Virus record (IMG/VR): IMGVR_UViG_3300025617_000034
Span: 1 to 50,770 of that record
DNA length: 50,770 nucleotides
Direction: 5' to 3' (one strand)
Source: a virus
Shown here: piece after piece, positions 1-50,770 of the stretch
Numbering within the stretch: position 1 is the first letter of the stretch
How the letters are laid out: every line of letters begins with the position of its first letter
The notes under the pieces: model-generated
The model's database searches: none
Seen by the model: the letters and a program-made list of their open reading frames with translations, nothing else
What the model was told of the DNA's origin: nothing
Program-made: the position numbers and the translations under genes

Positions 1-549
1 ACTACAGATTACTATGTTAACAATATATGGAACGGCATAGTTCCTGTTGCAGGAACCGACGAAGCAATCGTTCGTTATGGTTCATTATCACACTTTGATG
101 AAGATTTGTCGAGTGGTTATTTGCCTATCGGTCCTGACCTTGCGACTGGTCGTTCTGGTACACAGTATTTTAGATTCGCATTCAAGAGAAGTGGCACATC
201 AAGTATTCGTATTCGTATGTCTGGTAAGGTTTCTGGATTCTGGATTGCCGCACCGGGGACGCAGATTGACAATACATCAAACCTCAATGGTTGGTTAGAT
301 GCATCTGTACAGTATGCAGGTTCTGGTATTCCGGGTGGTGACACTGCTTCTGGTGGTAACGGTTCTGATGGATGTGCGTTCACTGGTGGTGATAGAATCC
401 AAGATGGTGTGTCATACAATAATCAAACTTTTGACTTGACATTCGGTACAGAGTCTACTACAAATGCATATAACAATCAGGTGCTTGTTTCAATCGCACT
501 AAATAGTGATGACTCTATTACCGCATTATCTGTCGAGGAACTATCTTAA
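1..549 (+). CDS. Virion structural / tail-fibre-like protein, C-terminal part
   Basis: The reading frame is open from base 1, so the N-terminus lies outside the window and 182 codons remain. The visible part is glycine-, serine- and asparagine-rich with no catalytic motif. A region reading SGFWIAAPG, then NGWLDASVQYAGSGIPGG and NGSDGCAF, ends in ITALSVEEL. I recall this pattern as the C-terminal module of structural and fibre proteins in marine T4-like phages. The next gene's ATG overlaps this gene's stop (TAATG), so the two are probably translationally coupled. The role (baseplate or fibre component) is inferred from context at the head of the tail-fibre block; the exact T4 equivalent is not recognised. 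Confidence 0.6.
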   Translation, partial: TTDYYVNNIWNGIVPVAGTDEAIVRYGSLSHFDEDLSSGYLPIGPDLATGRSGTQYFRFAFKRSGTSSIRIRMSGKVSGFWIAAPGTQIDNTSNLNGWLDASVQYAGSGIPGGDTASGGNGSDGCAFTGGDRIQDGVSYNNQTFDLTFGTESTTNAYNNQVLVSIALNSDDSITALSVEELS

Positions 550-1373
550 TGGCAATTTCTGATGGTCAAAAACTTGATTATCTTTGGAAGAAACTTGGAT
601 ACGGTGTATCTAAGACGGACACCAATGACCAGAAGAAGGCACCGAATGAAGCAATCGCATCACCGCTTCTCATTCGTGGTGACAAGATTTGGAATGAATC
701 GCAGTACATTCCTGCAGTAAAACCTGTTTCTGATACACTGTTTGTTGGTGTATACGATGATGCGAATGCAACATCTGTTGAGTGTGTTGAGGACACAACC
801 TCCACACCAAGAAGATCTTGGAAGACGGAACTCGACAACTGGATTCCTCCTGAGTTTGGTTCAACATATCAGGTAAAGGTATATGTTGCAAACCCCGGAA
901 TCTCTACAGCACAGACTTCTGGGACACAGTTATTTGCAACAGGTTCTGGTAACAACGATGAATGGTTTTTTGACTATCAGTCAGGACTATTGCACTTTAT
1001 TGGTGTGAATCTTCCTTCATCAGTGGTGTCTGGCAAAAGTATATATATTGTAGGTGCGAGATATACAGGTTCATTGGGACCGAATGCGAACACTGTTAGT
1101 GGTTCTTTTTCTGCGAACACATTGATTTCGCAAACAGTTATAACAAACGATCTTATTGCGGCAAACACCATATCAGCAACAGAGTTAGTGTTGACCGAAG
1201 TGCTCGCAACTGAATACGGTGGTACTGGACTAGAATCATTTGATCAAGATGGTGTAATGGTTGCGAAGTCCTCTAGCAAACTCGGTTTTGTGAAGGGTAC
1301 TTACGGAAAAATATTTCAAGTTGGTGCGAATGGTCATCCAACATTTGATGACGTAGACGGTGGAAACTATTAA
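549..1373 (+). CDS. Virion structural protein (baseplate/fibre associated)
   Basis: A 274-residue protein whose ATG overlaps the upstream stop by one base. The N-terminal part (about 1-175) looks globular: it opens with a KLDYLWKKLGYG segment and later has DEWFFDYQSGLLHFIG. The C-terminal part (about 180-274) is low complexity and rich in Asn, Thr and Ser. It ends in a module with GGTGLESF, GKIFQVGANGHPTFDD and DGGNY; the 'GGTGL..F' plus 'GK.LQV..NG.P.F.D.DGG' pattern is common at the C-termini of marine phage tail proteins. No enzyme motif is seen. It is probably a tail or baseplate component in a co-translated pair with the preceding gene. I cannot assign a T4 gene number. Confidence 0.6.
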   Translation: MAISDGQKLDYLWKKLGYGVSKTDTNDQKKAPNEAIASPLLIRGDKIWNESQYIPAVKPVSDTLFVGVYDDANATSVECVEDTTSTPRRSWKTELDNWIPPEFGSTYQVKVYVANPGISTAQTSGTQLFATGSGNNDEWFFDYQSGLLHFIGVNLPSSVVSGKSIYIVGARYTGSLGPNANTVSGSFSANTLISQTVITNDLIAANTISATELVLTEVLATEYGGTGLESFDQDGVMVAKSSSKLGFVKGTYGKIFQVGANGHPTFDDVDGGNY

Positions 1374-1747
1374 TGAGTGACTATACTCAAGACGAAGCAA
1401 AAGATGTATTAGATATGTATGTTAAAACTCAAGAGAAACAAATCTCTGAGTTGAATAACCGTTTAATTGTACTAAAAACAAAAAATTCTTATCTAGAAGA
1501 ACAACTGCGCAAAGAAAAAGCAAAGGGTGCTTCTGATGGGTTTCTTAGAAAAATGGCAATTATCAAAAGACACAATAAAAATCTTACAGAAATTAATGAA
1601 GAATTGAAAGATAAAATGGAAGCAATCGAGAAATCAATTGATAAACTTCCTGCACATGTAAAGAGAACTCTAAAGGATTACGAAGTTTCTAAATTTATAA
1701 ATATAGAAGAGAAAAAACCTGTCCGCCGTGGTGGACAATTGAGATAA
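1373..1747 (+). CDS. Small coiled-coil protein, function unknown
   Basis: A 124-residue, highly charged protein starting on the stop of the previous gene (TAATG overlap). Residues about 15-105 are Lys/Glu-rich with regularly spaced Leu and Ile (KQISELNNRLIVLK, then YLEEQLRKEK), which predicts a long alpha-helical coiled coil. The last 20 residues are basic (KKPVRRGGQLR). There is no signal peptide or membrane segment. Lying between structural genes and the first fibre gene, it could be a fibre-assembly chaperone or a small tail component, but nothing in the sequence proves either. A late promoter for the next gene lies inside its 3' end. Confidence 0.6.
   Translation: MSDYTQDEAKDVLDMYVKTQEKQISELNNRLIVLKTKNSYLEEQLRKEKAKGASDGFLRKMAIIKRHNKNLTEINEELKDKMEAIEKSIDKLPAHVKRTLKDYEVSKFINIEEKKPVRRGGQLR
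1696..1703 (+). promoter_or_regulatory. T4-type late promoter TATAAATA
   Basis: An exact TATAAATA octamer 60 bases upstream of the ATG at 1764, inside the end of the coiled-coil gene. The same octamer recurs immediately upstream of many late genes here, and it is the -10 element recognised by gp55-type late sigma factors. Confidence 0.7.
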
Positions 1748-1763
1748 CTAAGAGGACACCTCA

Positions 1764-3002
1764 ATGGCATCTATAATTAAACTAAAAAGAAGCACCACGC
1801 CGGGTGCTATTCCCACCACTGGGTCACTAGAAGCAGGTGAATTGGCAATCAACCTTGCTGATAAAAAACTTTATTCTTCAAACGATGGCACCAATATTAT
1901 TACCATCTCTGGTGATCAGTATAACCTAAACACAACAGGCAATACCTCATCAGCAACTTTAGAACTTTCAGTTGACAATGATGCACTATCAAATGATTCT
2001 GTAACATTCATTGGTCAATCTGGTGTTATCGTTTCTTACTTCTCTGGCAATAATACTATCGGAATCGATGGTGCAGGTGCTAACGCATACTTTGCAGAAG
2101 TAACACGAAAGTTAGAAGAAGGTAAAGAGTTCTTCATCACTGGTGCGGTATCAGGTCAAGGCAACGTTGCGTTTGATGGCACATCAAACGTTGTAATCAG
2201 TGTTACTCAACAGAACGACTCGGTAACCCTCGGTACTCACACTACTGGTGATTATGTCCAAAGTGTTGCGTCCAAGTCAGGTGGCACAGGTGACATTATT
2301 GTTACTGGAACTGGTGAAGGTGCAGATGTTGAAATTGAACTCGATGGTACCATCTCATCAAACACCACTGGTAATGCGGCAACAGCAACTAAACTTGCTA
2401 CTGCACGTACAATTGCTCTCTCAGGTGATGTTTCGGCAACTGGTGTATCGTTTGACGGTTCTGGTAACATCACTCTCACTACTGCGATTCAGAACGACAG
2501 TGTTGACCTCGGTACTCATACTACTGGTGACTATGTTGCAGACATCTCTGGTACTGCAAACGAAATCGAAGTTTCTGGAACTGGTGAAGGTGCATCTGTT
2601 ACAATCGGATTACCGGATGATGTAACGATTGGCAATAACCTTACAGTCACTAATGATCTCCTTGTTTCTGGTAACACACAGGTTTCTGGTGATGTAATCG
2701 TTGACGGTAACCTCACTGTTGAAGGTGCTGTTACTTACATCTCATCAACCACTGTAAACGTTGAAGACTCACAGTTAAAACTTGCGGCAAACAATGTTGC
2801 TGATACAACTGATATCGGTGTATATGGTTTGTATAACGATGGTTCAACTGACCGTTATGCGGGTTGGCATCGTGACGCAACTGATGGTGTATTCAAGTAC
2901 TATGACAACATCACGGTAGAACCGGGTGTAACTGTTGATACATCAGATGCATCGTATCGACTCGCACAGTTGGATGCAATCATCGACGGTGGTACTTTCT
3001 AA
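1764..3002 (+). CDS. Tail-fibre-like protein with GELAINLAD N-terminal module
   Basis: A 412-residue fibre protein. The N-terminus (MASIIKLKRSTTPGAIP, then LEAGELAINLADKKLYS, residues about 1-50) is a widespread attachment module of phage fibres. The middle is built of beta-rich repeats, including two copies of a SVxLGTHTTGDYV segment followed by related 'SGTGEGAxVxI' segments at about residues 152-195 and 245-280. The C-terminal part (about 285-412) has NLTVTNDLLVSGNTQVSG and a terminal domain ending AQLDAIIDGGTF. It is followed by a strong terminator and preceded by its own late promoter, so it is probably a separate unit. Inferred role: trimeric host-contact fibre or short tail protein; receptor unknown. 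Confidence 0.75.
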   Translation: MASIIKLKRSTTPGAIPTTGSLEAGELAINLADKKLYSSNDGTNIITISGDQYNLNTTGNTSSATLELSVDNDALSNDSVTFIGQSGVIVSYFSGNNTIGIDGAGANAYFAEVTRKLEEGKEFFITGAVSGQGNVAFDGTSNVVISVTQQNDSVTLGTHTTGDYVQSVASKSGGTGDIIVTGTGEGADVEIELDGTISSNTTGNAATATKLATARTIALSGDVSATGVSFDGSGNITLTTAIQNDSVDLGTHTTGDYVADISGTANEIEVSGTGEGASVTIGLPDDVTIGNNLTVTNDLLVSGNTQVSGDVIVDGNLTVEGAVTYISSTTVNVEDSQLKLAANNVADTTDIGVYGLYNDGSTDRYAGWHRDATDGVFKYYDNITVEPGVTVDTSDASYRLAQLDAIIDGGTF

Positions 3003-3020
3003 CCAAGACTAAATAGTTTT

Positions 3021-3048
3021 GGGAATGGGGGGAATATTCCCCCCTTTT
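3021..3048 (+). terminator. Rho-independent terminator with perfect 18-bp palindrome
   Basis: A GGGGGG-AATATT-CCCCCC palindrome at 3027-3044 is followed immediately by TTTT (3045-3048), 19 bases after the stop codon of the 412-residue fibre gene. The six G:C pairs plus T run fit an intrinsic terminator separating it from the next fibre gene. Confidence 0.85.
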
Positions 3049-3096
3049 AGTATATAACTCCCTACATAGGGATTGATCAGTAGAGAAACCATACAT

Positions 3097-4116
3097 ATGG
3101 CATCGGTTGTTAAAATCAAACGCACCTCCATATCGGGGCGTTATCCAAATACAAGCATCCTCGATACTGGGGAACTCGCACTAAACCTTGCAGATGGAAA
3201 ACTCTTTTCGTCTAACGGTTCTGTTGTATTTGAGATTGGTGCTAATACTTCTACTCTTACGGTCAATAACTATTCTTTCCCAACCACAGATGGTACGTCT
3301 GGACAACTACTCCGCACAAATGGTGCAGGTCAGTTAGAGTTCGTATCTGTCGCAGGTGCTTCAACACCAACTCTTGAAGAAGTCGTTTTATCTGGTAATA
3401 CCACAACTCTTTCTGTAACAGTTGGTGGACTGACTGTCAATGGATATTCATTCCCATCTGGTGACGGTACTGCAGGTCAAGTATTACAAACAGACGGTAA
3501 TGGGCAGTTAGTATTTGGTACTGTCTCTGCAGGTGGTGGTGTCGGTGGTGCTACTCCATTCTCAATGTACTACTATACATCGACAACAGATCAGACAACA
3601 TTCTCTGGTGTCGATGATGAAGGCAACACTCTAGAATACGACGAAGGACAAGTCAAGGTATTCTACAACGGTGTTCTAATGAGAGATGGTGTTGACTATG
3701 TTGCCAACACTGGATCATCAGTTGTATTTACAGAACCAACTGTCGCAGACAAAGATATCATTATTGAATCTTATGGATATGTCGAATCAATTCAGGTCGG
3801 TTCCAACTATGTACTTGCCGCAACCGAAGCATTAACTTCTGGAACCTCACAAATTGTTCTCGATTCATTTGATGAGAACACACATAAGTCTGCGCAGTAT
3901 CTTGTCGAAGCAAGTGATACGACTGGTGTGCACATGACTACTGTCAATTTAATTCATCATGCAAATACAGTGTATCTCACAGAGTATGGAACTGTACAAA
4001 GTGGTAACTCAATGATTTCTTTGGATGCAGATATTGCGAGTGGCAATATTCGATTGCTTTGTACACCATCTGCATCTGGTATCACTATCAATGTTAAACG
4101 ATCAAGTTTTAGGTAA
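3097..4116 (+). CDS. Tail-fibre-like protein, paralogue of the upstream fibre N-terminus
   Basis: 339 residues from the ATG at 3097. An in-frame TTG eight codons upstream is less likely, because ATG-initiated MASVVKIKRTS aligns with the MASIIKLKRST start of the fibre gene at 1764. Residues about 1-50 repeat the GELALNLADGKLFS module. Two related blocks follow (NNYSFPTTDGTSGQLLRTNGAGQLEF and NGYSFPSGDGTAGQVLQTDGNGQLVF split around residues 65-150), then a domain with a YNGVLMRDGVDYV segment typical of fibres. The C-terminal about 100 residues (HKSAQYLVEA to NVKRSSFR) are homologous to the next gene product. Probably an adhesin; no enzyme motif. Confidence 0.75.
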   Translation: MASVVKIKRTSISGRYPNTSILDTGELALNLADGKLFSSNGSVVFEIGANTSTLTVNNYSFPTTDGTSGQLLRTNGAGQLEFVSVAGASTPTLEEVVLSGNTTTLSVTVGGLTVNGYSFPSGDGTAGQVLQTDGNGQLVFGTVSAGGGVGGATPFSMYYYTSTTDQTTFSGVDDEGNTLEYDEGQVKVFYNGVLMRDGVDYVANTGSSVVFTEPTVADKDIIIESYGYVESIQVGSNYVLAATEALTSGTSQIVLDSFDENTHKSAQYLVEASDTTGVHMTTVNLIHHANTVYLTEYGTVQSGNSMISLDADIASGNIRLLCTPSASGITINVKRSSFR

Positions 4117-4121
4117 TCGGC

Positions 4122-4493
4122 ATGGCAAAATCTAGTGCAAGACATCTCGCAGATATTCAAGACTTCTTCTATGGAGGTGGGGAAACCCCTGCAATGGAAA
4201 AAATATATTACACTTCAAGTACGACTAGTCAACAGACCATAACTAGTATAAATAAAACGACAGCAAATACTTTTGTGTTTAAGGTGGATGCAAAGAGTGG
4301 AGTGGACAGTCACCTCACACTGCTCAATGTTCTTGTGAACGGAAATACGGTCACGATGACAGAATATGGTACAATTACAAGCAATACAGATCTAGCATCG
4401 TATGATGTTAGTGTCTCCGATAATGCGATTAACTTGAGATCAACTCCTGTCAATGCGGCAACAGAATATAGTATAATAAAGGTTACACTATAA
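4122..4493 (+). CDS. Small structural protein related to the C-terminal domain of the preceding fibre
   Basis: 123 residues, starting five bases after the previous stop. After a short basic/aromatic N-terminus (AKSSARHLADIQDFFYGGG), the remaining about 90 residues match the last domain of the upstream fibre in order: TTANTFVFKVDAKSG, HLTLLNVLVNGNTVTMTEYGTI, then ASYDVSVSDNAINLRSTP. The upstream fibre has VNLIHHANTVYLTEYGTV, then SGNIRLLCTPSASG. This suggests that a fibre tip domain was duplicated into a stand-alone protein. It may bind the tip of the neighbouring fibre or be an alternative tip; this is inference. Its stop overlaps the next ATG (TAATG). Confidence 0.65.
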   Translation: MAKSSARHLADIQDFFYGGGETPAMEKIYYTSSTTSQQTITSINKTTANTFVFKVDAKSGVDSHLTLLNVLVNGNTVTMTEYGTITSNTDLASYDVSVSDNAINLRSTPVNAATEYSIIKVTL

Positions 4494-5728
4494 TGGCAAA
4501 TATAACACTTCCAAGCAATCCTGTCAATGGTCAAAAGGTCACCATCGGCACACGTCTGTTTGAATACAATTCAACAACAGGAAGGTGGTCATCAAGAGTT
4601 TTTCAAGTCCTCGGTGACACTTCAATTGAAGTCACGAACGAAGCACCAACCATCACTGCGTCTCTGAGTGAGATTGCACTAGACACTTCAGGTGCCAATG
4701 TATCATTCACATATACAGTGAGTGATGTCGATAGTTCTGTATTGAAAGTATCACACAGTGTCTCTGGTATTGCAAACAGTGACCTTGCAACAGTCACTCA
4801 TCATCGTGCGAATAACACGGTGACCATTACCGCAGGAACAGAAAATTTTTCTGGTGGACAGATTACATTGACTGTCACTGATGGTCGCAACAATGCGACG
4901 GATACAGTAGATGTCAATTCGGCATATCCTTGGACATTTGATATTGACAATTTGACTTACGATAGCATTTCTGGGAACAGAAATTTGTTTGTTGCTGCTG
5001 GTGCGGGCAATATTGTTGATATAGAATTTAAAACTGATGGAACTAAACTTTTTATATTTGATGATGATCACAACATATACCAATTCAGTTTATCAACACC
5101 TTGGGATATATCAACTCTTTCATATGACAGTATAAGTTGGAAAGGCACATCGGTGACTAATCCGTATGGATTCACTTTCAAACCGGATGGAACTGAAATA
5201 TATGTGGCAGATTACCAACTTCATTATATTTATCATTATTCTCTATCTACTGCATGGGATTTATCAAGTGTTTCTGGAAGTTTTACATCAAGATTTAGAG
5301 ATCTAAACGAGGCTCAATACCCAACCGATGTAGCATTTAAAACAGATGGAACAAAAATGTATGTTAAAGCCGATAATTTTGACGATACGATTTTTCAATA
5401 CACTTTGTCTACCCCTTGGAATGTTGGTTCCGCAACTTATGATTCTAAGAGTTTATATGTTGAACCTGAAGACGCCAGTTCCGCATACTTCCAATTTGAC
5501 GAACAAGGGACAAAAATTTATGTTTCTGGAATTAGTAATGATTCAATTAATCAATATAATTTATCGACACCTTGGGATATTTCTACTGCAACATACTCCA
5601 ACAAAACATTTTATCCTAACACGCAAGATGGCATTCCTCAAGGGTTTGCTATAAAATCAGATGGAACCAAGTTTTATCTGGTCGGCGGATCAAACGATAT
5701 AATATTCCAATACTCAACGGGATTATAA
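4493..5728 (+). CDS. Tail adhesin: MAN-TLPSNP anchor, Ig-like domain, 'DIST' beta-propeller
   Basis: 411 residues. Residues 1-35 (MANITLPSNPVNGQKVTIG, then YNSTTGRWSSR) form an N-terminal module shared with the next two genes, presumably the attachment to the tail. Residues about 45-150 look like an Ig/cadherin-like beta domain. Residues about 160-411 are five repeats of the pattern 'F..DGTK.Y(V/I)......I.QY.LSTPWDIST', a beta-propeller-type repeat also found about twenty times in the protein at 15955. It starts on the stop of the previous gene and ends three bases before the next, so it is in an operon. Probable receptor-binding protein; no catalytic residues are evident. Confidence 0.7.
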   Translation: MANITLPSNPVNGQKVTIGTRLFEYNSTTGRWSSRVFQVLGDTSIEVTNEAPTITASLSEIALDTSGANVSFTYTVSDVDSSVLKVSHSVSGIANSDLATVTHHRANNTVTITAGTENFSGGQITLTVTDGRNNATDTVDVNSAYPWTFDIDNLTYDSISGNRNLFVAAGAGNIVDIEFKTDGTKLFIFDDDHNIYQFSLSTPWDISTLSYDSISWKGTSVTNPYGFTFKPDGTEIYVADYQLHYIYHYSLSTAWDLSSVSGSFTSRFRDLNEAQYPTDVAFKTDGTKMYVKADNFDDTIFQYTLSTPWNVGSATYDSKSLYVEPEDASSAYFQFDEQGTKIYVSGISNDSINQYNLSTPWDISTATYSNKTFYPNTQDGIPQGFAIKSDGTKFYLVGGSNDIIFQYSTGL

Positions 5729-5730
5729 TA

Positions 5731-7347
5731 ATGGCAAACTTAACATTCCCAAGTAATCCAACAAACGGTCAAAAGTTTACCTCTAACGGTAAAGTATTTG
5801 CATACGACTCAACCACACAGAGATGGTCAGTGACTCGTGTGCAGTTGTTGGGTTCGTTGCCAGATGATGTGACGATTGAAACACCGGACCTGACACTTGA
5901 TAATACTGCAATTTCGTTTTCAGCAACAGGAACAACAGTATACGTTCACTATACAGTTAGTAATGATGTATCAGTTTCGATTGCGAACAATGGTCTTGCG
6001 AACACCGACTATGCAGTTGCAACTTTATCAAGGTCAAACAACACAATTACAATTACATCAGGGACATTAGATTTTTCTTCTGCAAACGTGGTTGTGACTG
6101 CGACTAACAACAGAACAAGCAATACTGCGTCTATTAATTTGAGTCAAGCAATTGTAATTGATTATACAACTCTTTCATACGGAAGTGAAGAAGTAGGATT
6201 TAGTTTTGGTGCAATTTCTCCAAGTGGTACATATTATGCCGCTTATCTCGGTACTGCCGACGGTGGTAGTGTTAAAATTTTTAGTGATGCCAATGATTCT
6301 ATAATAACTCTCGGTGGTGATGTTGGAGGTGATACGGCCCGAAGATTTGGTTCTGGAGGTATAAAATTTATTACTGATAATCAGGTTGTGATTGATGCCA
6401 GAAACAGTTTCAATGCGTGGGCAGGTGGAACATCAAACTACGGGCACTATATCTTTAAAACAACTGACAACTGGGCAACTGCGATTCAAACATTTAAAAG
6501 TTTATCTAATGCAAACACACCGTCAGGATCAGGTGGTCGTTACGGATTCACAGGAGGACATTACTCTAGTAACGGTTCTTTTGCAGTACTAGGAAATAGA
6601 TTATACAATACAACAACCACAACGCAATCTCCTACTTCTGGTGCAATTTTGTACTGGAAATCTACAAATGGTGGGGAAACATTTGCAAATACTCCTCATC
6701 AAATCATCGAAAATAAAACCAGAACTGGAGTTGTTTATGATCCTGATCGTGAACAGTTTATTGTCGGTAATAGTCTAGCATCTTCAGGTCAAGGTCGAGC
6801 ATATGTCTATAAGTATAATGACGGTGCCGACATCTATCAAAATAAAGCAACGTTATCTAAGAGTGACACTGGTACCAACACTGGTTATGGAGATTATGTA
6901 TTTTTAAGAAAAAATACCGCTATAGTAGGTGCTCGGAACCACTCTAGCGGACGTGGCAGAGTGTACATATACGAAAGAGACGATGCAGATTCAGCATTTT
7001 CTCAAACTGCATACCTGCAAGGACCGCACACGGATTCATACTTTGGTCAAGCATTGTGGATATCAAACGATGGTGATACTATTGCAGTTGCCGCTCCAGA
7101 CTGGAACGTTGGTAGTGGTACTTATCCGGACAACCAAGGAAAAGTATTTTTTTATGTTAGGGACACCTCTACAGGAAATTTCCCAACCACTGCAACATTT
7201 GAGATCGCTGGAAGATATACAGTTCCATCTTACACTGGAGCAGGAACGAATCCTCGATTTGGTTCTAGAATTGTCGAAGATCCAAGTAGTGCAAACAAAC
7301 TATGGATTTCATATGGCAGTAAAGGAATGATATTGTATGAAGTATAA
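5731..7347 (+). CDS. Tail adhesin: MAN-TFPSNP anchor with BNR/FG-GAP-like propeller
   Basis: 538 residues. The first 35 residues (MANLTFPSNPTNGQKFTSNG, then YDSTTQRWSVTR) repeat the anchor of its neighbours, followed by an Ig-like region to about residue 145. The C-terminal about 390 residues resemble a beta-propeller: an Asp-box-like STNGGETF at about residue 311, and FG-GAP-like strings such as SYFGQALWISNDGDTIAVAAP near residues 432-452. Asp-box motifs occur in sialidases but also in non-enzymatic propellers. No sialidase catalytic set can be identified, so I call it an adhesin. It is second of three tandem paralogues with interchangeable C-termini. Confidence 0.7.
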   Translation: MANLTFPSNPTNGQKFTSNGKVFAYDSTTQRWSVTRVQLLGSLPDDVTIETPDLTLDNTAISFSATGTTVYVHYTVSNDVSVSIANNGLANTDYAVATLSRSNNTITITSGTLDFSSANVVVTATNNRTSNTASINLSQAIVIDYTTLSYGSEEVGFSFGAISPSGTYYAAYLGTADGGSVKIFSDANDSIITLGGDVGGDTARRFGSGGIKFITDNQVVIDARNSFNAWAGGTSNYGHYIFKTTDNWATAIQTFKSLSNANTPSGSGGRYGFTGGHYSSNGSFAVLGNRLYNTTTTTQSPTSGAILYWKSTNGGETFANTPHQIIENKTRTGVVYDPDREQFIVGNSLASSGQGRAYVYKYNDGADIYQNKATLSKSDTGTNTGYGDYVFLRKNTAIVGARNHSSGRGRVYIYERDDADSAFSQTAYLQGPHTDSYFGQALWISNDGDTIAVAAPDWNVGSGTYPDNQGKVFFYVRDTSTGNFPTTATFEIAGRYTVPSYTGAGTNPRFGSRIVEDPSSANKLWISYGSKGMILYEV

Positions 7348-7372
7348 TGTTTATTCAACAGGACTATAATCA

Positions 7373-9220
7373 ATGGCAAACTTAACATTTCCAAGTAATC
7401 CAACAAACGGACAGAAAGTCACAGTCAATGATAAGGTGTTCGTTTATAATTCTACGACTAGTCGGTGGACTGCAACTCGTCTTCAGGTTCTTGGTAATCT
7501 GACTGGTGACTTTACGATTCCTACTCCAGTGGTCACGTTGTCTGCGAACGGTCAAACTCTAAATTCTTTGTCTAATAATTATATCACATATTCTGTTGAT
7601 CAAGATGCAAAAATCACCATAGAAAATCAAACAACAAATGCGACTGCAGTCTTATATCTTTCGAATAATACAATTAAAATTGATCCATCTCTAAACGAAT
7701 TGACAAATGGTGTAATTAAAATTAACGCATCGAACGGACGAACTATCGGCACCGCAAACTATGTGTTTAGTATCGACAACCAAGCACCCTTTATCTCACT
7801 CGCAAACTCATTCTACGATGTTCCTACAGGTACTGCTGCGTTTGATGTCGTTGTTACTGGTACAGATCCAGAGAATCAACCACTTACATATTCTGCATCT
7901 GTGACCGGAGGTTATGCGAACGCTATTACTTCAATAACTCAATCTGCAAATGTATTCACTGTCACTGTTGCAAGTGATAATGCAAATGTAGGCAATGCAA
8001 TTGTTACATTTACTGTAGATGATGGTGTAGAAACTAAATCTGCAAATGTTAACTTCTATGTCTCTTCAGCTGTAATAGACTGGACTACAGTTACTGGCCA
8101 GCAGACTTTGACTGGAGTTTTAAACGATGGATTATTCGGAACCTCTGTCGCAATAGATGGTGACACTGCAGTAGTTGGAGCATCGGAAGAAAGAGCCGCA
8201 TACATTTATACTAGATCTGGATCAACTTGGACACAACAACAGAAGATTACTAACAGCACCAGTGGTTCTCAGTTCGGTAGTCAGGTTGCAATAGATGGAG
8301 ACACTCTTGTAATTGCGGCAAGGGGTGCGGCAACAGTTTTTGTATATACGAGATCAGGAAACACTTGGTCTCTACAACAATCATTTCAAGGATCGGATAG
8401 TGGATCTGGTACTTTTGGACAATCTATTGATATAGATGGAGATACCATTGCTGTGGGCGCATATTTCTTTAATGGGGGAGGATATAGTATAAGTGGTGCC
8501 GCATATATCTTCACTAGATCAGGTTCTACTTGGACACAACAACAAAGACTCCTAGCACCATCACCACAAAATAATGGATATTTTGGAACTACAATTGCAC
8601 TATCCGGAGATTCGGTCATTGTTGGTGAATTTGGAGATAATTCATTACAAGGTGCTGCGCATATATTTACACGATCAGGTTCTACTTGGAGTCACCAACA
8701 AGAAATTACTGCTAGTGGAGGAACCAATCCCGGCAATCGCAGATTCAGTATAAATTTAGATATTGATGGAGATACTGCAGTTGTTGGTGCTTATTATGAA
8801 AATTTTGGGTTTTCCCCAGTAAATACGGAAGCGGGTGCGGTGTACATCTTCACTAGATCAGGTTCTACTTGGACACAACAACAAAGAATTGGTTATGAGA
8901 GTATTGAATCTAATAAAAGTTTTGCTTATTTTGGTCAGTCAATTTCATTAGAAGGTGAAGTTGTTGCAATAGGATCTCCGTTTAGAAGTACTGAACCCTC
9001 TCCTCAATATGGAGGAGTACACATTTATAAAAAGGGAAGTGGATCCACTTGGACAAAACAGTCTTCCATTTCGACACTTAGTAGTGGAAATGATCAAACA
9101 TCTGGACAATTTGGTATATCTGTCGGTTTATCTGGTGACACAGTTATTGTAGGGGCGCGAAACGAAGTCGCAGTTACTGATAAAGGTCGAACACACATTT
9201 ATACTGGAGCAAGTTCATAG
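7373..9220 (+). CDS. Tail adhesin: MAN-TFPSNP anchor with seven FG-GAP repeats
   Basis: 615 residues. The anchor module (MANLTFPSNPTNGQKVTVND, then YNSTTSRWTATR) is nearly identical to that of the preceding gene. Residues about 45-230 are one or two Ig/cadherin-like domains (including FDVVVTGTDPENQPLTYSAS). Residues about 245-612 contain seven repeats of the form 'FG.S.(A/D)I(D/S)GDT..VGA...........YI(Y/F)TRSGSTWTQQQ', the FG-GAP repeat of integrin-alpha-type seven-bladed propellers. The repeat count matches a closed propeller. Predicted to be an extracellular binding protein at the virion tail; the ligand is unknown. Confidence 0.75.
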   Translation: MANLTFPSNPTNGQKVTVNDKVFVYNSTTSRWTATRLQVLGNLTGDFTIPTPVVTLSANGQTLNSLSNNYITYSVDQDAKITIENQTTNATAVLYLSNNTIKIDPSLNELTNGVIKINASNGRTIGTANYVFSIDNQAPFISLANSFYDVPTGTAAFDVVVTGTDPENQPLTYSASVTGGYANAITSITQSANVFTVTVASDNANVGNAIVTFTVDDGVETKSANVNFYVSSAVIDWTTVTGQQTLTGVLNDGLFGTSVAIDGDTAVVGASEERAAYIYTRSGSTWTQQQKITNSTSGSQFGSQVAIDGDTLVIAARGAATVFVYTRSGNTWSLQQSFQGSDSGSGTFGQSIDIDGDTIAVGAYFFNGGGYSISGAAYIFTRSGSTWTQQQRLLAPSPQNNGYFGTTIALSGDSVIVGEFGDNSLQGAAHIFTRSGSTWSHQQEITASGGTNPGNRRFSINLDIDGDTAVVGAYYENFGFSPVNTEAGAVYIFTRSGSTWTQQQRIGYESIESNKSFAYFGQSISLEGEVVAIGSPFRSTEPSPQYGGVHIYKKGSGSTWTKQSSISTLSSGNDQTSGQFGISVGLSGDTVIVGARNEVAVTDKGRTHIYTGASS

Positions 9221-9228
9221 GATACATA

Positions 9229-9291
9229 ATGGCAAACTCTAACTTCCCTTCTTGTATAAATAGAAGAAACAATCAGACCATTAACGGATAG
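9229..9291 (+). pseudogene. Relic of a fourth MAN-FPS adhesin N-terminus
   Basis: Directly after the FG-GAP adhesin, an ATG opens a 20-codon frame beginning MANSNFPS and stopping at TAG 9289-9291. The first codons (ATGGCAAAC..., then TTCCC(T/A)) match the starts of the three complete adhesin genes, and then similarity ends abruptly. It may be the stump of a deleted fourth cassette. Alternatively it is a coincidental short frame in a leader region, because the late promoter for the next gene lies within it. Confidence 0.4.
9255..9262 (+). promoter_or_regulatory. T4-type late promoter TATAAATA
   Basis: An exact octamer 41 bases upstream of the ATG of the 1929-residue fibre, followed by a GGATAGTAGGGAAG leader. 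The position is typical for a late promoter. Confidence 0.8.
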
Positions 9292-9303
9292 TAGGGAAGT
9301 TAG

Positions 9304-12300
9304 ATGGCAACTACGAAGCAGTTTCGTGTCAAGCACGGTCTTGATGCGTCCAATAATCTCATATCGCATGTCGCAACACCACAAAGTGCAACTGACGCTG
9401 CAAACCGTCAATTTGTAATTGATCAAGTCGAATCTGGTGTTAGTGGTGTTGCAAATACTTCTACATCTTCTGTCACTTGGACGAAAGCAAATAACACTCT
9501 TGAATTTACTCGTGATAATGCGTCAACTTTTGATGTTGTCCTCACCGATGTTGGTGAAGTATCTAATGCATACCTTACATCGACATTCACTACTAATACC
9601 GACTTCCAATCATTCGTCGCAAACACCAATGCGTACATTGCAACTGTCGAAGGGGATTTAAACACCCAAGAAGCAAAGCAAGCAAGTGATCTTGCAAACA
9701 CCAATGCGTACATTGCAACTAAAACTGACGACACCACTGTACTAGCAACCAATACAGCACTCAGAACACTCATTGATGATCGTATTCAAGTTGCTAATGC
9801 AACGTTACTGATTGATGATCGTATGCAAGTCGCAAACGTCATCTCGTATGTAGATACGGAAATTGCATCTCTTATCGACTCATCACCAACAACACTCGAC
9901 ACACTCAACGAACTTGCCTCTGCCCTTGGTGATGACGAAAATTTTGCAACGACAGTTACAACAAATCTTGGACAGAAACTTGGTGCGACTGCTACAGTCA
10001 CATTAACAGGTGATGTCACTGGTTCAGGTTCATTTAGTTCAAACGCAGTATCGATTGCATTGACCGATACTAACCTTGCGAATACTAATGCATACATTGC
10101 GTCTGTGTCTGATGCACAATCACAGTATCTACAAGTTGCAAACGTCGCATCAAATACGTCAACATCAACCGCAACATTTACTTCTGGCAACAGTACAATC
10201 ACGTTCGCACGTGACGATAGTAGCACATACGATGTGAATTTGTCAACGTTTGCTATGGCAAATACTAGCACATCAACTGCGGTATATACTGTTGCGAACG
10301 CAACACTCACATTTACACGTGATGATTCTAGCACTTTCGATGTTGTCATTGATTCTGCGTCAGTCGAAGTTTCGAATACTGCACCTTCTGGAGCAAACGA
10401 AGGTGACATGTGGTGGGACAATGCTTCAGGTGAGTTGTACATTTATTACTCAAATAACTGGATTGAAGCAGTAGCACAAGACGTAACACCATACGCAAAT
10501 AACGGAACATTCAGTTCGTCTAACAATACGATCACATTTGTGCGTACAGATGGTTCACAGTTTGACGTAGTTCTCACGGGTGTAGGTGAAGTCACTAACA
10601 CTTATGTGACAAGTACATTTACTACCAACACTGATTTTCAGTCATTTGTTGCAAACACCAATGCATACATTGCAACTAAGACCGATGATACTACAGTCCT
10701 TGCGACTAACACAGCACTGCGTACATTGATCGACGACAGAATGCAGGTTGCTAATGTGCAGTCGTATGTTGCAACAGAAATTGCGGCATTGGTCAACTCT
10801 GCACCGACGACTCTGGACACACTTGATGAACTGGCATCAGCACTTGGTGACGATGCGAACTTTAGTACCACTGTTTTGACACTCATCGGCACTAAAGCAT
10901 CTAACTCCGCATTGACCAGTACCTATGTCACAAATACGGTATTTCAAAGTGCGTTAGCAAACACCAACAGTTATATCGCAACCAAGACAGACGACTCAAC
11001 GGTTCTTGCTACCAATACTGCACTAAGAACTTTAATCTCAGACAGAGTTCAAGTTGCTAATCTGAATACAACACTCGCAGACTATTGGCCGTCAGCAAAC
11101 GTAATTAACTACACTGCAAAGTATCTAGAGGTTGCAAATGTTGAAAGTTCTAGTATCTCTGTGTCAAACACCGCACCTTCAGGTGCAGAGGAGGGCAACC
11201 TCTGGTGGGACAACTCAACTGGTGAACTTTATGTTTACTATTCAAACAACTGGGTTGAAGCAGTAGCACAGGATGTTACACCTTATGCGAACAACGGCAC
11301 CTTCTCATCGTCGAATAATACAATTACATTTGTTCGTACAGATGGTAGTCAGTTTGATGTGGTATTAACAGGTGTTGGTGAAGTCACTAATGCTTATGTT
11401 ACAAGCACTTTCACAACAAACACAGTATTCCAGAGTGCTCTTGCTAACACTAACTTAGCAATCTCTGATAGGATGCAAGTCGCAAACGTTCAATCATACG
11501 TCGCGACTGAAATTGCCGCACTTGTTAATTCAGCACCAACTACACTAGATACATTAGATGAACTTGCGAATGCTTTAGGTGATGATGCAAACTTTAGTAC
11601 TACTGTTCTTACTTTGATTGGTACTAAGGCATCCAACTCTGCGTTGACTAGTTCCTATGTCACAAACACTGTATTCCAATCAGCACTTGCAAACACAAAT
11701 GCATACATTTCAAGTGTATCAGATGCTCAGAGTCAATATTTACAAGTTGCCAATACAACAGCACTTGTCGCACCTTACCTTGAGGTTGCTAACTCTGTTG
11801 ACTTCTTGGTACAATCTGATGTAGATCAGTATCTGCAGGTTGCTAACGTAGTTGCAACTGACCTGACTTCTTATTGGCCTAGTGCAAATGTAATTAACTA
11901 CACTGCAAAATATCTAGAAGTTGCAAATGTCGAAAGTTCTAGCATCTCTGTATCTAATACTGCTCCTGTCGGTGCCGAAGAAGGAAACCTCTGGTGGGAT
12001 AATTCTACAGGTGAACTTTATGTTTACTACTCAAATAATTGGGTTGAAGCAGTTGCACAAGACGTAACACCTTATACTAATAATGCATCGTACACATCTG
12101 GCAACAATACTATCACGTTTGTAAGAACTGATGGATCACAGTTTGATGTTGCACTCGACTTATCGAGTTTTGGTGGTGGTGATGTCACGAACACATATCT
12201 GACTTCAACATTTACTGCTAATTCAGACTTCCAGTCTTATGTAGCAAACACTAATGCGAGATTCCCATTATACCTTGAAGTCGCAAACAGCACAAACTTC

Positions 12301-15093
12301 TTGGTACAAGCAGATGTTAATCAATATCTTCAGGTTGCTAACGTATCTGGTTATGGATTCGCAACAGAAACATATGTTGACAATCAAGTTGCCGCATTGG
12401 TCAATGCCGCACCAACAACATTAAATACTCTTGATGAACTTGCCGCTGCTCTCGGTGATGATGCTAACTTTGCGACTAGTGTCACAACAACACTTGGTAC
12501 GAAGGCATCAAATACCTATGTAAATACACTGCTTGCAAACACAAACTCATATATTGCATCAGTTTCTGACGCACAAAGTCAGTATCTTCAAGTTGCTAAC
12601 AGCACTGGATTCTTAGTTCAGTCTGACGTAGATCAGTACCTACAAGTTGCTAACTCTACAAACTTCCTAGTTCAGTCTGATGTTGACCAGTACTTACAAG
12701 TTGCAAACATCGCAGGTTACATTCCTGCGAATACATCAACTGCCTCTGCATCTCTGACAGGTAATACAGTTACCTTTACTCGTGCGGATACTACAACCTT
12801 TGACTTAGATCTTTCTACTCTATCAACTGGAGGTGGGGCATCACTTGAAGTTGGTAACACTGCACCTGTCTCACCAACAGAAGGTGACCTCTGGTACGAT
12901 ACTGACACTGGTATTATCAACGTCTATGTAGGATCTGCGTGGGCAGAATCGACTGTTAGTTTCCCTGATTCATTGGTTGCATTCTCAAATACTGCTCCAT
13001 CTGCATTGACAGGTAAGTTGTGGTATGATACAGATACTGCAAGACTTTTTGCATACGATGGCAATGCTTGGGTACAAGTTGCAGAACCATTTGGTTCAGG
13101 TGGTGGAACTGGAGGCATCACACCGGGGTCAAATGCAGTATTAAACTTTGTTGATGCAAATACTGTCAACACTGGTGTATTGTCTGCAGATGACATCACA
13201 GTATCTTCCAACATTTCATTTAGTGACAACGCAACATTGTCATGGAACCCTGATGAAGGAACTTTAGATTTAGCATACGACGGTGTAGCATTACAAATTG
13301 GTCAAGAGCAACATTTCTACGGAAAGGCAACAGAAAACATCAATGACGGTGAGGTTGTCATGTTCGCAGGTGTTCAAGGTGGACACGTATTGTTTGCAAA
13401 GGCAGATCAGAACTCTGTTGGATTTATTCCAGAATATGTGCTAGGTGTTGCAACACAAAACTTACTCAACAATGAGTTTGGATATGTCACAGCATTCGGT
13501 AAAGTGCGAGGAATTGATACTCGTAATTACGGAGAAGGAGCAACTCTCTACTTATCCGGAACTACCGCCGGAGCATTGAGCAATACTTCTCCAGTGTATC
13601 CTTCACATTCTATATTGATCGCTTCATCATTAAACTCAACTCCCAATGGAACAATTCTTGTTCGAATAAGTCATAGAGATGATCTGGATGAACTGCATAA
13701 CGTCGACCCGTCAGGAAAAGCAAATAATGATGTTCTTTTCTGGAATGCCTCTACCAATAAATGGCAAGCATCTAATGCATATGCGACAAAGACATATGTA
13801 GACACCTCTGTTGCGGCATTGGTTAACAGTGCTCCTGAAACACTGAATACATTAGTTGAATTGTCAAATGCACTTGGAAACGATGAGAACTACGCAACGA
13901 CTACTGCGACTTTGATTGGTTCTAAAGCAAGTAATACTTATGTTAATACACTGCTTGCCAATACTAATGATTACATTGCGAGTGTCTCTAGTGCTCAAAG
14001 TCAATACCTGCAAGTTGCAAATAGCACAAACTTCTTGGTACAAGCAGATGTAGATCAGTATCTACAGGTTGCTAATAGTTCATCGTTCTTGGTACAAGCA
14101 GATGTTGATCAATATCTTCAGGTTGCAAATAGCACAAACTTCTTGGTTCAGTCTGATGTAGATCAGTATCTACAGGTTGCTAATAGTTCATCGTTCTTGG
14201 TACAAGCAGATGTTGATCAATATCTTCAGGTTGCTAATGTTTCAGGATACATTCCTGCAAACACAAGTACAACTAGTGCATCACTAACTGGCAACACTGC
14301 AACGTTCACACGTGCTGATAGTTCTACGTTTACTTTAGATCTGTCTGGGATCGCATCCGCAGGTGGTGGAGGTGGTGCTTCTGTCACAGTTGCGAATACT
14401 GCACCTGTGTCACCAACAGAAGGTGATCTGTACTTTGACAATGAACTTGCAACGATGTTTATCTATTATGACAGTTCATGGGTAGAAGTACAACCAACCA
14501 TTGATCCAGTCAATCCATTGACGTATGGTCTTAGTACATTCACTGCAAACGGAACTGCAACAGACTTTACACATACGTCAGATACAGTAAGTGCAGATGC
14601 AATGCTTGTGACTGTTGATGGTATTATTCAAAGACCAACAACAGATTACACAGTATCAAATAAGACAGTAACATTTGGAACAGCACCTTCTGATACTAGT
14701 ATTGTCGCAGTTCGTGTTACGACAGGTGCATTTACTGGTGTTAGTAACGCAACGTTCCAATCGGCACTGGCAAATACAAATGCATACATTGCTTCTGTCG
14801 CACCATCTTATTTTGAAGTCACATCAAACACGACAATGAGTGCAGGAACTAAATACATAGTAGGAATAAGAACCGCAAACGTTGTATTGACATTCCCGAC
14901 TTCAGCATCACTTGGTGACGAGATTACAATTATAGATGGTACTGGACAAGCAAACACTTTTGGAATTGAATTGAATAGAAACGGTCATAGAATTCAAGGT
15001 GGTTTAGCAAATGTCGTCATTGATACATCACGTGCCGCAGGTGGTTACGTGTACTATAATGCTAACAACGGATGGATATTAACAGAGGTCTAA
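9304..15093 (+). CDS. Giant repetitive long tail fibre (1929 residues)
   Basis: The N-terminus (MATTKQFRVKHGLDASNNLI, then VATPQSATDAANRQFV) is the typical start of long tail fibres. Most of the chain is repeats. One class is about 18 residues (STNFLVQSDVDQYLQVAN). Another is a set of larger blocks combining 'P.G..EG.LWWDNSTGELY.YYSNNW.EA', 'TPYANNGTFSSSNNTITF', 'LRTLIDDRMQVANV' and 'APTTLDTLDELA.ALGDD'. Residues about 1339-1460 form a distinct domain (HFYGKATENINDGEVVMFAG). The last about 90 residues form a tip domain ending GGYVYYNANNGWILTEV. The length exceeds T4 gp34 (about 1290). Probable proximal or whole long fibre, trimeric, reaching toward the cell surface. It is co-transcribed with the short gene two bases downstream. 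Confidence 0.8.
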   Translation: MATTKQFRVKHGLDASNNLISHVATPQSATDAANRQFVIDQVESGVSGVANTSTSSVTWTKANNTLEFTRDNASTFDVVLTDVGEVSNAYLTSTFTTNTDFQSFVANTNAYIATVEGDLNTQEAKQASDLANTNAYIATKTDDTTVLATNTALRTLIDDRIQVANATLLIDDRMQVANVISYVDTEIASLIDSSPTTLDTLNELASALGDDENFATTVTTNLGQKLGATATVTLTGDVTGSGSFSSNAVSIALTDTNLANTNAYIASVSDAQSQYLQVANVASNTSTSTATFTSGNSTITFARDDSSTYDVNLSTFAMANTSTSTAVYTVANATLTFTRDDSSTFDVVIDSASVEVSNTAPSGANEGDMWWDNASGELYIYYSNNWIEAVAQDVTPYANNGTFSSSNNTITFVRTDGSQFDVVLTGVGEVTNTYVTSTFTTNTDFQSFVANTNAYIATKTDDTTVLATNTALRTLIDDRMQVANVQSYVATEIAALVNSAPTTLDTLDELASALGDDANFSTTVLTLIGTKASNSALTSTYVTNTVFQSALANTNSYIATKTDDSTVLATNTALRTLISDRVQVANLNTTLADYWPSANVINYTAKYLEVANVESSSISVSNTAPSGAEEGNLWWDNSTGELYVYYSNNWVEAVAQDVTPYANNGTFSSSNNTITFVRTDGSQFDVVLTGVGEVTNAYVTSTFTTNTVFQSALANTNLAISDRMQVANVQSYVATEIAALVNSAPTTLDTLDELANALGDDANFSTTVLTLIGTKASNSALTSSYVTNTVFQSALANTNAYISSVSDAQSQYLQVANTTALVAPYLEVANSVDFLVQSDVDQYLQVANVVATDLTSYWPSANVINYTAKYLEVANVESSSISVSNTAPVGAEEGNLWWDNSTGELYVYYSNNWVEAVAQDVTPYTNNASYTSGNNTITFVRTDGSQFDVALDLSSFGGGDVTNTYLTSTFTANSDFQSYVANTNARFPLYLEVANSTNFLVQADVNQYLQVANVSGYGFATETYVDNQVAALVNAAPTTLNTLDELAAALGDDANFATSVTTTLGTKASNTYVNTLLANTNSYIASVSDAQSQYLQVANSTGFLVQSDVDQYLQVANSTNFLVQSDVDQYLQVANIAGYIPANTSTASASLTGNTVTFTRADTTTFDLDLSTLSTGGGASLEVGNTAPVSPTEGDLWYDTDTGIINVYVGSAWAESTVSFPDSLVAFSNTAPSALTGKLWYDTDTARLFAYDGNAWVQVAEPFGSGGGTGGITPGSNAVLNFVDANTVNTGVLSADDITVSSNISFSDNATLSWNPDEGTLDLAYDGVALQIGQEQHFYGKATENINDGEVVMFAGVQGGHVLFAKADQNSVGFIPEYVLGVATQNLLNNEFGYVTAFGKVRGIDTRNYGEGATLYLSGTTAGALSNTSPVYPSHSILIASSLNSTPNGTILVRISHRDDLDELHNVDPSGKANNDVLFWNASTNKWQASNAYATKTYVDTSVAALVNSAPETLNTLVELSNALGNDENYATTTATLIGSKASNTYVNTLLANTNDYIASVSSAQSQYLQVANSTNFLVQADVDQYLQVANSSSFLVQADVDQYLQVANSTNFLVQSDVDQYLQVANSSSFLVQADVDQYLQVANVSGYIPANTSTTSASLTGNTATFTRADSSTFTLDLSGIASAGGGGGASVTVANTAPVSPTEGDLYFDNELATMFIYYDSSWVEVQPTIDPVNPLTYGLSTFTANGTATDFTHTSDTVSADAMLVTVDGIIQRPTTDYTVSNKTVTFGTAPSDTSIVAVRVTTGAFTGVSNATFQSALANTNAYIASVAPSYFEVTSNTTMSAGTKYIVGIRTANVVLTFPTSASLGDEITIIDGTGQANTFGIELNRNGHRIQGGLANVVIDTSRAAGGYVYYNANNGWILTEV
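10486..11391 (+). repeat. Protein-identical, codon-scrambled repeats within the long fibre
   Basis: Positions 10486-10599 and 11278-11391 encode the same 38 residues (starting TPYANNGTFSSSNN). By my count they use different synonymous codons at 20 of 38 positions, including AGT/TCA serine switches and CTC/TTA leucine. Further related copies lie downstream around 12070. Confidence 0.85.
14023..14238 (+). repeat. Four tandem 54-bp units (two near-identical 108-bp repeats)
   Basis: Four consecutive 18-codon units (14023, 14077, 14131, 14185) encode S(T/S)(N/S)FLVQ(A/S)DVDQYLQVAN. Units 2 and 4 differ at one base, and units 1 and 3 differ only in a GTACAAGCA/GTTCAGTCT stretch. The higher-order period is therefore 108 bp, pointing to a recent duplication. 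Confidence 0.9.
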
Positions 15094-15094
15094 T

Positions 15095-15577
15095 ATGGCA
15101 AGTAGAAGACGTTGGGCGGCACTAAGATACGCAAGACTCATCGCAGAAGTAAAAAGGGACACTGAGGTTGCGTCAGCAGTTGAAATTGGTGCTTCAGTAG
15201 AGGTATCACGGATTGCTAATGATAATATCGTCACAACATCAAATAGTTATGTAACTTCAACCTTTACAAGTAATGCGACGTTTCAATCTTTTGTTGCAAA
15301 TACTAATCCAAGGTTTGACTCATATCTTGAGGTTGCAAACTCGACTAATTTCTTAGTTCAGACAGATGTTGATAAATATCTTGAGGTTGCAAATGCAACG
15401 AGCGTATCATCGATTACAGAATTGACTGATGTTGATCTTAGTGGTGCAACAGACGGACAAGTATTAACATTTAATTCAAGTAATGGTACTATTACTGCGA
15501 CAACCGTCTCTGGTGGTGGTGGAGGTGGTGGTGTCACCACAGGCAAAGCAATCGCAATGGCAATCGTATTCGGATAA
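15095..15577 (+). CDS. Short fibre-associated protein with long-fibre repeats
   Basis: 160 residues, starting two bases after the long-fibre stop. A basic N-terminus (ASRRRWAALRYARLIAEVKR) may be a helical connector. The middle carries the same repeats as the upstream giant (FQSFVANTNPRFDSYLEVAN, then STNFLVQTDVDKYLEVAN, about residues 65-105). The C-terminus has a DGQVLTFNSSNGTITA segment, a run of seven glycines and TTGKAIAMAIVFG. I recall that last ending from tail proteins of marine T4-like phages. It is probably a fibre hinge or adaptor working with the long fibre; this is inferred from shared repeats and adjacency. Confidence 0.65.
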   Translation: MASRRRWAALRYARLIAEVKRDTEVASAVEIGASVEVSRIANDNIVTTSNSYVTSTFTSNATFQSFVANTNPRFDSYLEVANSTNFLVQTDVDKYLEVANATSVSSITELTDVDLSGATDGQVLTFNSSNGTITATTVSGGGGGGGVTTGKAIAMAIVFG

Positions 15578-15589
15578 GAGAGTAGACAA

Positions 15590-15955
15590 ATGGCAAATCC
15601 AAACATAGTAAACGTAAGCACAATCAGTGGAAAAACAAATGCAGTCGTTGCAAATGTCGCACTGACTACGGCATGCGCAAATCCAGTTTCTTCCGGAAAA
15701 ATTTTCAAAGTCAATGCAATTTCTTTAGCAAACAAAACGACTTCAACGACGGAAGTAACTTTACAGTTTCAAGACTATTCTCAATCAAACGCAACTTTTA
15801 ATATTGCAAAAACGATCGATGTGCCATCAGAATCTACTATTTTTGCTATAGATAAAAATACTGCTATCTACTTAGAAGAGGGTGATGCTATTGTCTGTAG
15901 TGCTGTTTCCGGTTCTTCAATTGATGTTATTGTAAGTTTTGAGGAAATCTCTTAA
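15590..15955 (+). CDS. Small structural protein, function unknown
   Basis: 121 residues, 12 bases after the previous gene and overlapping the next ATG (TAATG). It is beta-rich with no charged tail: NPIVNVS-like start (MANPNIVNVSTISGKTNAV), a SLANKTTSTTEVTLQFQDYS segment and an acidic end (VIVSFEEIS). The regular alternation of polar and hydrophobic residues suits a small beta-sandwich, such as a fibre or baseplate decoration domain. I do not recognise a family with certainty. The context (between two fibre proteins, in an operon) supports a virion role. Confidence 0.55.
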   Translation: MANPNIVNVSTISGKTNAVVANVALTTACANPVSSGKIFKVNAISLANKTTSTTEVTLQFQDYSQSNATFNIAKTIDVPSESTIFAIDKNTAIYLEEGDAIVCSAVSGSSIDVIVSFEEIS

Positions 15956-18900
15956 TGGCAAGACAACTCGGAAAGTTTATTGGTACCCAACAAGTATCTG
16001 CTAACAACTCATCATTCAGTGGGATTATTAATAACTTAGATACACTTGCTCGTCTGAAAAAAGATTTTAGTATACCTTCTGCCAATCCGGGTATTGTTGA
16101 TAAGTTTTTGATCGCAGAAGGACAACTTGAAGAAATATTTGATCGTTCTCGTTTTATGGCAAATTATGGGTATGGTGCTAACGACATTATTTTTAGTGAC
16201 GATGGAACTAGAGTATATTTTCTAGACGATACTGATGTTATCACGCAATATCGATGCAACATTGCCGGAAGTGTCGAAAGACTTGTTTGTACAGGACAGT
16301 TTGATTTAGCAGATCCAGATCACCCTAATTGGTTTATGGGTGACGCAGGATACGCAGAAACAGCACCACGGTCAATCGCATTCGGTAATAATGGTTATAA
16401 ATTCTATCTCGTCGGTGATGTTAATCCAGACTACATCAATGAATTCGATCTAACAACTCCTTGGGATTTGAATACTGCAACTTGGGTTAGAAAGTTCGAT
16501 TGGGGTGCTTATCAATCGATTCAGTTTAATTCTGATGGCACAAAGGTTTACACATCGTCTCCCAGTGCCGCTAATATTATTCTTCAGTGGAGTCTTTCAA
16601 CTGCTTGGGATGTTTCAACAATAACATTAGACAGTGGTGTTAATCTCAATAGTTTCTATGATGGAGTTGTGTCAGATCATCAATTCAAACCAGATGGCAC
16701 CAAATTATATGTCAGTCATTATGACTACACTTTTATTGATGAAATTGATCTGACAACTGCATGGGATTTATCAACTGCAGTTTTCAATCAAAGATTATCT
16801 CTCGTCGGTACAGATGGTTTGATGAACTACCATAAATTTGCACTCAATCCAGATGGCGATAAACTAATTATTTCAACCTCATCGCAAGTGCAACAATTCG
16901 ACTTAGAAACACCTTGGGATATTTCTACAGCAAATCTGTTACACAAAAAAGATAGAATTGTTATGGAAACCCTTGCACGTCAAAATGGATATATCAGTCG
17001 TGATGGGCATCATGCATATACAGTTCATATTACTGGTGATGATACTTATAAATCTACAGTATTTCAATGGTATATAGATAATGCATGGGAAACACAATAT
17101 ATGTCTCTCACAGGCAAATATCTAGACATTACAGATTTACAAGATGACATTGATTATATTTCTTTCGTCTGGTTCAAAGATGATGGAACAAAAATGTGGA
17201 TTGGTTCTTATTTAAATGATCAGATATGGGCATTCGACATTGCAACTCCATTTGACATTTCAACTGCAACATATGCAAACGAGACATTTTATGTAGGATC
17301 TCAAGAAACTGGTCCTCGTCATATGTTCATTGGTGACAGTGGTTCTAAACTGTACGTTATTGGAACGACTGGTGATGACATCACAGAATACTCATTAAGC
17401 ACTGCATATGATATTTCAACTGCAACTCACGTGACTCAAGTGACTGTTGCAAGTACTGCAACTATGGGAATCACATTCGATAACACTGGTGCTTATGTTT
17501 ATCTTGTGGATTACACTCCTGATTTAATCTACAGGTACACATTAACAACTGCTTGGGATCTTTCTACATTAGATACTGGTACAGTACAAACGGTCACTGC
17601 TAGATATCAAGTCGGAACATCTTCTTATCTAGATGAAAGAACACCGTATGGTTTACAATTATCGTCCGATGGAACAAGAATGGTTGTTATCGGTGATTAT
17701 AGAGATAACTTTGTAAGTTATACTCTTTCCCCTGCGTGGGATTTATCAACTGCATCAATGGATATTGTTGATCAGACTGGAACATTTACAACGAATACAC
17801 AGAATCCTTACCGATATACAACTGCGATTGATGCGAATCAAGACTTCACAACATTTTATGTTGCTGATACAATTAAAGAGAGTATATTCCAATATAATCT
17901 AAGTTCTAATACATCGATGATGAATGTATCGAATGTTTATCATTTCTCTGTTCTGTCAGAAACTAATGATCCAATTGGTCTACAATTAAAACCAGATGGA
18001 ACTGAAATGTATGTGATGCACAATGGTGGAAATATATTCACATATACACTATCAACTCCATGGGACATTCGAACTGCTACAGTTAATGCATCCAAACAGA
18101 GTTCATCTCTTGGTTCTAGTGGATTTAGAATTGTTAACAATGGAACTCAATTGATTGCAACAGACGATAGTCCAGATGAGGTGCAGTCATACACATTATC
18201 GACTGCATGGGATTTGAGTACTGCAGTTATCGACACTAATAACCAATTAGCACTGCACAATCAAAATCGCAGAGGTCCGTTTATGAGCACTGATGGAACC
18301 AAATTGTATTTCCATCAATTTAATGATAATTGGATGATACAATATGACCTCGCAACTGCTTGGGATCTCTCTTCTGCAAACACATCTTATGTGAAATATT
18401 ATGTTCCTGACGAATGGCACGGAACACTTGGCGTCGGTTCTATTTTTAATCAGTCTGGCAACACAATGTATCATTTACTTTCAACGAGTGGACAGAATTG
18501 GTTCAGTCGTGGAGCAGACTCTATTATTAGAAGAGAGTTGAGTACTCCTTGGGAATTGAATACGGTTCAACATCCATATTATGACGTTGTAGATAGTGGT
18601 GATTATTTCTGGCAATATGTGAAACATCCTGAAAATGATGATCAATATTTTATTCTGAGTAATGATGGAGACTTGAGACACATCGATCAAGAGAATAGAT
18701 ATCAAATTGCTGTTGTAAATTTCAAAGCACTTGGTCGTGTAATTAATGCACATGGTTTTAATTTTAAATCAGATGGAACGGGTCTATACATTGTCGACAG
18801 TAATAAATGTTCTATTGATTATTATACACTAAGCACTGCATGGGATATCACAACTCATGATTATCAATACAGTGTTACAGATATATTTGCTCAAACTTTT

Positions 18901-21351
18901 GGTACAGATGTACTTTATGATTTGAGATTCAAACCAGATGGTACACAATTATATTTGTTAAACAATACAGAAGATAGAATCTATCAGTTTGAGATGACAA
19001 CTCCTTGGGATATTCGAACAATGGTATATAACTCCCAATTTGCTGTCACAACAGGGGAGAGTGTTCCTCAAAGTTTCGATCTAGATTCATCAGGACGATA
19101 TTTGTTGTATGGTGGAACTTCAGATCAAGTGCGAATGGCAATTCTTTCTACTGCATGGGACATCTCTACCGCAGACACTGCAAATCATATTGCATCTGGT
19201 TTACTTCCGGGTGGTGATACTCATCTATGTTCTTGGATAGATAGCACACATTTTATTAAGGCAAACAGGTATAATTTTTATAAGTACAAAACCAAGTTTC
19301 CATATGATGTGTCATCAATTGCAACTTCTACGGGTGCAAATAGTTTTAACACTTATGATTTTAATATATCTATATCTCAGAATGCGAACTATGATACAGA
19401 GTTTTTCCAAGCATCTACGGACGAGCAGTATTTTGTATACGGCACTGGTACGAACCATGCAGAACGGATGCAGAACACGACTGCGGGGGACTATTCAACA
19501 TTAACTTATTTGACGCATGGCACGGCAGGAGCAACTGGCACGTCGAATCAGAGTTGGTTCGCAAATTTTGGATACACTGGTACATATTCTAGTCAATGGT
19601 ATTGGGCAAAAAATTTATGGACGCATGAAAATTTTGATTCGACACTATCCCAAGCATTTGTCATTTTCCAACATGGTGCTTCACAAGCTGTGCCAGACAG
19701 AACGGTTCCATATGGTTCTTGGGTATTTGGTAAGGTAAATACTACTACTAATGGAATCCAAAGAACACAGTTAACACAATTAAGAAATATCACATCCGGT
19801 GTTAATACAGGTGTCAGTAACATTGGAGGACACTCATGGAAAAGAGACGGAACTGAAGTATACTTTAGTGCAAATGATGGTAAAATTTATGCGGTGAGAG
19901 TCAGTACACCTTGGACTATTGGCGCAATGGAAGGATATACTGGATACTATTGGACACCAAATAGTAACTTCCAAAGAAATTTATCTTTCTGCGATATTAA
20001 AACAGAAGCATATGCAGTATGGGATTCAGGCAACACCACAATTCGTGCATTTGATTTTAGTGATGATGGTATGGAATGCATTATTCTTTTTGATAATGAC
20101 TCTAAGAATGCTCATGTGTATAAATTAAATTCACCTTGGGATATCACCACATTAACGGATACTGGGTATAGAATACAGGCAGACAATGATCTTGCAAATA
20201 GTGTATGCTATCGAGGAAATAGAATTTGGTTGGTAGATAAAGACGGAAAACAATTTAATCATCCTGTTAAAAAATATGAATGGGGAAATTCTTTGGCACA
20301 AATCGTTAACCCATTGGTGATCACGCAAACTGCTAATACAAGTTATCAGTTTGTATTAGACGATGGGTTAGATACGTTTGTTATTACATTTGCAGTCGAC
20401 GAAACCACACTAACTCTAGGTGAATCTGCCGAATTGACATTTGTGGAAGATGAAACACAACCTTTAGCAAACAATGGAACAGTATCTATTAATGGATTGG
20501 TTGCAACAGTTTCGGCAAATACAACAAACCCTGAAGCGAAAGCTTTCGCAGGAACTTTCTATCTAACAGAACAACCAATGAATAGAGAATTTAATGCAGG
20601 AACTGCCACATTTCAATTAGGTACAAAAGGCAAACAGTATGCGGGTTCATATGTTCTAAATACAGGTGGAACATTAGTAACTTATAATGTTTCTTCAGGT
20701 GCAAGTATTGATGCACAAATAGACGCATTGTCGAATGGGGACGCATTAGTTCTCGCACCTGGAACTTATACCATGACTGGTGGGACAGACGCATTTAGAA
20801 GTAAAAACATTTGTATTGCGGGTGACACACAAGACCCAAATGATGTAATCATTGAACATAATCATGACCTTCCATCTGGGGTAAGGGATCATCCTATATT
20901 CAATATCGTAAGTACAGATTTATCTCAACAGATGGCATTCTTGAGGTATAAGAGAATTCAGACAAGTAGCACAAATTATATTAGCGCAGTAGTTAAAGGG
21001 TTTGGGGATGTCAAAGGTAAAATGGTCAACTGCTTACTCGATTTTAATAACAGCAATATATCTTGGATTTATGATAACAATAATGATCCGCAAGTTGATG
21101 TAAGATTTATTCGATGCACATTTTATAATTATGCAACTTGGAGTGGAAGATATAGTGGACGTACTGATGTGGTAAAAGCAACAGATTGTGTCTTTGATGC
21201 AGGTTTCAACACTGGTGATGTGGTAGAAACTAACTATGCTACAAGTGTTACTGTTAACGGATCAACAGGAGCATATGATACTACAACTCATTCTGATAAA
21301 GGTCACCTATATATACCGGGAAACTTCAAAGATGATTCTGCATTGACATAA
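15955..21351 (+). CDS. Giant adhesin: about twenty 'DIST' propeller repeats plus C-terminal beta-helix (1798 residues)
   Basis: The N-terminus (MARQLGKFIGTQQVSANNSS) is followed by a long array, roughly residues 60-1440, of about twenty imperfect repeats. They follow the pattern 'F..DGT..Y........I..Y.LSTAWDLSTA', the same family as in the 411-residue adhesin at 4493; several beta-propellers are likely. Residues about 1455-1560 look Ig-like. Residues about 1575-1798 have SIDAQIDALSNGDALVLAPG, then YTMTGG and irregular beta-strand repeats, resembling the start of a pectin-lyase-type right-handed beta-helix. Without a visible catalytic set, enzyme activity cannot be claimed. Probable host-recognition or glycan-binding tail protein. 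By eye it is more AT-rich than the head genes. Confidence 0.7.
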   Translation: MARQLGKFIGTQQVSANNSSFSGIINNLDTLARLKKDFSIPSANPGIVDKFLIAEGQLEEIFDRSRFMANYGYGANDIIFSDDGTRVYFLDDTDVITQYRCNIAGSVERLVCTGQFDLADPDHPNWFMGDAGYAETAPRSIAFGNNGYKFYLVGDVNPDYINEFDLTTPWDLNTATWVRKFDWGAYQSIQFNSDGTKVYTSSPSAANIILQWSLSTAWDVSTITLDSGVNLNSFYDGVVSDHQFKPDGTKLYVSHYDYTFIDEIDLTTAWDLSTAVFNQRLSLVGTDGLMNYHKFALNPDGDKLIISTSSQVQQFDLETPWDISTANLLHKKDRIVMETLARQNGYISRDGHHAYTVHITGDDTYKSTVFQWYIDNAWETQYMSLTGKYLDITDLQDDIDYISFVWFKDDGTKMWIGSYLNDQIWAFDIATPFDISTATYANETFYVGSQETGPRHMFIGDSGSKLYVIGTTGDDITEYSLSTAYDISTATHVTQVTVASTATMGITFDNTGAYVYLVDYTPDLIYRYTLTTAWDLSTLDTGTVQTVTARYQVGTSSYLDERTPYGLQLSSDGTRMVVIGDYRDNFVSYTLSPAWDLSTASMDIVDQTGTFTTNTQNPYRYTTAIDANQDFTTFYVADTIKESIFQYNLSSNTSMMNVSNVYHFSVLSETNDPIGLQLKPDGTEMYVMHNGGNIFTYTLSTPWDIRTATVNASKQSSSLGSSGFRIVNNGTQLIATDDSPDEVQSYTLSTAWDLSTAVIDTNNQLALHNQNRRGPFMSTDGTKLYFHQFNDNWMIQYDLATAWDLSSANTSYVKYYVPDEWHGTLGVGSIFNQSGNTMYHLLSTSGQNWFSRGADSIIRRELSTPWELNTVQHPYYDVVDSGDYFWQYVKHPENDDQYFILSNDGDLRHIDQENRYQIAVVNFKALGRVINAHGFNFKSDGTGLYIVDSNKCSIDYYTLSTAWDITTHDYQYSVTDIFAQTFGTDVLYDLRFKPDGTQLYLLNNTEDRIYQFEMTTPWDIRTMVYNSQFAVTTGESVPQSFDLDSSGRYLLYGGTSDQVRMAILSTAWDISTADTANHIASGLLPGGDTHLCSWIDSTHFIKANRYNFYKYKTKFPYDVSSIATSTGANSFNTYDFNISISQNANYDTEFFQASTDEQYFVYGTGTNHAERMQNTTAGDYSTLTYLTHGTAGATGTSNQSWFANFGYTGTYSSQWYWAKNLWTHENFDSTLSQAFVIFQHGASQAVPDRTVPYGSWVFGKVNTTTNGIQRTQLTQLRNITSGVNTGVSNIGGHSWKRDGTEVYFSANDGKIYAVRVSTPWTIGAMEGYTGYYWTPNSNFQRNLSFCDIKTEAYAVWDSGNTTIRAFDFSDDGMECIILFDNDSKNAHVYKLNSPWDITTLTDTGYRIQADNDLANSVCYRGNRIWLVDKDGKQFNHPVKKYEWGNSLAQIVNPLVITQTANTSYQFVLDDGLDTFVITFAVDETTLTLGESAELTFVEDETQPLANNGTVSINGLVATVSANTTNPEAKAFAGTFYLTEQPMNREFNAGTATFQLGTKGKQYAGSYVLNTGGTLVTYNVSSGASIDAQIDALSNGDALVLAPGTYTMTGGTDAFRSKNICIAGDTQDPNDVIIEHNHDLPSGVRDHPIFNIVSTDLSQQMAFLRYKRIQTSSTNYISAVVKGFGDVKGKMVNCLLDFNNSNISWIYDNNNDPQVDVRFIRCTFYNYATWSGRYSGRTDVVKATDCVFDAGFNTGDVVETNYATSVTVNGSTGAYDTTTHSDKGHLYIPGNFKDDSALT

Positions 21352-21366
21352 GGCAAAAAATATATT

Positions 21367-22113
21367 ATGAAAAAATTGAAATGGAGATGGATGAAAACGT
21401 GGACTGATGAATTCGAATTTGATATCGAAGACTATATCAGTCCATGTGTTCCTGCAACAAGTAATTGGTGGAAAGGACTGCCAAGGTTTTTAACTTCTGC
21501 AACTAAAAACATAAAAGACTTTGTAAACGAACGTCATAGAAAATATTTGTATGACGCACAAGACAGAGAACCATTCAATGTCAAGACATTTAATAATGGT
21601 TTAGAAAAAACTGCTAAAGAATGTCCGGGAATATTGTCTGTATTTAAGACATCATATTTAATTAAATGCCCTAGTGATATGATGATAACAATATCTAAAA
21701 GTATGGATATTGTCGTTGATGTTCCCGCGGGATCAAATTTTAAAGTACAATCGCACCACTTTGCGCAGATTGCATCTCAAAGTAATTTATTTGAAGGCAG
21801 AATAAACATTAAGTTTGTTTTACCTGTTATGCTGTGTTCTGATTCGAAAATTCCTTGGGTATTCTTCAATCCAACTTATCATTCAAATCCTATATGGGAT
21901 GTAATTCCCGGAGTTATTGACAAAAAATACACGCAAGGCATTGAATTAAATGTAAATACACTTATTGATACTAGAACTTTAGAATGGGACGCATACGGAA
22001 CATATACTATTAATTTGAAAAAGGGTGATCCTATTGCATATCTTTGGTTACCAGAAAAAACTAAATTTGTTTATGACGATAAACTTAAAGGGGTGAAGAA
22101 AGATACATATTGA
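21367..22113 (+). CDS. Phage protein of unknown function, possibly DUF6065-like
   Basis: 248 residues, 15 bases after the giant adhesin. The N-terminus is very basic and aromatic (MKKLKWRWMKTW), then FDIEDYISPCVPATSNWWKG. A middle globular part has TAKECPGILSVFKTSYLIKC and PSDMMITI, and later IPWVFFNPTYHSNPIWDVIPG and NLKKGDPIAYLWLPE. It lacks the Gly/Ser/Thr-rich repeats of its fibre neighbours, so it is probably not a fibre. I recall similar proteins beside tail genes in marine T4-like phages and tentatively relate it to the DUF6065 family. This is from memory and unverified. No catalytic motif is recognised. Confidence 0.5.
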   Translation: MKKLKWRWMKTWTDEFEFDIEDYISPCVPATSNWWKGLPRFLTSATKNIKDFVNERHRKYLYDAQDREPFNVKTFNNGLEKTAKECPGILSVFKTSYLIKCPSDMMITISKSMDIVVDVPAGSNFKVQSHHFAQIASQSNLFEGRINIKFVLPVMLCSDSKIPWVFFNPTYHSNPIWDVIPGVIDKKYTQGIELNVNTLIDTRTLEWDAYGTYTINLKKGDPIAYLWLPEKTKFVYDDKLKGVKKDTY

Positions 22114-22132
22114 TACTGCATCTTTCTAACAT

Positions 22133-22140
22133 TATAAATA
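22133..22140 (+). promoter_or_regulatory. T4-type late promoter TATAAATA
   Basis: An exact octamer 33 bases before the ATG at 22174, in the 60-base gap between genes. Confidence 0.85.
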
Positions 22141-22173
22141 GTTCTAGAAAATAAACACTCTAGGTCTATTAAT

Positions 22174-25023
22174 ATGGCAATCCCATTAGCAAATAACAAT
22201 CCTGCAAACAATCATCCAATATCATTCGATCAAATTGAAGATGAATTTCTTTTTGAAGATGATGGGATTACACAAAGCACCCCAATATCTTTAGGTTCTT
22301 TTAGAGGTGAGTTGGGAACGTTCCCGAGTGTTCCTATATCCGTCAGTGCTTTTTCTGGAAAATCTATTGATCCTGAAATAACACCAATAACTTCTGTCGG
22401 TGGTCAATTAGTTAATGGTGTCCGAGAGTTCATTTACTTACAACAAGGAACTTTTACGGTACAAAAAATTGGAGAAGTGTACGGAGAAACTGCGAATACT
22501 GAATCTATTACTTGGACACAAACCAACAGGAACGTACTTGATTTAGGAATCAATGAATCGACAGGTGCCTCATTAACTTTTGAAGCACCGTTTTCTTTTT
22601 CAGATGTGCCCATGACACTCCGTGCTACAGCAGTCGATTGGCAAGGTGATGAATTCTATAGGGAAGTTCCCATCATTATTAAAGAATATAAAAGACCCGG
22701 ACAACCGCAACCAAAAAACGAAAATGCTGTAGGTCTCAGTAACGACAATCCAAAACTTTGGGATTATAATTATCAGTCGACAGGTGGAATGGATGTTTAT
22801 GAAAACTTGACAGATTCCACCTATACTAAAAAAATGGAATTTGAAGTTGAATTAACTGACGAATCAGCATTTCATCCATACGGAATTCCATATGATATTA
22901 ATTGGGTAGTTGAACAAATAACTCCTATTGAATGGATAACAACCGATGATATTTTACTCGAAACCAGAGAAAAAGGCAACGGAAGAAAATATTTACATGT
23001 GACATTAACAAAAGCACCTTCTATCGCAGAAAGCAAACTTTATGATCTTTTCGAGATACAGATCAGAGGGACAGTAACGGATCCTTTTCAACCAAATCAA
23101 GGTCAGGCATTTAATTTAAAAATAGCAAGACAGAAATTTGAAATTTCTGAAATAGATTGGTTGTCGAAAACATCAAATATTCGCACCTCTGCTTCATCCC
23201 TCCCTTCAGATATTAAAGTAGAACTCCCCCCTTTAAATCAAATACAAAAAGGTGATTTGTTATTTTTGGAAGTTGTTGCTGAATATTGTGATGTTACTTA
23301 TGATGCATCTGGAGTATTAAGTTTACCGGCCGGACAAATTATGCCATTAGCAGGTGAAGTCGTTCCGGAAGGAACACCGACTAAAATAGACTGGGACACT
23401 AGATGGGGTAAAGATGATGGGTGGATAATATTAACTCGGACAGATGCCATTAGACTTGGATATGATGTTTCGGAAGATGGTTCCATCGGGACAGTGCCTT
23501 TAGAACAACGGACTACATTATCATCCGGTATACGTGCGAAAATTACATCAATGAGGAAAACATATTATAGTAGTCCGACATATTATACAACCAGTGCTTC
23601 ACCTGTGGGCACTTATCGACAGGCATATGCCAGATACCTGCAGGGTGATAATAAAACCGCACCAAATTACACCGTCAGAGGAAATGCTAACAAAGAACAG
23701 TTTAGTAATGTCTATCGAGGGGGTAGCACCAGAAAATTAGTAATGAATGCTTACATGGTTGTTGAAGATCCTTCTGCATTATCACAAACATATAACCTGT
23801 TCAGAAACTATTTTGTCAGAGGTGAATCGGTTATTGTTTATCACGCAAGACCAAACAATTTAATAAAAAAAGTACACATAACTTCCTCTAAAGCATATCC
23901 TGTTGCGAATGAAATTTATGATGGAAAATCAAAAGTAGTTACGGAAGAATATAATGAAACTTATGGTTTTAAAGTTTGGAAAAAAGATGGTTTAGATAGT
24001 AAACTCAATGGAAAAATAGCAAGATATAGTGAAGTGTTTTATAATAGTGTCGATCTTTATTCATCTCCTGAAGCACCAAATTATCCATATCCATTTTATA
24101 TAAAAACAGGAACTGTCTCAGGTCACAAATATTCTTATAACAACACGGAAGGTGTGGGTGAGGAATATGAAAGACTATTGCCAATGCCAGATGCCAGAAT
24201 ATGGGGTGGGTTAATAGGACTAGCAGATCATCCGGGGTTTGCAGGAAGTGGTGACCGTTATTCTAGACGAACATATTCTTCCAGTTTTTCTAGATATGTT
24301 TCGGGTGGTTTAGGATTCTCCAGTTGGTTCAGTGGTGGAACTAATTCTACCAGTTCTTCCGAAACTTTTGATTCTCCTAATGAATCATCAATAATTAAAA
24401 ATAATACTTATTCGACAGGAAAAGTTATAACAGATTATGGACCTCTTAAAAGTAACTTCAACACATCTGACAGCAATTTTGTTGTTGGATACAAATCTAG
24501 AAGACCGAGCCTTGGAATCAGTCATGATTCAGGAACATCTATCAGATCACCAAATAGTCCATATAATGTTAATAATTCATATGGATCTTTTCAAGGCAAT
24601 GCATTAATTCCGTTTAAAGGTGGTGCGGGAAGTCTATTCATTGCCAATGCACGTATGGGTATTAAAATTGCTGACACGGCTTTATTTTTAAATCCAGTTG
24701 GCAATATGGTTGCAACTATTACCAGTGAAACTATCCAGTATCGTGACTCCGTTTCTGGGTTACCGGGAACCGAAAAACAGATTATATATGGAACTGAAAT
24801 AACTTTGTCTAAGGCATACCTTGCAACAGAACTTCCCAACACAGGGAACAAACAAAACTCTCTTATAATAGCAGGAGGATATTTTGATATGTGTCTTTAC
24901 GGAAATGATCCCTTATATGAAAACTCGTCTCAAGTTCCTTTTGCTCATAATACTGAGGTTTTTCCTTCTACAGCAGAAAACAGTGACAGTGTGGTGTTTA
25001 AGAGTTTTGATTGGGATGCGTAA
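22174..25023 (+). CDS. Large tail protein with marine-phage 'SLGSFRG' N-terminus (949 residues)
   Basis: The N-terminus contains ISFDQIEDEF, then TPISLGSFRG, a pattern that I recall opening many tail proteins of marine myoviruses. Residues about 65-175 form an Ig/PKD-like domain (FTVQKIGEVYGETANT, then ITWTQTNRN). The rest is a long mixed region with no repeats as regular as those upstream. Residues about 690-745 are very rich in Ser, Tyr and Arg (RYSRRTYSSSFSRYVSGG), and the chain ends VVFKSFDWDA. It has its own late promoter and is the last gene before the neck genes. Likely a fibre or adhesin; no enzymatic motif. Confidence 0.6.
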   Translation: MAIPLANNNPANNHPISFDQIEDEFLFEDDGITQSTPISLGSFRGELGTFPSVPISVSAFSGKSIDPEITPITSVGGQLVNGVREFIYLQQGTFTVQKIGEVYGETANTESITWTQTNRNVLDLGINESTGASLTFEAPFSFSDVPMTLRATAVDWQGDEFYREVPIIIKEYKRPGQPQPKNENAVGLSNDNPKLWDYNYQSTGGMDVYENLTDSTYTKKMEFEVELTDESAFHPYGIPYDINWVVEQITPIEWITTDDILLETREKGNGRKYLHVTLTKAPSIAESKLYDLFEIQIRGTVTDPFQPNQGQAFNLKIARQKFEISEIDWLSKTSNIRTSASSLPSDIKVELPPLNQIQKGDLLFLEVVAEYCDVTYDASGVLSLPAGQIMPLAGEVVPEGTPTKIDWDTRWGKDDGWIILTRTDAIRLGYDVSEDGSIGTVPLEQRTTLSSGIRAKITSMRKTYYSSPTYYTTSASPVGTYRQAYARYLQGDNKTAPNYTVRGNANKEQFSNVYRGGSTRKLVMNAYMVVEDPSALSQTYNLFRNYFVRGESVIVYHARPNNLIKKVHITSSKAYPVANEIYDGKSKVVTEEYNETYGFKVWKKDGLDSKLNGKIARYSEVFYNSVDLYSSPEAPNYPYPFYIKTGTVSGHKYSYNNTEGVGEEYERLLPMPDARIWGGLIGLADHPGFAGSGDRYSRRTYSSSFSRYVSGGLGFSSWFSGGTNSTSSSETFDSPNESSIIKNNTYSTGKVITDYGPLKSNFNTSDSNFVVGYKSRRPSLGISHDSGTSIRSPNSPYNVNNSYGSFQGNALIPFKGGAGSLFIANARMGIKIADTALFLNPVGNMVATITSETIQYRDSVSGLPGTEKQIIYGTEITLSKAYLATELPNTGNKQNSLIIAGGYFDMCLYGNDPLYENSSQVPFAHNTEVFPSTAENSDSVVFKSFDWDA

Positions 25024-25031
25024 ACAATACT

Positions 25032-25039
25032 TATAAATA
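25032..25039 (+). promoter_or_regulatory. T4-type late promoter TATAAATA (neck-packaging operon)
   Basis: An exact octamer 27 bases upstream of gp13. No other octamer sits in front of a start codon until 32226, so this promoter probably drives the whole gp13-14-15-16-17 operon. A weak GGAAAC/GTTTCC hairpin (25042-25063) lies in the leader and encloses the AAGG ribosome-binding site. Confidence 0.85.
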
Positions 25040-25066
25040 TTGGAAACTAACTGAAAGGTTTCCATT

Positions 25067-25807
25067 ATGGCAAATCCAACTACAAGAGACGAACTCAAAA
25101 AATATTGTCTACGAAGTCTTGGGCATCCGGTAGTCGAGATTAATATTGACGAAGACCAGATGCAAGACCGTCTTGATGATGCACTTGCTTTCTACCGTGA
25201 CTACCACTATGACGGTGCTGAAAGAGCATATTTAAAGCATCAGGTGACTGTAGACGATATTGCAAATAGATATCTTCCGATTCCAGAAACTGTCACTTCA
25301 ATCGTTCGTGTGTTTGATGTGGGTGATTCTAACTCATCTATCAATATGTTTGATGTTCGATATCAGTTTCACCTGAACGATCTCTACGATTACCTCGCAA
25401 CTTCTATCGTGCCTTTTGATATGGTAATGCAACACATTGCACTTCTCGAAGAAAAGTTCGTAGGGAAGCAACCTATTCGTTTCAATCGTCACACCGACAA
25501 ACTTTATATTGAAATGGATTGGGATAGAATTAATGTCGGAGAATTTCTTGTAATCGAGTGCTATAAATACCTAGACCCTGACGAATATACTTCAGTTTGG
25601 GGGGACTGGTGGCTACGTCGTTATACCACCGCATTGTTCAAGAGGCAGTGGGGAGAGAATATGAAGAAGTTTGAAGGAATGCAACTGCCGGGTGGAGTCC
25701 AATTTAATGGACAAAAAATTTGGGAAGAAGCAATCGAAGAGATTCGCAAACTGGAAGATGAAGTCATCAATAACTTCTCATTGCCAGTAACAGACATGAT
25801 TGGATAA
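25067..25807 (+). CDS. 13: Neck protein gp13
   Basis: 246 residues (T4 gp13 is 309). It opens with TTRDELKKYCLRSLGHPVVE, then INIDEDQMQDRLDDALAFYR, which is the conserved start of gp13-family neck proteins. Aromatic and charged segments follow (VWGDWWLRRYTTALFKRQWG) near residues 173-195. With gp14 it forms the ring that closes the filled head and joins it to the tail. Position first in the 13-14-15-16-17 string supports the call. Three bases separate it from gp14. Confidence 0.85.
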   Translation: MANPTTRDELKKYCLRSLGHPVVEINIDEDQMQDRLDDALAFYRDYHYDGAERAYLKHQVTVDDIANRYLPIPETVTSIVRVFDVGDSNSSINMFDVRYQFHLNDLYDYLATSIVPFDMVMQHIALLEEKFVGKQPIRFNRHTDKLYIEMDWDRINVGEFLVIECYKYLDPDEYTSVWGDWWLRRYTTALFKRQWGENMKKFEGMQLPGGVQFNGQKIWEEAIEEIRKLEDEVINNFSLPVTDMIG

Positions 25808-25810
25808 CAC

Positions 25811-28800
25811 ATGCCAACAACAAACTTATACTTCAGCAACTACTCATTCACAGGTGAGCAGAGACTTATTGAAGATCTAATTATTGAAGCAATCAAGATC
25901 TACGGTGTCGAATGCTACTACCTGCCCCGTACACTTGTCAATGATGACGATGTGTGGGGAGAGGATGCGTCATCTAAATTTGAGGTTGCATATCCTCTTG
26001 AGATGTACATCAAGAATGTTGAAGGGTTTGAGGGGGAAGGTGACTTCCTATCTAAGTTTGGTCTTGAAATTCGTGACTCGGTTACACTGACTATCTCTCA
26101 GAGAAGATTTGGTGAAGAACTCCATCCAGATGACACGACTTCAGAAGCAGGTCGTCCTGTCGAAGGTGATCTTATCTGGTTCCCACTCAATGGAAAGATT
26201 TTTGAAGTTAAGCATGTAGAGCACGAAGCAATCTTCTATCAGTTGGGTTCACTGCAGACTTACGACTTACGATGCGAACTGTTCGAATACAGTTCAGAAA
26301 TTATCGATACTGGTGTAGGTGTCATCGATGACATTGGTGCGAAGTACAGCATCGACGAACTCATTCAGCAGATCCTTTTCGAAACATATACAGATACTGC
26401 ATTTGCAAATGTAAATATTAATAATGGAACAGTGTTATCTGTAGATATCATCCATCCCGGTGAGAACTTTACTAATGCACCGATTGTAACATTTGAATCT
26501 CCTGAAGGTGAACCCGTTCGTGCAACTGGAGAAGCAATATTAGATAATGGAAGAATTATTGGTGCGACAATTATCAACGGTGGGGGTTACTATTCAAATG
26601 CTCCAAATGTGACATTTGCAAGACCATTTGCGAATGGAGAATCTGCAATTGCAGTTGCGGGACTCACTCAAGGTACAGTTTCTGACATCAATGTTCTTTC
26701 TGGTGGATTTTTCTACCTGAATCCCCCAACGGTAAATATTTCAGAACCAAATGGAATATTCATGATGGGAGGAAGAATTTCTAACACTGAATCTATTATG
26801 GGTGATTACAGTCTTTATTATGAAAGTGCCCAAAGATTTAACAGAATCCGAGGATTAGAAAATTATGCTAATTCTACGTTTGACTTTTTTATCAAACCAG
26901 TTTCCAATAATAGTAGTGGAGTCATCTTCAGCACAGTAAATCATTCTATCTCAGTGAACAACGGAATTCTAGAAGTGGATTCAGTTGCATCTAACGGTCA
27001 GGCAATCACGACAGATGCATGGACATACGTAATGCTTCAAGCAAACACTTCAACTATTCACTTAAGACAAGATGAAATTCTTGTTGCTCAAACCGAAACT
27101 TCTTCTTCATTTGCTAATGGATTTATTAGAATTGGTGAACCAAACGGAAATTCTTTTGTCGGATTTTACGACGCATTAAGGTATAGAGATTCGTTTGTTG
27201 ATGATGTGAGGGTGCCTATTACTAATACACGAGCTGCAACGGGGACAGTATCAGTTACTGACGGGAAAGTCTCAGGTATCACTGTTAGTGATGGTGGGGG
27301 ATATTACACTGAAGTACCAACTGTAACTGTTGATCCTCCTACAGGATATAGTAGGACAGCAAATGTCGCAGTGTCTGTAAACAATCATTCGATTGTCGCA
27401 CCCGTCATAAATGACGGTGGTTTCTATTACACCACACCTCCACAAATTACAATCAGTCCTCCGGAAAATTTAACTTATGACCAAGAACATGTTTTTTATG
27501 GAAACAGTGCTCTGTATCTAACTTCCGGAAAATCTATTGTTATGTCAGATCTTCCGAGTCAGGAGTATGGAACAGTTTCTTTATTGATCAAATCTGAACT
27601 TGAGGATCTTTCTATTGCTGAGGGTGCATTGCCCAGTAACACAGATTTTATAGTATCTGCCGAATATTCTCCTCCGACATATTACTTTAATGTTGATTCG
27701 GTTGATGATCTTGAACTGCCAGAAAATCCAACTATAACTTTATACAGAGGATTAACATATACTTTTGACACCTCTAATCCGGAAGAAGGATATGAAACCA
27801 CTCCTTTATGGATTAAAGATAGTTTAGTCGAAGGAAATAATATATCAACATACGATAATGGTGTTACCAATAATGGAGTAGCAAATGGAGTGATACGATT
27901 TGTAGTTCCAAATGATGCACCAGATACTTTATATTATGTGAATGGTGAATATTTTGAGATGAATGGTGAACTTAATATTCAAGATATTCCTGTCTCGCAA
28001 TTCTGTAACGACGTTATTGCGTTCACAGATGATTGGAACATTAAGATCAACCAAGAGGCAGGACAATATGTATATGAATTTAATTATGGTAATAACAAAT
28101 TAACCAATCCTAGTTGGTCTGCATATAGTGATTTTGACATTTACAGAAACTATACATCAATCGAAGTTCAAGTTTATGAAGATGATGAAGAAACAAAATC
28201 TCTTGCGGTGAGAATGAATGGTGTAGGAAATACAGTAGTTTTAACATCTTCATTTAATGTGTCAAATGGAAGTTTGACATTGGGTGCTCCCACTTCAAAT
28301 AACTATTATGATGGTGTTACAGTAAGTGATTACAGTAATACATCTCCTCAAATAATTTATACTGGATTTGCCATTCCTCAAATCGGAACATATAGTTTAT
28401 GGGGAGCAAATGTTACATATTCACAAGATTTTTCGAATAGTATTAGTGCGACAGCAGTATCTTCAGTTTCTAATGGTACGGTTACATCAATTACTATTAC
28501 AAATAACGGTTTTGGGTATATTGAAGTTCCCACAATTACAGTTGCCAATGTTTCAATAAATACGTACTCCACTGCTACTGCAACTGCAACAATTTCTGAT
28601 GGCACCGTTTCTAATTTTACAGTAACTAATTCTGGTGTTGGATACGCATCAGTGCCAAATATTACAGTTTCCAATGCAGTATTCAATGAATTTACATCAG
28701 GGACTAGTTATGCAAATTCAATATACGTTAATTCATTTGAATATATTACTGCTCAAGCAAACTCTGTAATCAATTCAAATGGTGCAGTAATTGCAATTAA

Positions 28801-29317
28801 TGTCATTGAAGCAGGTTTCGGATATCAGTCACCACCAATAGTGACTGTTGAGGTGCCTAATACCGATCTTTATATCACCGCAACGGGAACAACTGAAATA
28901 TCAAATGGAGTTGTGACTGCAGTTAATATCACAAATGGTGGGTTTGGTTATACTCAATCTAACGGATATATGGTTATCAACCCTCCAATCTATAATACAG
29001 CAGAAGGGTTTGCAGTATTGAATGCAAATGGTGAAGTATCATCTATTACAATCACAGACTCTGGTCAAGGTTATACATCTGTACCTAATGTATTCATTAC
29101 AGGTGATCCTATCGAAGGTTCTCTACAGACTGAAGAAGGACAGTTCTTCTTACACGAAGAGTCTAATACGACGAATCTTTCTACTGATAATGATTATGCA
29201 CAGAACGATAAGTTCCAAGAAATCATTGACGCACCTGTTACTACAGAACCGAATGATGATACTACCTTCATCGACTTCTCGGAGAGAAATCCATTCAGTG
29301 AAGGAGGAGAGTGGTAA
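25811..29317 (+). CDS. 14: Neck protein gp14 with an inserted adhesin-like region of about 900 residues
   Basis: 1168 residues, against 256 in T4. Residues 1 to about 188 are ordinary gp14: YFSNYSFTGEQRLIEDLIIE, DVWGEDASSKFE and SLTISQ-like QRRFGEELHPDD. The last about 70 residues (from about 1098, IDFSERNPFSEGGEW at the end) also look like the gp14 C-terminus. Between them lie ten repeats of the type 'GG(F/G)YY..(P/V)P.(I/V)T(V/I)', a LamG-like region (about 318-468) and a cupredoxin-like region (about 624-725). The insert would project from the neck, as whiskers do in T4. It is in operon with gp13 and gp15, sharing a TAATG overlap with the latter. Confidence 0.8.
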   Translation: MPTTNLYFSNYSFTGEQRLIEDLIIEAIKIYGVECYYLPRTLVNDDDVWGEDASSKFEVAYPLEMYIKNVEGFEGEGDFLSKFGLEIRDSVTLTISQRRFGEELHPDDTTSEAGRPVEGDLIWFPLNGKIFEVKHVEHEAIFYQLGSLQTYDLRCELFEYSSEIIDTGVGVIDDIGAKYSIDELIQQILFETYTDTAFANVNINNGTVLSVDIIHPGENFTNAPIVTFESPEGEPVRATGEAILDNGRIIGATIINGGGYYSNAPNVTFARPFANGESAIAVAGLTQGTVSDINVLSGGFFYLNPPTVNISEPNGIFMMGGRISNTESIMGDYSLYYESAQRFNRIRGLENYANSTFDFFIKPVSNNSSGVIFSTVNHSISVNNGILEVDSVASNGQAITTDAWTYVMLQANTSTIHLRQDEILVAQTETSSSFANGFIRIGEPNGNSFVGFYDALRYRDSFVDDVRVPITNTRAATGTVSVTDGKVSGITVSDGGGYYTEVPTVTVDPPTGYSRTANVAVSVNNHSIVAPVINDGGFYYTTPPQITISPPENLTYDQEHVFYGNSALYLTSGKSIVMSDLPSQEYGTVSLLIKSELEDLSIAEGALPSNTDFIVSAEYSPPTYYFNVDSVDDLELPENPTITLYRGLTYTFDTSNPEEGYETTPLWIKDSLVEGNNISTYDNGVTNNGVANGVIRFVVPNDAPDTLYYVNGEYFEMNGELNIQDIPVSQFCNDVIAFTDDWNIKINQEAGQYVYEFNYGNNKLTNPSWSAYSDFDIYRNYTSIEVQVYEDDEETKSLAVRMNGVGNTVVLTSSFNVSNGSLTLGAPTSNNYYDGVTVSDYSNTSPQIIYTGFAIPQIGTYSLWGANVTYSQDFSNSISATAVSSVSNGTVTSITITNNGFGYIEVPTITVANVSINTYSTATATATISDGTVSNFTVTNSGVGYASVPNITVSNAVFNEFTSGTSYANSIYVNSFEYITAQANSVINSNGAVIAINVIEAGFGYQSPPIVTVEVPNTDLYITATGTTEISNGVVTAVNITNGGFGYTQSNGYMVINPPIYNTAEGFAVLNANGEVSSITITDSGQGYTSVPNVFITGDPIEGSLQTEEGQFFLHEESNTTNLSTDNDYAQNDKFQEIIDAPVTTEPNDDTTFIDFSERNPFSEGGEW

Positions 29318-30135
29318 TGTTTGGACATCAGTTTTATCACGGAACCATAAGAAAATATATTATCATGTTTGGTAATATGTTCAACGATATTAATATCGAC
29401 AGGTTTGACAAATCAGGAAATATCATTCAGTCATTGAATGTCCCTATTGCATACGGTCCGAGAGAAAAGTTTCTTTCAAGACTCAGAGAAGATCCTAATC
29501 TGAATCAAGAAGTTGCAACTATTCTTCCAAGACTGTCATTTGAAATTACAAACATATCGTATGATCAGGCAAGAACAATCAACAAGATGCATAATATTTC
29601 GTCTAGGGGTGCAGGTGCGGATGTTCTTGCGTCAACATCTACTCCTATTCCATACGATATAAATATTACACTAAATGGTATGTTTGCGACGAATGAAGAT
29701 GCAGTACAGGTAGTAGAGCAAATTCTACCATTTTTCAGACCAGAGTGGACTCATTCATTGAGATTGGTAGATGACCTTTCAGATCATTACATTGATGTCC
29801 CTACCATACTTAATGACATGACAATCACAGATTCCTATGAAGCAGATTTTCAAACCCGCAGAGCTATTATATACACTTTTAACTTTACTGTCAAGGGTTA
29901 CTTGTACGGACCTGTTAAGAATCGTGGTGTTATTAAAAGAACGATTGCTAACCTGTACGAAGGTGATAATCCCGCAACTGATGAGAAGAGAAAGTCAATT
30001 GATCTCGAACCGGGTCTCAAATCTGATGGTAATCCAACGACAGACAGAACAGAAAGTATAGATAGAAATAAGATTAAGTCCGAAGACGACTATGGTTATG
30101 CATTCGATAATGAAACATTCTTTACAGGTGAGTAA
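29317..30135 (+). CDS. 15: Proximal tail sheath stabilisation protein gp15
   Basis: I chose the ATG at 29317 (TAATG overlap with gp14) over a GTG two codons earlier. It gives 272 residues, the length of T4 gp15, and a start MFGHQFYHGTIRKYIIMFGN that matches the T4 family pattern MFG.FY...(F/I)R+Y. Other conserved segments are VEQILPFFRPEW (about residues 143-154) and FNFTVKGYLYGPV (about 189-201). gp15 caps the tail tube and sheath and binds the neck. It is followed two bases later by gp16. Confidence 0.87.
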   Translation: MFGHQFYHGTIRKYIIMFGNMFNDINIDRFDKSGNIIQSLNVPIAYGPREKFLSRLREDPNLNQEVATILPRLSFEITNISYDQARTINKMHNISSRGAGADVLASTSTPIPYDINITLNGMFATNEDAVQVVEQILPFFRPEWTHSLRLVDDLSDHYIDVPTILNDMTITDSYEADFQTRRAIIYTFNFTVKGYLYGPVKNRGVIKRTIANLYEGDNPATDEKRKSIDLEPGLKSDGNPTTDRTESIDRNKIKSEDDYGYAFDNETFFTGE

Positions 30136-30137
30136 GT

Positions 30138-30572
30138 ATGAAAACAAATGTGACAGACACTCTCAATGATGCACTTGGCATCGAGGGGGAACTCGTGGAT
30201 GAAGAAGCAAAAGAAAAAGTTCCAACTCTGAAAAGAGAGAACTTTGAGGCACGGACACGCAACCAAGACGATATTTCAAAAGACTATCAGTACGCAAGGG
30301 AAAACCTGTACGATGTCATTGAAAGAGGGACAGAGGCACTAGACCATTTACTTGAACTCGCAAAAGCCTCGGAACATCCTCGTGCATTCGAAGTGGTATC
30401 TACTCTTACCAAAACACTTGTCGATGCAAACAAAGACCTGTTGGAAGTCCAAGCAAAAGTTAAAAAGTTGACCGAAGAAGAAAGATCGGATCCTCAAAAT
30501 GTGACAAATGCATTGTTCGTTGGTAGCACTGCAGATCTGCAGAAATTATTGAAGAAGAATAATGAAGATTGA
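30138..30572 (+). CDS. 16: Small terminase subunit gp16
   Basis: 144 residues (T4 gp16 is 164), mostly helical. The conserved central part is DISKDYQYARENLYDVIERG, then EALDHLLELAKASEHPRAFE and VSTLTKTL (about residues 47-100), predicted to form the oligomerising coiled coil. The C-terminal tail is polar and lysine-rich. It regulates gp17 and helps initiate packaging on concatemeric DNA. Its 3' end overlaps gp17 by 11 bases, implying coupled translation. Confidence 0.85.
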   Translation: MKTNVTDTLNDALGIEGELVDEEAKEKVPTLKRENFEARTRNQDDISKDYQYARENLYDVIERGTEALDHLLELAKASEHPRAFEVVSTLTKTLVDANKDLLEVQAKVKKLTEEERSDPQNVTNALFVGSTADLQKLLKKNNED

Positions 30573-32214
30573 CCGTGGTTACCTTGGTAATGAGAAACTA
30601 AAACGCAAAGGGCAGAATATCGAATGGACTGAAGATAAAGTCCAAGAGTTCGTCAAGTGTGTAGAAGATCCCATCTACTTTGCAGAAAAGTATATCCAAA
30701 TCGTACATGTGGATCATGGTCTGATTCCAATTCAGATGTATGACTACCAGAAAGAGATCGTCGAGAAAATCACCAACAATCGTCGTGTCACGGTTGTCAC
30801 ATCACGACAGGCAGGTAAGACTACCACTGCGGTCTGCGTTATATTACATTATGTGTTATTTAATGATCATAAGACTGTTGCACTCCTTGCAAATAAAGGC
30901 GATGCCGCACGAGAAATCCTAGATCGAATCAAGATTGCATACGAAGCACTGCCAAAGTGGTTGCAACAGGGTGTGGTGGAATGGAATAAAGGTTCTGTAG
31001 AATTTGAGAATGGATGTAAGATTATTGCATCTGCGACATCAAGCAGTGCTATTCGTGGTAAGTCAATTTCATTACTGTACATTGACGAAACTGCTTTTGT
31101 CGAAAACTGGGATGAGTTCTTTGCTTCCGTATTTCCAACCATTTCATCTGGTATGACTACCAAGATTCTATTCACCTCTACACCTAATGGACTCAATCAT
31201 TTCTACAAGACGTGCGAAGGTGCAAGAGAAGGTACGAATGGTTATGAGTATGTGCAGGTTTTGTGGAAAGATGTTCCGGGAAGGGATGAGAATTGGAAGA
31301 AAGACACTCTCTCGTCTATGGACTTTGACTATCAGAAGTTTGCACAGGAATTTGAATGTGAGTTCCTCGGTTCATCAGGAACACTGATCGATGGTTCAAA
31401 GTTGAAACAGATGGTTGTTAAGCAACCAATCCAAGAAGGGTCTGGTATCTACAAGTATGCAGAACCAGAACCGAACCATACATACTTCTGCGTAGTGGAT
31501 GTCTCTAGGGGTAAAGGACTTGATTACTCTGCTTTTCAGATTATCGATGCGACAAAAATGCCGTACATACAAGTCTGTGTTTTCCGTGATAACTTTGTGA
31601 CCCCTATTGAATATGCAGAAATCATACATAGAACAGTAAAATATTATAATAATGCTATTGTCTTGGTGGAGGTTAATGATATCGGTGAACAGGTATCTGA
31701 ACTATTACACTTTGACTTTGAGTACGAAAATATTTTGTATACCGAAAGTGCAGGAAGATCTGGAAAGAGAATCTCATCAGGTTTCGGTAGATCGGTTGAT
31801 AAGGGGATACGAACCACAAAGACTGTCAAATCAGTTGGTTGCTCGATTCTAAAACTTATGATTGAGCAAGACCAACTCATCATCAACGACTTCAACACAA
31901 TCCAAGAACTTTCAACATTCTCTCGTAAGGGAGTATCTTGGGAAGCAGAACCGGGAAGTCATGATGATCTAGTGATGAGTCTTGTGCTGTTCTCGTGGTT
32001 ATCAGATCAGATGTACTTTAAGGAAATGACTGATATTAACACCCTTATGAAACTGCGAGAGAGAACAGAACAGGAGATGATGGAAGAACTGATGCCATTT
32101 GGCATTTACGATGATGGTCTTCCGGATGAAAACGTGATTGAAGTGGAACAAACTAGAACAATGAGTATGGATGAGGTAGATGATTTCGTTAGGTACAACA
32201 ATTTTGACTTCTAA
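30562..32214 (+). CDS. 17: Large terminase subunit gp17 (packaging ATPase/nuclease)
   Basis: 550 residues (T4 gp17 is 610). Walker A SRQAGKTT is at residues 81-88 with the Q motif upstream (IQMYDYQKEIV). Walker B YIDE is at 173-176, and the coupling segment TSTPNGLNHFYK follows. The C-terminal RNase H-like nuclease domain shows its acidic residues in VVDVSRGKGLDYSAFQ, VEVNDIGEQ and PGSHDDLVMSL. It docks on the gp20 portal, pumps DNA into the prohead and cuts it at headful. No promoter is visible between gp13 and gp17, so it should be expressed from the late promoter at 25032. Confidence 0.97.
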   Translation: MKIDRGYLGNEKLKRKGQNIEWTEDKVQEFVKCVEDPIYFAEKYIQIVHVDHGLIPIQMYDYQKEIVEKITNNRRVTVVTSRQAGKTTTAVCVILHYVLFNDHKTVALLANKGDAAREILDRIKIAYEALPKWLQQGVVEWNKGSVEFENGCKIIASATSSSAIRGKSISLLYIDETAFVENWDEFFASVFPTISSGMTTKILFTSTPNGLNHFYKTCEGAREGTNGYEYVQVLWKDVPGRDENWKKDTLSSMDFDYQKFAQEFECEFLGSSGTLIDGSKLKQMVVKQPIQEGSGIYKYAEPEPNHTYFCVVDVSRGKGLDYSAFQIIDATKMPYIQVCVFRDNFVTPIEYAEIIHRTVKYYNNAIVLVEVNDIGEQVSELLHFDFEYENILYTESAGRSGKRISSGFGRSVDKGIRTTKTVKSVGCSILKLMIEQDQLIINDFNTIQELSTFSRKGVSWEAEPGSHDDLVMSLVLFSWLSDQMYFKEMTDINTLMKLRERTEQEMMEELMPFGIYDDGLPDENVIEVEQTRTMSMDEVDDFVRYNNFDF

Positions 32215-32225
32215 TCTCCGAAAAT

Positions 32226-32233
32226 TATAAATA
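32226..32233 (+). promoter_or_regulatory. T4-type late promoter TATAAATA (sheath gene)
   Basis: An exact octamer 48 bases before gp18. It is followed by a strong Shine-Dalgarno AGAAGGAGAT at 32266-32275, in keeping with a very abundant product. Confidence 0.9.
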
Positions 32234-32281
32234 TTGCAAGTAATAAAAAATATGACTCTTTAATGAGAAGGAGATAAAACG

Positions 32282-34186
32282 ATGCCTTTCCAAGTATCAC
32301 CGGGAGTTAACGTTAGTGAGATCGATCTAACTACGGTAGTCCCTGCGATTGCAACCACTGAAGGTGGTGTTGCAGGTTCATTCCGTTGGGGTCCGGTTGA
32401 AAAACCAGTCCTTATTGGTTCAGAAGATCAACTCGTTGATGTTTTTGGTACTCCAAAATCAGACGATGCGGTAACATTCTTTACTGCGGCAAACTTTTTA
32501 GCATACGGCAACGCACTGTACACAGTTCGTGCAATCAACAATGCAAACAACGCAGTCACAGGTTCTGCTAACACAACAGTTAAGAACGACGATGATTATG
32601 CAGAAAACTTTACTGATGTCGATTCAAACTGGGTTGCAAAATATCCGGGTGAATTAGGTAACTCATTGAAGGTTTCTATATGTAACTCTGCAGACGCATT
32701 CGAAAGCACAGTATCAGCAACACACACTTTGGTCACAGGAAGCAAAAACATTGTTTTTGGATCTAATGTTGCCTCACAATTTGTCACTGGAGACGTAGTA
32801 TATCTTGGTTCTAGTGATGCAAAAGAAATTCATAGGATTTCTGAAATATCTGCAAATGGAACAGTGATCACTTTAGAATCAAATTTCTTAGGTTCTTTCG
32901 AATCATCTGAGTCAGCCGCAAGTACTACAGTAAAACGTACTTGGGAGTATGCAGGTGAGTTTGATACTGCACCAACGACTTCACCCTATGCAGAAGGACT
33001 AAATGCAACTAATGATGAAATTCATGTTGTTGTTGTTGATGAACTCGGTGAGATTACTGGTGTTCCTAAAAATGTAATTGAAAAGTTTTCAAACCTTTCT
33101 GTGGGTTCAAATGCTCGTACTACTCAGGGTGGTGGAAACTACTATAAGACTGTGATTAACAATCAGTCTCAATACATTTGGTGGGGACAGCATCAAGTTT
33201 CTACACATGGTGATCAGATTGTAAATGGCAAAACATTTACGCAGATAACAATGCCTGTGACAGAATCATTTACACTAGGAACAGATGGTGATACTTTAAC
33301 AACTGCACAGAAAATTACTGCATACGATCAGTTTAAGAATGCTGAAACTCTTGATGTATCATTCGTCTTGGGTGCCGAAGCAGATCAAACTCTTGCAATA
33401 CATATCATCAATAACATTGCTGAAGCAAGAAAGGACTGCTTGGCAGTAATTTCACCAGAAAGAGCAGATGCAGTAAACAACAATTCATACGATGGTAAGG
33501 AAATCGATGATGTTATCGCATTCCGTAACACATTACCATCATCTTCTTATGCAGTACTCGATTCAGCATGGAAGTATCAGTATGACAAGTACAACGATGT
33601 ATACCGATATGTCCCATTAAATGGTGACACTGCGGGTCTGATGGTACAAACAGACTTGACTCGTGATCCTTGGTTCTCTCCTGCAGGATTTAACCGTGGT
33701 AATGTTAAGAATGTTATCCGTCTGTCATACTCTCCAAACAAAGCACAGAGAGATGCATTGTATAAGAACGGAATCAACCCTGTCGTAACATTTGCAGGAC
33801 AAGGAACTGTACTGTACGGTGATAAGACATTGCTTGCTAAACCATCTGCATTTGACCGTATCAACGTTCGCAGATTGTTTATCATTCTTGAGAAAGCAAT
33901 CTCAACTGCCGCAAAGTTCACACTGTTCGAATTCAACGACGAATTCACTCGTTCACAATTCAAGAACTTGGTCGAACCATTCTTGCGTGATGTGCAAGGT
34001 CGTCGTGGTTTAACAGACTTCCGTGTGATCTGTGATGGAACTAACAACACTGGTGAAGTAATCGACAGAAATGAATTTGTCGGTGACATCTATATTAAAC
34101 CTGCCCGTTCAATCAATTTCATTCAGTTGAACTTTGTTGCGGTCAGAACTGGTGTTGAGTTCTCAGAAGTCGTAGGTCAAGCATAA
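32282..34186 (+). CDS. 18: Tail sheath protein gp18
   Basis: 634 residues (T4 gp18 is 659). The start MPFQVSPGVNVSEIDLTTVV, then AIATTEGGVAGSFRWGPVEK is the sheath signature. The C-terminal half contains the conserved region with NPVVTFAGQGTVLYGDKTL (about residues 499-517), NVRRLFIILEKAI and the end IYIKPARSINFIQLNFVAV. It forms the contractile outer tail. It has its own late promoter and strong ribosome-binding site, and the promoter for gp19 overlaps its stop codon. Confidence 0.95.
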   Translation: MPFQVSPGVNVSEIDLTTVVPAIATTEGGVAGSFRWGPVEKPVLIGSEDQLVDVFGTPKSDDAVTFFTAANFLAYGNALYTVRAINNANNAVTGSANTTVKNDDDYAENFTDVDSNWVAKYPGELGNSLKVSICNSADAFESTVSATHTLVTGSKNIVFGSNVASQFVTGDVVYLGSSDAKEIHRISEISANGTVITLESNFLGSFESSESAASTTVKRTWEYAGEFDTAPTTSPYAEGLNATNDEIHVVVVDELGEITGVPKNVIEKFSNLSVGSNARTTQGGGNYYKTVINNQSQYIWWGQHQVSTHGDQIVNGKTFTQITMPVTESFTLGTDGDTLTTAQKITAYDQFKNAETLDVSFVLGAEADQTLAIHIINNIAEARKDCLAVISPERADAVNNNSYDGKEIDDVIAFRNTLPSSSYAVLDSAWKYQYDKYNDVYRYVPLNGDTAGLMVQTDLTRDPWFSPAGFNRGNVKNVIRLSYSPNKAQRDALYKNGINPVVTFAGQGTVLYGDKTLLAKPSAFDRINVRRLFIILEKAISTAAKFTLFEFNDEFTRSQFKNLVEPFLRDVQGRRGLTDFRVICDGTNNTGEVIDRNEFVGDIYIKPARSINFIQLNFVAVRTGVEFSEVVGQA

Positions 34187-34189
34187 ATA
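34182..34189 (+). promoter_or_regulatory. T4-type late promoter variant CATAAATA (tube gene)
   Basis: CATAAATA overlaps the gp18 stop codon and lies 23 bases before gp19, with AGGAG downstream (34201-34205 region). It is a one-base variant of the octamer, at an appropriate position. Confidence 0.65.
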
Positions 34190-34212
34190 GGTTTTAAACA
34201 GGAGAACTAAAA

Positions 34213-34761
34213 ATGGCATTTAATGTAAATGAGTTTGCAGGAGCACTAAAACTTGGTGGTGCTCGTAACTCACTTTTCCAAGTGCAGATTACGAACCCCA
34301 TCAATGGTGTCGCAGACGTACAAGTGCCATTCCTATGCAAAGCAGCGCAAATTCCCGCAGCTACATTGGGTGTGATTGAAATTCCATATTTCGGTCGTAC
34401 TATTAAGCAAGCAGGAAATCGTACCTTTGCGGAATGGGCACCAACAATCATCAACGACGAAGACTTTGCAGTTCGTAATGCGATGGAACAATGGTCAGGA
34501 ACAATCAACTCGTTTCAAGGAAACTTGAATAACGCAGGTGGTTCTAATGCATCATTGTATAAATCGAATGCGACGGTCACACAATATAGTAAGACTGGTG
34601 ACATCTTGCGTGTATATAATTTTGTAGGCATCTTTCCATCTGAAGTTAGTTCAATTGATCTTTCATGGGATGCAGAAACTATTGAAGAATACACCGTTAC
34701 ATTCCAGTACGACTATTGGGAAGTAGTTGGTGGTACCACTGGTAACGCCGGTGGCATCTAA
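34213..34761 (+). CDS. 19: Tail tube protein gp19
   Basis: 182 residues (T4 gp19 is 163). Conserved tube signature: FLCKAAQIPAATLGVIEIPY, then FGRTIKQAGNRTFAEW and INDEDFAVRNAMEQWSGTIN (about residues 35-98), and a C-terminal VTFQYDYWEV. It polymerises into the inner tail tube. It lies between the sheath and portal genes exactly as in T4. A perfect hairpin that overlaps the next promoter follows it. Confidence 0.92.
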   Translation: MAFNVNEFAGALKLGGARNSLFQVQITNPINGVADVQVPFLCKAAQIPAATLGVIEIPYFGRTIKQAGNRTFAEWAPTIINDEDFAVRNAMEQWSGTINSFQGNLNNAGGSNASLYKSNATVTQYSKTGDILRVYNFVGIFPSEVSSIDLSWDAETIEEYTVTFQYDYWEVVGGTTGNAGGI

Positions 34762-34780
34762 AACTTGATATAGGTTATGG

Positions 34781-34813
34781 AAGGGTGACATAAATAGATT
34801 GTATGTCACCCTT
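34781..34813 (+). other. 11-bp perfect inverted repeat between gp19 and gp20, containing a late promoter
   Basis: AAGGGTGACAT (34781-34791) pairs perfectly with ATGTCACCCTT (34803-34813) around an 11-base loop. There is no T run behind it. It may act as a weak terminator, mRNA stabiliser or 5' hairpin of the gp20 transcript. Confidence 0.85.
34789..34796 (+). promoter_or_regulatory. T4-type late promoter variant CATAAATA (portal gene)
   Basis: CATAAATA lies 33 bases upstream of the gp20 ATG and straddles the left arm and loop of the inverted repeat at 34781-34813. Confidence 0.65.
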
Positions 34814-34829
34814 ACTTTGAGGTATATAA

Positions 34830-36350
34830 ATGGCAATTGAAATATTCGGTTTCCAGATCGGAAAGAAACCGCAAGAAGAACAGAAAGATTCTATCCGTTC
34901 GTTTGCAGAGAGACAACCTGAAGACGGTACTATTACTGTATCTGAAGGTGGTGCGTTTGGCACGACTGTCGATCTTGAAGGCAAGGTCAAAAACGAACAG
35001 GCACTCATCACTCGTTATCGTGACATGGCAGTTCAACCAGAAGTTGAACGTGCGATTGATGATATCATCAACGAAGCAGTTGTTCAAACAGGAGATCGTT
35101 CTTCCCCTGTAGAAGTCGTACTAGATGATGTTGAAGATATTCCAGAAAATGTCAAGAAACGCATCCGTGAAGAATATGAAGAAATTATTTCACTTCTTGG
35201 TTTCAATAAAAAAGCATATCAGATTTTCCGTAACTGGTATATTGATGGTCGTATCTACTATCACGTAATGATTGATGAGAAGAATCCACGTGCAGGGATT
35301 CAAGAACTCCGTTATATCGATCCTCGTAAAATTAAGAAAGTCCGTGTCGCAAAGAAAACGCAAGGTGCAATGCCTTCACAAACAAGAGACGGTGTTGCGA
35401 ATAAGAAGTACAACGAATACTACATCTATGCACCTCGTGGAATCTCTGGAACTCAGCAGACTCAGGGTGTAAAGATCTCAATTGATTCTATCGCATACGC
35501 ACACTCAGGATTACAGAATACAAATAACTCAATGGTTCTATCTCATCTACATAAAGCAATGAAACCAATGAATCAGTTGAGAATGCTAGAAGATGCAACA
35601 GTTATCTATCGTCTTGCTCGTGCACCAGAAAGAAGAATCTTCTACATCGATGTGGGTAACCTACCAAAGGGTAAGGCAGAACAATACCTGCGTGATATGA
35701 TGGTCAAGCACAAGAACAAACTCGTCTATGATGCAAACACTGGTGAAGTCAAAGATGATCGTAAGCATATGACAATGCTTGAAGATTTCTGGTTGCCTCG
35801 TCGTGAAGGTGGTAAGGGAACAGAAATCACAACACTACCGGGTGGTCAGAACCTTGGTGAGTTGGATGACGTATTATACTTTCGCAAAAAGTTATACGAA
35901 GCATTAAGTGTGCCATCATCTCGTATGGAAGCAGAAGGACAGTTTAATCTTGGTCGTTCATCAGAGATTACTCGTGACGAACTCAAGTTTTCTAAGTTTG
36001 TAAACCGTCTCAGACTTCAGTTCAGTGAACTGTTTTTACAGTTACTTGAGAAGCAAGTACTACTCAAAGGTGTGATGACTCGTCAAGAGTGGAAAGATAT
36101 CCAGTCAGACATCTACTTTGACTTTATTGAAGACAATCACTTCACAGAACTCAAAGATGCAGAGATTCTACAGAACCGTCTGTCAATATTGCGTGACCTC
36201 GATGAATATGTCGGTAAGTATTACTCAGTCAAATGGGTGCGTGAAAATGTACTACAACAAACTGAAGATGATATGGAACAGATCGATAAGGAAATCGAAG
36301 ACGAAGGTGATCAATACGATGAACCGGAGGATGGTAACGGTGGATACTAA
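34830..36350 (+). CDS. 20: Portal vertex protein gp20
   Basis: 506 residues (T4 gp20 is 524). Typical segments are QALITRYRDMAVQPEVERAI, then DDIINEAVV (about residues 54-84), the ELRYIDPRKIKKVR motif (about 158-171), APERRIFYIDVGNLPKGKAE (about 265-284) and LYFRKKLYEALSVPSSRME (about 348-366). A dodecameric ring at the unique vertex, it is the site of prohead initiation and the channel for packaging by gp17. The C-terminus is very acidic. It has its own late promoter. Confidence 0.95.
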   Translation: MAIEIFGFQIGKKPQEEQKDSIRSFAERQPEDGTITVSEGGAFGTTVDLEGKVKNEQALITRYRDMAVQPEVERAIDDIINEAVVQTGDRSSPVEVVLDDVEDIPENVKKRIREEYEEIISLLGFNKKAYQIFRNWYIDGRIYYHVMIDEKNPRAGIQELRYIDPRKIKKVRVAKKTQGAMPSQTRDGVANKKYNEYYIYAPRGISGTQQTQGVKISIDSIAYAHSGLQNTNNSMVLSHLHKAMKPMNQLRMLEDATVIYRLARAPERRIFYIDVGNLPKGKAEQYLRDMMVKHKNKLVYDANTGEVKDDRKHMTMLEDFWLPRREGGKGTEITTLPGGQNLGELDDVLYFRKKLYEALSVPSSRMEAEGQFNLGRSSEITRDELKFSKFVNRLRLQFSELFLQLLEKQVLLKGVMTRQEWKDIQSDIYFDFIEDNHFTELKDAEILQNRLSILRDLDEYVGKYYSVKWVRENVLQQTEDDMEQIDKEIEDEGDQYDEPEDGNGGY

Positions 36351-36355
36351 GTTTT

Positions 36356-36363
36356 TATAAATA
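36356..36363 (+). promoter_or_regulatory. T4-type late promoter TATAAATA (head-core operon)
   Basis: An exact octamer 18 bases before the gp67 ATG, with AGGAG in between. It likely drives 67-68-orf-21. Confidence 0.85.
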
Positions 36364-36381
36364 TGAACAGGAGAATACGAC

Positions 36382-36615
36382 ATGAGTGAATATACAACAC
36401 AAGACGCAATTAATTCTGCGATGAAAGATAATGTTTCAGATTTCAAAAGTGCAGTGCATGACCTGCTAACCCAGAAAGTGCAAGATGCACTTGAATTGAA
36501 AAGATTGAAAGTTGCATCTAATTTCATGTCTGCTGAAGTCGATGAAGAAGATTTCAGTGAGGAAGAATACGAAGTAGACACCGAAGGGGAAACCGATGGC
36601 GATCAAGAAATTTAG
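36382..36615 (+). CDS. 67: Prohead core protein gp67-like
   Basis: 77 residues (T4 gp67 is 80). The N-terminal half is helical (QDAINSAMKDNVSDFKSAVH), then DALELKRLKVASNFM. The C-terminal half is almost entirely acidic (DEEDFSEEEYEVDTEGET). Size, acidity and location between portal and protease genes match the gp67 core protein, which is needed for correct head length and is degraded by gp21 during maturation. It overlaps the next gene by 20 bases. Confidence 0.75.
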   Translation: MSEYTTQDAINSAMKDNVSDFKSAVHDLLTQKVQDALELKRLKVASNFMSAEVDEEDFSEEEYEVDTEGETDGDQEI

Positions 36616-37039
36616 TCAATTCGTTGAAGAAGCACCTGCTTCAGATTATGTTCCAAGCAAGACCGACGGTCCTGCAAAAGGAGAGAAGGACTTCATCAAC
36701 CAACATACAGTGACGAAGACAGACTACACCCCTGCACCGGGTCAGGATCATGTCTTTAATGGTGACATTAAAGAAGAAGTTGAATCCGAAGACGATGAGG
36801 AATCCGAGTTATCGGAAGGTAAAGTCTGGGATGCACTGCAAGATATCGTAAAGACAAAGGGTGCAAAGAAGGTTAAGTTTGCAAACGGTAAGTCAGTCAC
36901 AGTTGATATGACTACTGCTAATGCAATGGTTCAGTTACACAAAAAACTGAACGATAAGAACAAAGAAAAGATGGTCGATCAGATCGAGAAGTCACCAGAA
37001 GTACTCATCAAGTTGATGGGTGTTGCGTTCGGTAAGTAA
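36596..37039 (+). CDS. 68: Prohead core protein gp68-like
   Basis: 147 residues (T4 gp68 is 141), overlapping gp67 by 20 bases. The first part is polar (AIKKFSQFVEEAPASDYVPS) with an acidic stretch around residues 60-74. A helical, lysine-rich C-terminal domain follows (GKVWDALQDIVKTKGAKKVK, and later SPEVLIKLMGVAFGK). LSE at residues 72-74 fits the L-x-E cleavage preference of gp21 proteases. The assignment rests on size, position and style; sequence similarity to T4 gp68 itself is not obvious. Confidence 0.6.
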   Translation: MAIKKFSQFVEEAPASDYVPSKTDGPAKGEKDFINQHTVTKTDYTPAPGQDHVFNGDIKEEVESEDDEESELSEGKVWDALQDIVKTKGAKKVKFANGKSVTVDMTTANAMVQLHKKLNDKNKEKMVDQIEKSPEVLIKLMGVAFGK

Positions 37040-37040
37040 T

Positions 37041-37316
37041 ATGGCATGGGTTGTAGTACCGGGATCTAATGGACTTTGGGAATATGATAATGCACCCACT
37101 TTAGGTATACTTGAAGAGGGAGCAAAGGTTCATCCAGATGATCAATACTACCGTGAAGCAAATGGAACGGTGGCATCTGGAATTAGAACTTTTACCAGAC
37201 CATCAGGTGTGACAGAACAAACTTATGTTAAGTGCCGGAGAGTAGGTAACGATTATCCTACAAGAACTGACGGTCCTTGGAGTGAACTCTCTAAAACATA
37301 TTACGATAATCAATAG
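37041..37316 (+). CDS. Hypothetical protein between core and protease genes
   Basis: 91 residues from the ATG at 37041; a TTG seven codons upstream would run into the gp68 end and is not needed. The sequence is unusual for this operon: MAWVVVPGSNGLWEYDNAPT, then GIRTFTRPSGVTEQTYVKCR and TDGPWSELSKTYYDNQ. It is Trp/Tyr/Pro-rich, suggesting a small beta-domain, and has no charged core-protein character. No T4 counterpart lies at this position. Possible roles are a minor head protein or decoration; nothing is proven. Confidence 0.6.
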   Translation: MAWVVVPGSNGLWEYDNAPTLGILEEGAKVHPDDQYYREANGTVASGIRTFTRPSGVTEQTYVKCRRVGNDYPTRTDGPWSELSKTYYDNQ

Positions 37317-37324
37317 GAACTAAT

Positions 37325-37984
37325 ATGAAACTCATCTGCGAAGTAAACGAAGAAGTCAATTACATCACAGAAACACTAGACGAAGCAACAGGCAAGAAGG
37401 GTATGTTCATCGAAGGTGTTTTTATGCAAGGTGACATCAAGAACCGTAACGGTCGTTTGTACCCTGCTGATGTACTCGACAAAGAAGTCAAGAGATACAA
37501 TGAGCAGTATGTTCAGAAGAATCGTGCGTATGGTGAGTTAGGACATCCACAAGGTCCGACTATCAATCTTGAAAGAGTATCACATATGATCACTAAGTTA
37601 GAAAGAGATGGTTCTAACTTTATGGGTAAAGCAAAGATCATGACTGATACACCATACGGTAAGATTGTTGAATCACTGATCAAAGACGGTGGTCAACTCG
37701 GTGTGTCATCTCGTGGTATGGGTTCGGTTAAACCCTCAAAGGATGGAGTCGGTGTAGTACAGTCTGACTTCTACCTTGCAACTGCGGCAGACATTGTTGC
37801 TGACCCATCAGCACCAGATGCGTTTGTGAACGGTATCATGGAAGGCAAAGAATGGGTTTGGGACAACGGTATTATTCGTGAAGCAACCGTTGCTGACTAC
37901 GAGAAGCAGGTCAAAACCTCTTCACGAAAAGATTTAGAAGATACAAAGTTGAGAATTTTCGAAGATTTTCTAACTAAATTGTAA
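37325..37984 (+). CDS. 21: Prohead core protease gp21
   Basis: 219 residues (T4 gp21 is 212). This is a serine protease of the herpes-assemblin-like prohead protease group. NRNGRLYPADVLDKEV (about residues 40-55) is the family start. The catalytic His is in AYGELGHPQGP (H74) and the Ser in LGVSSRGMGSV (S128 or S129). DFYLATAADIVADPSAPDAF near residues 147-166 is the usual conserved segment before the C-terminal tail. It processes gp22, gp67, gp68 and gp23 during head maturation. Confidence 0.95.
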   Translation: MKLICEVNEEVNYITETLDEATGKKGMFIEGVFMQGDIKNRNGRLYPADVLDKEVKRYNEQYVQKNRAYGELGHPQGPTINLERVSHMITKLERDGSNFMGKAKIMTDTPYGKIVESLIKDGGQLGVSSRGMGSVKPSKDGVGVVQSDFYLATAADIVADPSAPDAFVNGIMEGKEWVWDNGIIREATVADYEKQVKTSSRKDLEDTKLRIFEDFLTKL

Positions 37985-37988
37985 TTAT

Positions 37989-37996
37989 TATAAATA
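37989..37996 (+). promoter_or_regulatory. T4-type late promoter TATAAATA (scaffold gene)
   Basis: An exact octamer 29 bases upstream of gp22, with an AAAAGGAG ribosome-binding site before the ATG. Confidence 0.85.
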
Positions 37997-38025
37997 ACTT
38001 AAATACAACTAAAAGGAGTATTCCT

Positions 38026-39114
38026 ATGTCAGAACAAGAACTGGAAGTTCAAGAGGTACAAACTCTTGAGACTCAAGAGACTGATCTTGAGGAAGCAAAG
38101 AAAGCATCGATGGGTGATCCATCTGAAATCCCTGATCCAGAAAACAAGGATGCGAAAGCACCGGGTGGTGACGGCAAAATGATCGATAAGACTGCACCTG
38201 CACAAGGTTCATCTAACATCAAACCACCTAATACCAAAGTTGGCATGATCAACGCAATGGTTGAAAAGATGAAGGGTATGAAGAAAGCAGATATCGCATC
38301 TTCTTACTTCAAGAAGGAAGATCTTGACCTCGAAGAAGGTACACCAGTATTGCGTGAAATTCAGAAAGTATCTGCAGAAGACATTTCTGTATCTGAAGAC
38401 ATCAATGCAGTATTTGCGGGTGAAGAACTTTCAGAAGAATTCGTAGAAAAGGCAACTACTATTTTTGAAGCTGCTGTCGTTTCTAAAGTCAATGAAATCC
38501 TCGAAACTGTTACTGTAGATCTGGAAGCAGAACTAGAAGCAGAGAAGGAAGAAATCATTGAGTCTATGTCTGCTAAACTTGACGACTACCTTGAGTATGT
38601 CGCAGAAGAGTGGATGAAAGAGAATGAACTTGCTGTTGAGCAGGGTATTAAGTCAGAGATCGTCGAAAACTTCATGGTTGGTCTCCGCAACTTGTTCACT
38701 GAAAACTATATTGACATTCCTGAAGAAAAAGTTGACCTTGTTGACGAATTGGCATCTAAGGTTGCTGAACTTGAGGAATCACTGAATGATGAAATGGCAA
38801 AGAGCATTGAACTGCGTAAAGAGATCTCAGAGTCTAAGAAAGAATCAGCACTGTCAACAGTGTGCGAAGGACTCACAGATACTCAAGTAGAGAAAATGAA
38901 ATCTCTTGCTGAAGGTGTTGAATTTGAAGACGAAGAGTCTTACACGAAAAAACTAGAAACTATCAAAGAGAACTATTTCCCTAAAGAAGAAGATCTCAGT
39001 GAGGGTTTTGTGGTTGAGGATGAACCAGTAGAAATTGAAGAAGATGTATCTACTTCAGTGTCTGGTCCAATGTCAGTTTACATGAATGCCATTTCAAGTA
39101 GCATTAAAAAGTAA
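38026..39114 (+). CDS. 22: Prohead scaffold protein gp22
   Basis: 362 residues (T4 gp22 is 269), extremely acidic and helical. The N-terminus is Glu/Gln-rich (SEQELEVQEVQTLETQE) followed by a Pro/Gly-rich part. A long predicted coiled coil spans about residues 125-290 (SKVNEILETVTVDLEAELEA, then LVDELASKVAELEESLNDEM). The C-terminus (SGPMSVYMNAISSSIKK) is the conserved end of gp22 scaffolds, which contacts the shell. The longer N-terminal third is a notable difference from T4. The location between protease and capsid genes is diagnostic. Confidence 0.9.
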   Translation: MSEQELEVQEVQTLETQETDLEEAKKASMGDPSEIPDPENKDAKAPGGDGKMIDKTAPAQGSSNIKPPNTKVGMINAMVEKMKGMKKADIASSYFKKEDLDLEEGTPVLREIQKVSAEDISVSEDINAVFAGEELSEEFVEKATTIFEAAVVSKVNEILETVTVDLEAELEAEKEEIIESMSAKLDDYLEYVAEEWMKENELAVEQGIKSEIVENFMVGLRNLFTENYIDIPEEKVDLVDELASKVAELEESLNDEMAKSIELRKEISESKKESALSTVCEGLTDTQVEKMKSLAEGVEFEDEESYTKKLETIKENYFPKEEDLSEGFVVEDEPVEIEEDVSTSVSGPMSVYMNAISSSIKK

Positions 39115-39119
39115 AAAAT

Positions 39120-39127
39120 TATAAATA
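39120..39127 (+). promoter_or_regulatory. T4-type late promoter TATAAATA (capsid gene)
   Basis: An exact octamer 31 bases before gp23, followed by an AAAGGAG ribosome-binding site. With the terminator at 40511 it makes gp23 a self-contained high-expression unit. Confidence 0.9.
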
Positions 39128-39158
39128 ACTAAAGTAAAACCCGAAAGGAGAAACCACT

Positions 39159-40481
39159 ATGTCAGTAGACACATTAACAGAAAAGTGGCAACCAGTTCTT
39201 GAGCATCCTGAATTGGATAGCATCAAGGACACTCATAAAAGAGCAGTCGTTGCACAACTTTTAGAAAACCAAGAGCGTTCAGCTATGGAACAAGCAGTAG
39301 GTACTGGTGGATATCAGTCACCTTCACTTCTTGGTGAAGCTGCACCAACTAACAACTTTGGTGCTTCATCTTCTGTAGCAGGTTCAGGTGCTATCGATAC
39401 TTTCGATCCAGTACTCATCTCACTTGTCCGTCGTGCAATGCCTAACTTGATTGCATATGATGTTGCAGGTGTTCAACCTATGACTGGTCCTACTGGACTG
39501 ATCTTTGCAATGCGTTCACGTTACGAAGGTCAAACTGGTGACGAAGCATTCTTTGGTGAAGCAAACACTGCATTCTCTGGTCAGAAAGCAGGTGGTGCTA
39601 ACAACCAAGTTGCTGATCCAGTTGCTAACCCTGCATTCGGTGGTATGACTACTGCTACTGCAGAAGCACTCGGTGATGCGGGAGACAATGCATTCGCAGA
39701 AATGGCATTCTCAATCGAGAAAGTAGCAGTAACTGCTAAGTCTCGTGCGTTGAAAGCAGAATACACTATGGAACTTGCTCAAGATCTTAAAGCAGTTCAT
39801 GGTTTGGATGCAGAGCAAGAATTGTCTAACATTCTTTCTACTGAAATCCTTGCTGAAATCAACCGTGAAGTTATCCGTACTATCAACAATGTTGCAGCGG
39901 CAGGTGCTCAGTCTGATACTACTACACCGGGTACTTTCGATTTGGATACAGACTCTAACGGTCGTTGGTCTGTTGAGAAGTTCAAAGGTTTGATGTTCCA
40001 AATCGAACGTGATGCTAACGCAATTGCTAAAGCAACTCGTCGTGGTAAGGGCAACATCATGATCACTTCTTCTGACGTTGCTTCTGCACTTCAGATGGCA
40101 GGTGTTCTTGATTACACTCCTGCTTTGAACAACAACCTTCAGGTAGACGATACTGGTAACACTTTCGCAGGTGTTTTGAATGGTCGTGTTAAAGTTTACA
40201 TTGATCCATATGCATCATCAAACTTCTACACTATGGGTTACAAGGGAACTTCTGCGTTTGACGCAGGTTTGTTCTACTGCCCATATGTACCGCTCCAAAT
40301 GGTTCGTGCAATTGGTGAGAATACCTTCCAACCTAAGATCGGTTTCAAGACTCGTTACGGCATGGTTGCTAACCCATTCTCACAGGGTGCTACAACTACA
40401 CCTAACTGGACTCGTGCAGACGGTCTGGATGCAGGGTTGAATGTTTACTACAGAAAGGTTACTGTTGCTAACTTGATGTAA
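39159..40481 (+). CDS. 23: Major capsid protein gp23
   Basis: 440 residues (T4 gp23 is 521). Hallmark segments are DPVLISLVRRAMPNLIAYDV, then GVQPMTGPTGLIFAMRSRY (residues about 87-127) and MAFSIEKVAVTAKSRALKAE, then YTMELAQDLKAVHGLDAEQE. The C-terminal FKTRYGMVANPFS (about residues 402-414) is also conserved. LLGE at residues 57-60 followed by Ala fits the gp21 cleavage consensus, so the mature protein probably starts at A61. No gp24 vertex paralogue is encoded nearby. Confidence 0.97.
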   Translation: MSVDTLTEKWQPVLEHPELDSIKDTHKRAVVAQLLENQERSAMEQAVGTGGYQSPSLLGEAAPTNNFGASSSVAGSGAIDTFDPVLISLVRRAMPNLIAYDVAGVQPMTGPTGLIFAMRSRYEGQTGDEAFFGEANTAFSGQKAGGANNQVADPVANPAFGGMTTATAEALGDAGDNAFAEMAFSIEKVAVTAKSRALKAEYTMELAQDLKAVHGLDAEQELSNILSTEILAEINREVIRTINNVAAAGAQSDTTTPGTFDLDTDSNGRWSVEKFKGLMFQIERDANAIAKATRRGKGNIMITSSDVASALQMAGVLDYTPALNNNLQVDDTGNTFAGVLNGRVKVYIDPYASSNFYTMGYKGTSAFDAGLFYCPYVPLQMVRAIGENTFQPKIGFKTRYGMVANPFSQGATTTPNWTRADGLDAGLNVYYRKVTVANLM

Positions 40482-40510
40482 TAAAAAGAGTAGTTTTAAA
40501 CTACCGAATT

Positions 40511-40537
40511 GAGGGGACGCAATGTCCCCTCTTTTTT
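40511..40537 (+). terminator. Rho-independent terminator after gp23
   Basis: An 8-bp perfect stem GAGGGGAC/GTCCCCTC (40511-40518, 40524-40531) with loop GCAAT, followed by TTTTTT (40532-40537), 29 bases after the capsid stop codon. Confidence 0.95.
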
Positions 40538-40541
40538 GCCT

Positions 40542-40549
40542 TATAAATA
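40542..40549 (+). promoter_or_regulatory. T4-type late promoter TATAAATA
   Basis: An exact octamer immediately after the gp23 terminator and 23 bases before the next ATG, with a short AGGA at 40562-40565. It is the last octamer in the window, so it marks the end of the late region. Confidence 0.85.
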
Positions 40550-40572
40550 GTACATCTCAATGAGGATAGACT

Positions 40573-41097
40573 ATGGCAGTACAAATAACTCAACCAGACA
40601 ATACTAGTTTTCTAGCACCCACTGGATTTCAGTTTAGTATCCAGAAACTACCTCATGTCAACTACTTTTGCTATTCGGCAAATATTCCAGATATGACACT
40701 AGGTCAAGTTGATAGTGTCACCAACACTTTTATTAAGTTGCCTGTGCCGGGTGATAAACTCCAGTTTGGTGCACTAAGTGTTCGTTTTCGTATCGATGAA
40801 GATTTGCGCAACTATAAAGAGATCTATGATTGGATGACAGGACTTGGATACCCAGACAACTTTGATCAGTCTGTCGCAATCCGTACAGGTATTCAAGCAC
40901 AAGGACAAGTATACTCTGATGCCACTCTATTGATCAATACCGCATCAAATAGACCGAATGTACAGGTGTCATTCGTTGATGCATATCCAGTATCTCTATC
41001 TGCATTGCAGTTCGATGTCTCACAGGCAGACATCACATATCTGGAAGCAGATGTGAGTCTGGTGTATCGTAAGTATAATATTGACATTATTCAGTAA
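40573..41097 (+). CDS. Second tail-tube-family protein (possible gp3 tail-completion equivalent)
   Basis: 174 residues. FLAPTGFQFSIQKLPHVNYF, then CYSANIPDMTLGQVDSV, LPVPGDKLQFGALSVRFRID and DLRNYKEIYDWMTGLGYPDN follow the same plan as gp19 (NIP..TLG, then P..GD/AG, then nD+d..+...+W). This suggests a tail-tube fold, either a paralogue of gp19 or the terminator of the tube. In marine T4-like phages the gene between gp23 and uvsY is, as I recall, labelled gp3. T4 gp3 is 176 residues, which fits. I do not assign the symbol firmly. Confidence 0.6.
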   Translation: MAVQITQPDNTSFLAPTGFQFSIQKLPHVNYFCYSANIPDMTLGQVDSVTNTFIKLPVPGDKLQFGALSVRFRIDEDLRNYKEIYDWMTGLGYPDNFDQSVAIRTGIQAQGQVYSDATLLINTASNRPNVQVSFVDAYPVSLSALQFDVSQADITYLEADVSLVYRKYNIDIIQ

Positions 41098-41109
41098 TTA
41101 GTGTATACT
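41081..41109 (+). promoter_or_regulatory. Consensus sigma70 promoter TTGACA-N17-TATACT (uvsY operon)
   Basis: A perfect -35 TTGACA (41081-41086) and -10 TATACT (41104-41109) are separated by 17 bases. The -35 lies inside the last codons of the upstream late gene. It sits 28 bases before the uvsY start and is suited to the unmodified host polymerase early in infection. Confidence 0.85.
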
Positions 41110-41137
41110 ACTATCTAATTGCATCTAAAGGTATATT

Positions 41138-41569
41138 ATGAAGATTGAAGATATCGTCTCTGAATGGGACAAAGACTGCCGTATCGATGAAACTGAACTT
41201 GGTGATGAATCCACAAAGATTCCCGTCGTTCACAACAAGTATCTCAAGATCTATGTTGGTGAAAACGCACAGTTAAAGAAAATGTACGCTCAACGCAGTA
41301 AGATGAAACGAACTCTGACAGAGTACTATCTTGGTGAAATGGATCAAGAAGAACTGGAAGAGTTTGGTCGTGATCAATTCTATAAGAAACTTCTCAAGAA
41401 CGAAATCGATACCTACATCGAGTCTGATGATATGTGGATCGATATCAATCTCAAGGTTGCACTTCAGCAAGAGAAAGTCAACTACCTAGACTCTATCATC
41501 AAGAGTATCAATAACCGTGGTTTCCAGATCAAGAATGCAATCGACTGGTTGAGATTCACGAATGGATAA
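41138..41569 (+). CDS. uvsY: Recombination mediator UvsY
   Basis: 143 residues (T4 UvsY is 137). The pattern follows T4 UvsY: an N-terminal MKIEDIVSEWDKDCRIDETE, a helical YLKIYVGENAQLKKMYAQRS region, LTEYYLGE, and the C-terminal LDSIIKSINNRGFQIKNAID, then W. It loads the UvsX recombinase on gp32-coated single-stranded DNA during recombination-dependent replication. Its stop overlaps uvsW by eight bases. The early-type promoter at 41081 drives it. Confidence 0.9.
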   Translation: MKIEDIVSEWDKDCRIDETELGDESTKIPVVHNKYLKIYVGENAQLKKMYAQRSKMKRTLTEYYLGEMDQEELEEFGRDQFYKKLLKNEIDTYIESDDMWIDINLKVALQQEKVNYLDSIIKSINNRGFQIKNAIDWLRFTNG

Positions 41570-43031
41570 TATTTTTGTGCACCCAAAAGACGAAGTGAAC
41601 GTCAAGGTAGAGTGTGATCGAGGTACTGCGCAAGAACTCTCTGATTACTTTACCTTTGAGGTACCGGGTGCTAAATTCATGCCTTCTTATAAGAATAAGA
41701 TGTGGGATGGCAAGATTCGTCTTTTCAATACTGCAACATACCTTATATATAAAGGACTGATTGCACATATGAAAGTATTTGCGGAAGATCGTGAATATGA
41801 GTTGGTACTGGATCCTGAACTAGAACTGACAAATGATATTGCAGTCAATGAACTTGAAGAGTTTCTTTCTGGTAAGTACACACCTCGTGACTATCAGTTA
41901 AGAGCAGTAGCACATGCATTAAGAAATAATCGTGCATTGATTCTATCACCTACTGCTTCAGGTAAGTCATTCATCATCTATTGTATCATCAAGTATTTAC
42001 TTGCGATGGGTGAGAATAAGGTGCTACTGATTGTACCCACTACCTCTTTGGTATCACAGATGAATGCAGACTTTAATGATTATTCTTCTGAAGAACCACA
42101 GTTCTATTATACACACTTAATCATGGAAGGTCAAGATAAAAACAACCATGATGCGAATATTTTTATCAGTACTTGGCAGTCTATCTACAAACAACCCAAG
42201 AAATGGTTCGATCAGTTCGATGTTGTTATCGGAGATGAGGCGCACCAATTCAAGGCAACGTCACTCACCAAGATTATGACAAAACTTGATGGATGTAAGT
42301 GGAGATTTGGTTTCACTGGTACACTCGACGGTACACAGACGAACCAACTTGTATTGGAAGGACTGTTCGGTCCGGTAATGAAAGTCATCAATACCAAGGA
42401 ACTTATCGACTCTGGAACCCTCTCTGACTTCCGTATCAAGTGTCTGGTTCTCAAGTACCCGACAGAAGTATGTAAAGAGATGGTCAAGAAGTCATATCAA
42501 GATGAGATACAGTTTCTAATTAGCAACCCGCATCGAAACAACTTTATCAAGAATCTAACAGTCACACGAGAAGGCAATACACTCTTATTGTTTCAGATGG
42601 TTGAAAAACACGGGCAAGTGTTGTATAATATGATAAGAGATTCTGTAGATGAAAGACGGCAGGTCTTTTTTGTGCACGGGGGTGTAGATGCAAACGATAG
42701 AGAAAATGTTAGGGCAATTACCGAGAAAGAAACAGATGCGATTATTATCGCTTCATATGGCACTTTTAGTACCGGGATCAACATACGCAATCTCCACAAT
42801 ATTATTTTTGCTTCTCCAAGCAAGTCTCGTATTCGGAATCTTCAATCCATAGGACGGGGATTGAGAAAAGGTGAAAACAAAGATGTCGCAACTCTTTACG
42901 ATATTGCTGACGATTTATGTCATAAGTCATATCATAACCATACTCTCAAGCATTTTGCAGTGAGAGTGAAGATTTACAACGAAGAAGAATTTGATTACAA
43001 GATATACAACATAGGGTTGAAAAATGAGTGA
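41562..43031 (+). CDS. uvsW: UvsW RNA-DNA/DNA helicase (SF2)
   Basis: 489 residues (T4 UvsW is 503). The N-terminal about 110 residues include the double-stranded nucleic-acid-binding part (GAKFMPSYKNKMWDGKIRLF). Helicase motifs in order are PRDYQLRAVAHAL, Walker A SPTASGKS (129-136), DEAH (225-228), GFTGTLDGT and the motif VI QSIGRGLRKGE. UvsW unwinds R-loops and branched DNA and drives the switch from origin-dependent to recombination-dependent replication. It overlaps the genes on both sides by eight bases. Confidence 0.95.
   Translation: MDNIFVHPKDEVNVKVECDRGTAQELSDYFTFEVPGAKFMPSYKNKMWDGKIRLFNTATYLIYKGLIAHMKVFAEDREYELVLDPELELTNDIAVNELEEFLSGKYTPRDYQLRAVAHALRNNRALILSPTASGKSFIIYCIIKYLLAMGENKVLLIVPTTSLVSQMNADFNDYSSEEPQFYYTHLIMEGQDKNNHDANIFISTWQSIYKQPKKWFDQFDVVIGDEAHQFKATSLTKIMTKLDGCKWRFGFTGTLDGTQTNQLVLEGLFGPVMKVINTKELIDSGTLSDFRIKCLVLKYPTEVCKEMVKKSYQDEIQFLISNPHRNNFIKNLTVTREGNTLLLFQMVEKHGQVLYNMIRDSVDERRQVFFVHGGVDANDRENVRAITEKETDAIIIASYGTFSTGINIRNLHNIIFASPSKSRIRNLQSIGRGLRKGENKDVATLYDIADDLCHKSYHNHTLKHFAVRVKIYNEEEFDYKIYNIGLKNE
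42601..42629 (+). promoter_or_regulatory. Candidate internal sigma70 promoter TTGAAA-N17-TATAAT in uvsW
   Basis: TTGAAA (42601-42606), a 17-base spacer and a perfect TATAAT (42624-42629), about 400 bases upstream of the gene at 43024 and 750 upstream of gp55. It is fully inside uvsW coding sequence. The match is near consensus, but function is unproven. Confidence 0.5.
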
Positions 43032-43377
43032 AATTGTAGGAATGAAACTGTCTAGTGGTGAGACTATCCTTGGTAGTATCATTGACGAAGGTGAGGTGCA
43101 GACTGTGTTGGCAAATCCAATCACTGTCAAATATCTGTGGGATGATGTGCCCCCAACGATCTATGCGACACCATCTTGTCCTCTCGCATACGGTGAGACT
43201 GCGATGTCGGTAGTTCGATCACATATCGTCTGTTTGTTCCGTCCATGCGAGACCCTATTAGAATATTATCATAACTCACTCGAAAACATTTTGAATGCAG
43301 ATGATGAAGAGGAAACCCTAGAAGACCTAGAGGTTCCTCCAGTAATGACAGCAAATAATGATGGGACGGTACACTAA
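43024..43377 (+). CDS. Conserved hypothetical, possibly Sm-like, next to gp55
   Basis: 117 residues wedged between uvsW (8-base overlap) and gp55 (TAATG overlap). The start IVGMKLSSGETILGSIIDEG, then VQTVLANPITVKYL resembles the first strands of an Sm/LSm-like fold, where a ligand-binding loop would follow. The C-terminal 30 residues are acidic. I recall a protein of this kind at the same place in marine T4-like phages, with unknown function. Because of location it could assist late transcription (T4 uses gp33 as co-activator, 112 residues). No sequence evidence ties it to gp33. Confidence 0.6.
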   Translation: MSEIVGMKLSSGETILGSIIDEGEVQTVLANPITVKYLWDDVPPTIYATPSCPLAYGETAMSVVRSHIVCLFRPCETLLEYYHNSLENILNADDEEETLEDLEVPPVMTANNDGTVH

Positions 43378-43949
43378 TGGCAGAGACACTCGCAGAAAAA
43401 AGAAAAAAACCCTACTATGTCGACAATAAGAAATTTCTTGCGGCAATGATTGAGTTTCGTGAAGATGTACAACGGTGCGCAAAAGAAGGGAAACCTAGAC
43501 CCATCGTGCCTATGTATGTCGCAGAATGTATTATGAAGATTGCAACACACTTATCGTATAAACCAAACTTTGTGAACTACTCCTTCCGTGAGGAAATGAT
43601 CAGTGACGGTATTGAGAATAGTTTGCAATACATCGATAACTTTAATCCTGAGAAATCATCAAACCCTTTTGCATACTTTACGCAGATTATCTACTATGCG
43701 TTTCTAAGACGAATTCAAAAAGAGAAGAAGCATCTCTACACCAAATATAAAATGTCAGAGCATGTCAATGTTCTGGGTGAAACTAGTGATAGACAATCAC
43801 ATGATTATGGTGTAAACTATGAAGATGGTATCAAATACAACGAATGGACTGAAGAATATATGGCAGAGTTCGTTGAAAACTTTGAAGAAAACAAGAGACG
43901 CAAAAAGAAGAAACGTAAGGTAGCAGATGAAAATAGCACTGGTAACTGA
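43377..43949 (+). CDS. 55: Late-transcription sigma factor gp55
   Basis: 190 residues (T4 gp55 is 185). The core MISDGIENSLQYIDNF, then NPEKSSNPFAYFTQIIYYAF and LRRIQKEKKHLYTKY (about residues 76-123) corresponds to sigma region 2, which recognises the TATAAATA promoters seen upstream of the structural genes. The C-terminus is very basic (NKRRKKKKRKVADE). In T4 it works with gp33 and the gp45 clamp, neither of which is in this window. It overlaps gp47 by 23 bases. Confidence 0.93.
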   Translation: MAETLAEKRKKPYYVDNKKFLAAMIEFREDVQRCAKEGKPRPIVPMYVAECIMKIATHLSYKPNFVNYSFREEMISDGIENSLQYIDNFNPEKSSNPFAYFTQIIYYAFLRRIQKEKKHLYTKYKMSEHVNVLGETSDRQSHDYGVNYEDGIKYNEWTEEYMAEFVENFEENKRRKKKKRKVADENSTGN

Positions 43950-44991
43950 CACACATTGGGGAGTCCGAAATGATAATCTTACTTTCCTTGATTATTTTGA
44001 TAAGTTCTATAAGAATATATTCTTTCCTGAACTTGAACGACAAGGTATCCGAACTGTACTGCACCTTGGGGATATCGTGGATCGTCGGAAGTATATTAGT
44101 TATGTTACACTAAGACGACTCAAAGAAGGGTTCATTGAACCCTGTCTATACAACGGTATCGATCTGCATGTGATCATTGGCAACCACGATGTGCCATACA
44201 AGAACACCAATGAGATCAATGCGATGCAAGAACTGTTTGACTCTGCAGGTATCAACTACTACTCAAGTCCAAAGCAGGTAGACTTTGGTGATGGTATTCC
44301 TCACGCAATCATTCCTTGGATCAACAATAGCAACTACGCAGACACGATGGAGTTTATGAAACTCACGGACGCACAGGTGGTGTTTGGTCACTTTGAGATT
44401 GCGGGATGCCTAATGGATCGTGGCAATATGAACGAACACGGGATGAAGATCAGTGACTTCAAACGATTTGACCGTGTGATGTCCGGTCACTTCCATCACA
44501 AATCTACAACACAGAACATTGATTACTTAGGATGCCCATATGAACTTACATGGTCGGACTACCAAGATCCCAAGGGTTTCCACATCTATGACACTGAGAC
44601 GAGGGAACTGGAATTCATTCAGAACCCGTACACGATGTTCAACAAGGTGTTCTACAACGATGAAGGTAAGACACTAGATCAGTTGCTAGAGACTGACTTC
44701 TCTATGTACGAAGGGACATATGTCAAAGTAGTCAAACACTCAAGCGGTAACCCGTATTGGTTTGACAAGTATATGGACAAACTGATCAAGGCAGAACCAA
44801 TCAATGTACAGGTCGTCGAAGATCATCTCAACCTTGATCTGGATGAAGATGACGACATTGTGAACGAGGCAGAAGACACACTAACGATTCTGTCGAAGTA
44901 CATCGAGACAATGCCTGACAATGTACCGAAGAAACAACTTGACAATTTAATGAGATCATTGTATACTGAAGCACTACACTTTGAAGTTTGA
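43927..44991 (+). CDS. 47: Recombination endonuclease subunit gp47 (Mre11/SbcD-like)
   Basis: 354 residues (T4 gp47 is 339). All calcineurin-like phosphoesterase motifs are present in order: DTHWG (D8, H10), LGDIVDRRK, IIGNHDVPYKN, VFGHFEIAG and MSGHFHHKS, which bind two metal ions. The C-terminal about 100 residues are acidic and helical, for contact with gp46. With gp46 it resects DNA ends to produce 3' overhangs for UvsX. A consensus sigma70 promoter lies in its last codons. Confidence 0.95.
   Translation: MKIALVTDTHWGVRNDNLTFLDYFDKFYKNIFFPELERQGIRTVLHLGDIVDRRKYISYVTLRRLKEGFIEPCLYNGIDLHVIIGNHDVPYKNTNEINAMQELFDSAGINYYSSPKQVDFGDGIPHAIIPWINNSNYADTMEFMKLTDAQVVFGHFEIAGCLMDRGNMNEHGMKISDFKRFDRVMSGHFHHKSTTQNIDYLGCPYELTWSDYQDPKGFHIYDTETRELEFIQNPYTMFNKVFYNDEGKTLDQLLETDFSMYEGTYVKVVKHSSGNPYWFDKYMDKLIKAEPINVQVVEDHLNLDLDEDDDIVNEAEDTLTILSKYIETMPDNVPKKQLDNLMRSLYTEALHFEV
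44939..44967 (+). promoter_or_regulatory. Consensus sigma70 promoter TTGACA-N17-TATACT inside gp47, upstream of gp46
   Basis: Perfect TTGACA (44939-44944), 17 bases, TATACT (44962-44967), 27 bases before the gp46 start. Hexamers and spacing are the same as in the uvsY promoter. It would allow gp46 and downstream genes to be expressed independently. Confidence 0.8.
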
Positions 44992-44994
44992 TAT

Positions 44995-46722
44995 ATGATT
45001 AAGTTTAAAAAACTGCGATGGAAGAACTTCCTCTCTACGGGGAATGTCTTCACTGAGATACAACTAGACAGGTCACCGAGTACGATTATTACTGGTGACA
45101 ATGGTGCAGGTAAGTCGACTATCCTCGACGCACTGTGCTTTGTTTTGTTCAACAAACCCTTCCGTAACATCAACAAGACACAGTTGATGAATACGATCAA
45201 TGAGAAGGGACTTCTGGTCGAGATTGATTTTTCGATTGGGAATGTAGAGTATGTGGTGCGACGGGGCATTAAACCTGCTGTTTTTGAGATCATCAAGAAC
45301 GGTAACCTCATTGACCAACCGGGATCGGTACGAGATTACCAGTCACAGTTAGAGGACACGATCCTTAAACTGAACTATAAATCGTTCACCCAAATCGTCG
45401 TGCTAGGTAACGCATCATTTACTCCATTCATGCAACTTACGACAAAGGATCGTCGTGAGGTGATTGAGGATCTGCTAGACATTCAGATCTTTAGTTACAT
45501 GAACACCCTACTCAAAGATAGGGTTGCGTTCAACCGTTCGGAGAAGCAAGAGGTCGAGTATCAGATTGAATTGCTTGGTGAGAAGATCAAGGTACAGAAA
45601 GAGTACTTAGATAAACTCAATGCGGATATGGAGAAACAGAAGGCTGAGTTGGAAGCAGAACTCCAAGAGTGGTCTTTGCAATATTTATCCACTCAGACCC
45701 AACAGCAAGAAATCGTTGCGAAGATTGAAACGATTTCTGAAACGATTTCTGACTCCGATAAGATCACTGCGAAGTCTGCGAAGGTATCTGAGTTGATGAT
45801 GAGGTTGCACGAAAAACTTGTGACTTCAGAGAAGAGGATTCGGTTTTATGAGAAACATGACAATTGCCCGACTTGCGCTCAAGTCATCGAAGCAACGGCA
45901 AAAGCAGAACAACTTGAGAACACACAACGAGTCGCAGAGGAAACACAAAACGCAATCGCAGAGTTGGAAAAACAGCAACTTTCGCTTAATGAAGAGATTC
46001 AACGTATTTCCGCAGTACAACTGGAGATTACCAATTGGCAACAGCACTGGAGGGATTGCGAGTCGGCACTATCCACTTACAAGAGTAATGCAGACCGAGT
46101 GCGTAACAAAATATCCAGTTTACAGGGGACTAAAGAGACTGAAGGGGAAGAAGACAGTCCGGTATCCAAAATACAGCAACTGGAAACAGAACTTGCAGAA
46201 TATGAATCCAAGTCCGAGTATCTCTCTAAGGACTCTGAGGTACTCAAGATTGCGACAGAGATGCTACGAGATGGTGGAATTAAGAAGAAGATCATCCGAC
46301 AGTACATTCCAATCATCAACAAGTTAGTTAACAAGTATCTGTCTGCACTGGACTTCTTTGTGAACTTTGAACTGGACGAGGAATTCAATGAAGTTATTAA
46401 GAGTCGTTATCGTGATGAGTTTTCTTATGCTTCTTTTTCCGAGGGAGAAAAGATGCGTATTGACCTTGCACTACTATTTACATGGAGAGCAGTCGCAAAA
46501 CTAAAGAACAGCACAAACACCAATTTACTCATATTGGATGAAGTGTTTGATGCTTCACTAGACACCACAGGATGTGATGAATTCCTCAAACTCCTTAGTG
46601 ATATTGGGGGAGACACAAATGTATTTGTTATTTCGCATAAGGGAGATGTATTAACAGATAAGTTCAGATCTCAAATTCGATTTGAGAAAGTGAAAAATTT
46701 CAGCAGAATAGCAGGAGTATAA
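44995..46722 (+). CDS. 46: Recombination endonuclease subunit gp46 (Rad50/SbcC-like)
   Basis: 575 residues (T4 gp46 is 560). Walker A GDNGAGKS is at residues 34-41, and QIVVLGNASFTPFMQL corresponds to the Q-loop region. A long coiled coil is interrupted by the zinc hook CPTC at 291-294. After it come the ABC signature SFSEGEKMRID, Walker B LLILDEVFD and the D-loop SLDTTG. It is the ATPase partner of gp47, three bases downstream of it. The next gene begins one base after its stop. Confidence 0.95.
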   Translation: MIKFKKLRWKNFLSTGNVFTEIQLDRSPSTIITGDNGAGKSTILDALCFVLFNKPFRNINKTQLMNTINEKGLLVEIDFSIGNVEYVVRRGIKPAVFEIIKNGNLIDQPGSVRDYQSQLEDTILKLNYKSFTQIVVLGNASFTPFMQLTTKDRREVIEDLLDIQIFSYMNTLLKDRVAFNRSEKQEVEYQIELLGEKIKVQKEYLDKLNADMEKQKAELEAELQEWSLQYLSTQTQQQEIVAKIETISETISDSDKITAKSAKVSELMMRLHEKLVTSEKRIRFYEKHDNCPTCAQVIEATAKAEQLENTQRVAEETQNAIAELEKQQLSLNEEIQRISAVQLEITNWQQHWRDCESALSTYKSNADRVRNKISSLQGTKETEGEEDSPVSKIQQLETELAEYESKSEYLSKDSEVLKIATEMLRDGGIKKKIIRQYIPIINKLVNKYLSALDFFVNFELDEEFNEVIKSRYRDEFSYASFSEGEKMRIDLALLFTWRAVAKLKNSTNTNLLILDEVFDASLDTTGCDEFLKLLSDIGGDTNVFVISHKGDVLTDKFRSQIRFEKVKNFSRIAGV

Positions 46723-46723
46723 C

Positions 46724-47380
46724 ATGGCAAATAATGTACACTCATATATTGAGTTTGTTGAGATCAATGATGCCGCAAAGGCCAAGTTGGTAGAAATGTT
46801 TGGTAAGTGTGCCGAGATGGAATATGGTCGTCGATGGTTCGGGCACATGTTTACAAACGAAGAACTGAGTCCAGAGGATACTGAAAAGTATGAGTGGACA
46901 ACCGATGTGATCGGACCGAAGTGGTGTTACATCGAGGACTCTGATGTGACACCGGATACAGAAACCCCATATATGGTTATGGACTCTGCTTGGGCACCTC
47001 CATCAACAGGTTTGCAAAATTTACTAGAAGTACTTGCAGAACTAGACCCAAATATGATAACATCTATTACATACGAAGACGAAATGCCCAACTTTGTTGG
47101 TTGGGAAGTCTATGTAGGATCAGAGATGGAAGATTGTTGTGAGGATGATTACGACGAGATCAAAGAACGCATCTTTGAAGAGAATCCGAATCTAAAAGAG
47201 CATTGGAGTGAATCTGATGATGATTGGATGACGGATGAAGAAACTGGTGACTACACCGAAGAAGCAGAACAAGCACAAGATGAGTTCCGAGATATTCTAT
47301 ATGAATCAATCAGTGATTGGAACAGTGAAGGTGTCGCAGACTGTATTCGGTTCATCACGGAAAACAGAGAAGAGGCATAA
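46724..47380 (+). CDS. Acidic Api92-like (ferredoxin-like fold) protein
   Basis: 218 residues, strongly acidic. The opening MANNVHSYIEFVEINDAA and the central PYMVMDSAWAPPSTGLQNLL, then YEDEMPNFVGWEVYVGSEME match the pattern of Api92-type ferredoxin-like domains ('N.L.I', then 'F.TAW.PP', then 'Y.E....F.G.W'). That domain is frequent in phages and plasmids, with no firmly known function. Residues about 150-195 are a nearly continuous Asp/Glu-rich stretch, reminiscent of DNA-mimic or inhibitor tails. It is in operon after gp46, and nine bases separate it from the PLP enzyme gene. Confidence 0.55.
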   Translation: MANNVHSYIEFVEINDAAKAKLVEMFGKCAEMEYGRRWFGHMFTNEELSPEDTEKYEWTTDVIGPKWCYIEDSDVTPDTETPYMVMDSAWAPPSTGLQNLLEVLAELDPNMITSITYEDEMPNFVGWEVYVGSEMEDCCEDDYDEIKERIFEENPNLKEHWSESDDDWMTDEETGDYTEEAEQAQDEFRDILYESISDWNSEGVADCIRFITENREEA

Positions 47381-47389
47381 TGTTGATAT

Positions 47390-48211
47390 ATGATTACACC
47401 TGTAGAAGAATATAATTCTATCCTGTTTAAGAGGGAAGATCTGTACGCACCCTACGGGTCTGACTTTGTTACAGGTGGAAAAATTCGACAATGCCGTGAT
47501 CTAATTGAAACTAATTTAGATTATATTAAAAATGAATGCGATTCGACAATCTCAACCGCAAGCTCGATCCATTCACCACAGGCAGTAATTGTATCTAAAG
47601 TCGCAGAGGAATTTGGTCTAAATTCAATTATTGGTTTTGGAAACACCACTGTTGAAAAAGCACTCAAAAGAAAGGCAATGAAAATGTGCCACGATCTTGG
47701 ATCTGAGATGGTGGTTTTAAGCGAGACTCAGGGGTTCAACAATGTGTTATACTCAAACTTAAACAAACTTGCAGATACTAGACCTATGTTCAAAGTGTTG
47801 TTTGGTTATGCCGCACAAAAATATCGTTCTTCAATTATTGGAAAAATAGCAGAACAAGTGCAGAACGTTGATTGTGATACATTGTATATCCCCGTAGGAA
47901 GTGGTGTTACATTGACAGGAATACTGGAAGGTGTTAAACTATATGATAAGAAATTCAAAATCGTGGCACTTCAACCTTTTGGATATGATAGAACAAAGGA
48001 TGTGCATAAAAATCTAGAACTTCCAGTATGGGAGTACAGATATGAATATCGCACCGGAAACTATGCATACAACAAACTGTTGAGGAAAAATGTGGGGTTC
48101 GAATTGGATATGATCTATGAATCAAAATCGTATGAAATGATGGAACAAATTCTAGATCCAAATGAGACTTCTTGTTTTTGGGTGGTAGGGAATAGTAATT
48201 ACATAAGGTGA
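47390..48211 (+). CDS. Fold-type-II PLP enzyme (ACC deaminase / D-cysteine desulfhydrase-like)
   Basis: 273 residues, shorter than cellular ACC deaminases and D-cysteine desulfhydrases (about 320-340). LFKREDLYAPYGSDFVTGGK places the Schiff-base lysine at K31 (GGKIRQ, compared with GG.K.R in the family). The Ser-X-His loop SSIHSPQAVIVSKVAEEFG is at about 58-76 and the phosphate-binding loop is VGSGVTLTG (168-176). So the PLP site appears intact; substrate specificity cannot be read. It lies three bases before a methyltransferase-like gene in a trio that suggests a role in DNA modification or precursor chemistry. A metabolic role is the alternative. Confidence 0.75.
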   Translation: MITPVEEYNSILFKREDLYAPYGSDFVTGGKIRQCRDLIETNLDYIKNECDSTISTASSIHSPQAVIVSKVAEEFGLNSIIGFGNTTVEKALKRKAMKMCHDLGSEMVVLSETQGFNNVLYSNLNKLADTRPMFKVLFGYAAQKYRSSIIGKIAEQVQNVDCDTLYIPVGSGVTLTGILEGVKLYDKKFKIVALQPFGYDRTKDVHKNLELPVWEYRYEYRTGNYAYNKLLRKNVGFELDMIYESKSYEMMEQILDPNETSCFWVVGNSNYIR

Positions 48212-48214
48212 TCA

Positions 48215-49462
48215 ATGAAAAAAATTGATGATATCATTTCAGAGCATGCAAATAATGAATTTGGCATTCCTATGTTTGGATATGACGAATGGAAATCTTT
48301 ATGCGCAGAACACACAAAAGAAGGTGAGTTAAAGCCTGGAGTTGATAAAATTATCCCTGCGTTTGCTAGGTACATTGATAGATTCAAACCAAAGATTCCT
48401 ATTGCAAGACCTACGCATGAAGATATGGTGTCGTCTTTTCAGAAACTACAGCAATATGATATTAATAAAAGCATTACGACTGATTTTATAAGAGAAACAG
48501 TTCGTAACAAATTTTCTGAAGAAGTTGATGTTGAATACATCATTAATGCCGGACATGCACTGAATGATGTGAGTAATCACTTTCACTGTGATAACAGATA
48601 TACTTGTGGTTACCATAGCAAACCATCAAATTATGAAATATGGAATGACCCACACGGAAAACAATTCAGATCATTATTTCTTTATATGTGGAGGGATTTT
48701 GTAAACGAACAAGATCCTATTGATCAGCACAAATATCGTGCGATGTTTCGACTAAGTGGTTATGTTGCTACTCAATTTAAACCTGTTGTCGCAAAGGTTG
48801 TGTATGACCACTATGCTGTCAAGAAAGTGATTGACATCTCTTGTGGTTGGGGGGACCGTCTTGCAGGGTTCTACACATCAAAAGCAAACGATTATCTTGG
48901 GTGTGACCCTAATACTGCGTCTTATGAATTGTACAAAAAGCAATGCCTTGCATATGAAGAAATTCTTAATCAGAATCTATTTCCTGTAGAAGTGAAGTTT
49001 GAAGACCATGGTGATTGGTTTGAAGTGGTGGGCAACAAACGTGTTCGTATCTACAACAGACCTGCAGAAGATATTGATTGGAAAGAAGTGACTGGACAGC
49101 AATATGATTTGATGTTTACATCACCTCCTTACTTTGGTATTGAAAAATACGCAGAGGGTCAGTCATGCGAAGATAAACAGTCTTGGAAACGATACAGTGA
49201 GTATGATGGTTGGATAGATAATTTTTTCTATCCGGTTATGGACTCAATGAAAGAAGTGTGCGATAATGTAATGATCAACATTGTAGATCCCGTTGTTAAG
49301 AACAAAAGGTATCGCATCGAAGACGACATTCGTTCACGGTACGGGATCAAATCAATTGTTGGGATGAAGTTGGCACGTAGACCATCTGGTCAGAAAGAAT
49401 CTGATCAGTATCGTGTCAACGGTAAGAAGTTAAACTTTATCGAACCAGTGTATGTGATATGA
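48215..49462 (+). CDS. DNA methyltransferase-like protein with long N-terminal extension
   Basis: 415 residues. The first about 200 are an unrecognised domain (including HFHCDNRYTCGYHSKPSNYE at about 126-145). SAM-binding motif I is DISCGWGDRLAG from D207, motif II is LGCDPN, and the catalytic motif IV is TSPPYFG at 302-308, as in N4-cytosine or N6-adenine amino-methyltransferases. Motif order I then IV without an intervening target domain differs from the beta-class partner downstream. It overlaps that gene by four bases (ATGA). The target could be DNA or a base already modified through the PLP enzyme; unproven. Confidence 0.75.
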   Translation: MKKIDDIISEHANNEFGIPMFGYDEWKSLCAEHTKEGELKPGVDKIIPAFARYIDRFKPKIPIARPTHEDMVSSFQKLQQYDINKSITTDFIRETVRNKFSEEVDVEYIINAGHALNDVSNHFHCDNRYTCGYHSKPSNYEIWNDPHGKQFRSLFLYMWRDFVNEQDPIDQHKYRAMFRLSGYVATQFKPVVAKVVYDHYAVKKVIDISCGWGDRLAGFYTSKANDYLGCDPNTASYELYKKQCLAYEEILNQNLFPVEVKFEDHGDWFEVVGNKRVRIYNRPAEDIDWKEVTGQQYDLMFTSPPYFGIEKYAEGQSCEDKQSWKRYSEYDGWIDNFFYPVMDSMKEVCDNVMINIVDPVVKNKRYRIEDDIRSRYGIKSIVGMKLARRPSGQKESDQYRVNGKKLNFIEPVYVI

Positions 49463-50589
49463 CAGAATATAAAGTATTAGTTGGTGACAACCGAGAGACC
49501 ATCAAGTCTCTTCCAGATCAAAGTGTGAATACAGTAGTAACATCCCCTCCTTACTTTGGATTGCGTGATTACGGGACAGGCAAGTGGGTAGGTGGTGACC
49601 CAGAATGCAATCATATGCGTGACTCTAAAGTAACCGATTCTACCACTACTGGTCATAGAGGAATGGATGACAAGGGTCACGCAGTCGGTGATGCAATTTA
49701 CAAGAACGAGTGTAAGAAATGTGGTGCAGTTCGTGAGGACTCACAGTTCGGATTGGAAGAAACACCAGAAGAGTTCTGTGATAATCTAGTCAAACTGTTC
49801 CGTGAGATTCGTCGTGTATTAAAAGATGATGGCACTGTATGGTTGAACCTTGGTGATTCATATGCAGGTTCTGGTAAGAATCGTAATGGTGATGGTTCTA
49901 TCAATGAGAAAGGCATAGATGGTAAGCAGGGTACATCTTTGGGCACGGTACAGGGCAATCTGAAACCTCTCAAGGCACATGAAATCGGATTGAAACCAAA
50001 AGATCTAATCGGCATTCCTTGGATGGTTGCATTCGCATTACGTGCTGATGGTTGGTATCTAAGACAAGATATCATCTGGAGTAAACCAAATCCAATGCCA
50101 GAGTCAGTCAAGGATCGTTGCACCAAGTCACATGAGTACATCTTTTTGTTGAGTAAGTCGAAGAAGTACTACTATGATCATGAGGCAATCAAGGTTCCTG
50201 TCAAACAAGATTGGGGAACACGTGATCGTACTAACGGCAAGTATCATAATGAAGGTACTGGACTACAACCACACTCAGGACTCACCAAGTCGTATGAGAA
50301 AGCAAACAAACGTTCTGTGTGGAACGTGACTGCAAAACCATTCAAGGGAGCACACTTTGCAACTTACCCTCCAGAACTGATTGAACCTTGCATTCTAGCA
50401 GGTTGTCCTGTAGGCGGGACAGTACTCGATCCATTCGGTGGTTCAGGCACAACTGCGGGTGTTGCGTATCTACATGACCGCAACTCGATTCTGTGTGAAC
50501 TCAATCCAGAGTATGCAGAACTGGTCGAGAGACGCATTGAAGGTATCATTGAAGGTAAACGAACACTTGGTGGCACTTTACCCATATAA
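49459..50589 (+). CDS. Beta-class DNA N4-cytosine/N6-adenine methyltransferase
   Basis: 376 residues. Catalytic TSPPYFGLRDYG is at the N-terminus (T28-Y32) and the SAM motif LDPFGGSGTT at the C-terminus (D324-T332), the beta-class order. A probable zinc ribbon with ECNHM and ECKKCGAVR lies around residues 50-92. The core VWLNLGDSYAGSGKNRNG and DIIWSKPNPMPESVKDRCTK are typical of phage-encoded modification methylases. It would protect phage DNA or mark it for replication control; no restriction partner is present. Its start overlaps the previous gene (ATGA), and its stop lies in the first of the CATATAAC repeats. Confidence 0.88.
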   Translation: MTEYKVLVGDNRETIKSLPDQSVNTVVTSPPYFGLRDYGTGKWVGGDPECNHMRDSKVTDSTTTGHRGMDDKGHAVGDAIYKNECKKCGAVREDSQFGLEETPEEFCDNLVKLFREIRRVLKDDGTVWLNLGDSYAGSGKNRNGDGSINEKGIDGKQGTSLGTVQGNLKPLKAHEIGLKPKDLIGIPWMVAFALRADGWYLRQDIIWSKPNPMPESVKDRCTKSHEYIFLLSKSKKYYYDHEAIKVPVKQDWGTRDRTNGKYHNEGTGLQPHSGLTKSYEKANKRSVWNVTAKPFKGAHFATYPPELIEPCILAGCPVGGTVLDPFGGSGTTAGVAYLHDRNSILCELNPEYAELVERRIEGIIEGKRTLGGTLPI

Positions 50590-50629
50590 CAAACTCTACC
50601 CATATAACTTTTAGTTATACCTATATAAC
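50581..50629 (+). repeat. Three direct repeats CC(C/T)ATATAAC
   Basis: Copies start at 50581, 50599 and 50620. The last is preceded by GTTATA (50614-50619), making an imperfect GTTATA-CC-TATATAAC inverted repeat. They lie between the methyltransferase stop and the next promoter, and could be protein-binding sites. Similar TATATAAC occurs once at 3051. Confidence 0.6.
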
Positions 50630-50656
50630 GAAATAATCTAAAACTTTTTGCAAAAT

Positions 50657-50674
50657 GGGGTTGACCACAACCCC
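50657..50674 (+). promoter_or_regulatory. Operator-like hairpin overlapping a -35 box
   Basis: A perfect inverted repeat GGGGTTG-ACCA-CAACCCC (7-bp arms). It overlaps the complete -35 hexamer at 50661-50666. No T run follows, so a terminator is less likely than a binding site. Confidence 0.6.
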
Positions 50675-50689
50675 GTACTTCTATATACT
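50661..50689 (+). promoter_or_regulatory. Sigma70 promoter TTGACC-N17-TATACT
   Basis: -35 TTGACC (50661-50666), 17 bases, -10 TATACT (50684-50689), 26 bases before the ATG at 50715 with GAGAGG as ribosome-binding site. It is the same class as the promoters at 41081 and 44939. Confidence 0.8.
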
Positions 50690-50714
50690 GGTTCTGTAAA
50701 TGAGAGGTAACCCT

Positions 50715-50770
50715 ATGCAAAAAGACATTCTCGCAAGACTCCTAGCAACAGAGAACATTACTGTTGTCCA
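50715..50770 (+). CDS. N-terminal fragment of a protein starting MQKDILARLLATENITVV
   Basis: The ATG at 50715 follows a strong promoter and a ribosome-binding site; 18 codons are visible before the window ends. The start ILARLLATENITV resembles, from memory, the N-terminus of a phage VWA/metallopeptidase-like (CobT-related) protein common in T4-like marine phages. Too little is present to confirm this. Confidence 0.5.
   Translation, partial: MQKDILARLLATENITVV

Follow-up and report, generated by a model that had tools for sequence, protein, structure and literature searches.

Putative tail adhesin genes in tandem, with a common anchor and mosaic heads, in a marine T4-like virus

The stretch of DNA analysed here (the window) is the 50,770-nt virus record IMGVR_UViG_3300025617_000034, a 50.8-kb fragment from a marine T4-like virus of bacteria. 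Three genes, designated A, B and C, were found starting at 4493, 5731 and 7373, where the original prediction had placed them, and are flanked by a small gene on the left and a long fibre-like gene on the right, with a fourth head-bearing gene further downstream:

4122–4493, + strand: left-edge small gene (MAKSxAR..AD family), overlapping the start of A by 1 nt
4493–5728, + strand: gene A, 411 aa; anchor, beta linker and DIST-repeat propeller
4493–4612, + strand: anchor of A, residues 1–40
4937–5725, + strand: head of A, residues 149–411; five DIST repeats, propeller
5731–7347, + strand: gene B, 538 aa; anchor, beta linker and divergent, partly FG-GAP-like head
5731–5850, + strand: anchor of B, residues 1–40
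6730–7173, + strand: FG-GAP-related part of the B head, residues ~334–481
7373–9220, + strand: gene C, 615 aa; anchor, two beta linker domains and FG-GAP propeller
7373–7492, + strand: anchor of C, residues 1–40
8078–9217, + strand: head of C; seven FG-GAP_2 repeats, integrin-alpha-like propeller
9255–9262, + strand: late promoter TATAAATA upstream of the right-edge gene
9304–15093, + strand: right-edge long fibre-like gene, 1929 aa, KxFxxKHGL start
15955–21351, + strand: gene 15955, 1798 aa, fourth head-bearing gene of the cluster

Family searches of open reading frames identified a series of T4-type late genes in the window, at the following positions:

25067: head-tail adaptor Ad2 (gp13-type)
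25811: gp14-type neck protein (T4_neck-protein)
29311: tail sheath stabilizer
30138 and 30562: terminase subunits
32282: sheath
34830: portal
37325: protease
38026: scaffold
39159: major head protein
41138: UvsY

The major head protein was 63–69% identical to its counterparts in Stenotrophomonas phage DLP6, Methylophilales phage Melnitz, pelagiphages and cyanophages, and no DNA similarity between the window and deposited phages was detected at the ‘distant’ search setting. Two different genes of the tail-tube family (34213–34761 and 40573–41097, both phrog_45) are present in this same genome. The array lies upstream of Ad2 and the neck protein, and the left boundary of the cluster falls outside the window. 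As in host recognition clusters, gene content is variable and non-syntenic between related phages; the neighbouring genes 1764 and 3073 matched tail fibre families (PHROGs), and Laminin_G heads occur in relatives. Homologues of the left-edge gene 4122 were found in the same position in five other loci (L037, L056, L124, L125 and L126).

The neighbours 1764–3002 and 3073–4116 adjoin each other and carry another common N-terminal module (44% over ~67 residues, of the KLKRS..G..P..GSLEAGELAINLADKKLYS type) followed by different remainders, a pattern that recurs in many related loci. Overall, neighbouring genes with a common N-terminal stretch and a differing remainder were observed in 31 of 124 sequences (the 1764/3073 pair included), some of the 124 coming from the same contigs or from near-identical phages.

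The first 40 residues of A, B and C, referred to here as the anchor, are 58% identical between A and B, 62% between A and C and 75% between B and C, and a direct search recovered exactly three occurrences of the anchor start in the record. Pairwise BLASTP alignments of the common start gave E values of 1e-21 to 9e-43. The common N-terminal module that had been proposed is real, but its end at residue ~35 was placed too early: homology runs on through a ~100-residue, all-beta linker (residues ~41–145) with 24–38% identity among the three proteins, and C has a second domain of the linker type (residues ~137–232). Third codon positions at identical anchor residues match in only about one third to two thirds of cases, a level of agreement that marks the anchor copies as old. 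Structural models of the A and C anchors predict three short strands (residues 15–18, 21–26 and 31–36); model confidence is low for residues 41–136 of C. These regions would best be explained as putative beta-rich, Ig/cadherin-like stalks. The anchor matched no family in Pfam and gave weak matches (E 2–9) in the phage database.

The head of A is built of five DIST repeats of ~52 residues each and resembles YVTN/NHL propellers; its model is closest to Pizza6/NHL propellers (Z 17.2, 209 residues, 3.2 A), and a Foldseek search with the model returned generic propeller matches only. Relatives of this head were found in a Lentibacter podovirus, in roseophages and in cyanophage S-SKS1, all with other N-termini. 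Lentibacter podovirus ICBM2, for instance, is 41% identical to A from residue 129 onwards, with an unrelated start ahead of it, and matches in unrelated phages begin at residues 129–139, which is the linker/head joint. Gene 15955 carries many DIST repeats, which would make up several consecutive propellers, and is 30% identical to A over 272 columns. In L015 and L016, FG-GAP (C-type) and DIST (A-type) regions are found together in single chains of ~1250 aa.

The head of C comprises seven FG-GAP_2 repeats (Pfam E 3.9e-54), the full set of a closed FG-GAP/integrin-alpha-like propeller, and the C model is closest to the propellers of integrin alpha (Z 37.4, 342 residues, 2.9 A). It would have the seven-bladed fold of the integrin alpha subunit, also matched at the level of sequence profiles (E 9e-9); structural identity is 19–20%, C is a phage protein without an integrin partner, and this modelled similarity of fold does not demonstrate a function. 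The head of B holds one FG-GAP Pfam repeat only (E 2.5e-5), an FG-GAP profile match over ~140 columns (E 8e-9) and one Asp-box-like motif. Nothing useful emerged from a PDB sequence search with the B head, no relatives of B were found in viral contigs or phage records, and outside the array B gave weak FG-GAP matches and no other relative. Of the three propeller types originally claimed, two are clear, the DIST type of A and the seven FG-GAP repeats of C; B instead has a divergent head that is related to FG-GAP in part.

The T4-type late promoter core TATAAATA occurs 12 times in the window, always on the + strand, against 3.0 expected, a count reached in 0 of 100 shuffles. Near the array it is located at 4247 (within the left neighbour) and 9255 (ahead of the right neighbour), and no late promoter was found between A, B and C. 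The genes are co-directional, separated by 2 nt (A–B) and 25 nt (B–C), and the last base of the left neighbour, 4493, is also the first base of A. From this tight spacing, without internal late promoters, we infer a single transcript and simultaneous synthesis; the three proteins are probably made together.

Around the right-hand promoter, a 15-nt inverted repeat (9238–9304, 93%) pairs the Shine-Dalgarno and start region of gene 9304, placing the promoter in the loop of the hairpin (RNA fold z −3.06). By analogy with T4 genes e and soc, such a hairpin would block transcripts that read through and leave late ones free. Pairing at the equivalent place was also seen in some relatives (L125 and L131). 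Directly after C, a stretch of 23 nt (9226–9248) is 83% identical to the start of B and opens a 20-codon frame (MANSNFPS...), possibly the remnant of a fourth cassette, or else a product of chance.

We refer to A, B and C as adhesins on the grounds of their domains and location. Proteins that carry tail fibre or tail annotations in cyanophage S-H34 and Vibrio phage D181 also have starts of the form MAxxFPxNPxxGxxYxxxxxxYxWxxxxW, a resemblance at the level of E 2–9 in the database search, and the S-H34 proteins lie in the same region, ahead of Ad2 and Hc2. Ig-like stalks are typical of Hoc and tentaclins (PMC10743442), and A, B and C might instead decorate the head, as Hoc-like Ig-stalk proteins loosely attaching virions to cells, particles or gels. 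Such a role is unlikely given the annotations in S-H34 and D181, the tail fibre families matched by the neighbouring genes, and the excerpted text of PMC7029224, in which the corresponding cluster of related phages is their tail fibre region. Location on the tail is the reading preferred here.

Recombination breakpoints at the end of the anchor, as anticipated by the original prediction, were revealed in L037 by conflicting anchor and linker trees. This locus is syntenic with the window (homologues of 549, 1764, 3073 and 4122, followed by an adhesin gene) and is on the same contig as L042 and L049; it breaks off within the first gene of the slot (the interval bounded by the MAKSxAR gene and the long fibre gene), so that no exact counterpart of all three genes was seen. 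The anchor of that gene is A-like (70% to A, 60% to C), and its linker (59% to C, 24% to A) and the start of its FG-GAP region are C-like. With the boundary fixed beforehand at residue 40, following the earlier proposal, maximum likelihood trees grouped (A,L037)|(B,C) for the anchor (AU p = 0.013 for the alternatives, from 40 residues and one relative) and (C,L037)|(A,B) for the linker (AU p < 0.002 for the alternatives). Nucleotide site patterns also differed between anchor and linker (p = 0.0005 in Fisher test). Either heads moved between anchors or the anchors of B and C were homogenised, and each of these uncouples anchor from head.

A second joint is apparent between linker and head. In the three consecutive genes of L001, the glycine-rich one is 86% identical to its neighbours over nt 1–684, past which its head is unrelated to their FG-GAP heads. 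Two tandem genes in L125 have 186 residues in common (62%) and then differ. The LamG head of L126 gene 15743 corresponds to that of L125 gene 10368 (59–81% aa over three segments), the starts being different (32–36%) and the two genes lying on opposite sides of the long fibre gene. L132 gene 17405 matches L124 gene 16890 over 186 residues (70%), and its head is related instead to the C-terminus of window gene 15955, whose C-terminal domain is thereby common to an NFP-anchor gene of L132 (35%). A conserved N-terminal anchor with an exchanged C-terminal domain is the arrangement of modular receptor-binding proteins.

Ordinary paralogy, with two duplications of an ancestral adhesin followed by divergence of the copies and no swapping of heads, would account for homology through both anchor and linker with gradually falling identity, and for the distant relationship between the heads of B and C. 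It accounts poorly for the head of A, which comes from another family and whose matches in unrelated phages start at the linker/head joint, for the conflict between anchor and linker trees, and for the sharp breaks in L001; we consider it quite unlikely, and exchange of heads the better reading.

Whole genes appear to be gained and lost in addition. Four phages have 3, 2, 1 and 0 adhesin genes in the slot: three in the window, two (LamG) in the L125 contig, one (LamG) together with two enzyme genes in the L126 contig, and none in the L124 contig, where two NFP-anchor genes are located past the long fibre gene. Promoter and start of L124 gene 18032 and L125 gene 11647, on opposite sides of the fibre gene, agree at 93% over 59 nt. 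Two closely related phages, L131 and L132 (flanking genes 90–98% identical), differ by one complete 465-aa NFP-anchor adhesin gene whose flanks are 92–98% identical; in L132 this gene is bounded on both sides by the 22-nt repeat ATTATAAATAGAGACATAATTA (17356 and 18827), which includes the late promoter, and L131 has a single copy of the repeat (10921) without the extra gene. Recombination between the repeats would leave this pattern; in these metagenome contigs, misassembly at a 22-nt repeat is a residual possibility.

The enzyme genes in the L126 slot (10206–11500) were named by eye as nucleotidyltransferase-like and UDP-sugar-dehydrogenase-like, and genes named likewise by eye are present in the slots of L128, L131 and L132. 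They are reminiscent of the surface-modification genes of host recognition clusters.

Searches for syntenic loci returned 1 and then 6 loci with the left-edge gene and 4 with the right-edge gene. Among 80 loci reached via gene 549–1373, most had other downstream gene orders and no counterpart of the array, and in L046, L051 and L053 the slot was absent altogether. Several loci come from shared contigs (L126/L132; L058/L124/L130; L062/L125/L129), and independent cases are fewer than locus numbers. The gene set varies in relatives, as opposed to an invariant set of three without exchange at the anchor junction; together with the L037 trees and the sharp breaks in L001, this variation bears out the cassette series with common anchor and exchanged heads that had been proposed.

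The accompanying idea of a host-range switching system fared worse: that alternative heads are brought to one anchor by inversion, site-specific recombination or a diversity-generating retroelement is very improbable, for although the 54-nt common 5′ sequence of A, B and C (72–78% identity) could in principle be a recombination target, these repeats are too diverged to point to recent intragenomic exchange, the closely spaced genes are each complete from start to stop and all point in one direction, inverted repeats in the array are short and only 73–93% complementary, and neither a recombinase nor a reverse transcriptase was found among the scanned, annotated ORFs of the window. Because the genes are co-directional and neither switching machinery nor good inverted repeats were found, exchange appears to be evolutionary rather than programmed.

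Probably, then, these are tandem modular tail adhesins in a host recognition cluster, with heads and whole cassettes exchanged by recombination over evolution. Demonstrated grounds for this reading are the common module, the head types, the mosaicism, the variable gene number and the gain and loss of cassettes in relatives. Mechanistically, the N-terminal beta module would dock each protein to the tail or baseplate, and a beta-rich stalk would carry the C-terminal head, which would bind the host surface. The tightly packed genes would probably be co-expressed late, and the virion would most likely display several heads at once. Recombination, presumably by the phage’s own UvsY-dependent system (a UvsY gene is present), would swap heads at two joints, the anchor end and the stalk end, and add or remove whole genes, with copies of the late-promoter sequence as the recombining sites at least once. 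Judged from sequence, a multi-receptor role of the array is plausible.

More tentatively, the late promoter and anchor start (ATTATAAATAGAG...) may serve as recombination handles, such that an adhesin gene is exchanged as a unit and the heads are displayed together, a proposal that we regard as possible but doubtful. If true, such handles would allow adhesins to be added, deleted and given new heads in marine T4-like phages, each virion thereby displaying a standing library of heads.

Head exchange is a known means by which phages keep pace with host surfaces as these change, and the usual cases involve one or two fibre genes in a phage. Both joints are visible in this natural array, as are its components, a short anchor followed by a stalk and an interchangeable head; the heads are of FG-GAP and DIST type in the window and of LamG, glycine-rich and other types in relatives. 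How abundant marine phages keep and renew several host-binding proteins becomes testable, and anchors and late promoters serve as markers by which further arrays can be located in metagenomes.

The host recognition cluster of pelagimyophages and cyanomyophages (Zaragoza-Solas et al. 2020; PMC7029224) extends from VrlC to gp14 and is described, in the excerpted text, as a hypervariable region that contains tail fibres along with carbohydrate-binding domains and, in relatives, genes for cell-surface synthesis. The array probably likewise belongs to a hypervariable structural island ahead of the neck gene gp14; that excerpt covers the island and its domains, without tandem common-anchor genes, two exchange joints or late-promoter-bounded cassettes. 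Modular receptor-binding proteins of Klebsiella phages and T7/K1F (PMC6872550) similarly combine a conserved N-terminal anchor with exchanged heads, the C-terminus being exchanged horizontally, and with several such proteins per virion. Their heads are mostly depolymerases, and those of one virion dock via different elements (T4gp10-like branching, conserved peptides), whereas the array consists of three adjoining paralogues with one anchor type and propeller heads. Tentaclins and Hoc-like adhesins (PMC10743442) also place a lectin-type head on an Ig-like stalk, but the tentaclin head is at the N-terminus (the opposite polarity) and is a DGR target; neither a reverse transcriptase nor a C-type lectin was found among the scanned proteins of the 50.8-kb fragment. 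T4-like fibritin (PMC3797505) resembles the array in its C-terminal domain exchange, sometimes with Ig-like domains, and differs in being one collar gene with old, fixed swaps, as compared with several tandem genes and recent swaps in relatives. Head exchange at modular receptor-binding proteins is already known, and this array is a finely resolved form of it; what appears to be new, at the sequence level, is a one-anchor tandem array whose heads are propellers, exchange at two joints, and a cassette event with late promoters at both ends.

Follow-up and report, generated by a model that had tools for sequence, protein, structure and literature searches.

The gene at positions 25811-29317 (+ strand) of the window, by which we mean the whole 50,770-base virus record analysed here, is one uninterrupted ORF of 1168 aa, and its product is a T4-type gp14 (head closure protein Hc2) into which about 907 residues (194-1100) are inserted. 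Among gp14 proteins of this class, which is widespread in the sea, it is one of the large ones; in the open-access literature, with subscription papers outside the scope of the search, we found no description of this class of insert. In the reading that we prefer, and to which we give a probability of roughly 0.55, the insert is a swappable neck-decoration arm, an accessory adhesion device that is expanded, shrunk and swapped at a fixed site.

The identity of the gene is given by both of its ends and by its neighbours. Residues 5-183 match the Pfam family PF11649 (T4_neck-protein) at 6e-38, with a score of 131 bits against a curated cut-off of 25, and the ORF also matches phrog_460 (the Hc2 family of PHROGs) at 1.5e-108 and, among PDB sequences, the solved structure of T4 gp14 at 7e-28. 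The C-terminal ~70 residues are alignable with the C-termini of all compact gp14s ('DFSE-NPFSEG'), and the conserved gp14 C-terminal tail is present by alignment and by a C-terminal profile. The order of the neck operon is kept, with gp14 placed between gp13 and gp15, the start of gp15 overlapping the gp14 stop (TAATG) and the terminase genes coming after. T4 gp14 (PF11649) shares with the window the core domain, the order gp13-gp14-gp15-gp16-gp17 and the conserved tail, but it has 256 aa and no insert, whereas the C-terminal arm of the window protein is broken by 907 extra residues. A fusion with a neighbouring gene was ruled out by the gene order and the completeness of the neighbours. The features of the region are the following:

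25067..25807, + strand: gp13 (head-tail adaptor Ad2), 246 aa, without the fibritin-binding domain III (phrog_211; alignment with T4 gp13).
25811..29317, + strand: gp14 (neck protein, head closure Hc2) with internal insert, 1168 aa (ORF; PF11649, phrog_460 and T4 gp14 matches).
25811..26359, + strand: conserved gp14 core, with the T4 N-terminal loop, helix, beta-barrel and stopper loop (Pfam; alignment with T4 and compact relatives).
26360..26389, + strand: boundary segment, residues 184-193, where homology to compact gp14 stops (alignment).
26390..29110, + strand: insert, residues 194-1100, about 907 aa (none in the 93 compact relatives; differing content in the 81 expanded ones).
26390..26503, + strand: repeat 1, GxGYxxxPxVT type (profile search, as for all repeats below).
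26507..26626, + strand: repeat 2.
26636..26749, + strand: repeat 3.
26753..27238, + strand: LamG-like (concanavalin-type) region, a weak assignment, its last few bases overlapping repeat 4 (aligned segment of contig L003; poor model).
27230..27340, + strand: repeat 4.
27344..27463, + strand: repeat 5.
27467..28444, + strand: mid region, unassigned and presumably beta-rich, with the cupredoxin-like domain inside it (sequence and L003 counterpart).
27719..27985, + strand: cupredoxin-like domain, common with the C-terminus of phrog_677, copper ligands lost (phrog_677 match, 3.5e-13; ligand alignment).
28445..28546, + strand: repeat 6.
28568..28678, + strand: repeat 7.
28748..28858, + strand: repeat 8.
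28877..28957, + strand: repeat 9, partial.
28994..29110, + strand: repeat 10.
29111..29317, + strand: conserved gp14 C-terminal tail and stop codon (C-terminal profile, alignment); the T4 counterpart binds gp15 (PMC12270204).
29317..30135, + strand: gp15 (tail sheath stabilizer/terminator), of ordinary length (phrog_227; sequence).

An earlier note on this DNA had assigned residues 1-188 and the last ~70 to ordinary gp14; the length of the tail stands, but the limit at residue 188 gave way, in the alignment to compact gp14s, to an insert of about residues 194-1100. The ten repeats that it had counted were recovered, at about 40 residues each, with a profile built iteratively from the window gp14 and its relatives, and all ten profile units of the window fall inside this ORF. 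A plain regular expression gave 8 matches in the insert against a shuffle mean of 0.29 (maximum 4; 2,000 shuffles). In the full-length AlphaFold2 model each repeat consists of two long strands and one short, at a pLDDT of ~80-94, and the core matches T4 gp14 structures; residues 315-470 and 556-732 fall below 50. The structure prediction proposed earlier is thus confident for the repeats, but not for the LamG-like and mid regions. A separate model spanning repeat 3 to repeat 5, made from five sequences, reached a pLDDT of 38.

The two domain labels stand to different degrees. For residues 315-476 the term LamG-like is plausible but weak: the window has no Pfam LamG match, the aligned region of L003 matches Laminin_G_3 at 1.8e-4 with a score of 22.1 bits, where the cut-off is 27.6, and a Foldseek search with the poor model of this region listed lectin folds, none of them significant. 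In a separate lineage (L177 and L205), similar repeats flank a LamG-like region when compared by eye. The mid region is perhaps a second LamG-like sandwich, and it contains, at residues 637-725, a match to the domain that forms the C-terminal end of phrog_677, a family annotated as baseplate wedge tail fiber protein connector. Cupredoxin-like is a reasonable name for the fold family of this domain, but not for a copper site, as from the set His, Cys, His, Met the window copy retains the Met only; its relatives in P-SSM2 and P-SCSP2 keep all four. Foldseek matches to ATP synthases and a PDB match to HSP60 (0.045) were set aside as chance.

Comparison with other phages gave a constant insertion point and a variable content, the two things that the earlier note had wished to see compared. 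We collected 174 distinct complete marine gp14s from four viral-contig scans plus three isolate cyanophages; since these proteins were selected for their resemblance to the window and three long queries, the proportions of the set (93 compact, 81 expanded) mean little. The compact proteins have 218-297 aa and no repeats in any, and the expanded ones 448-1333 aa with 2-12 repeats in every one, such that the insert at the constant site measures from 0 to ~1,150 residues. In the long gp14s inspected, the core reaches to residue ~172-198, and ~70 residues make up the C-tail. A second sample, obtained by scanning for the pattern of a conserved motif in the core and less query-biased, though also partial, gave 70 complete gp14s. 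Of these, 36 were short and had no repeats, 30, with lengths of 445-852 aa, had repeats, and two repeats each were counted in 2 proteins of 297 and 308 aa. The other two were a protein of 328 aa (L348 4642-5637), whose sole insert, free of repeats, resembles a single cupredoxin-like domain, and a protein of 377 aa that has a different insert. None of these 70 reached the size of the window protein.

The same range is found among isolates. Expanded forms occur in S-CAM9 (657 aa), S-8S56 (644), RN05-S (489), S-SCSM2R (479), P-SSM2 (470) and S-RIM4 (390), and short ones in P-SSM4 (308 aa), S-PM2 (292), Melnitz (287), Mosig (272), T4 (256), DLP6 (251) and phiM12 (217). Cyanophage gp14s of phrog_460, such as those of P-SSM2 and S-CAM9, carry the repeats of the window at the same site; unlike the window, they usually have 2-8 repeats and neither a LamG-like nor a cupredoxin-like region, and the largest isolate form inspected, at 657 aa, has little more than half the length of the window protein. 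The window phage is itself not a typical cyanophage, because its capsid and terminase are closest to those of T4-like phages of Stenotrophomonas, Methylophilales, Pelagibacter and Sinorhizobium.

Expanded gp14 arose several times independently. On the tree of the core, the distribution of compact and expanded forms needs 5 changes, at least 3 of them forced by well-supported branches, and the window and L003 group together among compact relatives. The insert is less identical than the core in 17 of 17 pairs (31% against 74% between the window and L003). Its dN/dS in close pairs is 0.11-0.33; for 11 pairs a value could be obtained for insert and core alike, and in 10 of them that of the insert is the higher. 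The insert is therefore a maintained but faster-evolving protein. Between L177 and L182, whose cores are 97.8% identical, a block of ~88 residues was gained or lost, which indicates quick turnover of modules. Positive selection on cyanophage gp14 has been hinted at in the literature (PMC5112629), but we did not use this, as by the authors' own account their signals are no more numerous than the false-positive rate would give.

That gp14 is a ring protein of the virion, as the earlier note had it, agrees with T4, where it is a hexamer whose residues 178-256 have no order until the tail attaches, at which point they bind gp15 (PMC12270204). The insertion site falls within the region equivalent to these residues. 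By analogy, we infer that gp14 of the window phage forms a hexameric ring that closes the head and binds gp15. Because T4 gp14 is a hexamer and the insert lies in the gp15-binding C-terminal arm, there would be six arms at the head-tail joint, probably a neck display of large appendages that evolve fast. Of the many arms proposed earlier, the sequences show a long beta-rich module at a constant site with variable content, and six arms at the neck are the reading that follows most naturally. Going by homology to T4, the core would still close the head together with gp13 and the conserved tail would still dock on gp15, while the module of beta-repeats, lectin-like and cupredoxin-like parts would loop out of the gp15-binding arm. 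Six copies radiating from the joint would amount to a neck decoration of ~0.6 MDa (907 residues times the T4 hexamer). Their most likely job would be to bind, with low affinity and multivalently, the host envelope or extracellular polysaccharide, with phages expanding, shrinking and swapping the arm at one fixed site.

Multivalent surface adhesion appears to be the most likely role of the insert by analogy with lactococcal neck passage structures and with inserts in Dit proteins. The neck passage structures of 936 and TP901-1 phages are variable modular neck arms, as here, some of them with carbohydrate-binding modules, and for one such module binding to host cells was demonstrated (PMC6669499). 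The analogy is one of function only: the lactococcal structure is a protein of its own, which is dispensable and for which an 18-mer collar has been proposed, whereas the arm of the window is built into a presumably hexameric stopper protein. Evolved Dit proteins (PMC6669499) resemble the window gp14 in that a carbohydrate-binding module is inserted into a conserved structural ring protein; however, Dit is an unrelated protein at the tail tip, and the insert described here is at the neck. Modules of the insert also occur in other surface and tail proteins of virions: gp7, baseplate proteins and further structural proteins of cyanophages contain the repeats, and phrog_677 the cupredoxin-like domain. 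The name adhesin, given to the insert earlier, is a fair inference from these module types and denotes a predicted function; the repeats themselves may be spacers only. In general the insert is dispensable, because many phages of the same clades are without any.

The main rival to adhesion is a structural clamp, in which the arms would be packed onto gp15, the sheath or the head vertex and make the head-tail joint stiffer, with no host or environmental ligand bound. The location of the insert within the gp15-binding region of gp14 speaks for it, and so do the repeats in gp15 of some relatives with compact gp14 (13 of 84 such contigs against 0 of 67 with expanded gp14, a raw count uncorrected for kinship), which would fit a shared local role. 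However, compact relatives do without such a clamp, sizes vary more than fivefold, and the content of the insert is common to tail and baseplate surface proteins and evolves faster than the core; we consider reinforcement unlikely, though worth keeping in mind. In the contigs sampled, repeats in gp14 and in gp15 look mutually exclusive. Two contigs with compact gp14 (L252 6711-7838 and L243 6723-7841) have a gp15 with two repeats, and the Pelagibacter phage Mosig (L275 3771-5369) has a gp15 of 532 aa with C-terminal repeats of the insert type and a laminin-G-like domain (1.6e-3 to laminin alpha-2).

A wider version of the adhesion reading, which we put forward only tentatively, is that gp14 of marine T4-like phages may be a general display platform: the fixed gp14 site or the C-terminus of gp15 would take swappable adhesive arms, and the resulting six-fold neck adhesin would help to set which hosts or particles are bound while going unrecognised under the annotation 'neck protein'. 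T4-like phages rank among the commonest marine viruses and a large share of the sampled marine gp14 genes carry an insert. Should the arms bind surfaces, a neck device that is named in no annotation would take part in how these phages attach to their hosts and are transported.

It had also been suggested that the insert may stand in for fibritin whiskers, which would mean that it holds the tail fibres or helps to attach them. T4 whiskers (wac) are neck fibres, as proposed for the arms of the window, but fibritin is a separate trimeric protein held by domain III of gp13 (residues 190-239; PMC12270204), and neither was found in the window. In agreement with the reported absence of a wac gene, no Fibritin_C (foldon) match was obtained in the window or in any of 12 other marine records, a set that covers both forms of gp14 and includes fragments, with a positive T4 control, and cyanomyoviruses were already known to be without wac (PMC2984593). 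Domain III, ~47 residues in T4, is absent by alignment from gp13 of the window and of all compact and expanded relatives and isolates compared, except T4. The same losses are, however, shared by relatives whose gp14 is compact and by the compact isolates phiM12, DLP6 and S-PM2, so that absent whiskers do not predict an insert; S-PM2, with its gp14 of 292 aa, is viable and was reported to be without a collar (PMC2984593). A loss common to both forms gives no specific support to the idea, and we find such a replacement quite improbable. In cyanophages of the S-CAM9 type (L136, L082 and kin) gp13 is enlarged to 373-382 aa, and its insert sits at another place than domain III of T4.

That two or more genes were wrongly joined by assembly or annotation has in its favour only the large size of the insert and the metagenomic, fragmentary nature of the record, and is hardly credible given an independent contig, homologous inserts that are larger still, isolated and annotated phages of like architecture (S-CAM9, S-8S56, P-SSM2) and purifying selection on related inserts. 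The independent contig is L002, also from IMG/VR, which covers window positions 24358-33133 and crosses both insert junctions. Over these 8,776 bases it differs by 1 mismatch, which is synonymous, and the gp14 protein is 100% identical, so that mis-assembly is unlikely. L002 could stem from the same population, yet it is a separate assembly. In L003 and L004, gp14 has 1333 residues and the module order of the window. The earlier note had named uniformly short relatives and junctions not spanned by reads as what would speak against it; there are instead 81 expanded relatives and a contig across both junctions. The exact insert of the window is rare at close identity, as a viral-contig search with the insert alone returned nothing but its twin L002.

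Large ORFs, fibre-like or of no known kind, lie directly upstream of gp13 in the window, and in pelagimyophages a hypervariable host recognition cluster adjoins gp14 (PMC7029224). The ORF at 9304-15093 (1929 aa) has many overlapping tail-fibre family matches. The one at 15955-21351 (1798 aa) has many repeat units like beta-propeller blades ('DGT-LYV ... TAWDLSTA') and a weak Lactonase match (3e-7), and it probably encodes a large virion surface protein. The ORF at 22174-25023 (949 aa), immediately before gp13, has no significant Pfam or PHROGs family match. Past the neck genes, a first tail-tube-like protein is encoded at 34213-34761 and a second (phrog_45, 1e-36) at 40573-41097, after the major capsid gene.

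Follow-up and report, generated by a model that had tools for sequence, protein, structure and literature searches.

Gene organization of the locus

A PLP enzyme encoded beside two methyltransferase-like proteins in a phage genome raises the question of whether the three together build a DNA base modification other than methylation, as the preliminary description of this locus proposed, and which of them belong to such a system. The window, which is the whole stretch of DNA that was analysed, is a linear IMG/VR virus record of 50,770 bases and is probably a fragment. Pfam matches to the gp20 portal, the prohead protease, gp23 and UvsY identified it as a T4-like myovirus. Its portal showed 57% identity to cyanophage portals, and its gp46 showed 50% identity to that of Methylophilales phage Melnitz. 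The three open reading frames are found on the plus strand where they had been placed: the PLP enzyme at 47390-48211 (273 aa), the methyltransferase-like enzyme, here called MT2, at 48215-49462 (415 aa), and a third gene at 49459-50589 (376 aa). The tight coupling reported for them was also observed, with a gap of 3 bases between the PLP gene and MT2 and an ATGA overlap between MT2 and the third gene. All three are conserved open reading frames in relatives and are therefore not chance occurrences. The "Api92-like" label given to the gene at 46724-47380 was not borne out by any Pfam or PHROG match.

The third gene encodes a beta-class N6/N4 DNA methyltransferase, recognized by Pfam (E=2e-49) and PHROG, and the preliminary description counted it in the unit. 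Comparison with related contigs places it outside the conserved module. In the near-identical phage L002, the PLP gene and MT2 are followed by the next gene of the window, with the beta-class methyltransferase missing, and a peptide deformylase gene replaces 46724-47380 upstream. L002 thus retains only the PLP gene and MT2 while both neighbours differ, which defines the unit as a pair. In L003, the beta-class methyltransferase is located two genes away from the pair, and it is absent beside most other pairs. A single modification system that includes all three genes would account for the tight spacing in the window, for the small beta-type methyltransferase that follows MT2-PLP in L113-L115, and for the third-gene homologue adjoining MT2 in L087. 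It is nevertheless barely credible in view of L002, L003 and the many pairs that lack the third gene, and this reading is largely refuted. As judged from gene order, the conserved unit is the PLP-MT2 pair and the beta-class methyltransferase is a bystander.

The PLP enzyme

Pfam, PHROG, structural modelling and comparison with relatives assigned the product of 47390-48211, one half of the pair, as a fold-type-II PLP enzyme similar to ACC deaminase and D-cysteine desulfhydrase. The match to Pfam PALP (E=4.8e-8, 33.1 bits) is slightly under the curated cut-off of 35, and the PHROG matches were to phrog_3650 (E=2e-27) and phrog_7093 (E=2e-10). The AlphaFold model (pLDDT 83.7) matched the ACC deaminase homologue 1j0a and D-cysteine desulfhydrase, and these structural matches agree with the fold type predicted previously.

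Full-length relatives in other viral contigs displayed 66-80% identity. An alignment of five sequences (A5) proved too diverse to be searched by pattern, and alignments A6 and A7 took its place. Residues S62, S171, Y243, K246 and W264 were invariant in 32 diverse relatives. The expected Schiff-base lysine, K31 of the GGKxR motif (codon at 47480-47482), was present in every relative whose sequence covers that position (31/31), and the phosphate-binding loop G170-S171-G172 (47897-47905) was likewise conserved (G 31/32, S 32/32, G 28/32), so that both elements are intact as first described. Near the C-terminus, a Y243-E244-x-K246 motif (48116-48127) was identified (Y 32/32, E 31/32, K 32/32). Profile alignment to 1f2d and 1j0c further located the S62-P63-Q64 motif (47573-47581; S 32/32, P 31/32, Q 30/32) in the substrate loop, where it aligns with S78-N79-Q80 of ACC deaminase with a change of N to P. 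Against the NCBIfam ACC deaminase equivalog, the protein scored 24.6 bits, far below the cut-off of 550. The loop and the low scores therefore place the protein, despite its ACC deaminase fold, outside that enzyme family. What it has in common with ACC deaminase and D-cysteine desulfhydrase is the fold, the catalytic lysine, the serine and glutamine of the loop and the C-terminal tyrosine, whereas the proline in place of N79 and the location in phage modification loci set it apart.

The methyltransferase-like enzyme MT2

Alignment, structural modelling and the adjacency of the PLP gene in relatives identified MT2 (48215-49462) as the other half of the pair, an SPPY-motif methyltransferase-like enzyme with motif I preceding motif IV. 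The DISCGWGD and TSPPYFG motifs noted earlier were both found. The first belongs to motif I, the SAM site (D207-ISCGWGDR-L216; 48833-48862), in which D207, S209, G211, G213, R215 and L216 were invariant among 54 homologues; the second contains motif IV, the amino-group target site (S303-P304-P305-Y306; 49121-49132), invariant in the same 54 sequences. The AlphaFold model (pLDDT 91.5) displayed a class I Rossmann methyltransferase fold, and its solved structural neighbours were METTL5, METTL16 and PH1948. MT2 thus carries the signature of amino-group DNA methyltransferases, with SAM motif I, an SPPY motif IV and a Rossmann fold. For Pfam N6_N4_Mtase, the relatives in L006, L109 and L138 score over the cut-off and MT2 of the window (P0002) scores under it. 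From its motifs, the assignment of MT2 as a class I SPPY enzyme of the kind acting on the exocyclic amine of adenine or cytosine is well supported.

The N-terminal domain (48215-48754) comprises ~180 residues, is mostly helical and was modelled with pLDDT mostly >84. In line with its first description, it is conserved within the family and gave no Pfam or solved-structure match. It is a candidate DNA- or target-recognition domain. Among predicted viral structures, the full-length model matched pithovirus predicted methyltransferases, and its catalytic part matched a DNA methylase of Mycobacterium phage Vincenzo (E=3e-6). The window MT2 also gave a weak match to phrog_12517 (E=2e-6), a family common to MT2 and the ParB-methyltransferases of the Vincenzo and Pam4 type.

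MT2 was detected in at least 562 viral contigs, often adjoining the gp43 DNA polymerase gene or UvsX, and usually without a PLP gene. MT2 alone is far commoner than the pair, and most carriers of MT2 therefore lack the PLP step. No PLP gene was found elsewhere in 16 larger IMG/VR contigs and the SJC03 genome, all carrying MT2 only. A RimK ATP-grasp gene near MT2 in cluster c21 was considered as a partner and rejected, being at least three genes away. An alignment of 12 MT2 sequences with a PLP neighbour and 33 without one contained no column separating the two groups, and it therefore gives no direct sign of MT2 moving anything but methyl. This result would fit a PLP enzyme acting on the normal product of MT2, although it does not prove it.

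Recurrence of the pair in unrelated phages

Viral contigs were scanned with PLP proteins alone, which yielded 22 loci. MT2 directly adjoined the PLP gene in all of them except L110, with one open reading frame between, and L107, whose contig stops at the PLP gene. In the window and in L109 the PLP gene precedes MT2; in the other loci MT2 comes first. The pair was found after gp46, after gp43 (L006, L097, L099, L103 and L106), between gp44 and gp62 (L104 and L113, the latter with a highly divergent type of MT2), near the terminase gene and, in L137, near a peroxiredoxin-like gene. The PLP proteins of L097 and L099 are 79-80% identical to that of the window, whereas their MT2 proteins are only 34-36% identical to the window MT2. 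The nearest MT2 relatives of the window with readable flanks (L017, L018, L025 and L026) have no PLP gene. Close PLP proteins with distant MT2 partners, together with nearest MT2 relatives that lack PLP, therefore demonstrate re-association and not shared descent alone; at least six changes in the presence of PLP are needed on the MT2 tree. That the two form a recurrent functional pair is well supported.

The same coupling was observed in phages of other hosts. In Vincenzo, the ParB-methyltransferase gene overlaps the PLP gene by 35 bases. In Pseudanabaena phage Pam4, a single protein of 829 residues holds a PLP domain (residues ~399-650) between methyltransferase motifs I and IV. Gp77 of Listeria phage B054 represents the uninterrupted version, its residues 203-271 and 292-431 aligning to the two halves of the Pam4 protein. 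The coupling of a PLP enzyme to a base-modifying enzyme thus recurs in unrelated phages, in line with the preliminary description. The ParB-fused phage DNA methyltransferases (phrog_12517/phrog_498; B054 gp77) have their PHROG match in common with MT2 and differ from it in carrying ParB, where MT2 has its own N-terminal domain.

The ParB fusions in Vincenzo and Pam4 favour DNA as the target. A tRNA, rRNA or protein substrate might be suggested by METTL5 and METTL16, m6A enzymes of rRNA and snRNA that are among the best solved neighbours of MT2. Such a substrate is very unlikely, since ParB domains are found fused to the methyltransferase partner, the loci are set among genes for DNA polymerase, the clamp loader and recombination, the PHROG families matched are DNA methyltransferases, and the PLP relatives belong to DNA-base pathways.

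Relation to thymidine hypermodification

The PLP enzymes of Ackermannviridae and M6-type phages decarboxylate base-linked amino acids, and in these thymidine pathways they act after a separate transferase has attached the amino acid. A relation of the PLP enzyme of the window to this group, proposed earlier, was upheld by significant profile matches to phrog_3650 and phrog_7093 and by active-site residues in common. The Ackermannviridae gene has been assigned to the conversion of 5-hmdU in phage PP35 (PMC6336734), the M6-like gene adjoins rSAM and aGPT-PPlase genes in SN1 (PMC9476957), and both groups of enzymes have been placed in 5-hmdU pathways (PMC6336734, PMC9476957). The Ackermannviridae (ViI-like, 5-NeOmdU) and M6-like (5-NedU) pathways share with the pair the PLP family, including K31, S62, Y243, K246 and W264, and its setting in a base-modification gene set. 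In contrast, they employ a TS-type hydroxymethylase, a 5-hmdU DNA kinase and an amino-acid:DNA transferase, none of which was detectable in Vincenzo or Pam4, and the PLP partner here is an SPPY methyltransferase.

The wider PLP family was sorted into 32 clusters at 85% identity. An MT2-type enzyme was adjacent, fused or one gene away in 14 of the 32 clusters, including those of the bacterial contigs L138 and L145 (one gene between), and an adjacent radical-SAM-like gene was found in 11. The remainder comprised two Ackermannviridae clusters, contig edges and L131. The preliminary description held that a PLP gene found mostly without methyltransferases would speak against its proposal. In the clade of the window the gene is not found in this way; in the wider family, other partners do occur, either radical SAM or the set of hmdU kinase and amino-acid transferase. 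A further match, in Glutamicibacter phage Montesquieu, was looked at afterwards. There, the PLP gene shares an operon with an aGPT-PPlase gene, which it overlaps, and with a kinase-like gene, and a pyrimidine hydroxymethylase is encoded ~4.5 kb away; such surroundings would be expected if the PLP family serves base modification. By homology, it is well supported that the PLP enzyme belongs to a phage family that processes amino-acid groups on modified DNA bases.

Searches for the TS, HMUDK and ADDT families recovered them in all three thymidine-type PLP phages used as positive controls. None was found in the complete Vincenzo and Pam4 genomes, in the gut radical-SAM/PLP contigs or in the marine contigs searched. 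Dependence on 5-hmdU was rejected for Vincenzo and Pam4, the positive controls having been recovered. TS and ADDT were also absent from the window. Like nearly all MT2-PLP contigs, however, the window is a fragment, and missing pathway genes could therefore lie elsewhere in these genomes.

Proposed mechanism and alternatives

We consider that the PLP enzyme and MT2 would form a two-enzyme DNA base-hypermodification module, with a probability of about 0.55; the existence of the module and a part for it in base modification have good support. Because the PLP enzyme is joined to MT2 without the known thymine-decorating genes, the phages concerned, both the marine T4-like ones and unrelated ones infecting other hosts, probably place a bulky group on their DNA bases; the non-methyl nature of the modification is what we infer. 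PLP enzymes of this fold use amino acids as substrates, and there is no amino-acid transferase; the source of the amino-acid part would therefore be either SAM, by way of MT2, or the PLP enzyme.

In the mechanism that we propose, MT2 would flip out an adenine or cytosine in phage DNA and transfer a SAM-derived group to its exocyclic amine. The group moved would most likely be 3-amino-3-carboxypropyl, the amino-acid end of SAM, rather than methyl only. The PLP enzyme would then form an external aldimine with the base-linked amino acid and trim it, most likely by decarboxylation as in the thymidine pathways. The side chain that results would be smaller or carry a positive charge and would keep host nucleases from acting, and phages with MT2 alone would stop after the first step. 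This exact chemistry, in which MT2 transfers the aminocarboxypropyl group and the PLP enzyme then trims it, is a guess that we offer tentatively; the rest of the weight given to the module lies with base modification by the pair through other chemistry. More speculative still is the proposal that MT2 may be the founder of a large unrecognized phage group that moves the 3-amino-3-carboxypropyl group of SAM to adenine N6 or cytosine N4, with the PLP enzyme converting the product to an aminopropyl or related group.

Were MT2 an ordinary N6-adenine or N4-cytosine methyltransferase, there would be no amino acid on the base for the PLP enzyme to act on, and the latter would be a co-expressed metabolic accessory working on free amino acids, such as a D-cysteine desulfhydrase or an enzyme of the ACC deaminase type. 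MT2 does have a standard SPPY signature that is the same with or without PLP and usually occurs without it, and the closest solved relatives of the PLP enzyme are D-cysteine desulfhydrase and ACC deaminase. A metabolic accessory is hard to reconcile with a PLP domain inserted within the Pam4 methyltransferase, with the repeated independent pairing of PLP and MT2, and with other partners of the PLP family that are all base-modification or radical-SAM enzymes; we regard this explanation as unlikely.

Beta-replacement is common among fold type II enzymes, and in plants such an alanyl group is attached by enzymes to uracil or to purines. The PLP enzyme could accordingly be the builder, adding aminoacrylate derived from serine or cysteine to a DNA base that MT2 recognizes or flips, with MT2 methylating the adduct or the same base. 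The PLP domain within the Pam4 methyltransferase and the lack of any amino-acid:DNA transferase in Vincenzo or Pam4 would suit such a scheme. It is quite unlikely even so, as the structural nearest neighbours are lyases and deaminases and not synthases, and the thymidine-pathway enzymes act after a separate transferase. The gene sets of those pathways have been reported (PMC6336734, PMC9476957).

Comparison with CmoX and biological significance

The closest published logic to that of the PLP-MT2 pair is CmoX/CmoY. In the CmoA-CmoX-CmoY system for 5-carboxymethylcytosine, a methyltransferase homologue installs a handle that a second enzyme elaborates, analogous to the scheme considered here, and ParB domains are common nearby, a further likeness to the pair (PMC12783734). 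CmoX, a C5-cytosine enzyme, uses carboxy-SAM and has an SPPC motif (PMC12783734), whereas the present system combines SPPY with a PLP-dependent second enzyme. The SPPC motif of CmoX was not found in MT2, motif IV being SPPY in 54/54 sequences. No N6-adenine or N4-cytosine counterpart of CmoX was found by its authors (PMC12783734). The literature that we searched contained no description of the PLP-MT2 pair, and an earlier computational prediction is possible.

In the DNA hypermodifications known from phages, the starting point is mainly a hydroxymethylated pyrimidine, deazaguanine or carboxymethylcytosine. The module proposed here, if true, would constitute a new chemical route, compact in its two genes, in which an amino-methyltransferase-like enzyme and a PLP enzyme act probably on adenine or cytosine, and which would span marine T4-like phages as well as the cultured phages Vincenzo and Pam4. 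If transfer of the aminocarboxypropyl group of SAM is also correct, it would be the first exocyclic-amine DNA hypermodification that draws its group straight from SAM and is completed by a PLP enzyme. The module would further suggest what the MT2 enzymes of >560 viral contigs may do, and likewise the radical-SAM/PLP operons found in phages of gut Firmicutes.

Genomic neighbours and structural matches of MT2

The gene neighbourhood of MT2, the SPPY-motif methyltransferase-like enzyme encoded beside the fold-type-II PLP enzyme (PLP), was compared across related loci. Members of one gene cluster, c9, were found immediately 3' of MT2 in 14 loci (L031, 2024-2599, and 13 others), and the single member tested matched PF07659, "nucleotide modification associated domain 1". 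At locus L089 (5710-8345), MT2 was present as a tandem pair of genes with an overlap of a few bases. In two Ignavibacteria/Kapaibacterium contigs (L138 and L145), MT2 and PLP were grouped with an unknown gene of ~267-298 aa and a further gene of ~377 aa, the latter of which was assigned by Pfam in L138 to the D12-class N6-adenine methyltransferases.

A structure search with the predicted MT2 model retrieved pithovirus methyltransferases, a poxvirus protein of unknown function and a protein of 699 aa from Satyrvirus that carries the name glutathione synthase; this last match may represent a fusion with an ATP-grasp ligase.

In L003, a 97%-identical relative, the gene at 9131-9979, located ~4 kb 3' of the methyltransferases, showed a weak Pfam match to Glyco_transf_21 (E=0.007), and its product is possibly a glycosyltransferase; the window stops short of this position.

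PLP-family genes with other partners

At L131 (3986-5855), a PLP relative that lacked an MT2 or radical SAM partner followed a gene with a NADAR domain and an unknown gene of 177 aa. A radical-SAM-like gene (CxxxCRYCF) was located immediately 5' of the PLP-family gene in L121, L122, L125, L126, L128, L130, L132 and L139-L142, all carried by gut Firmicutes phages or prophages. In several of these loci, the two genes were flanked upstream by a ParB-like gene and downstream by terminase genes. The radical-SAM/PLP arrangement in these phages and prophages probably constitutes a second uncharacterised base-modification operon.
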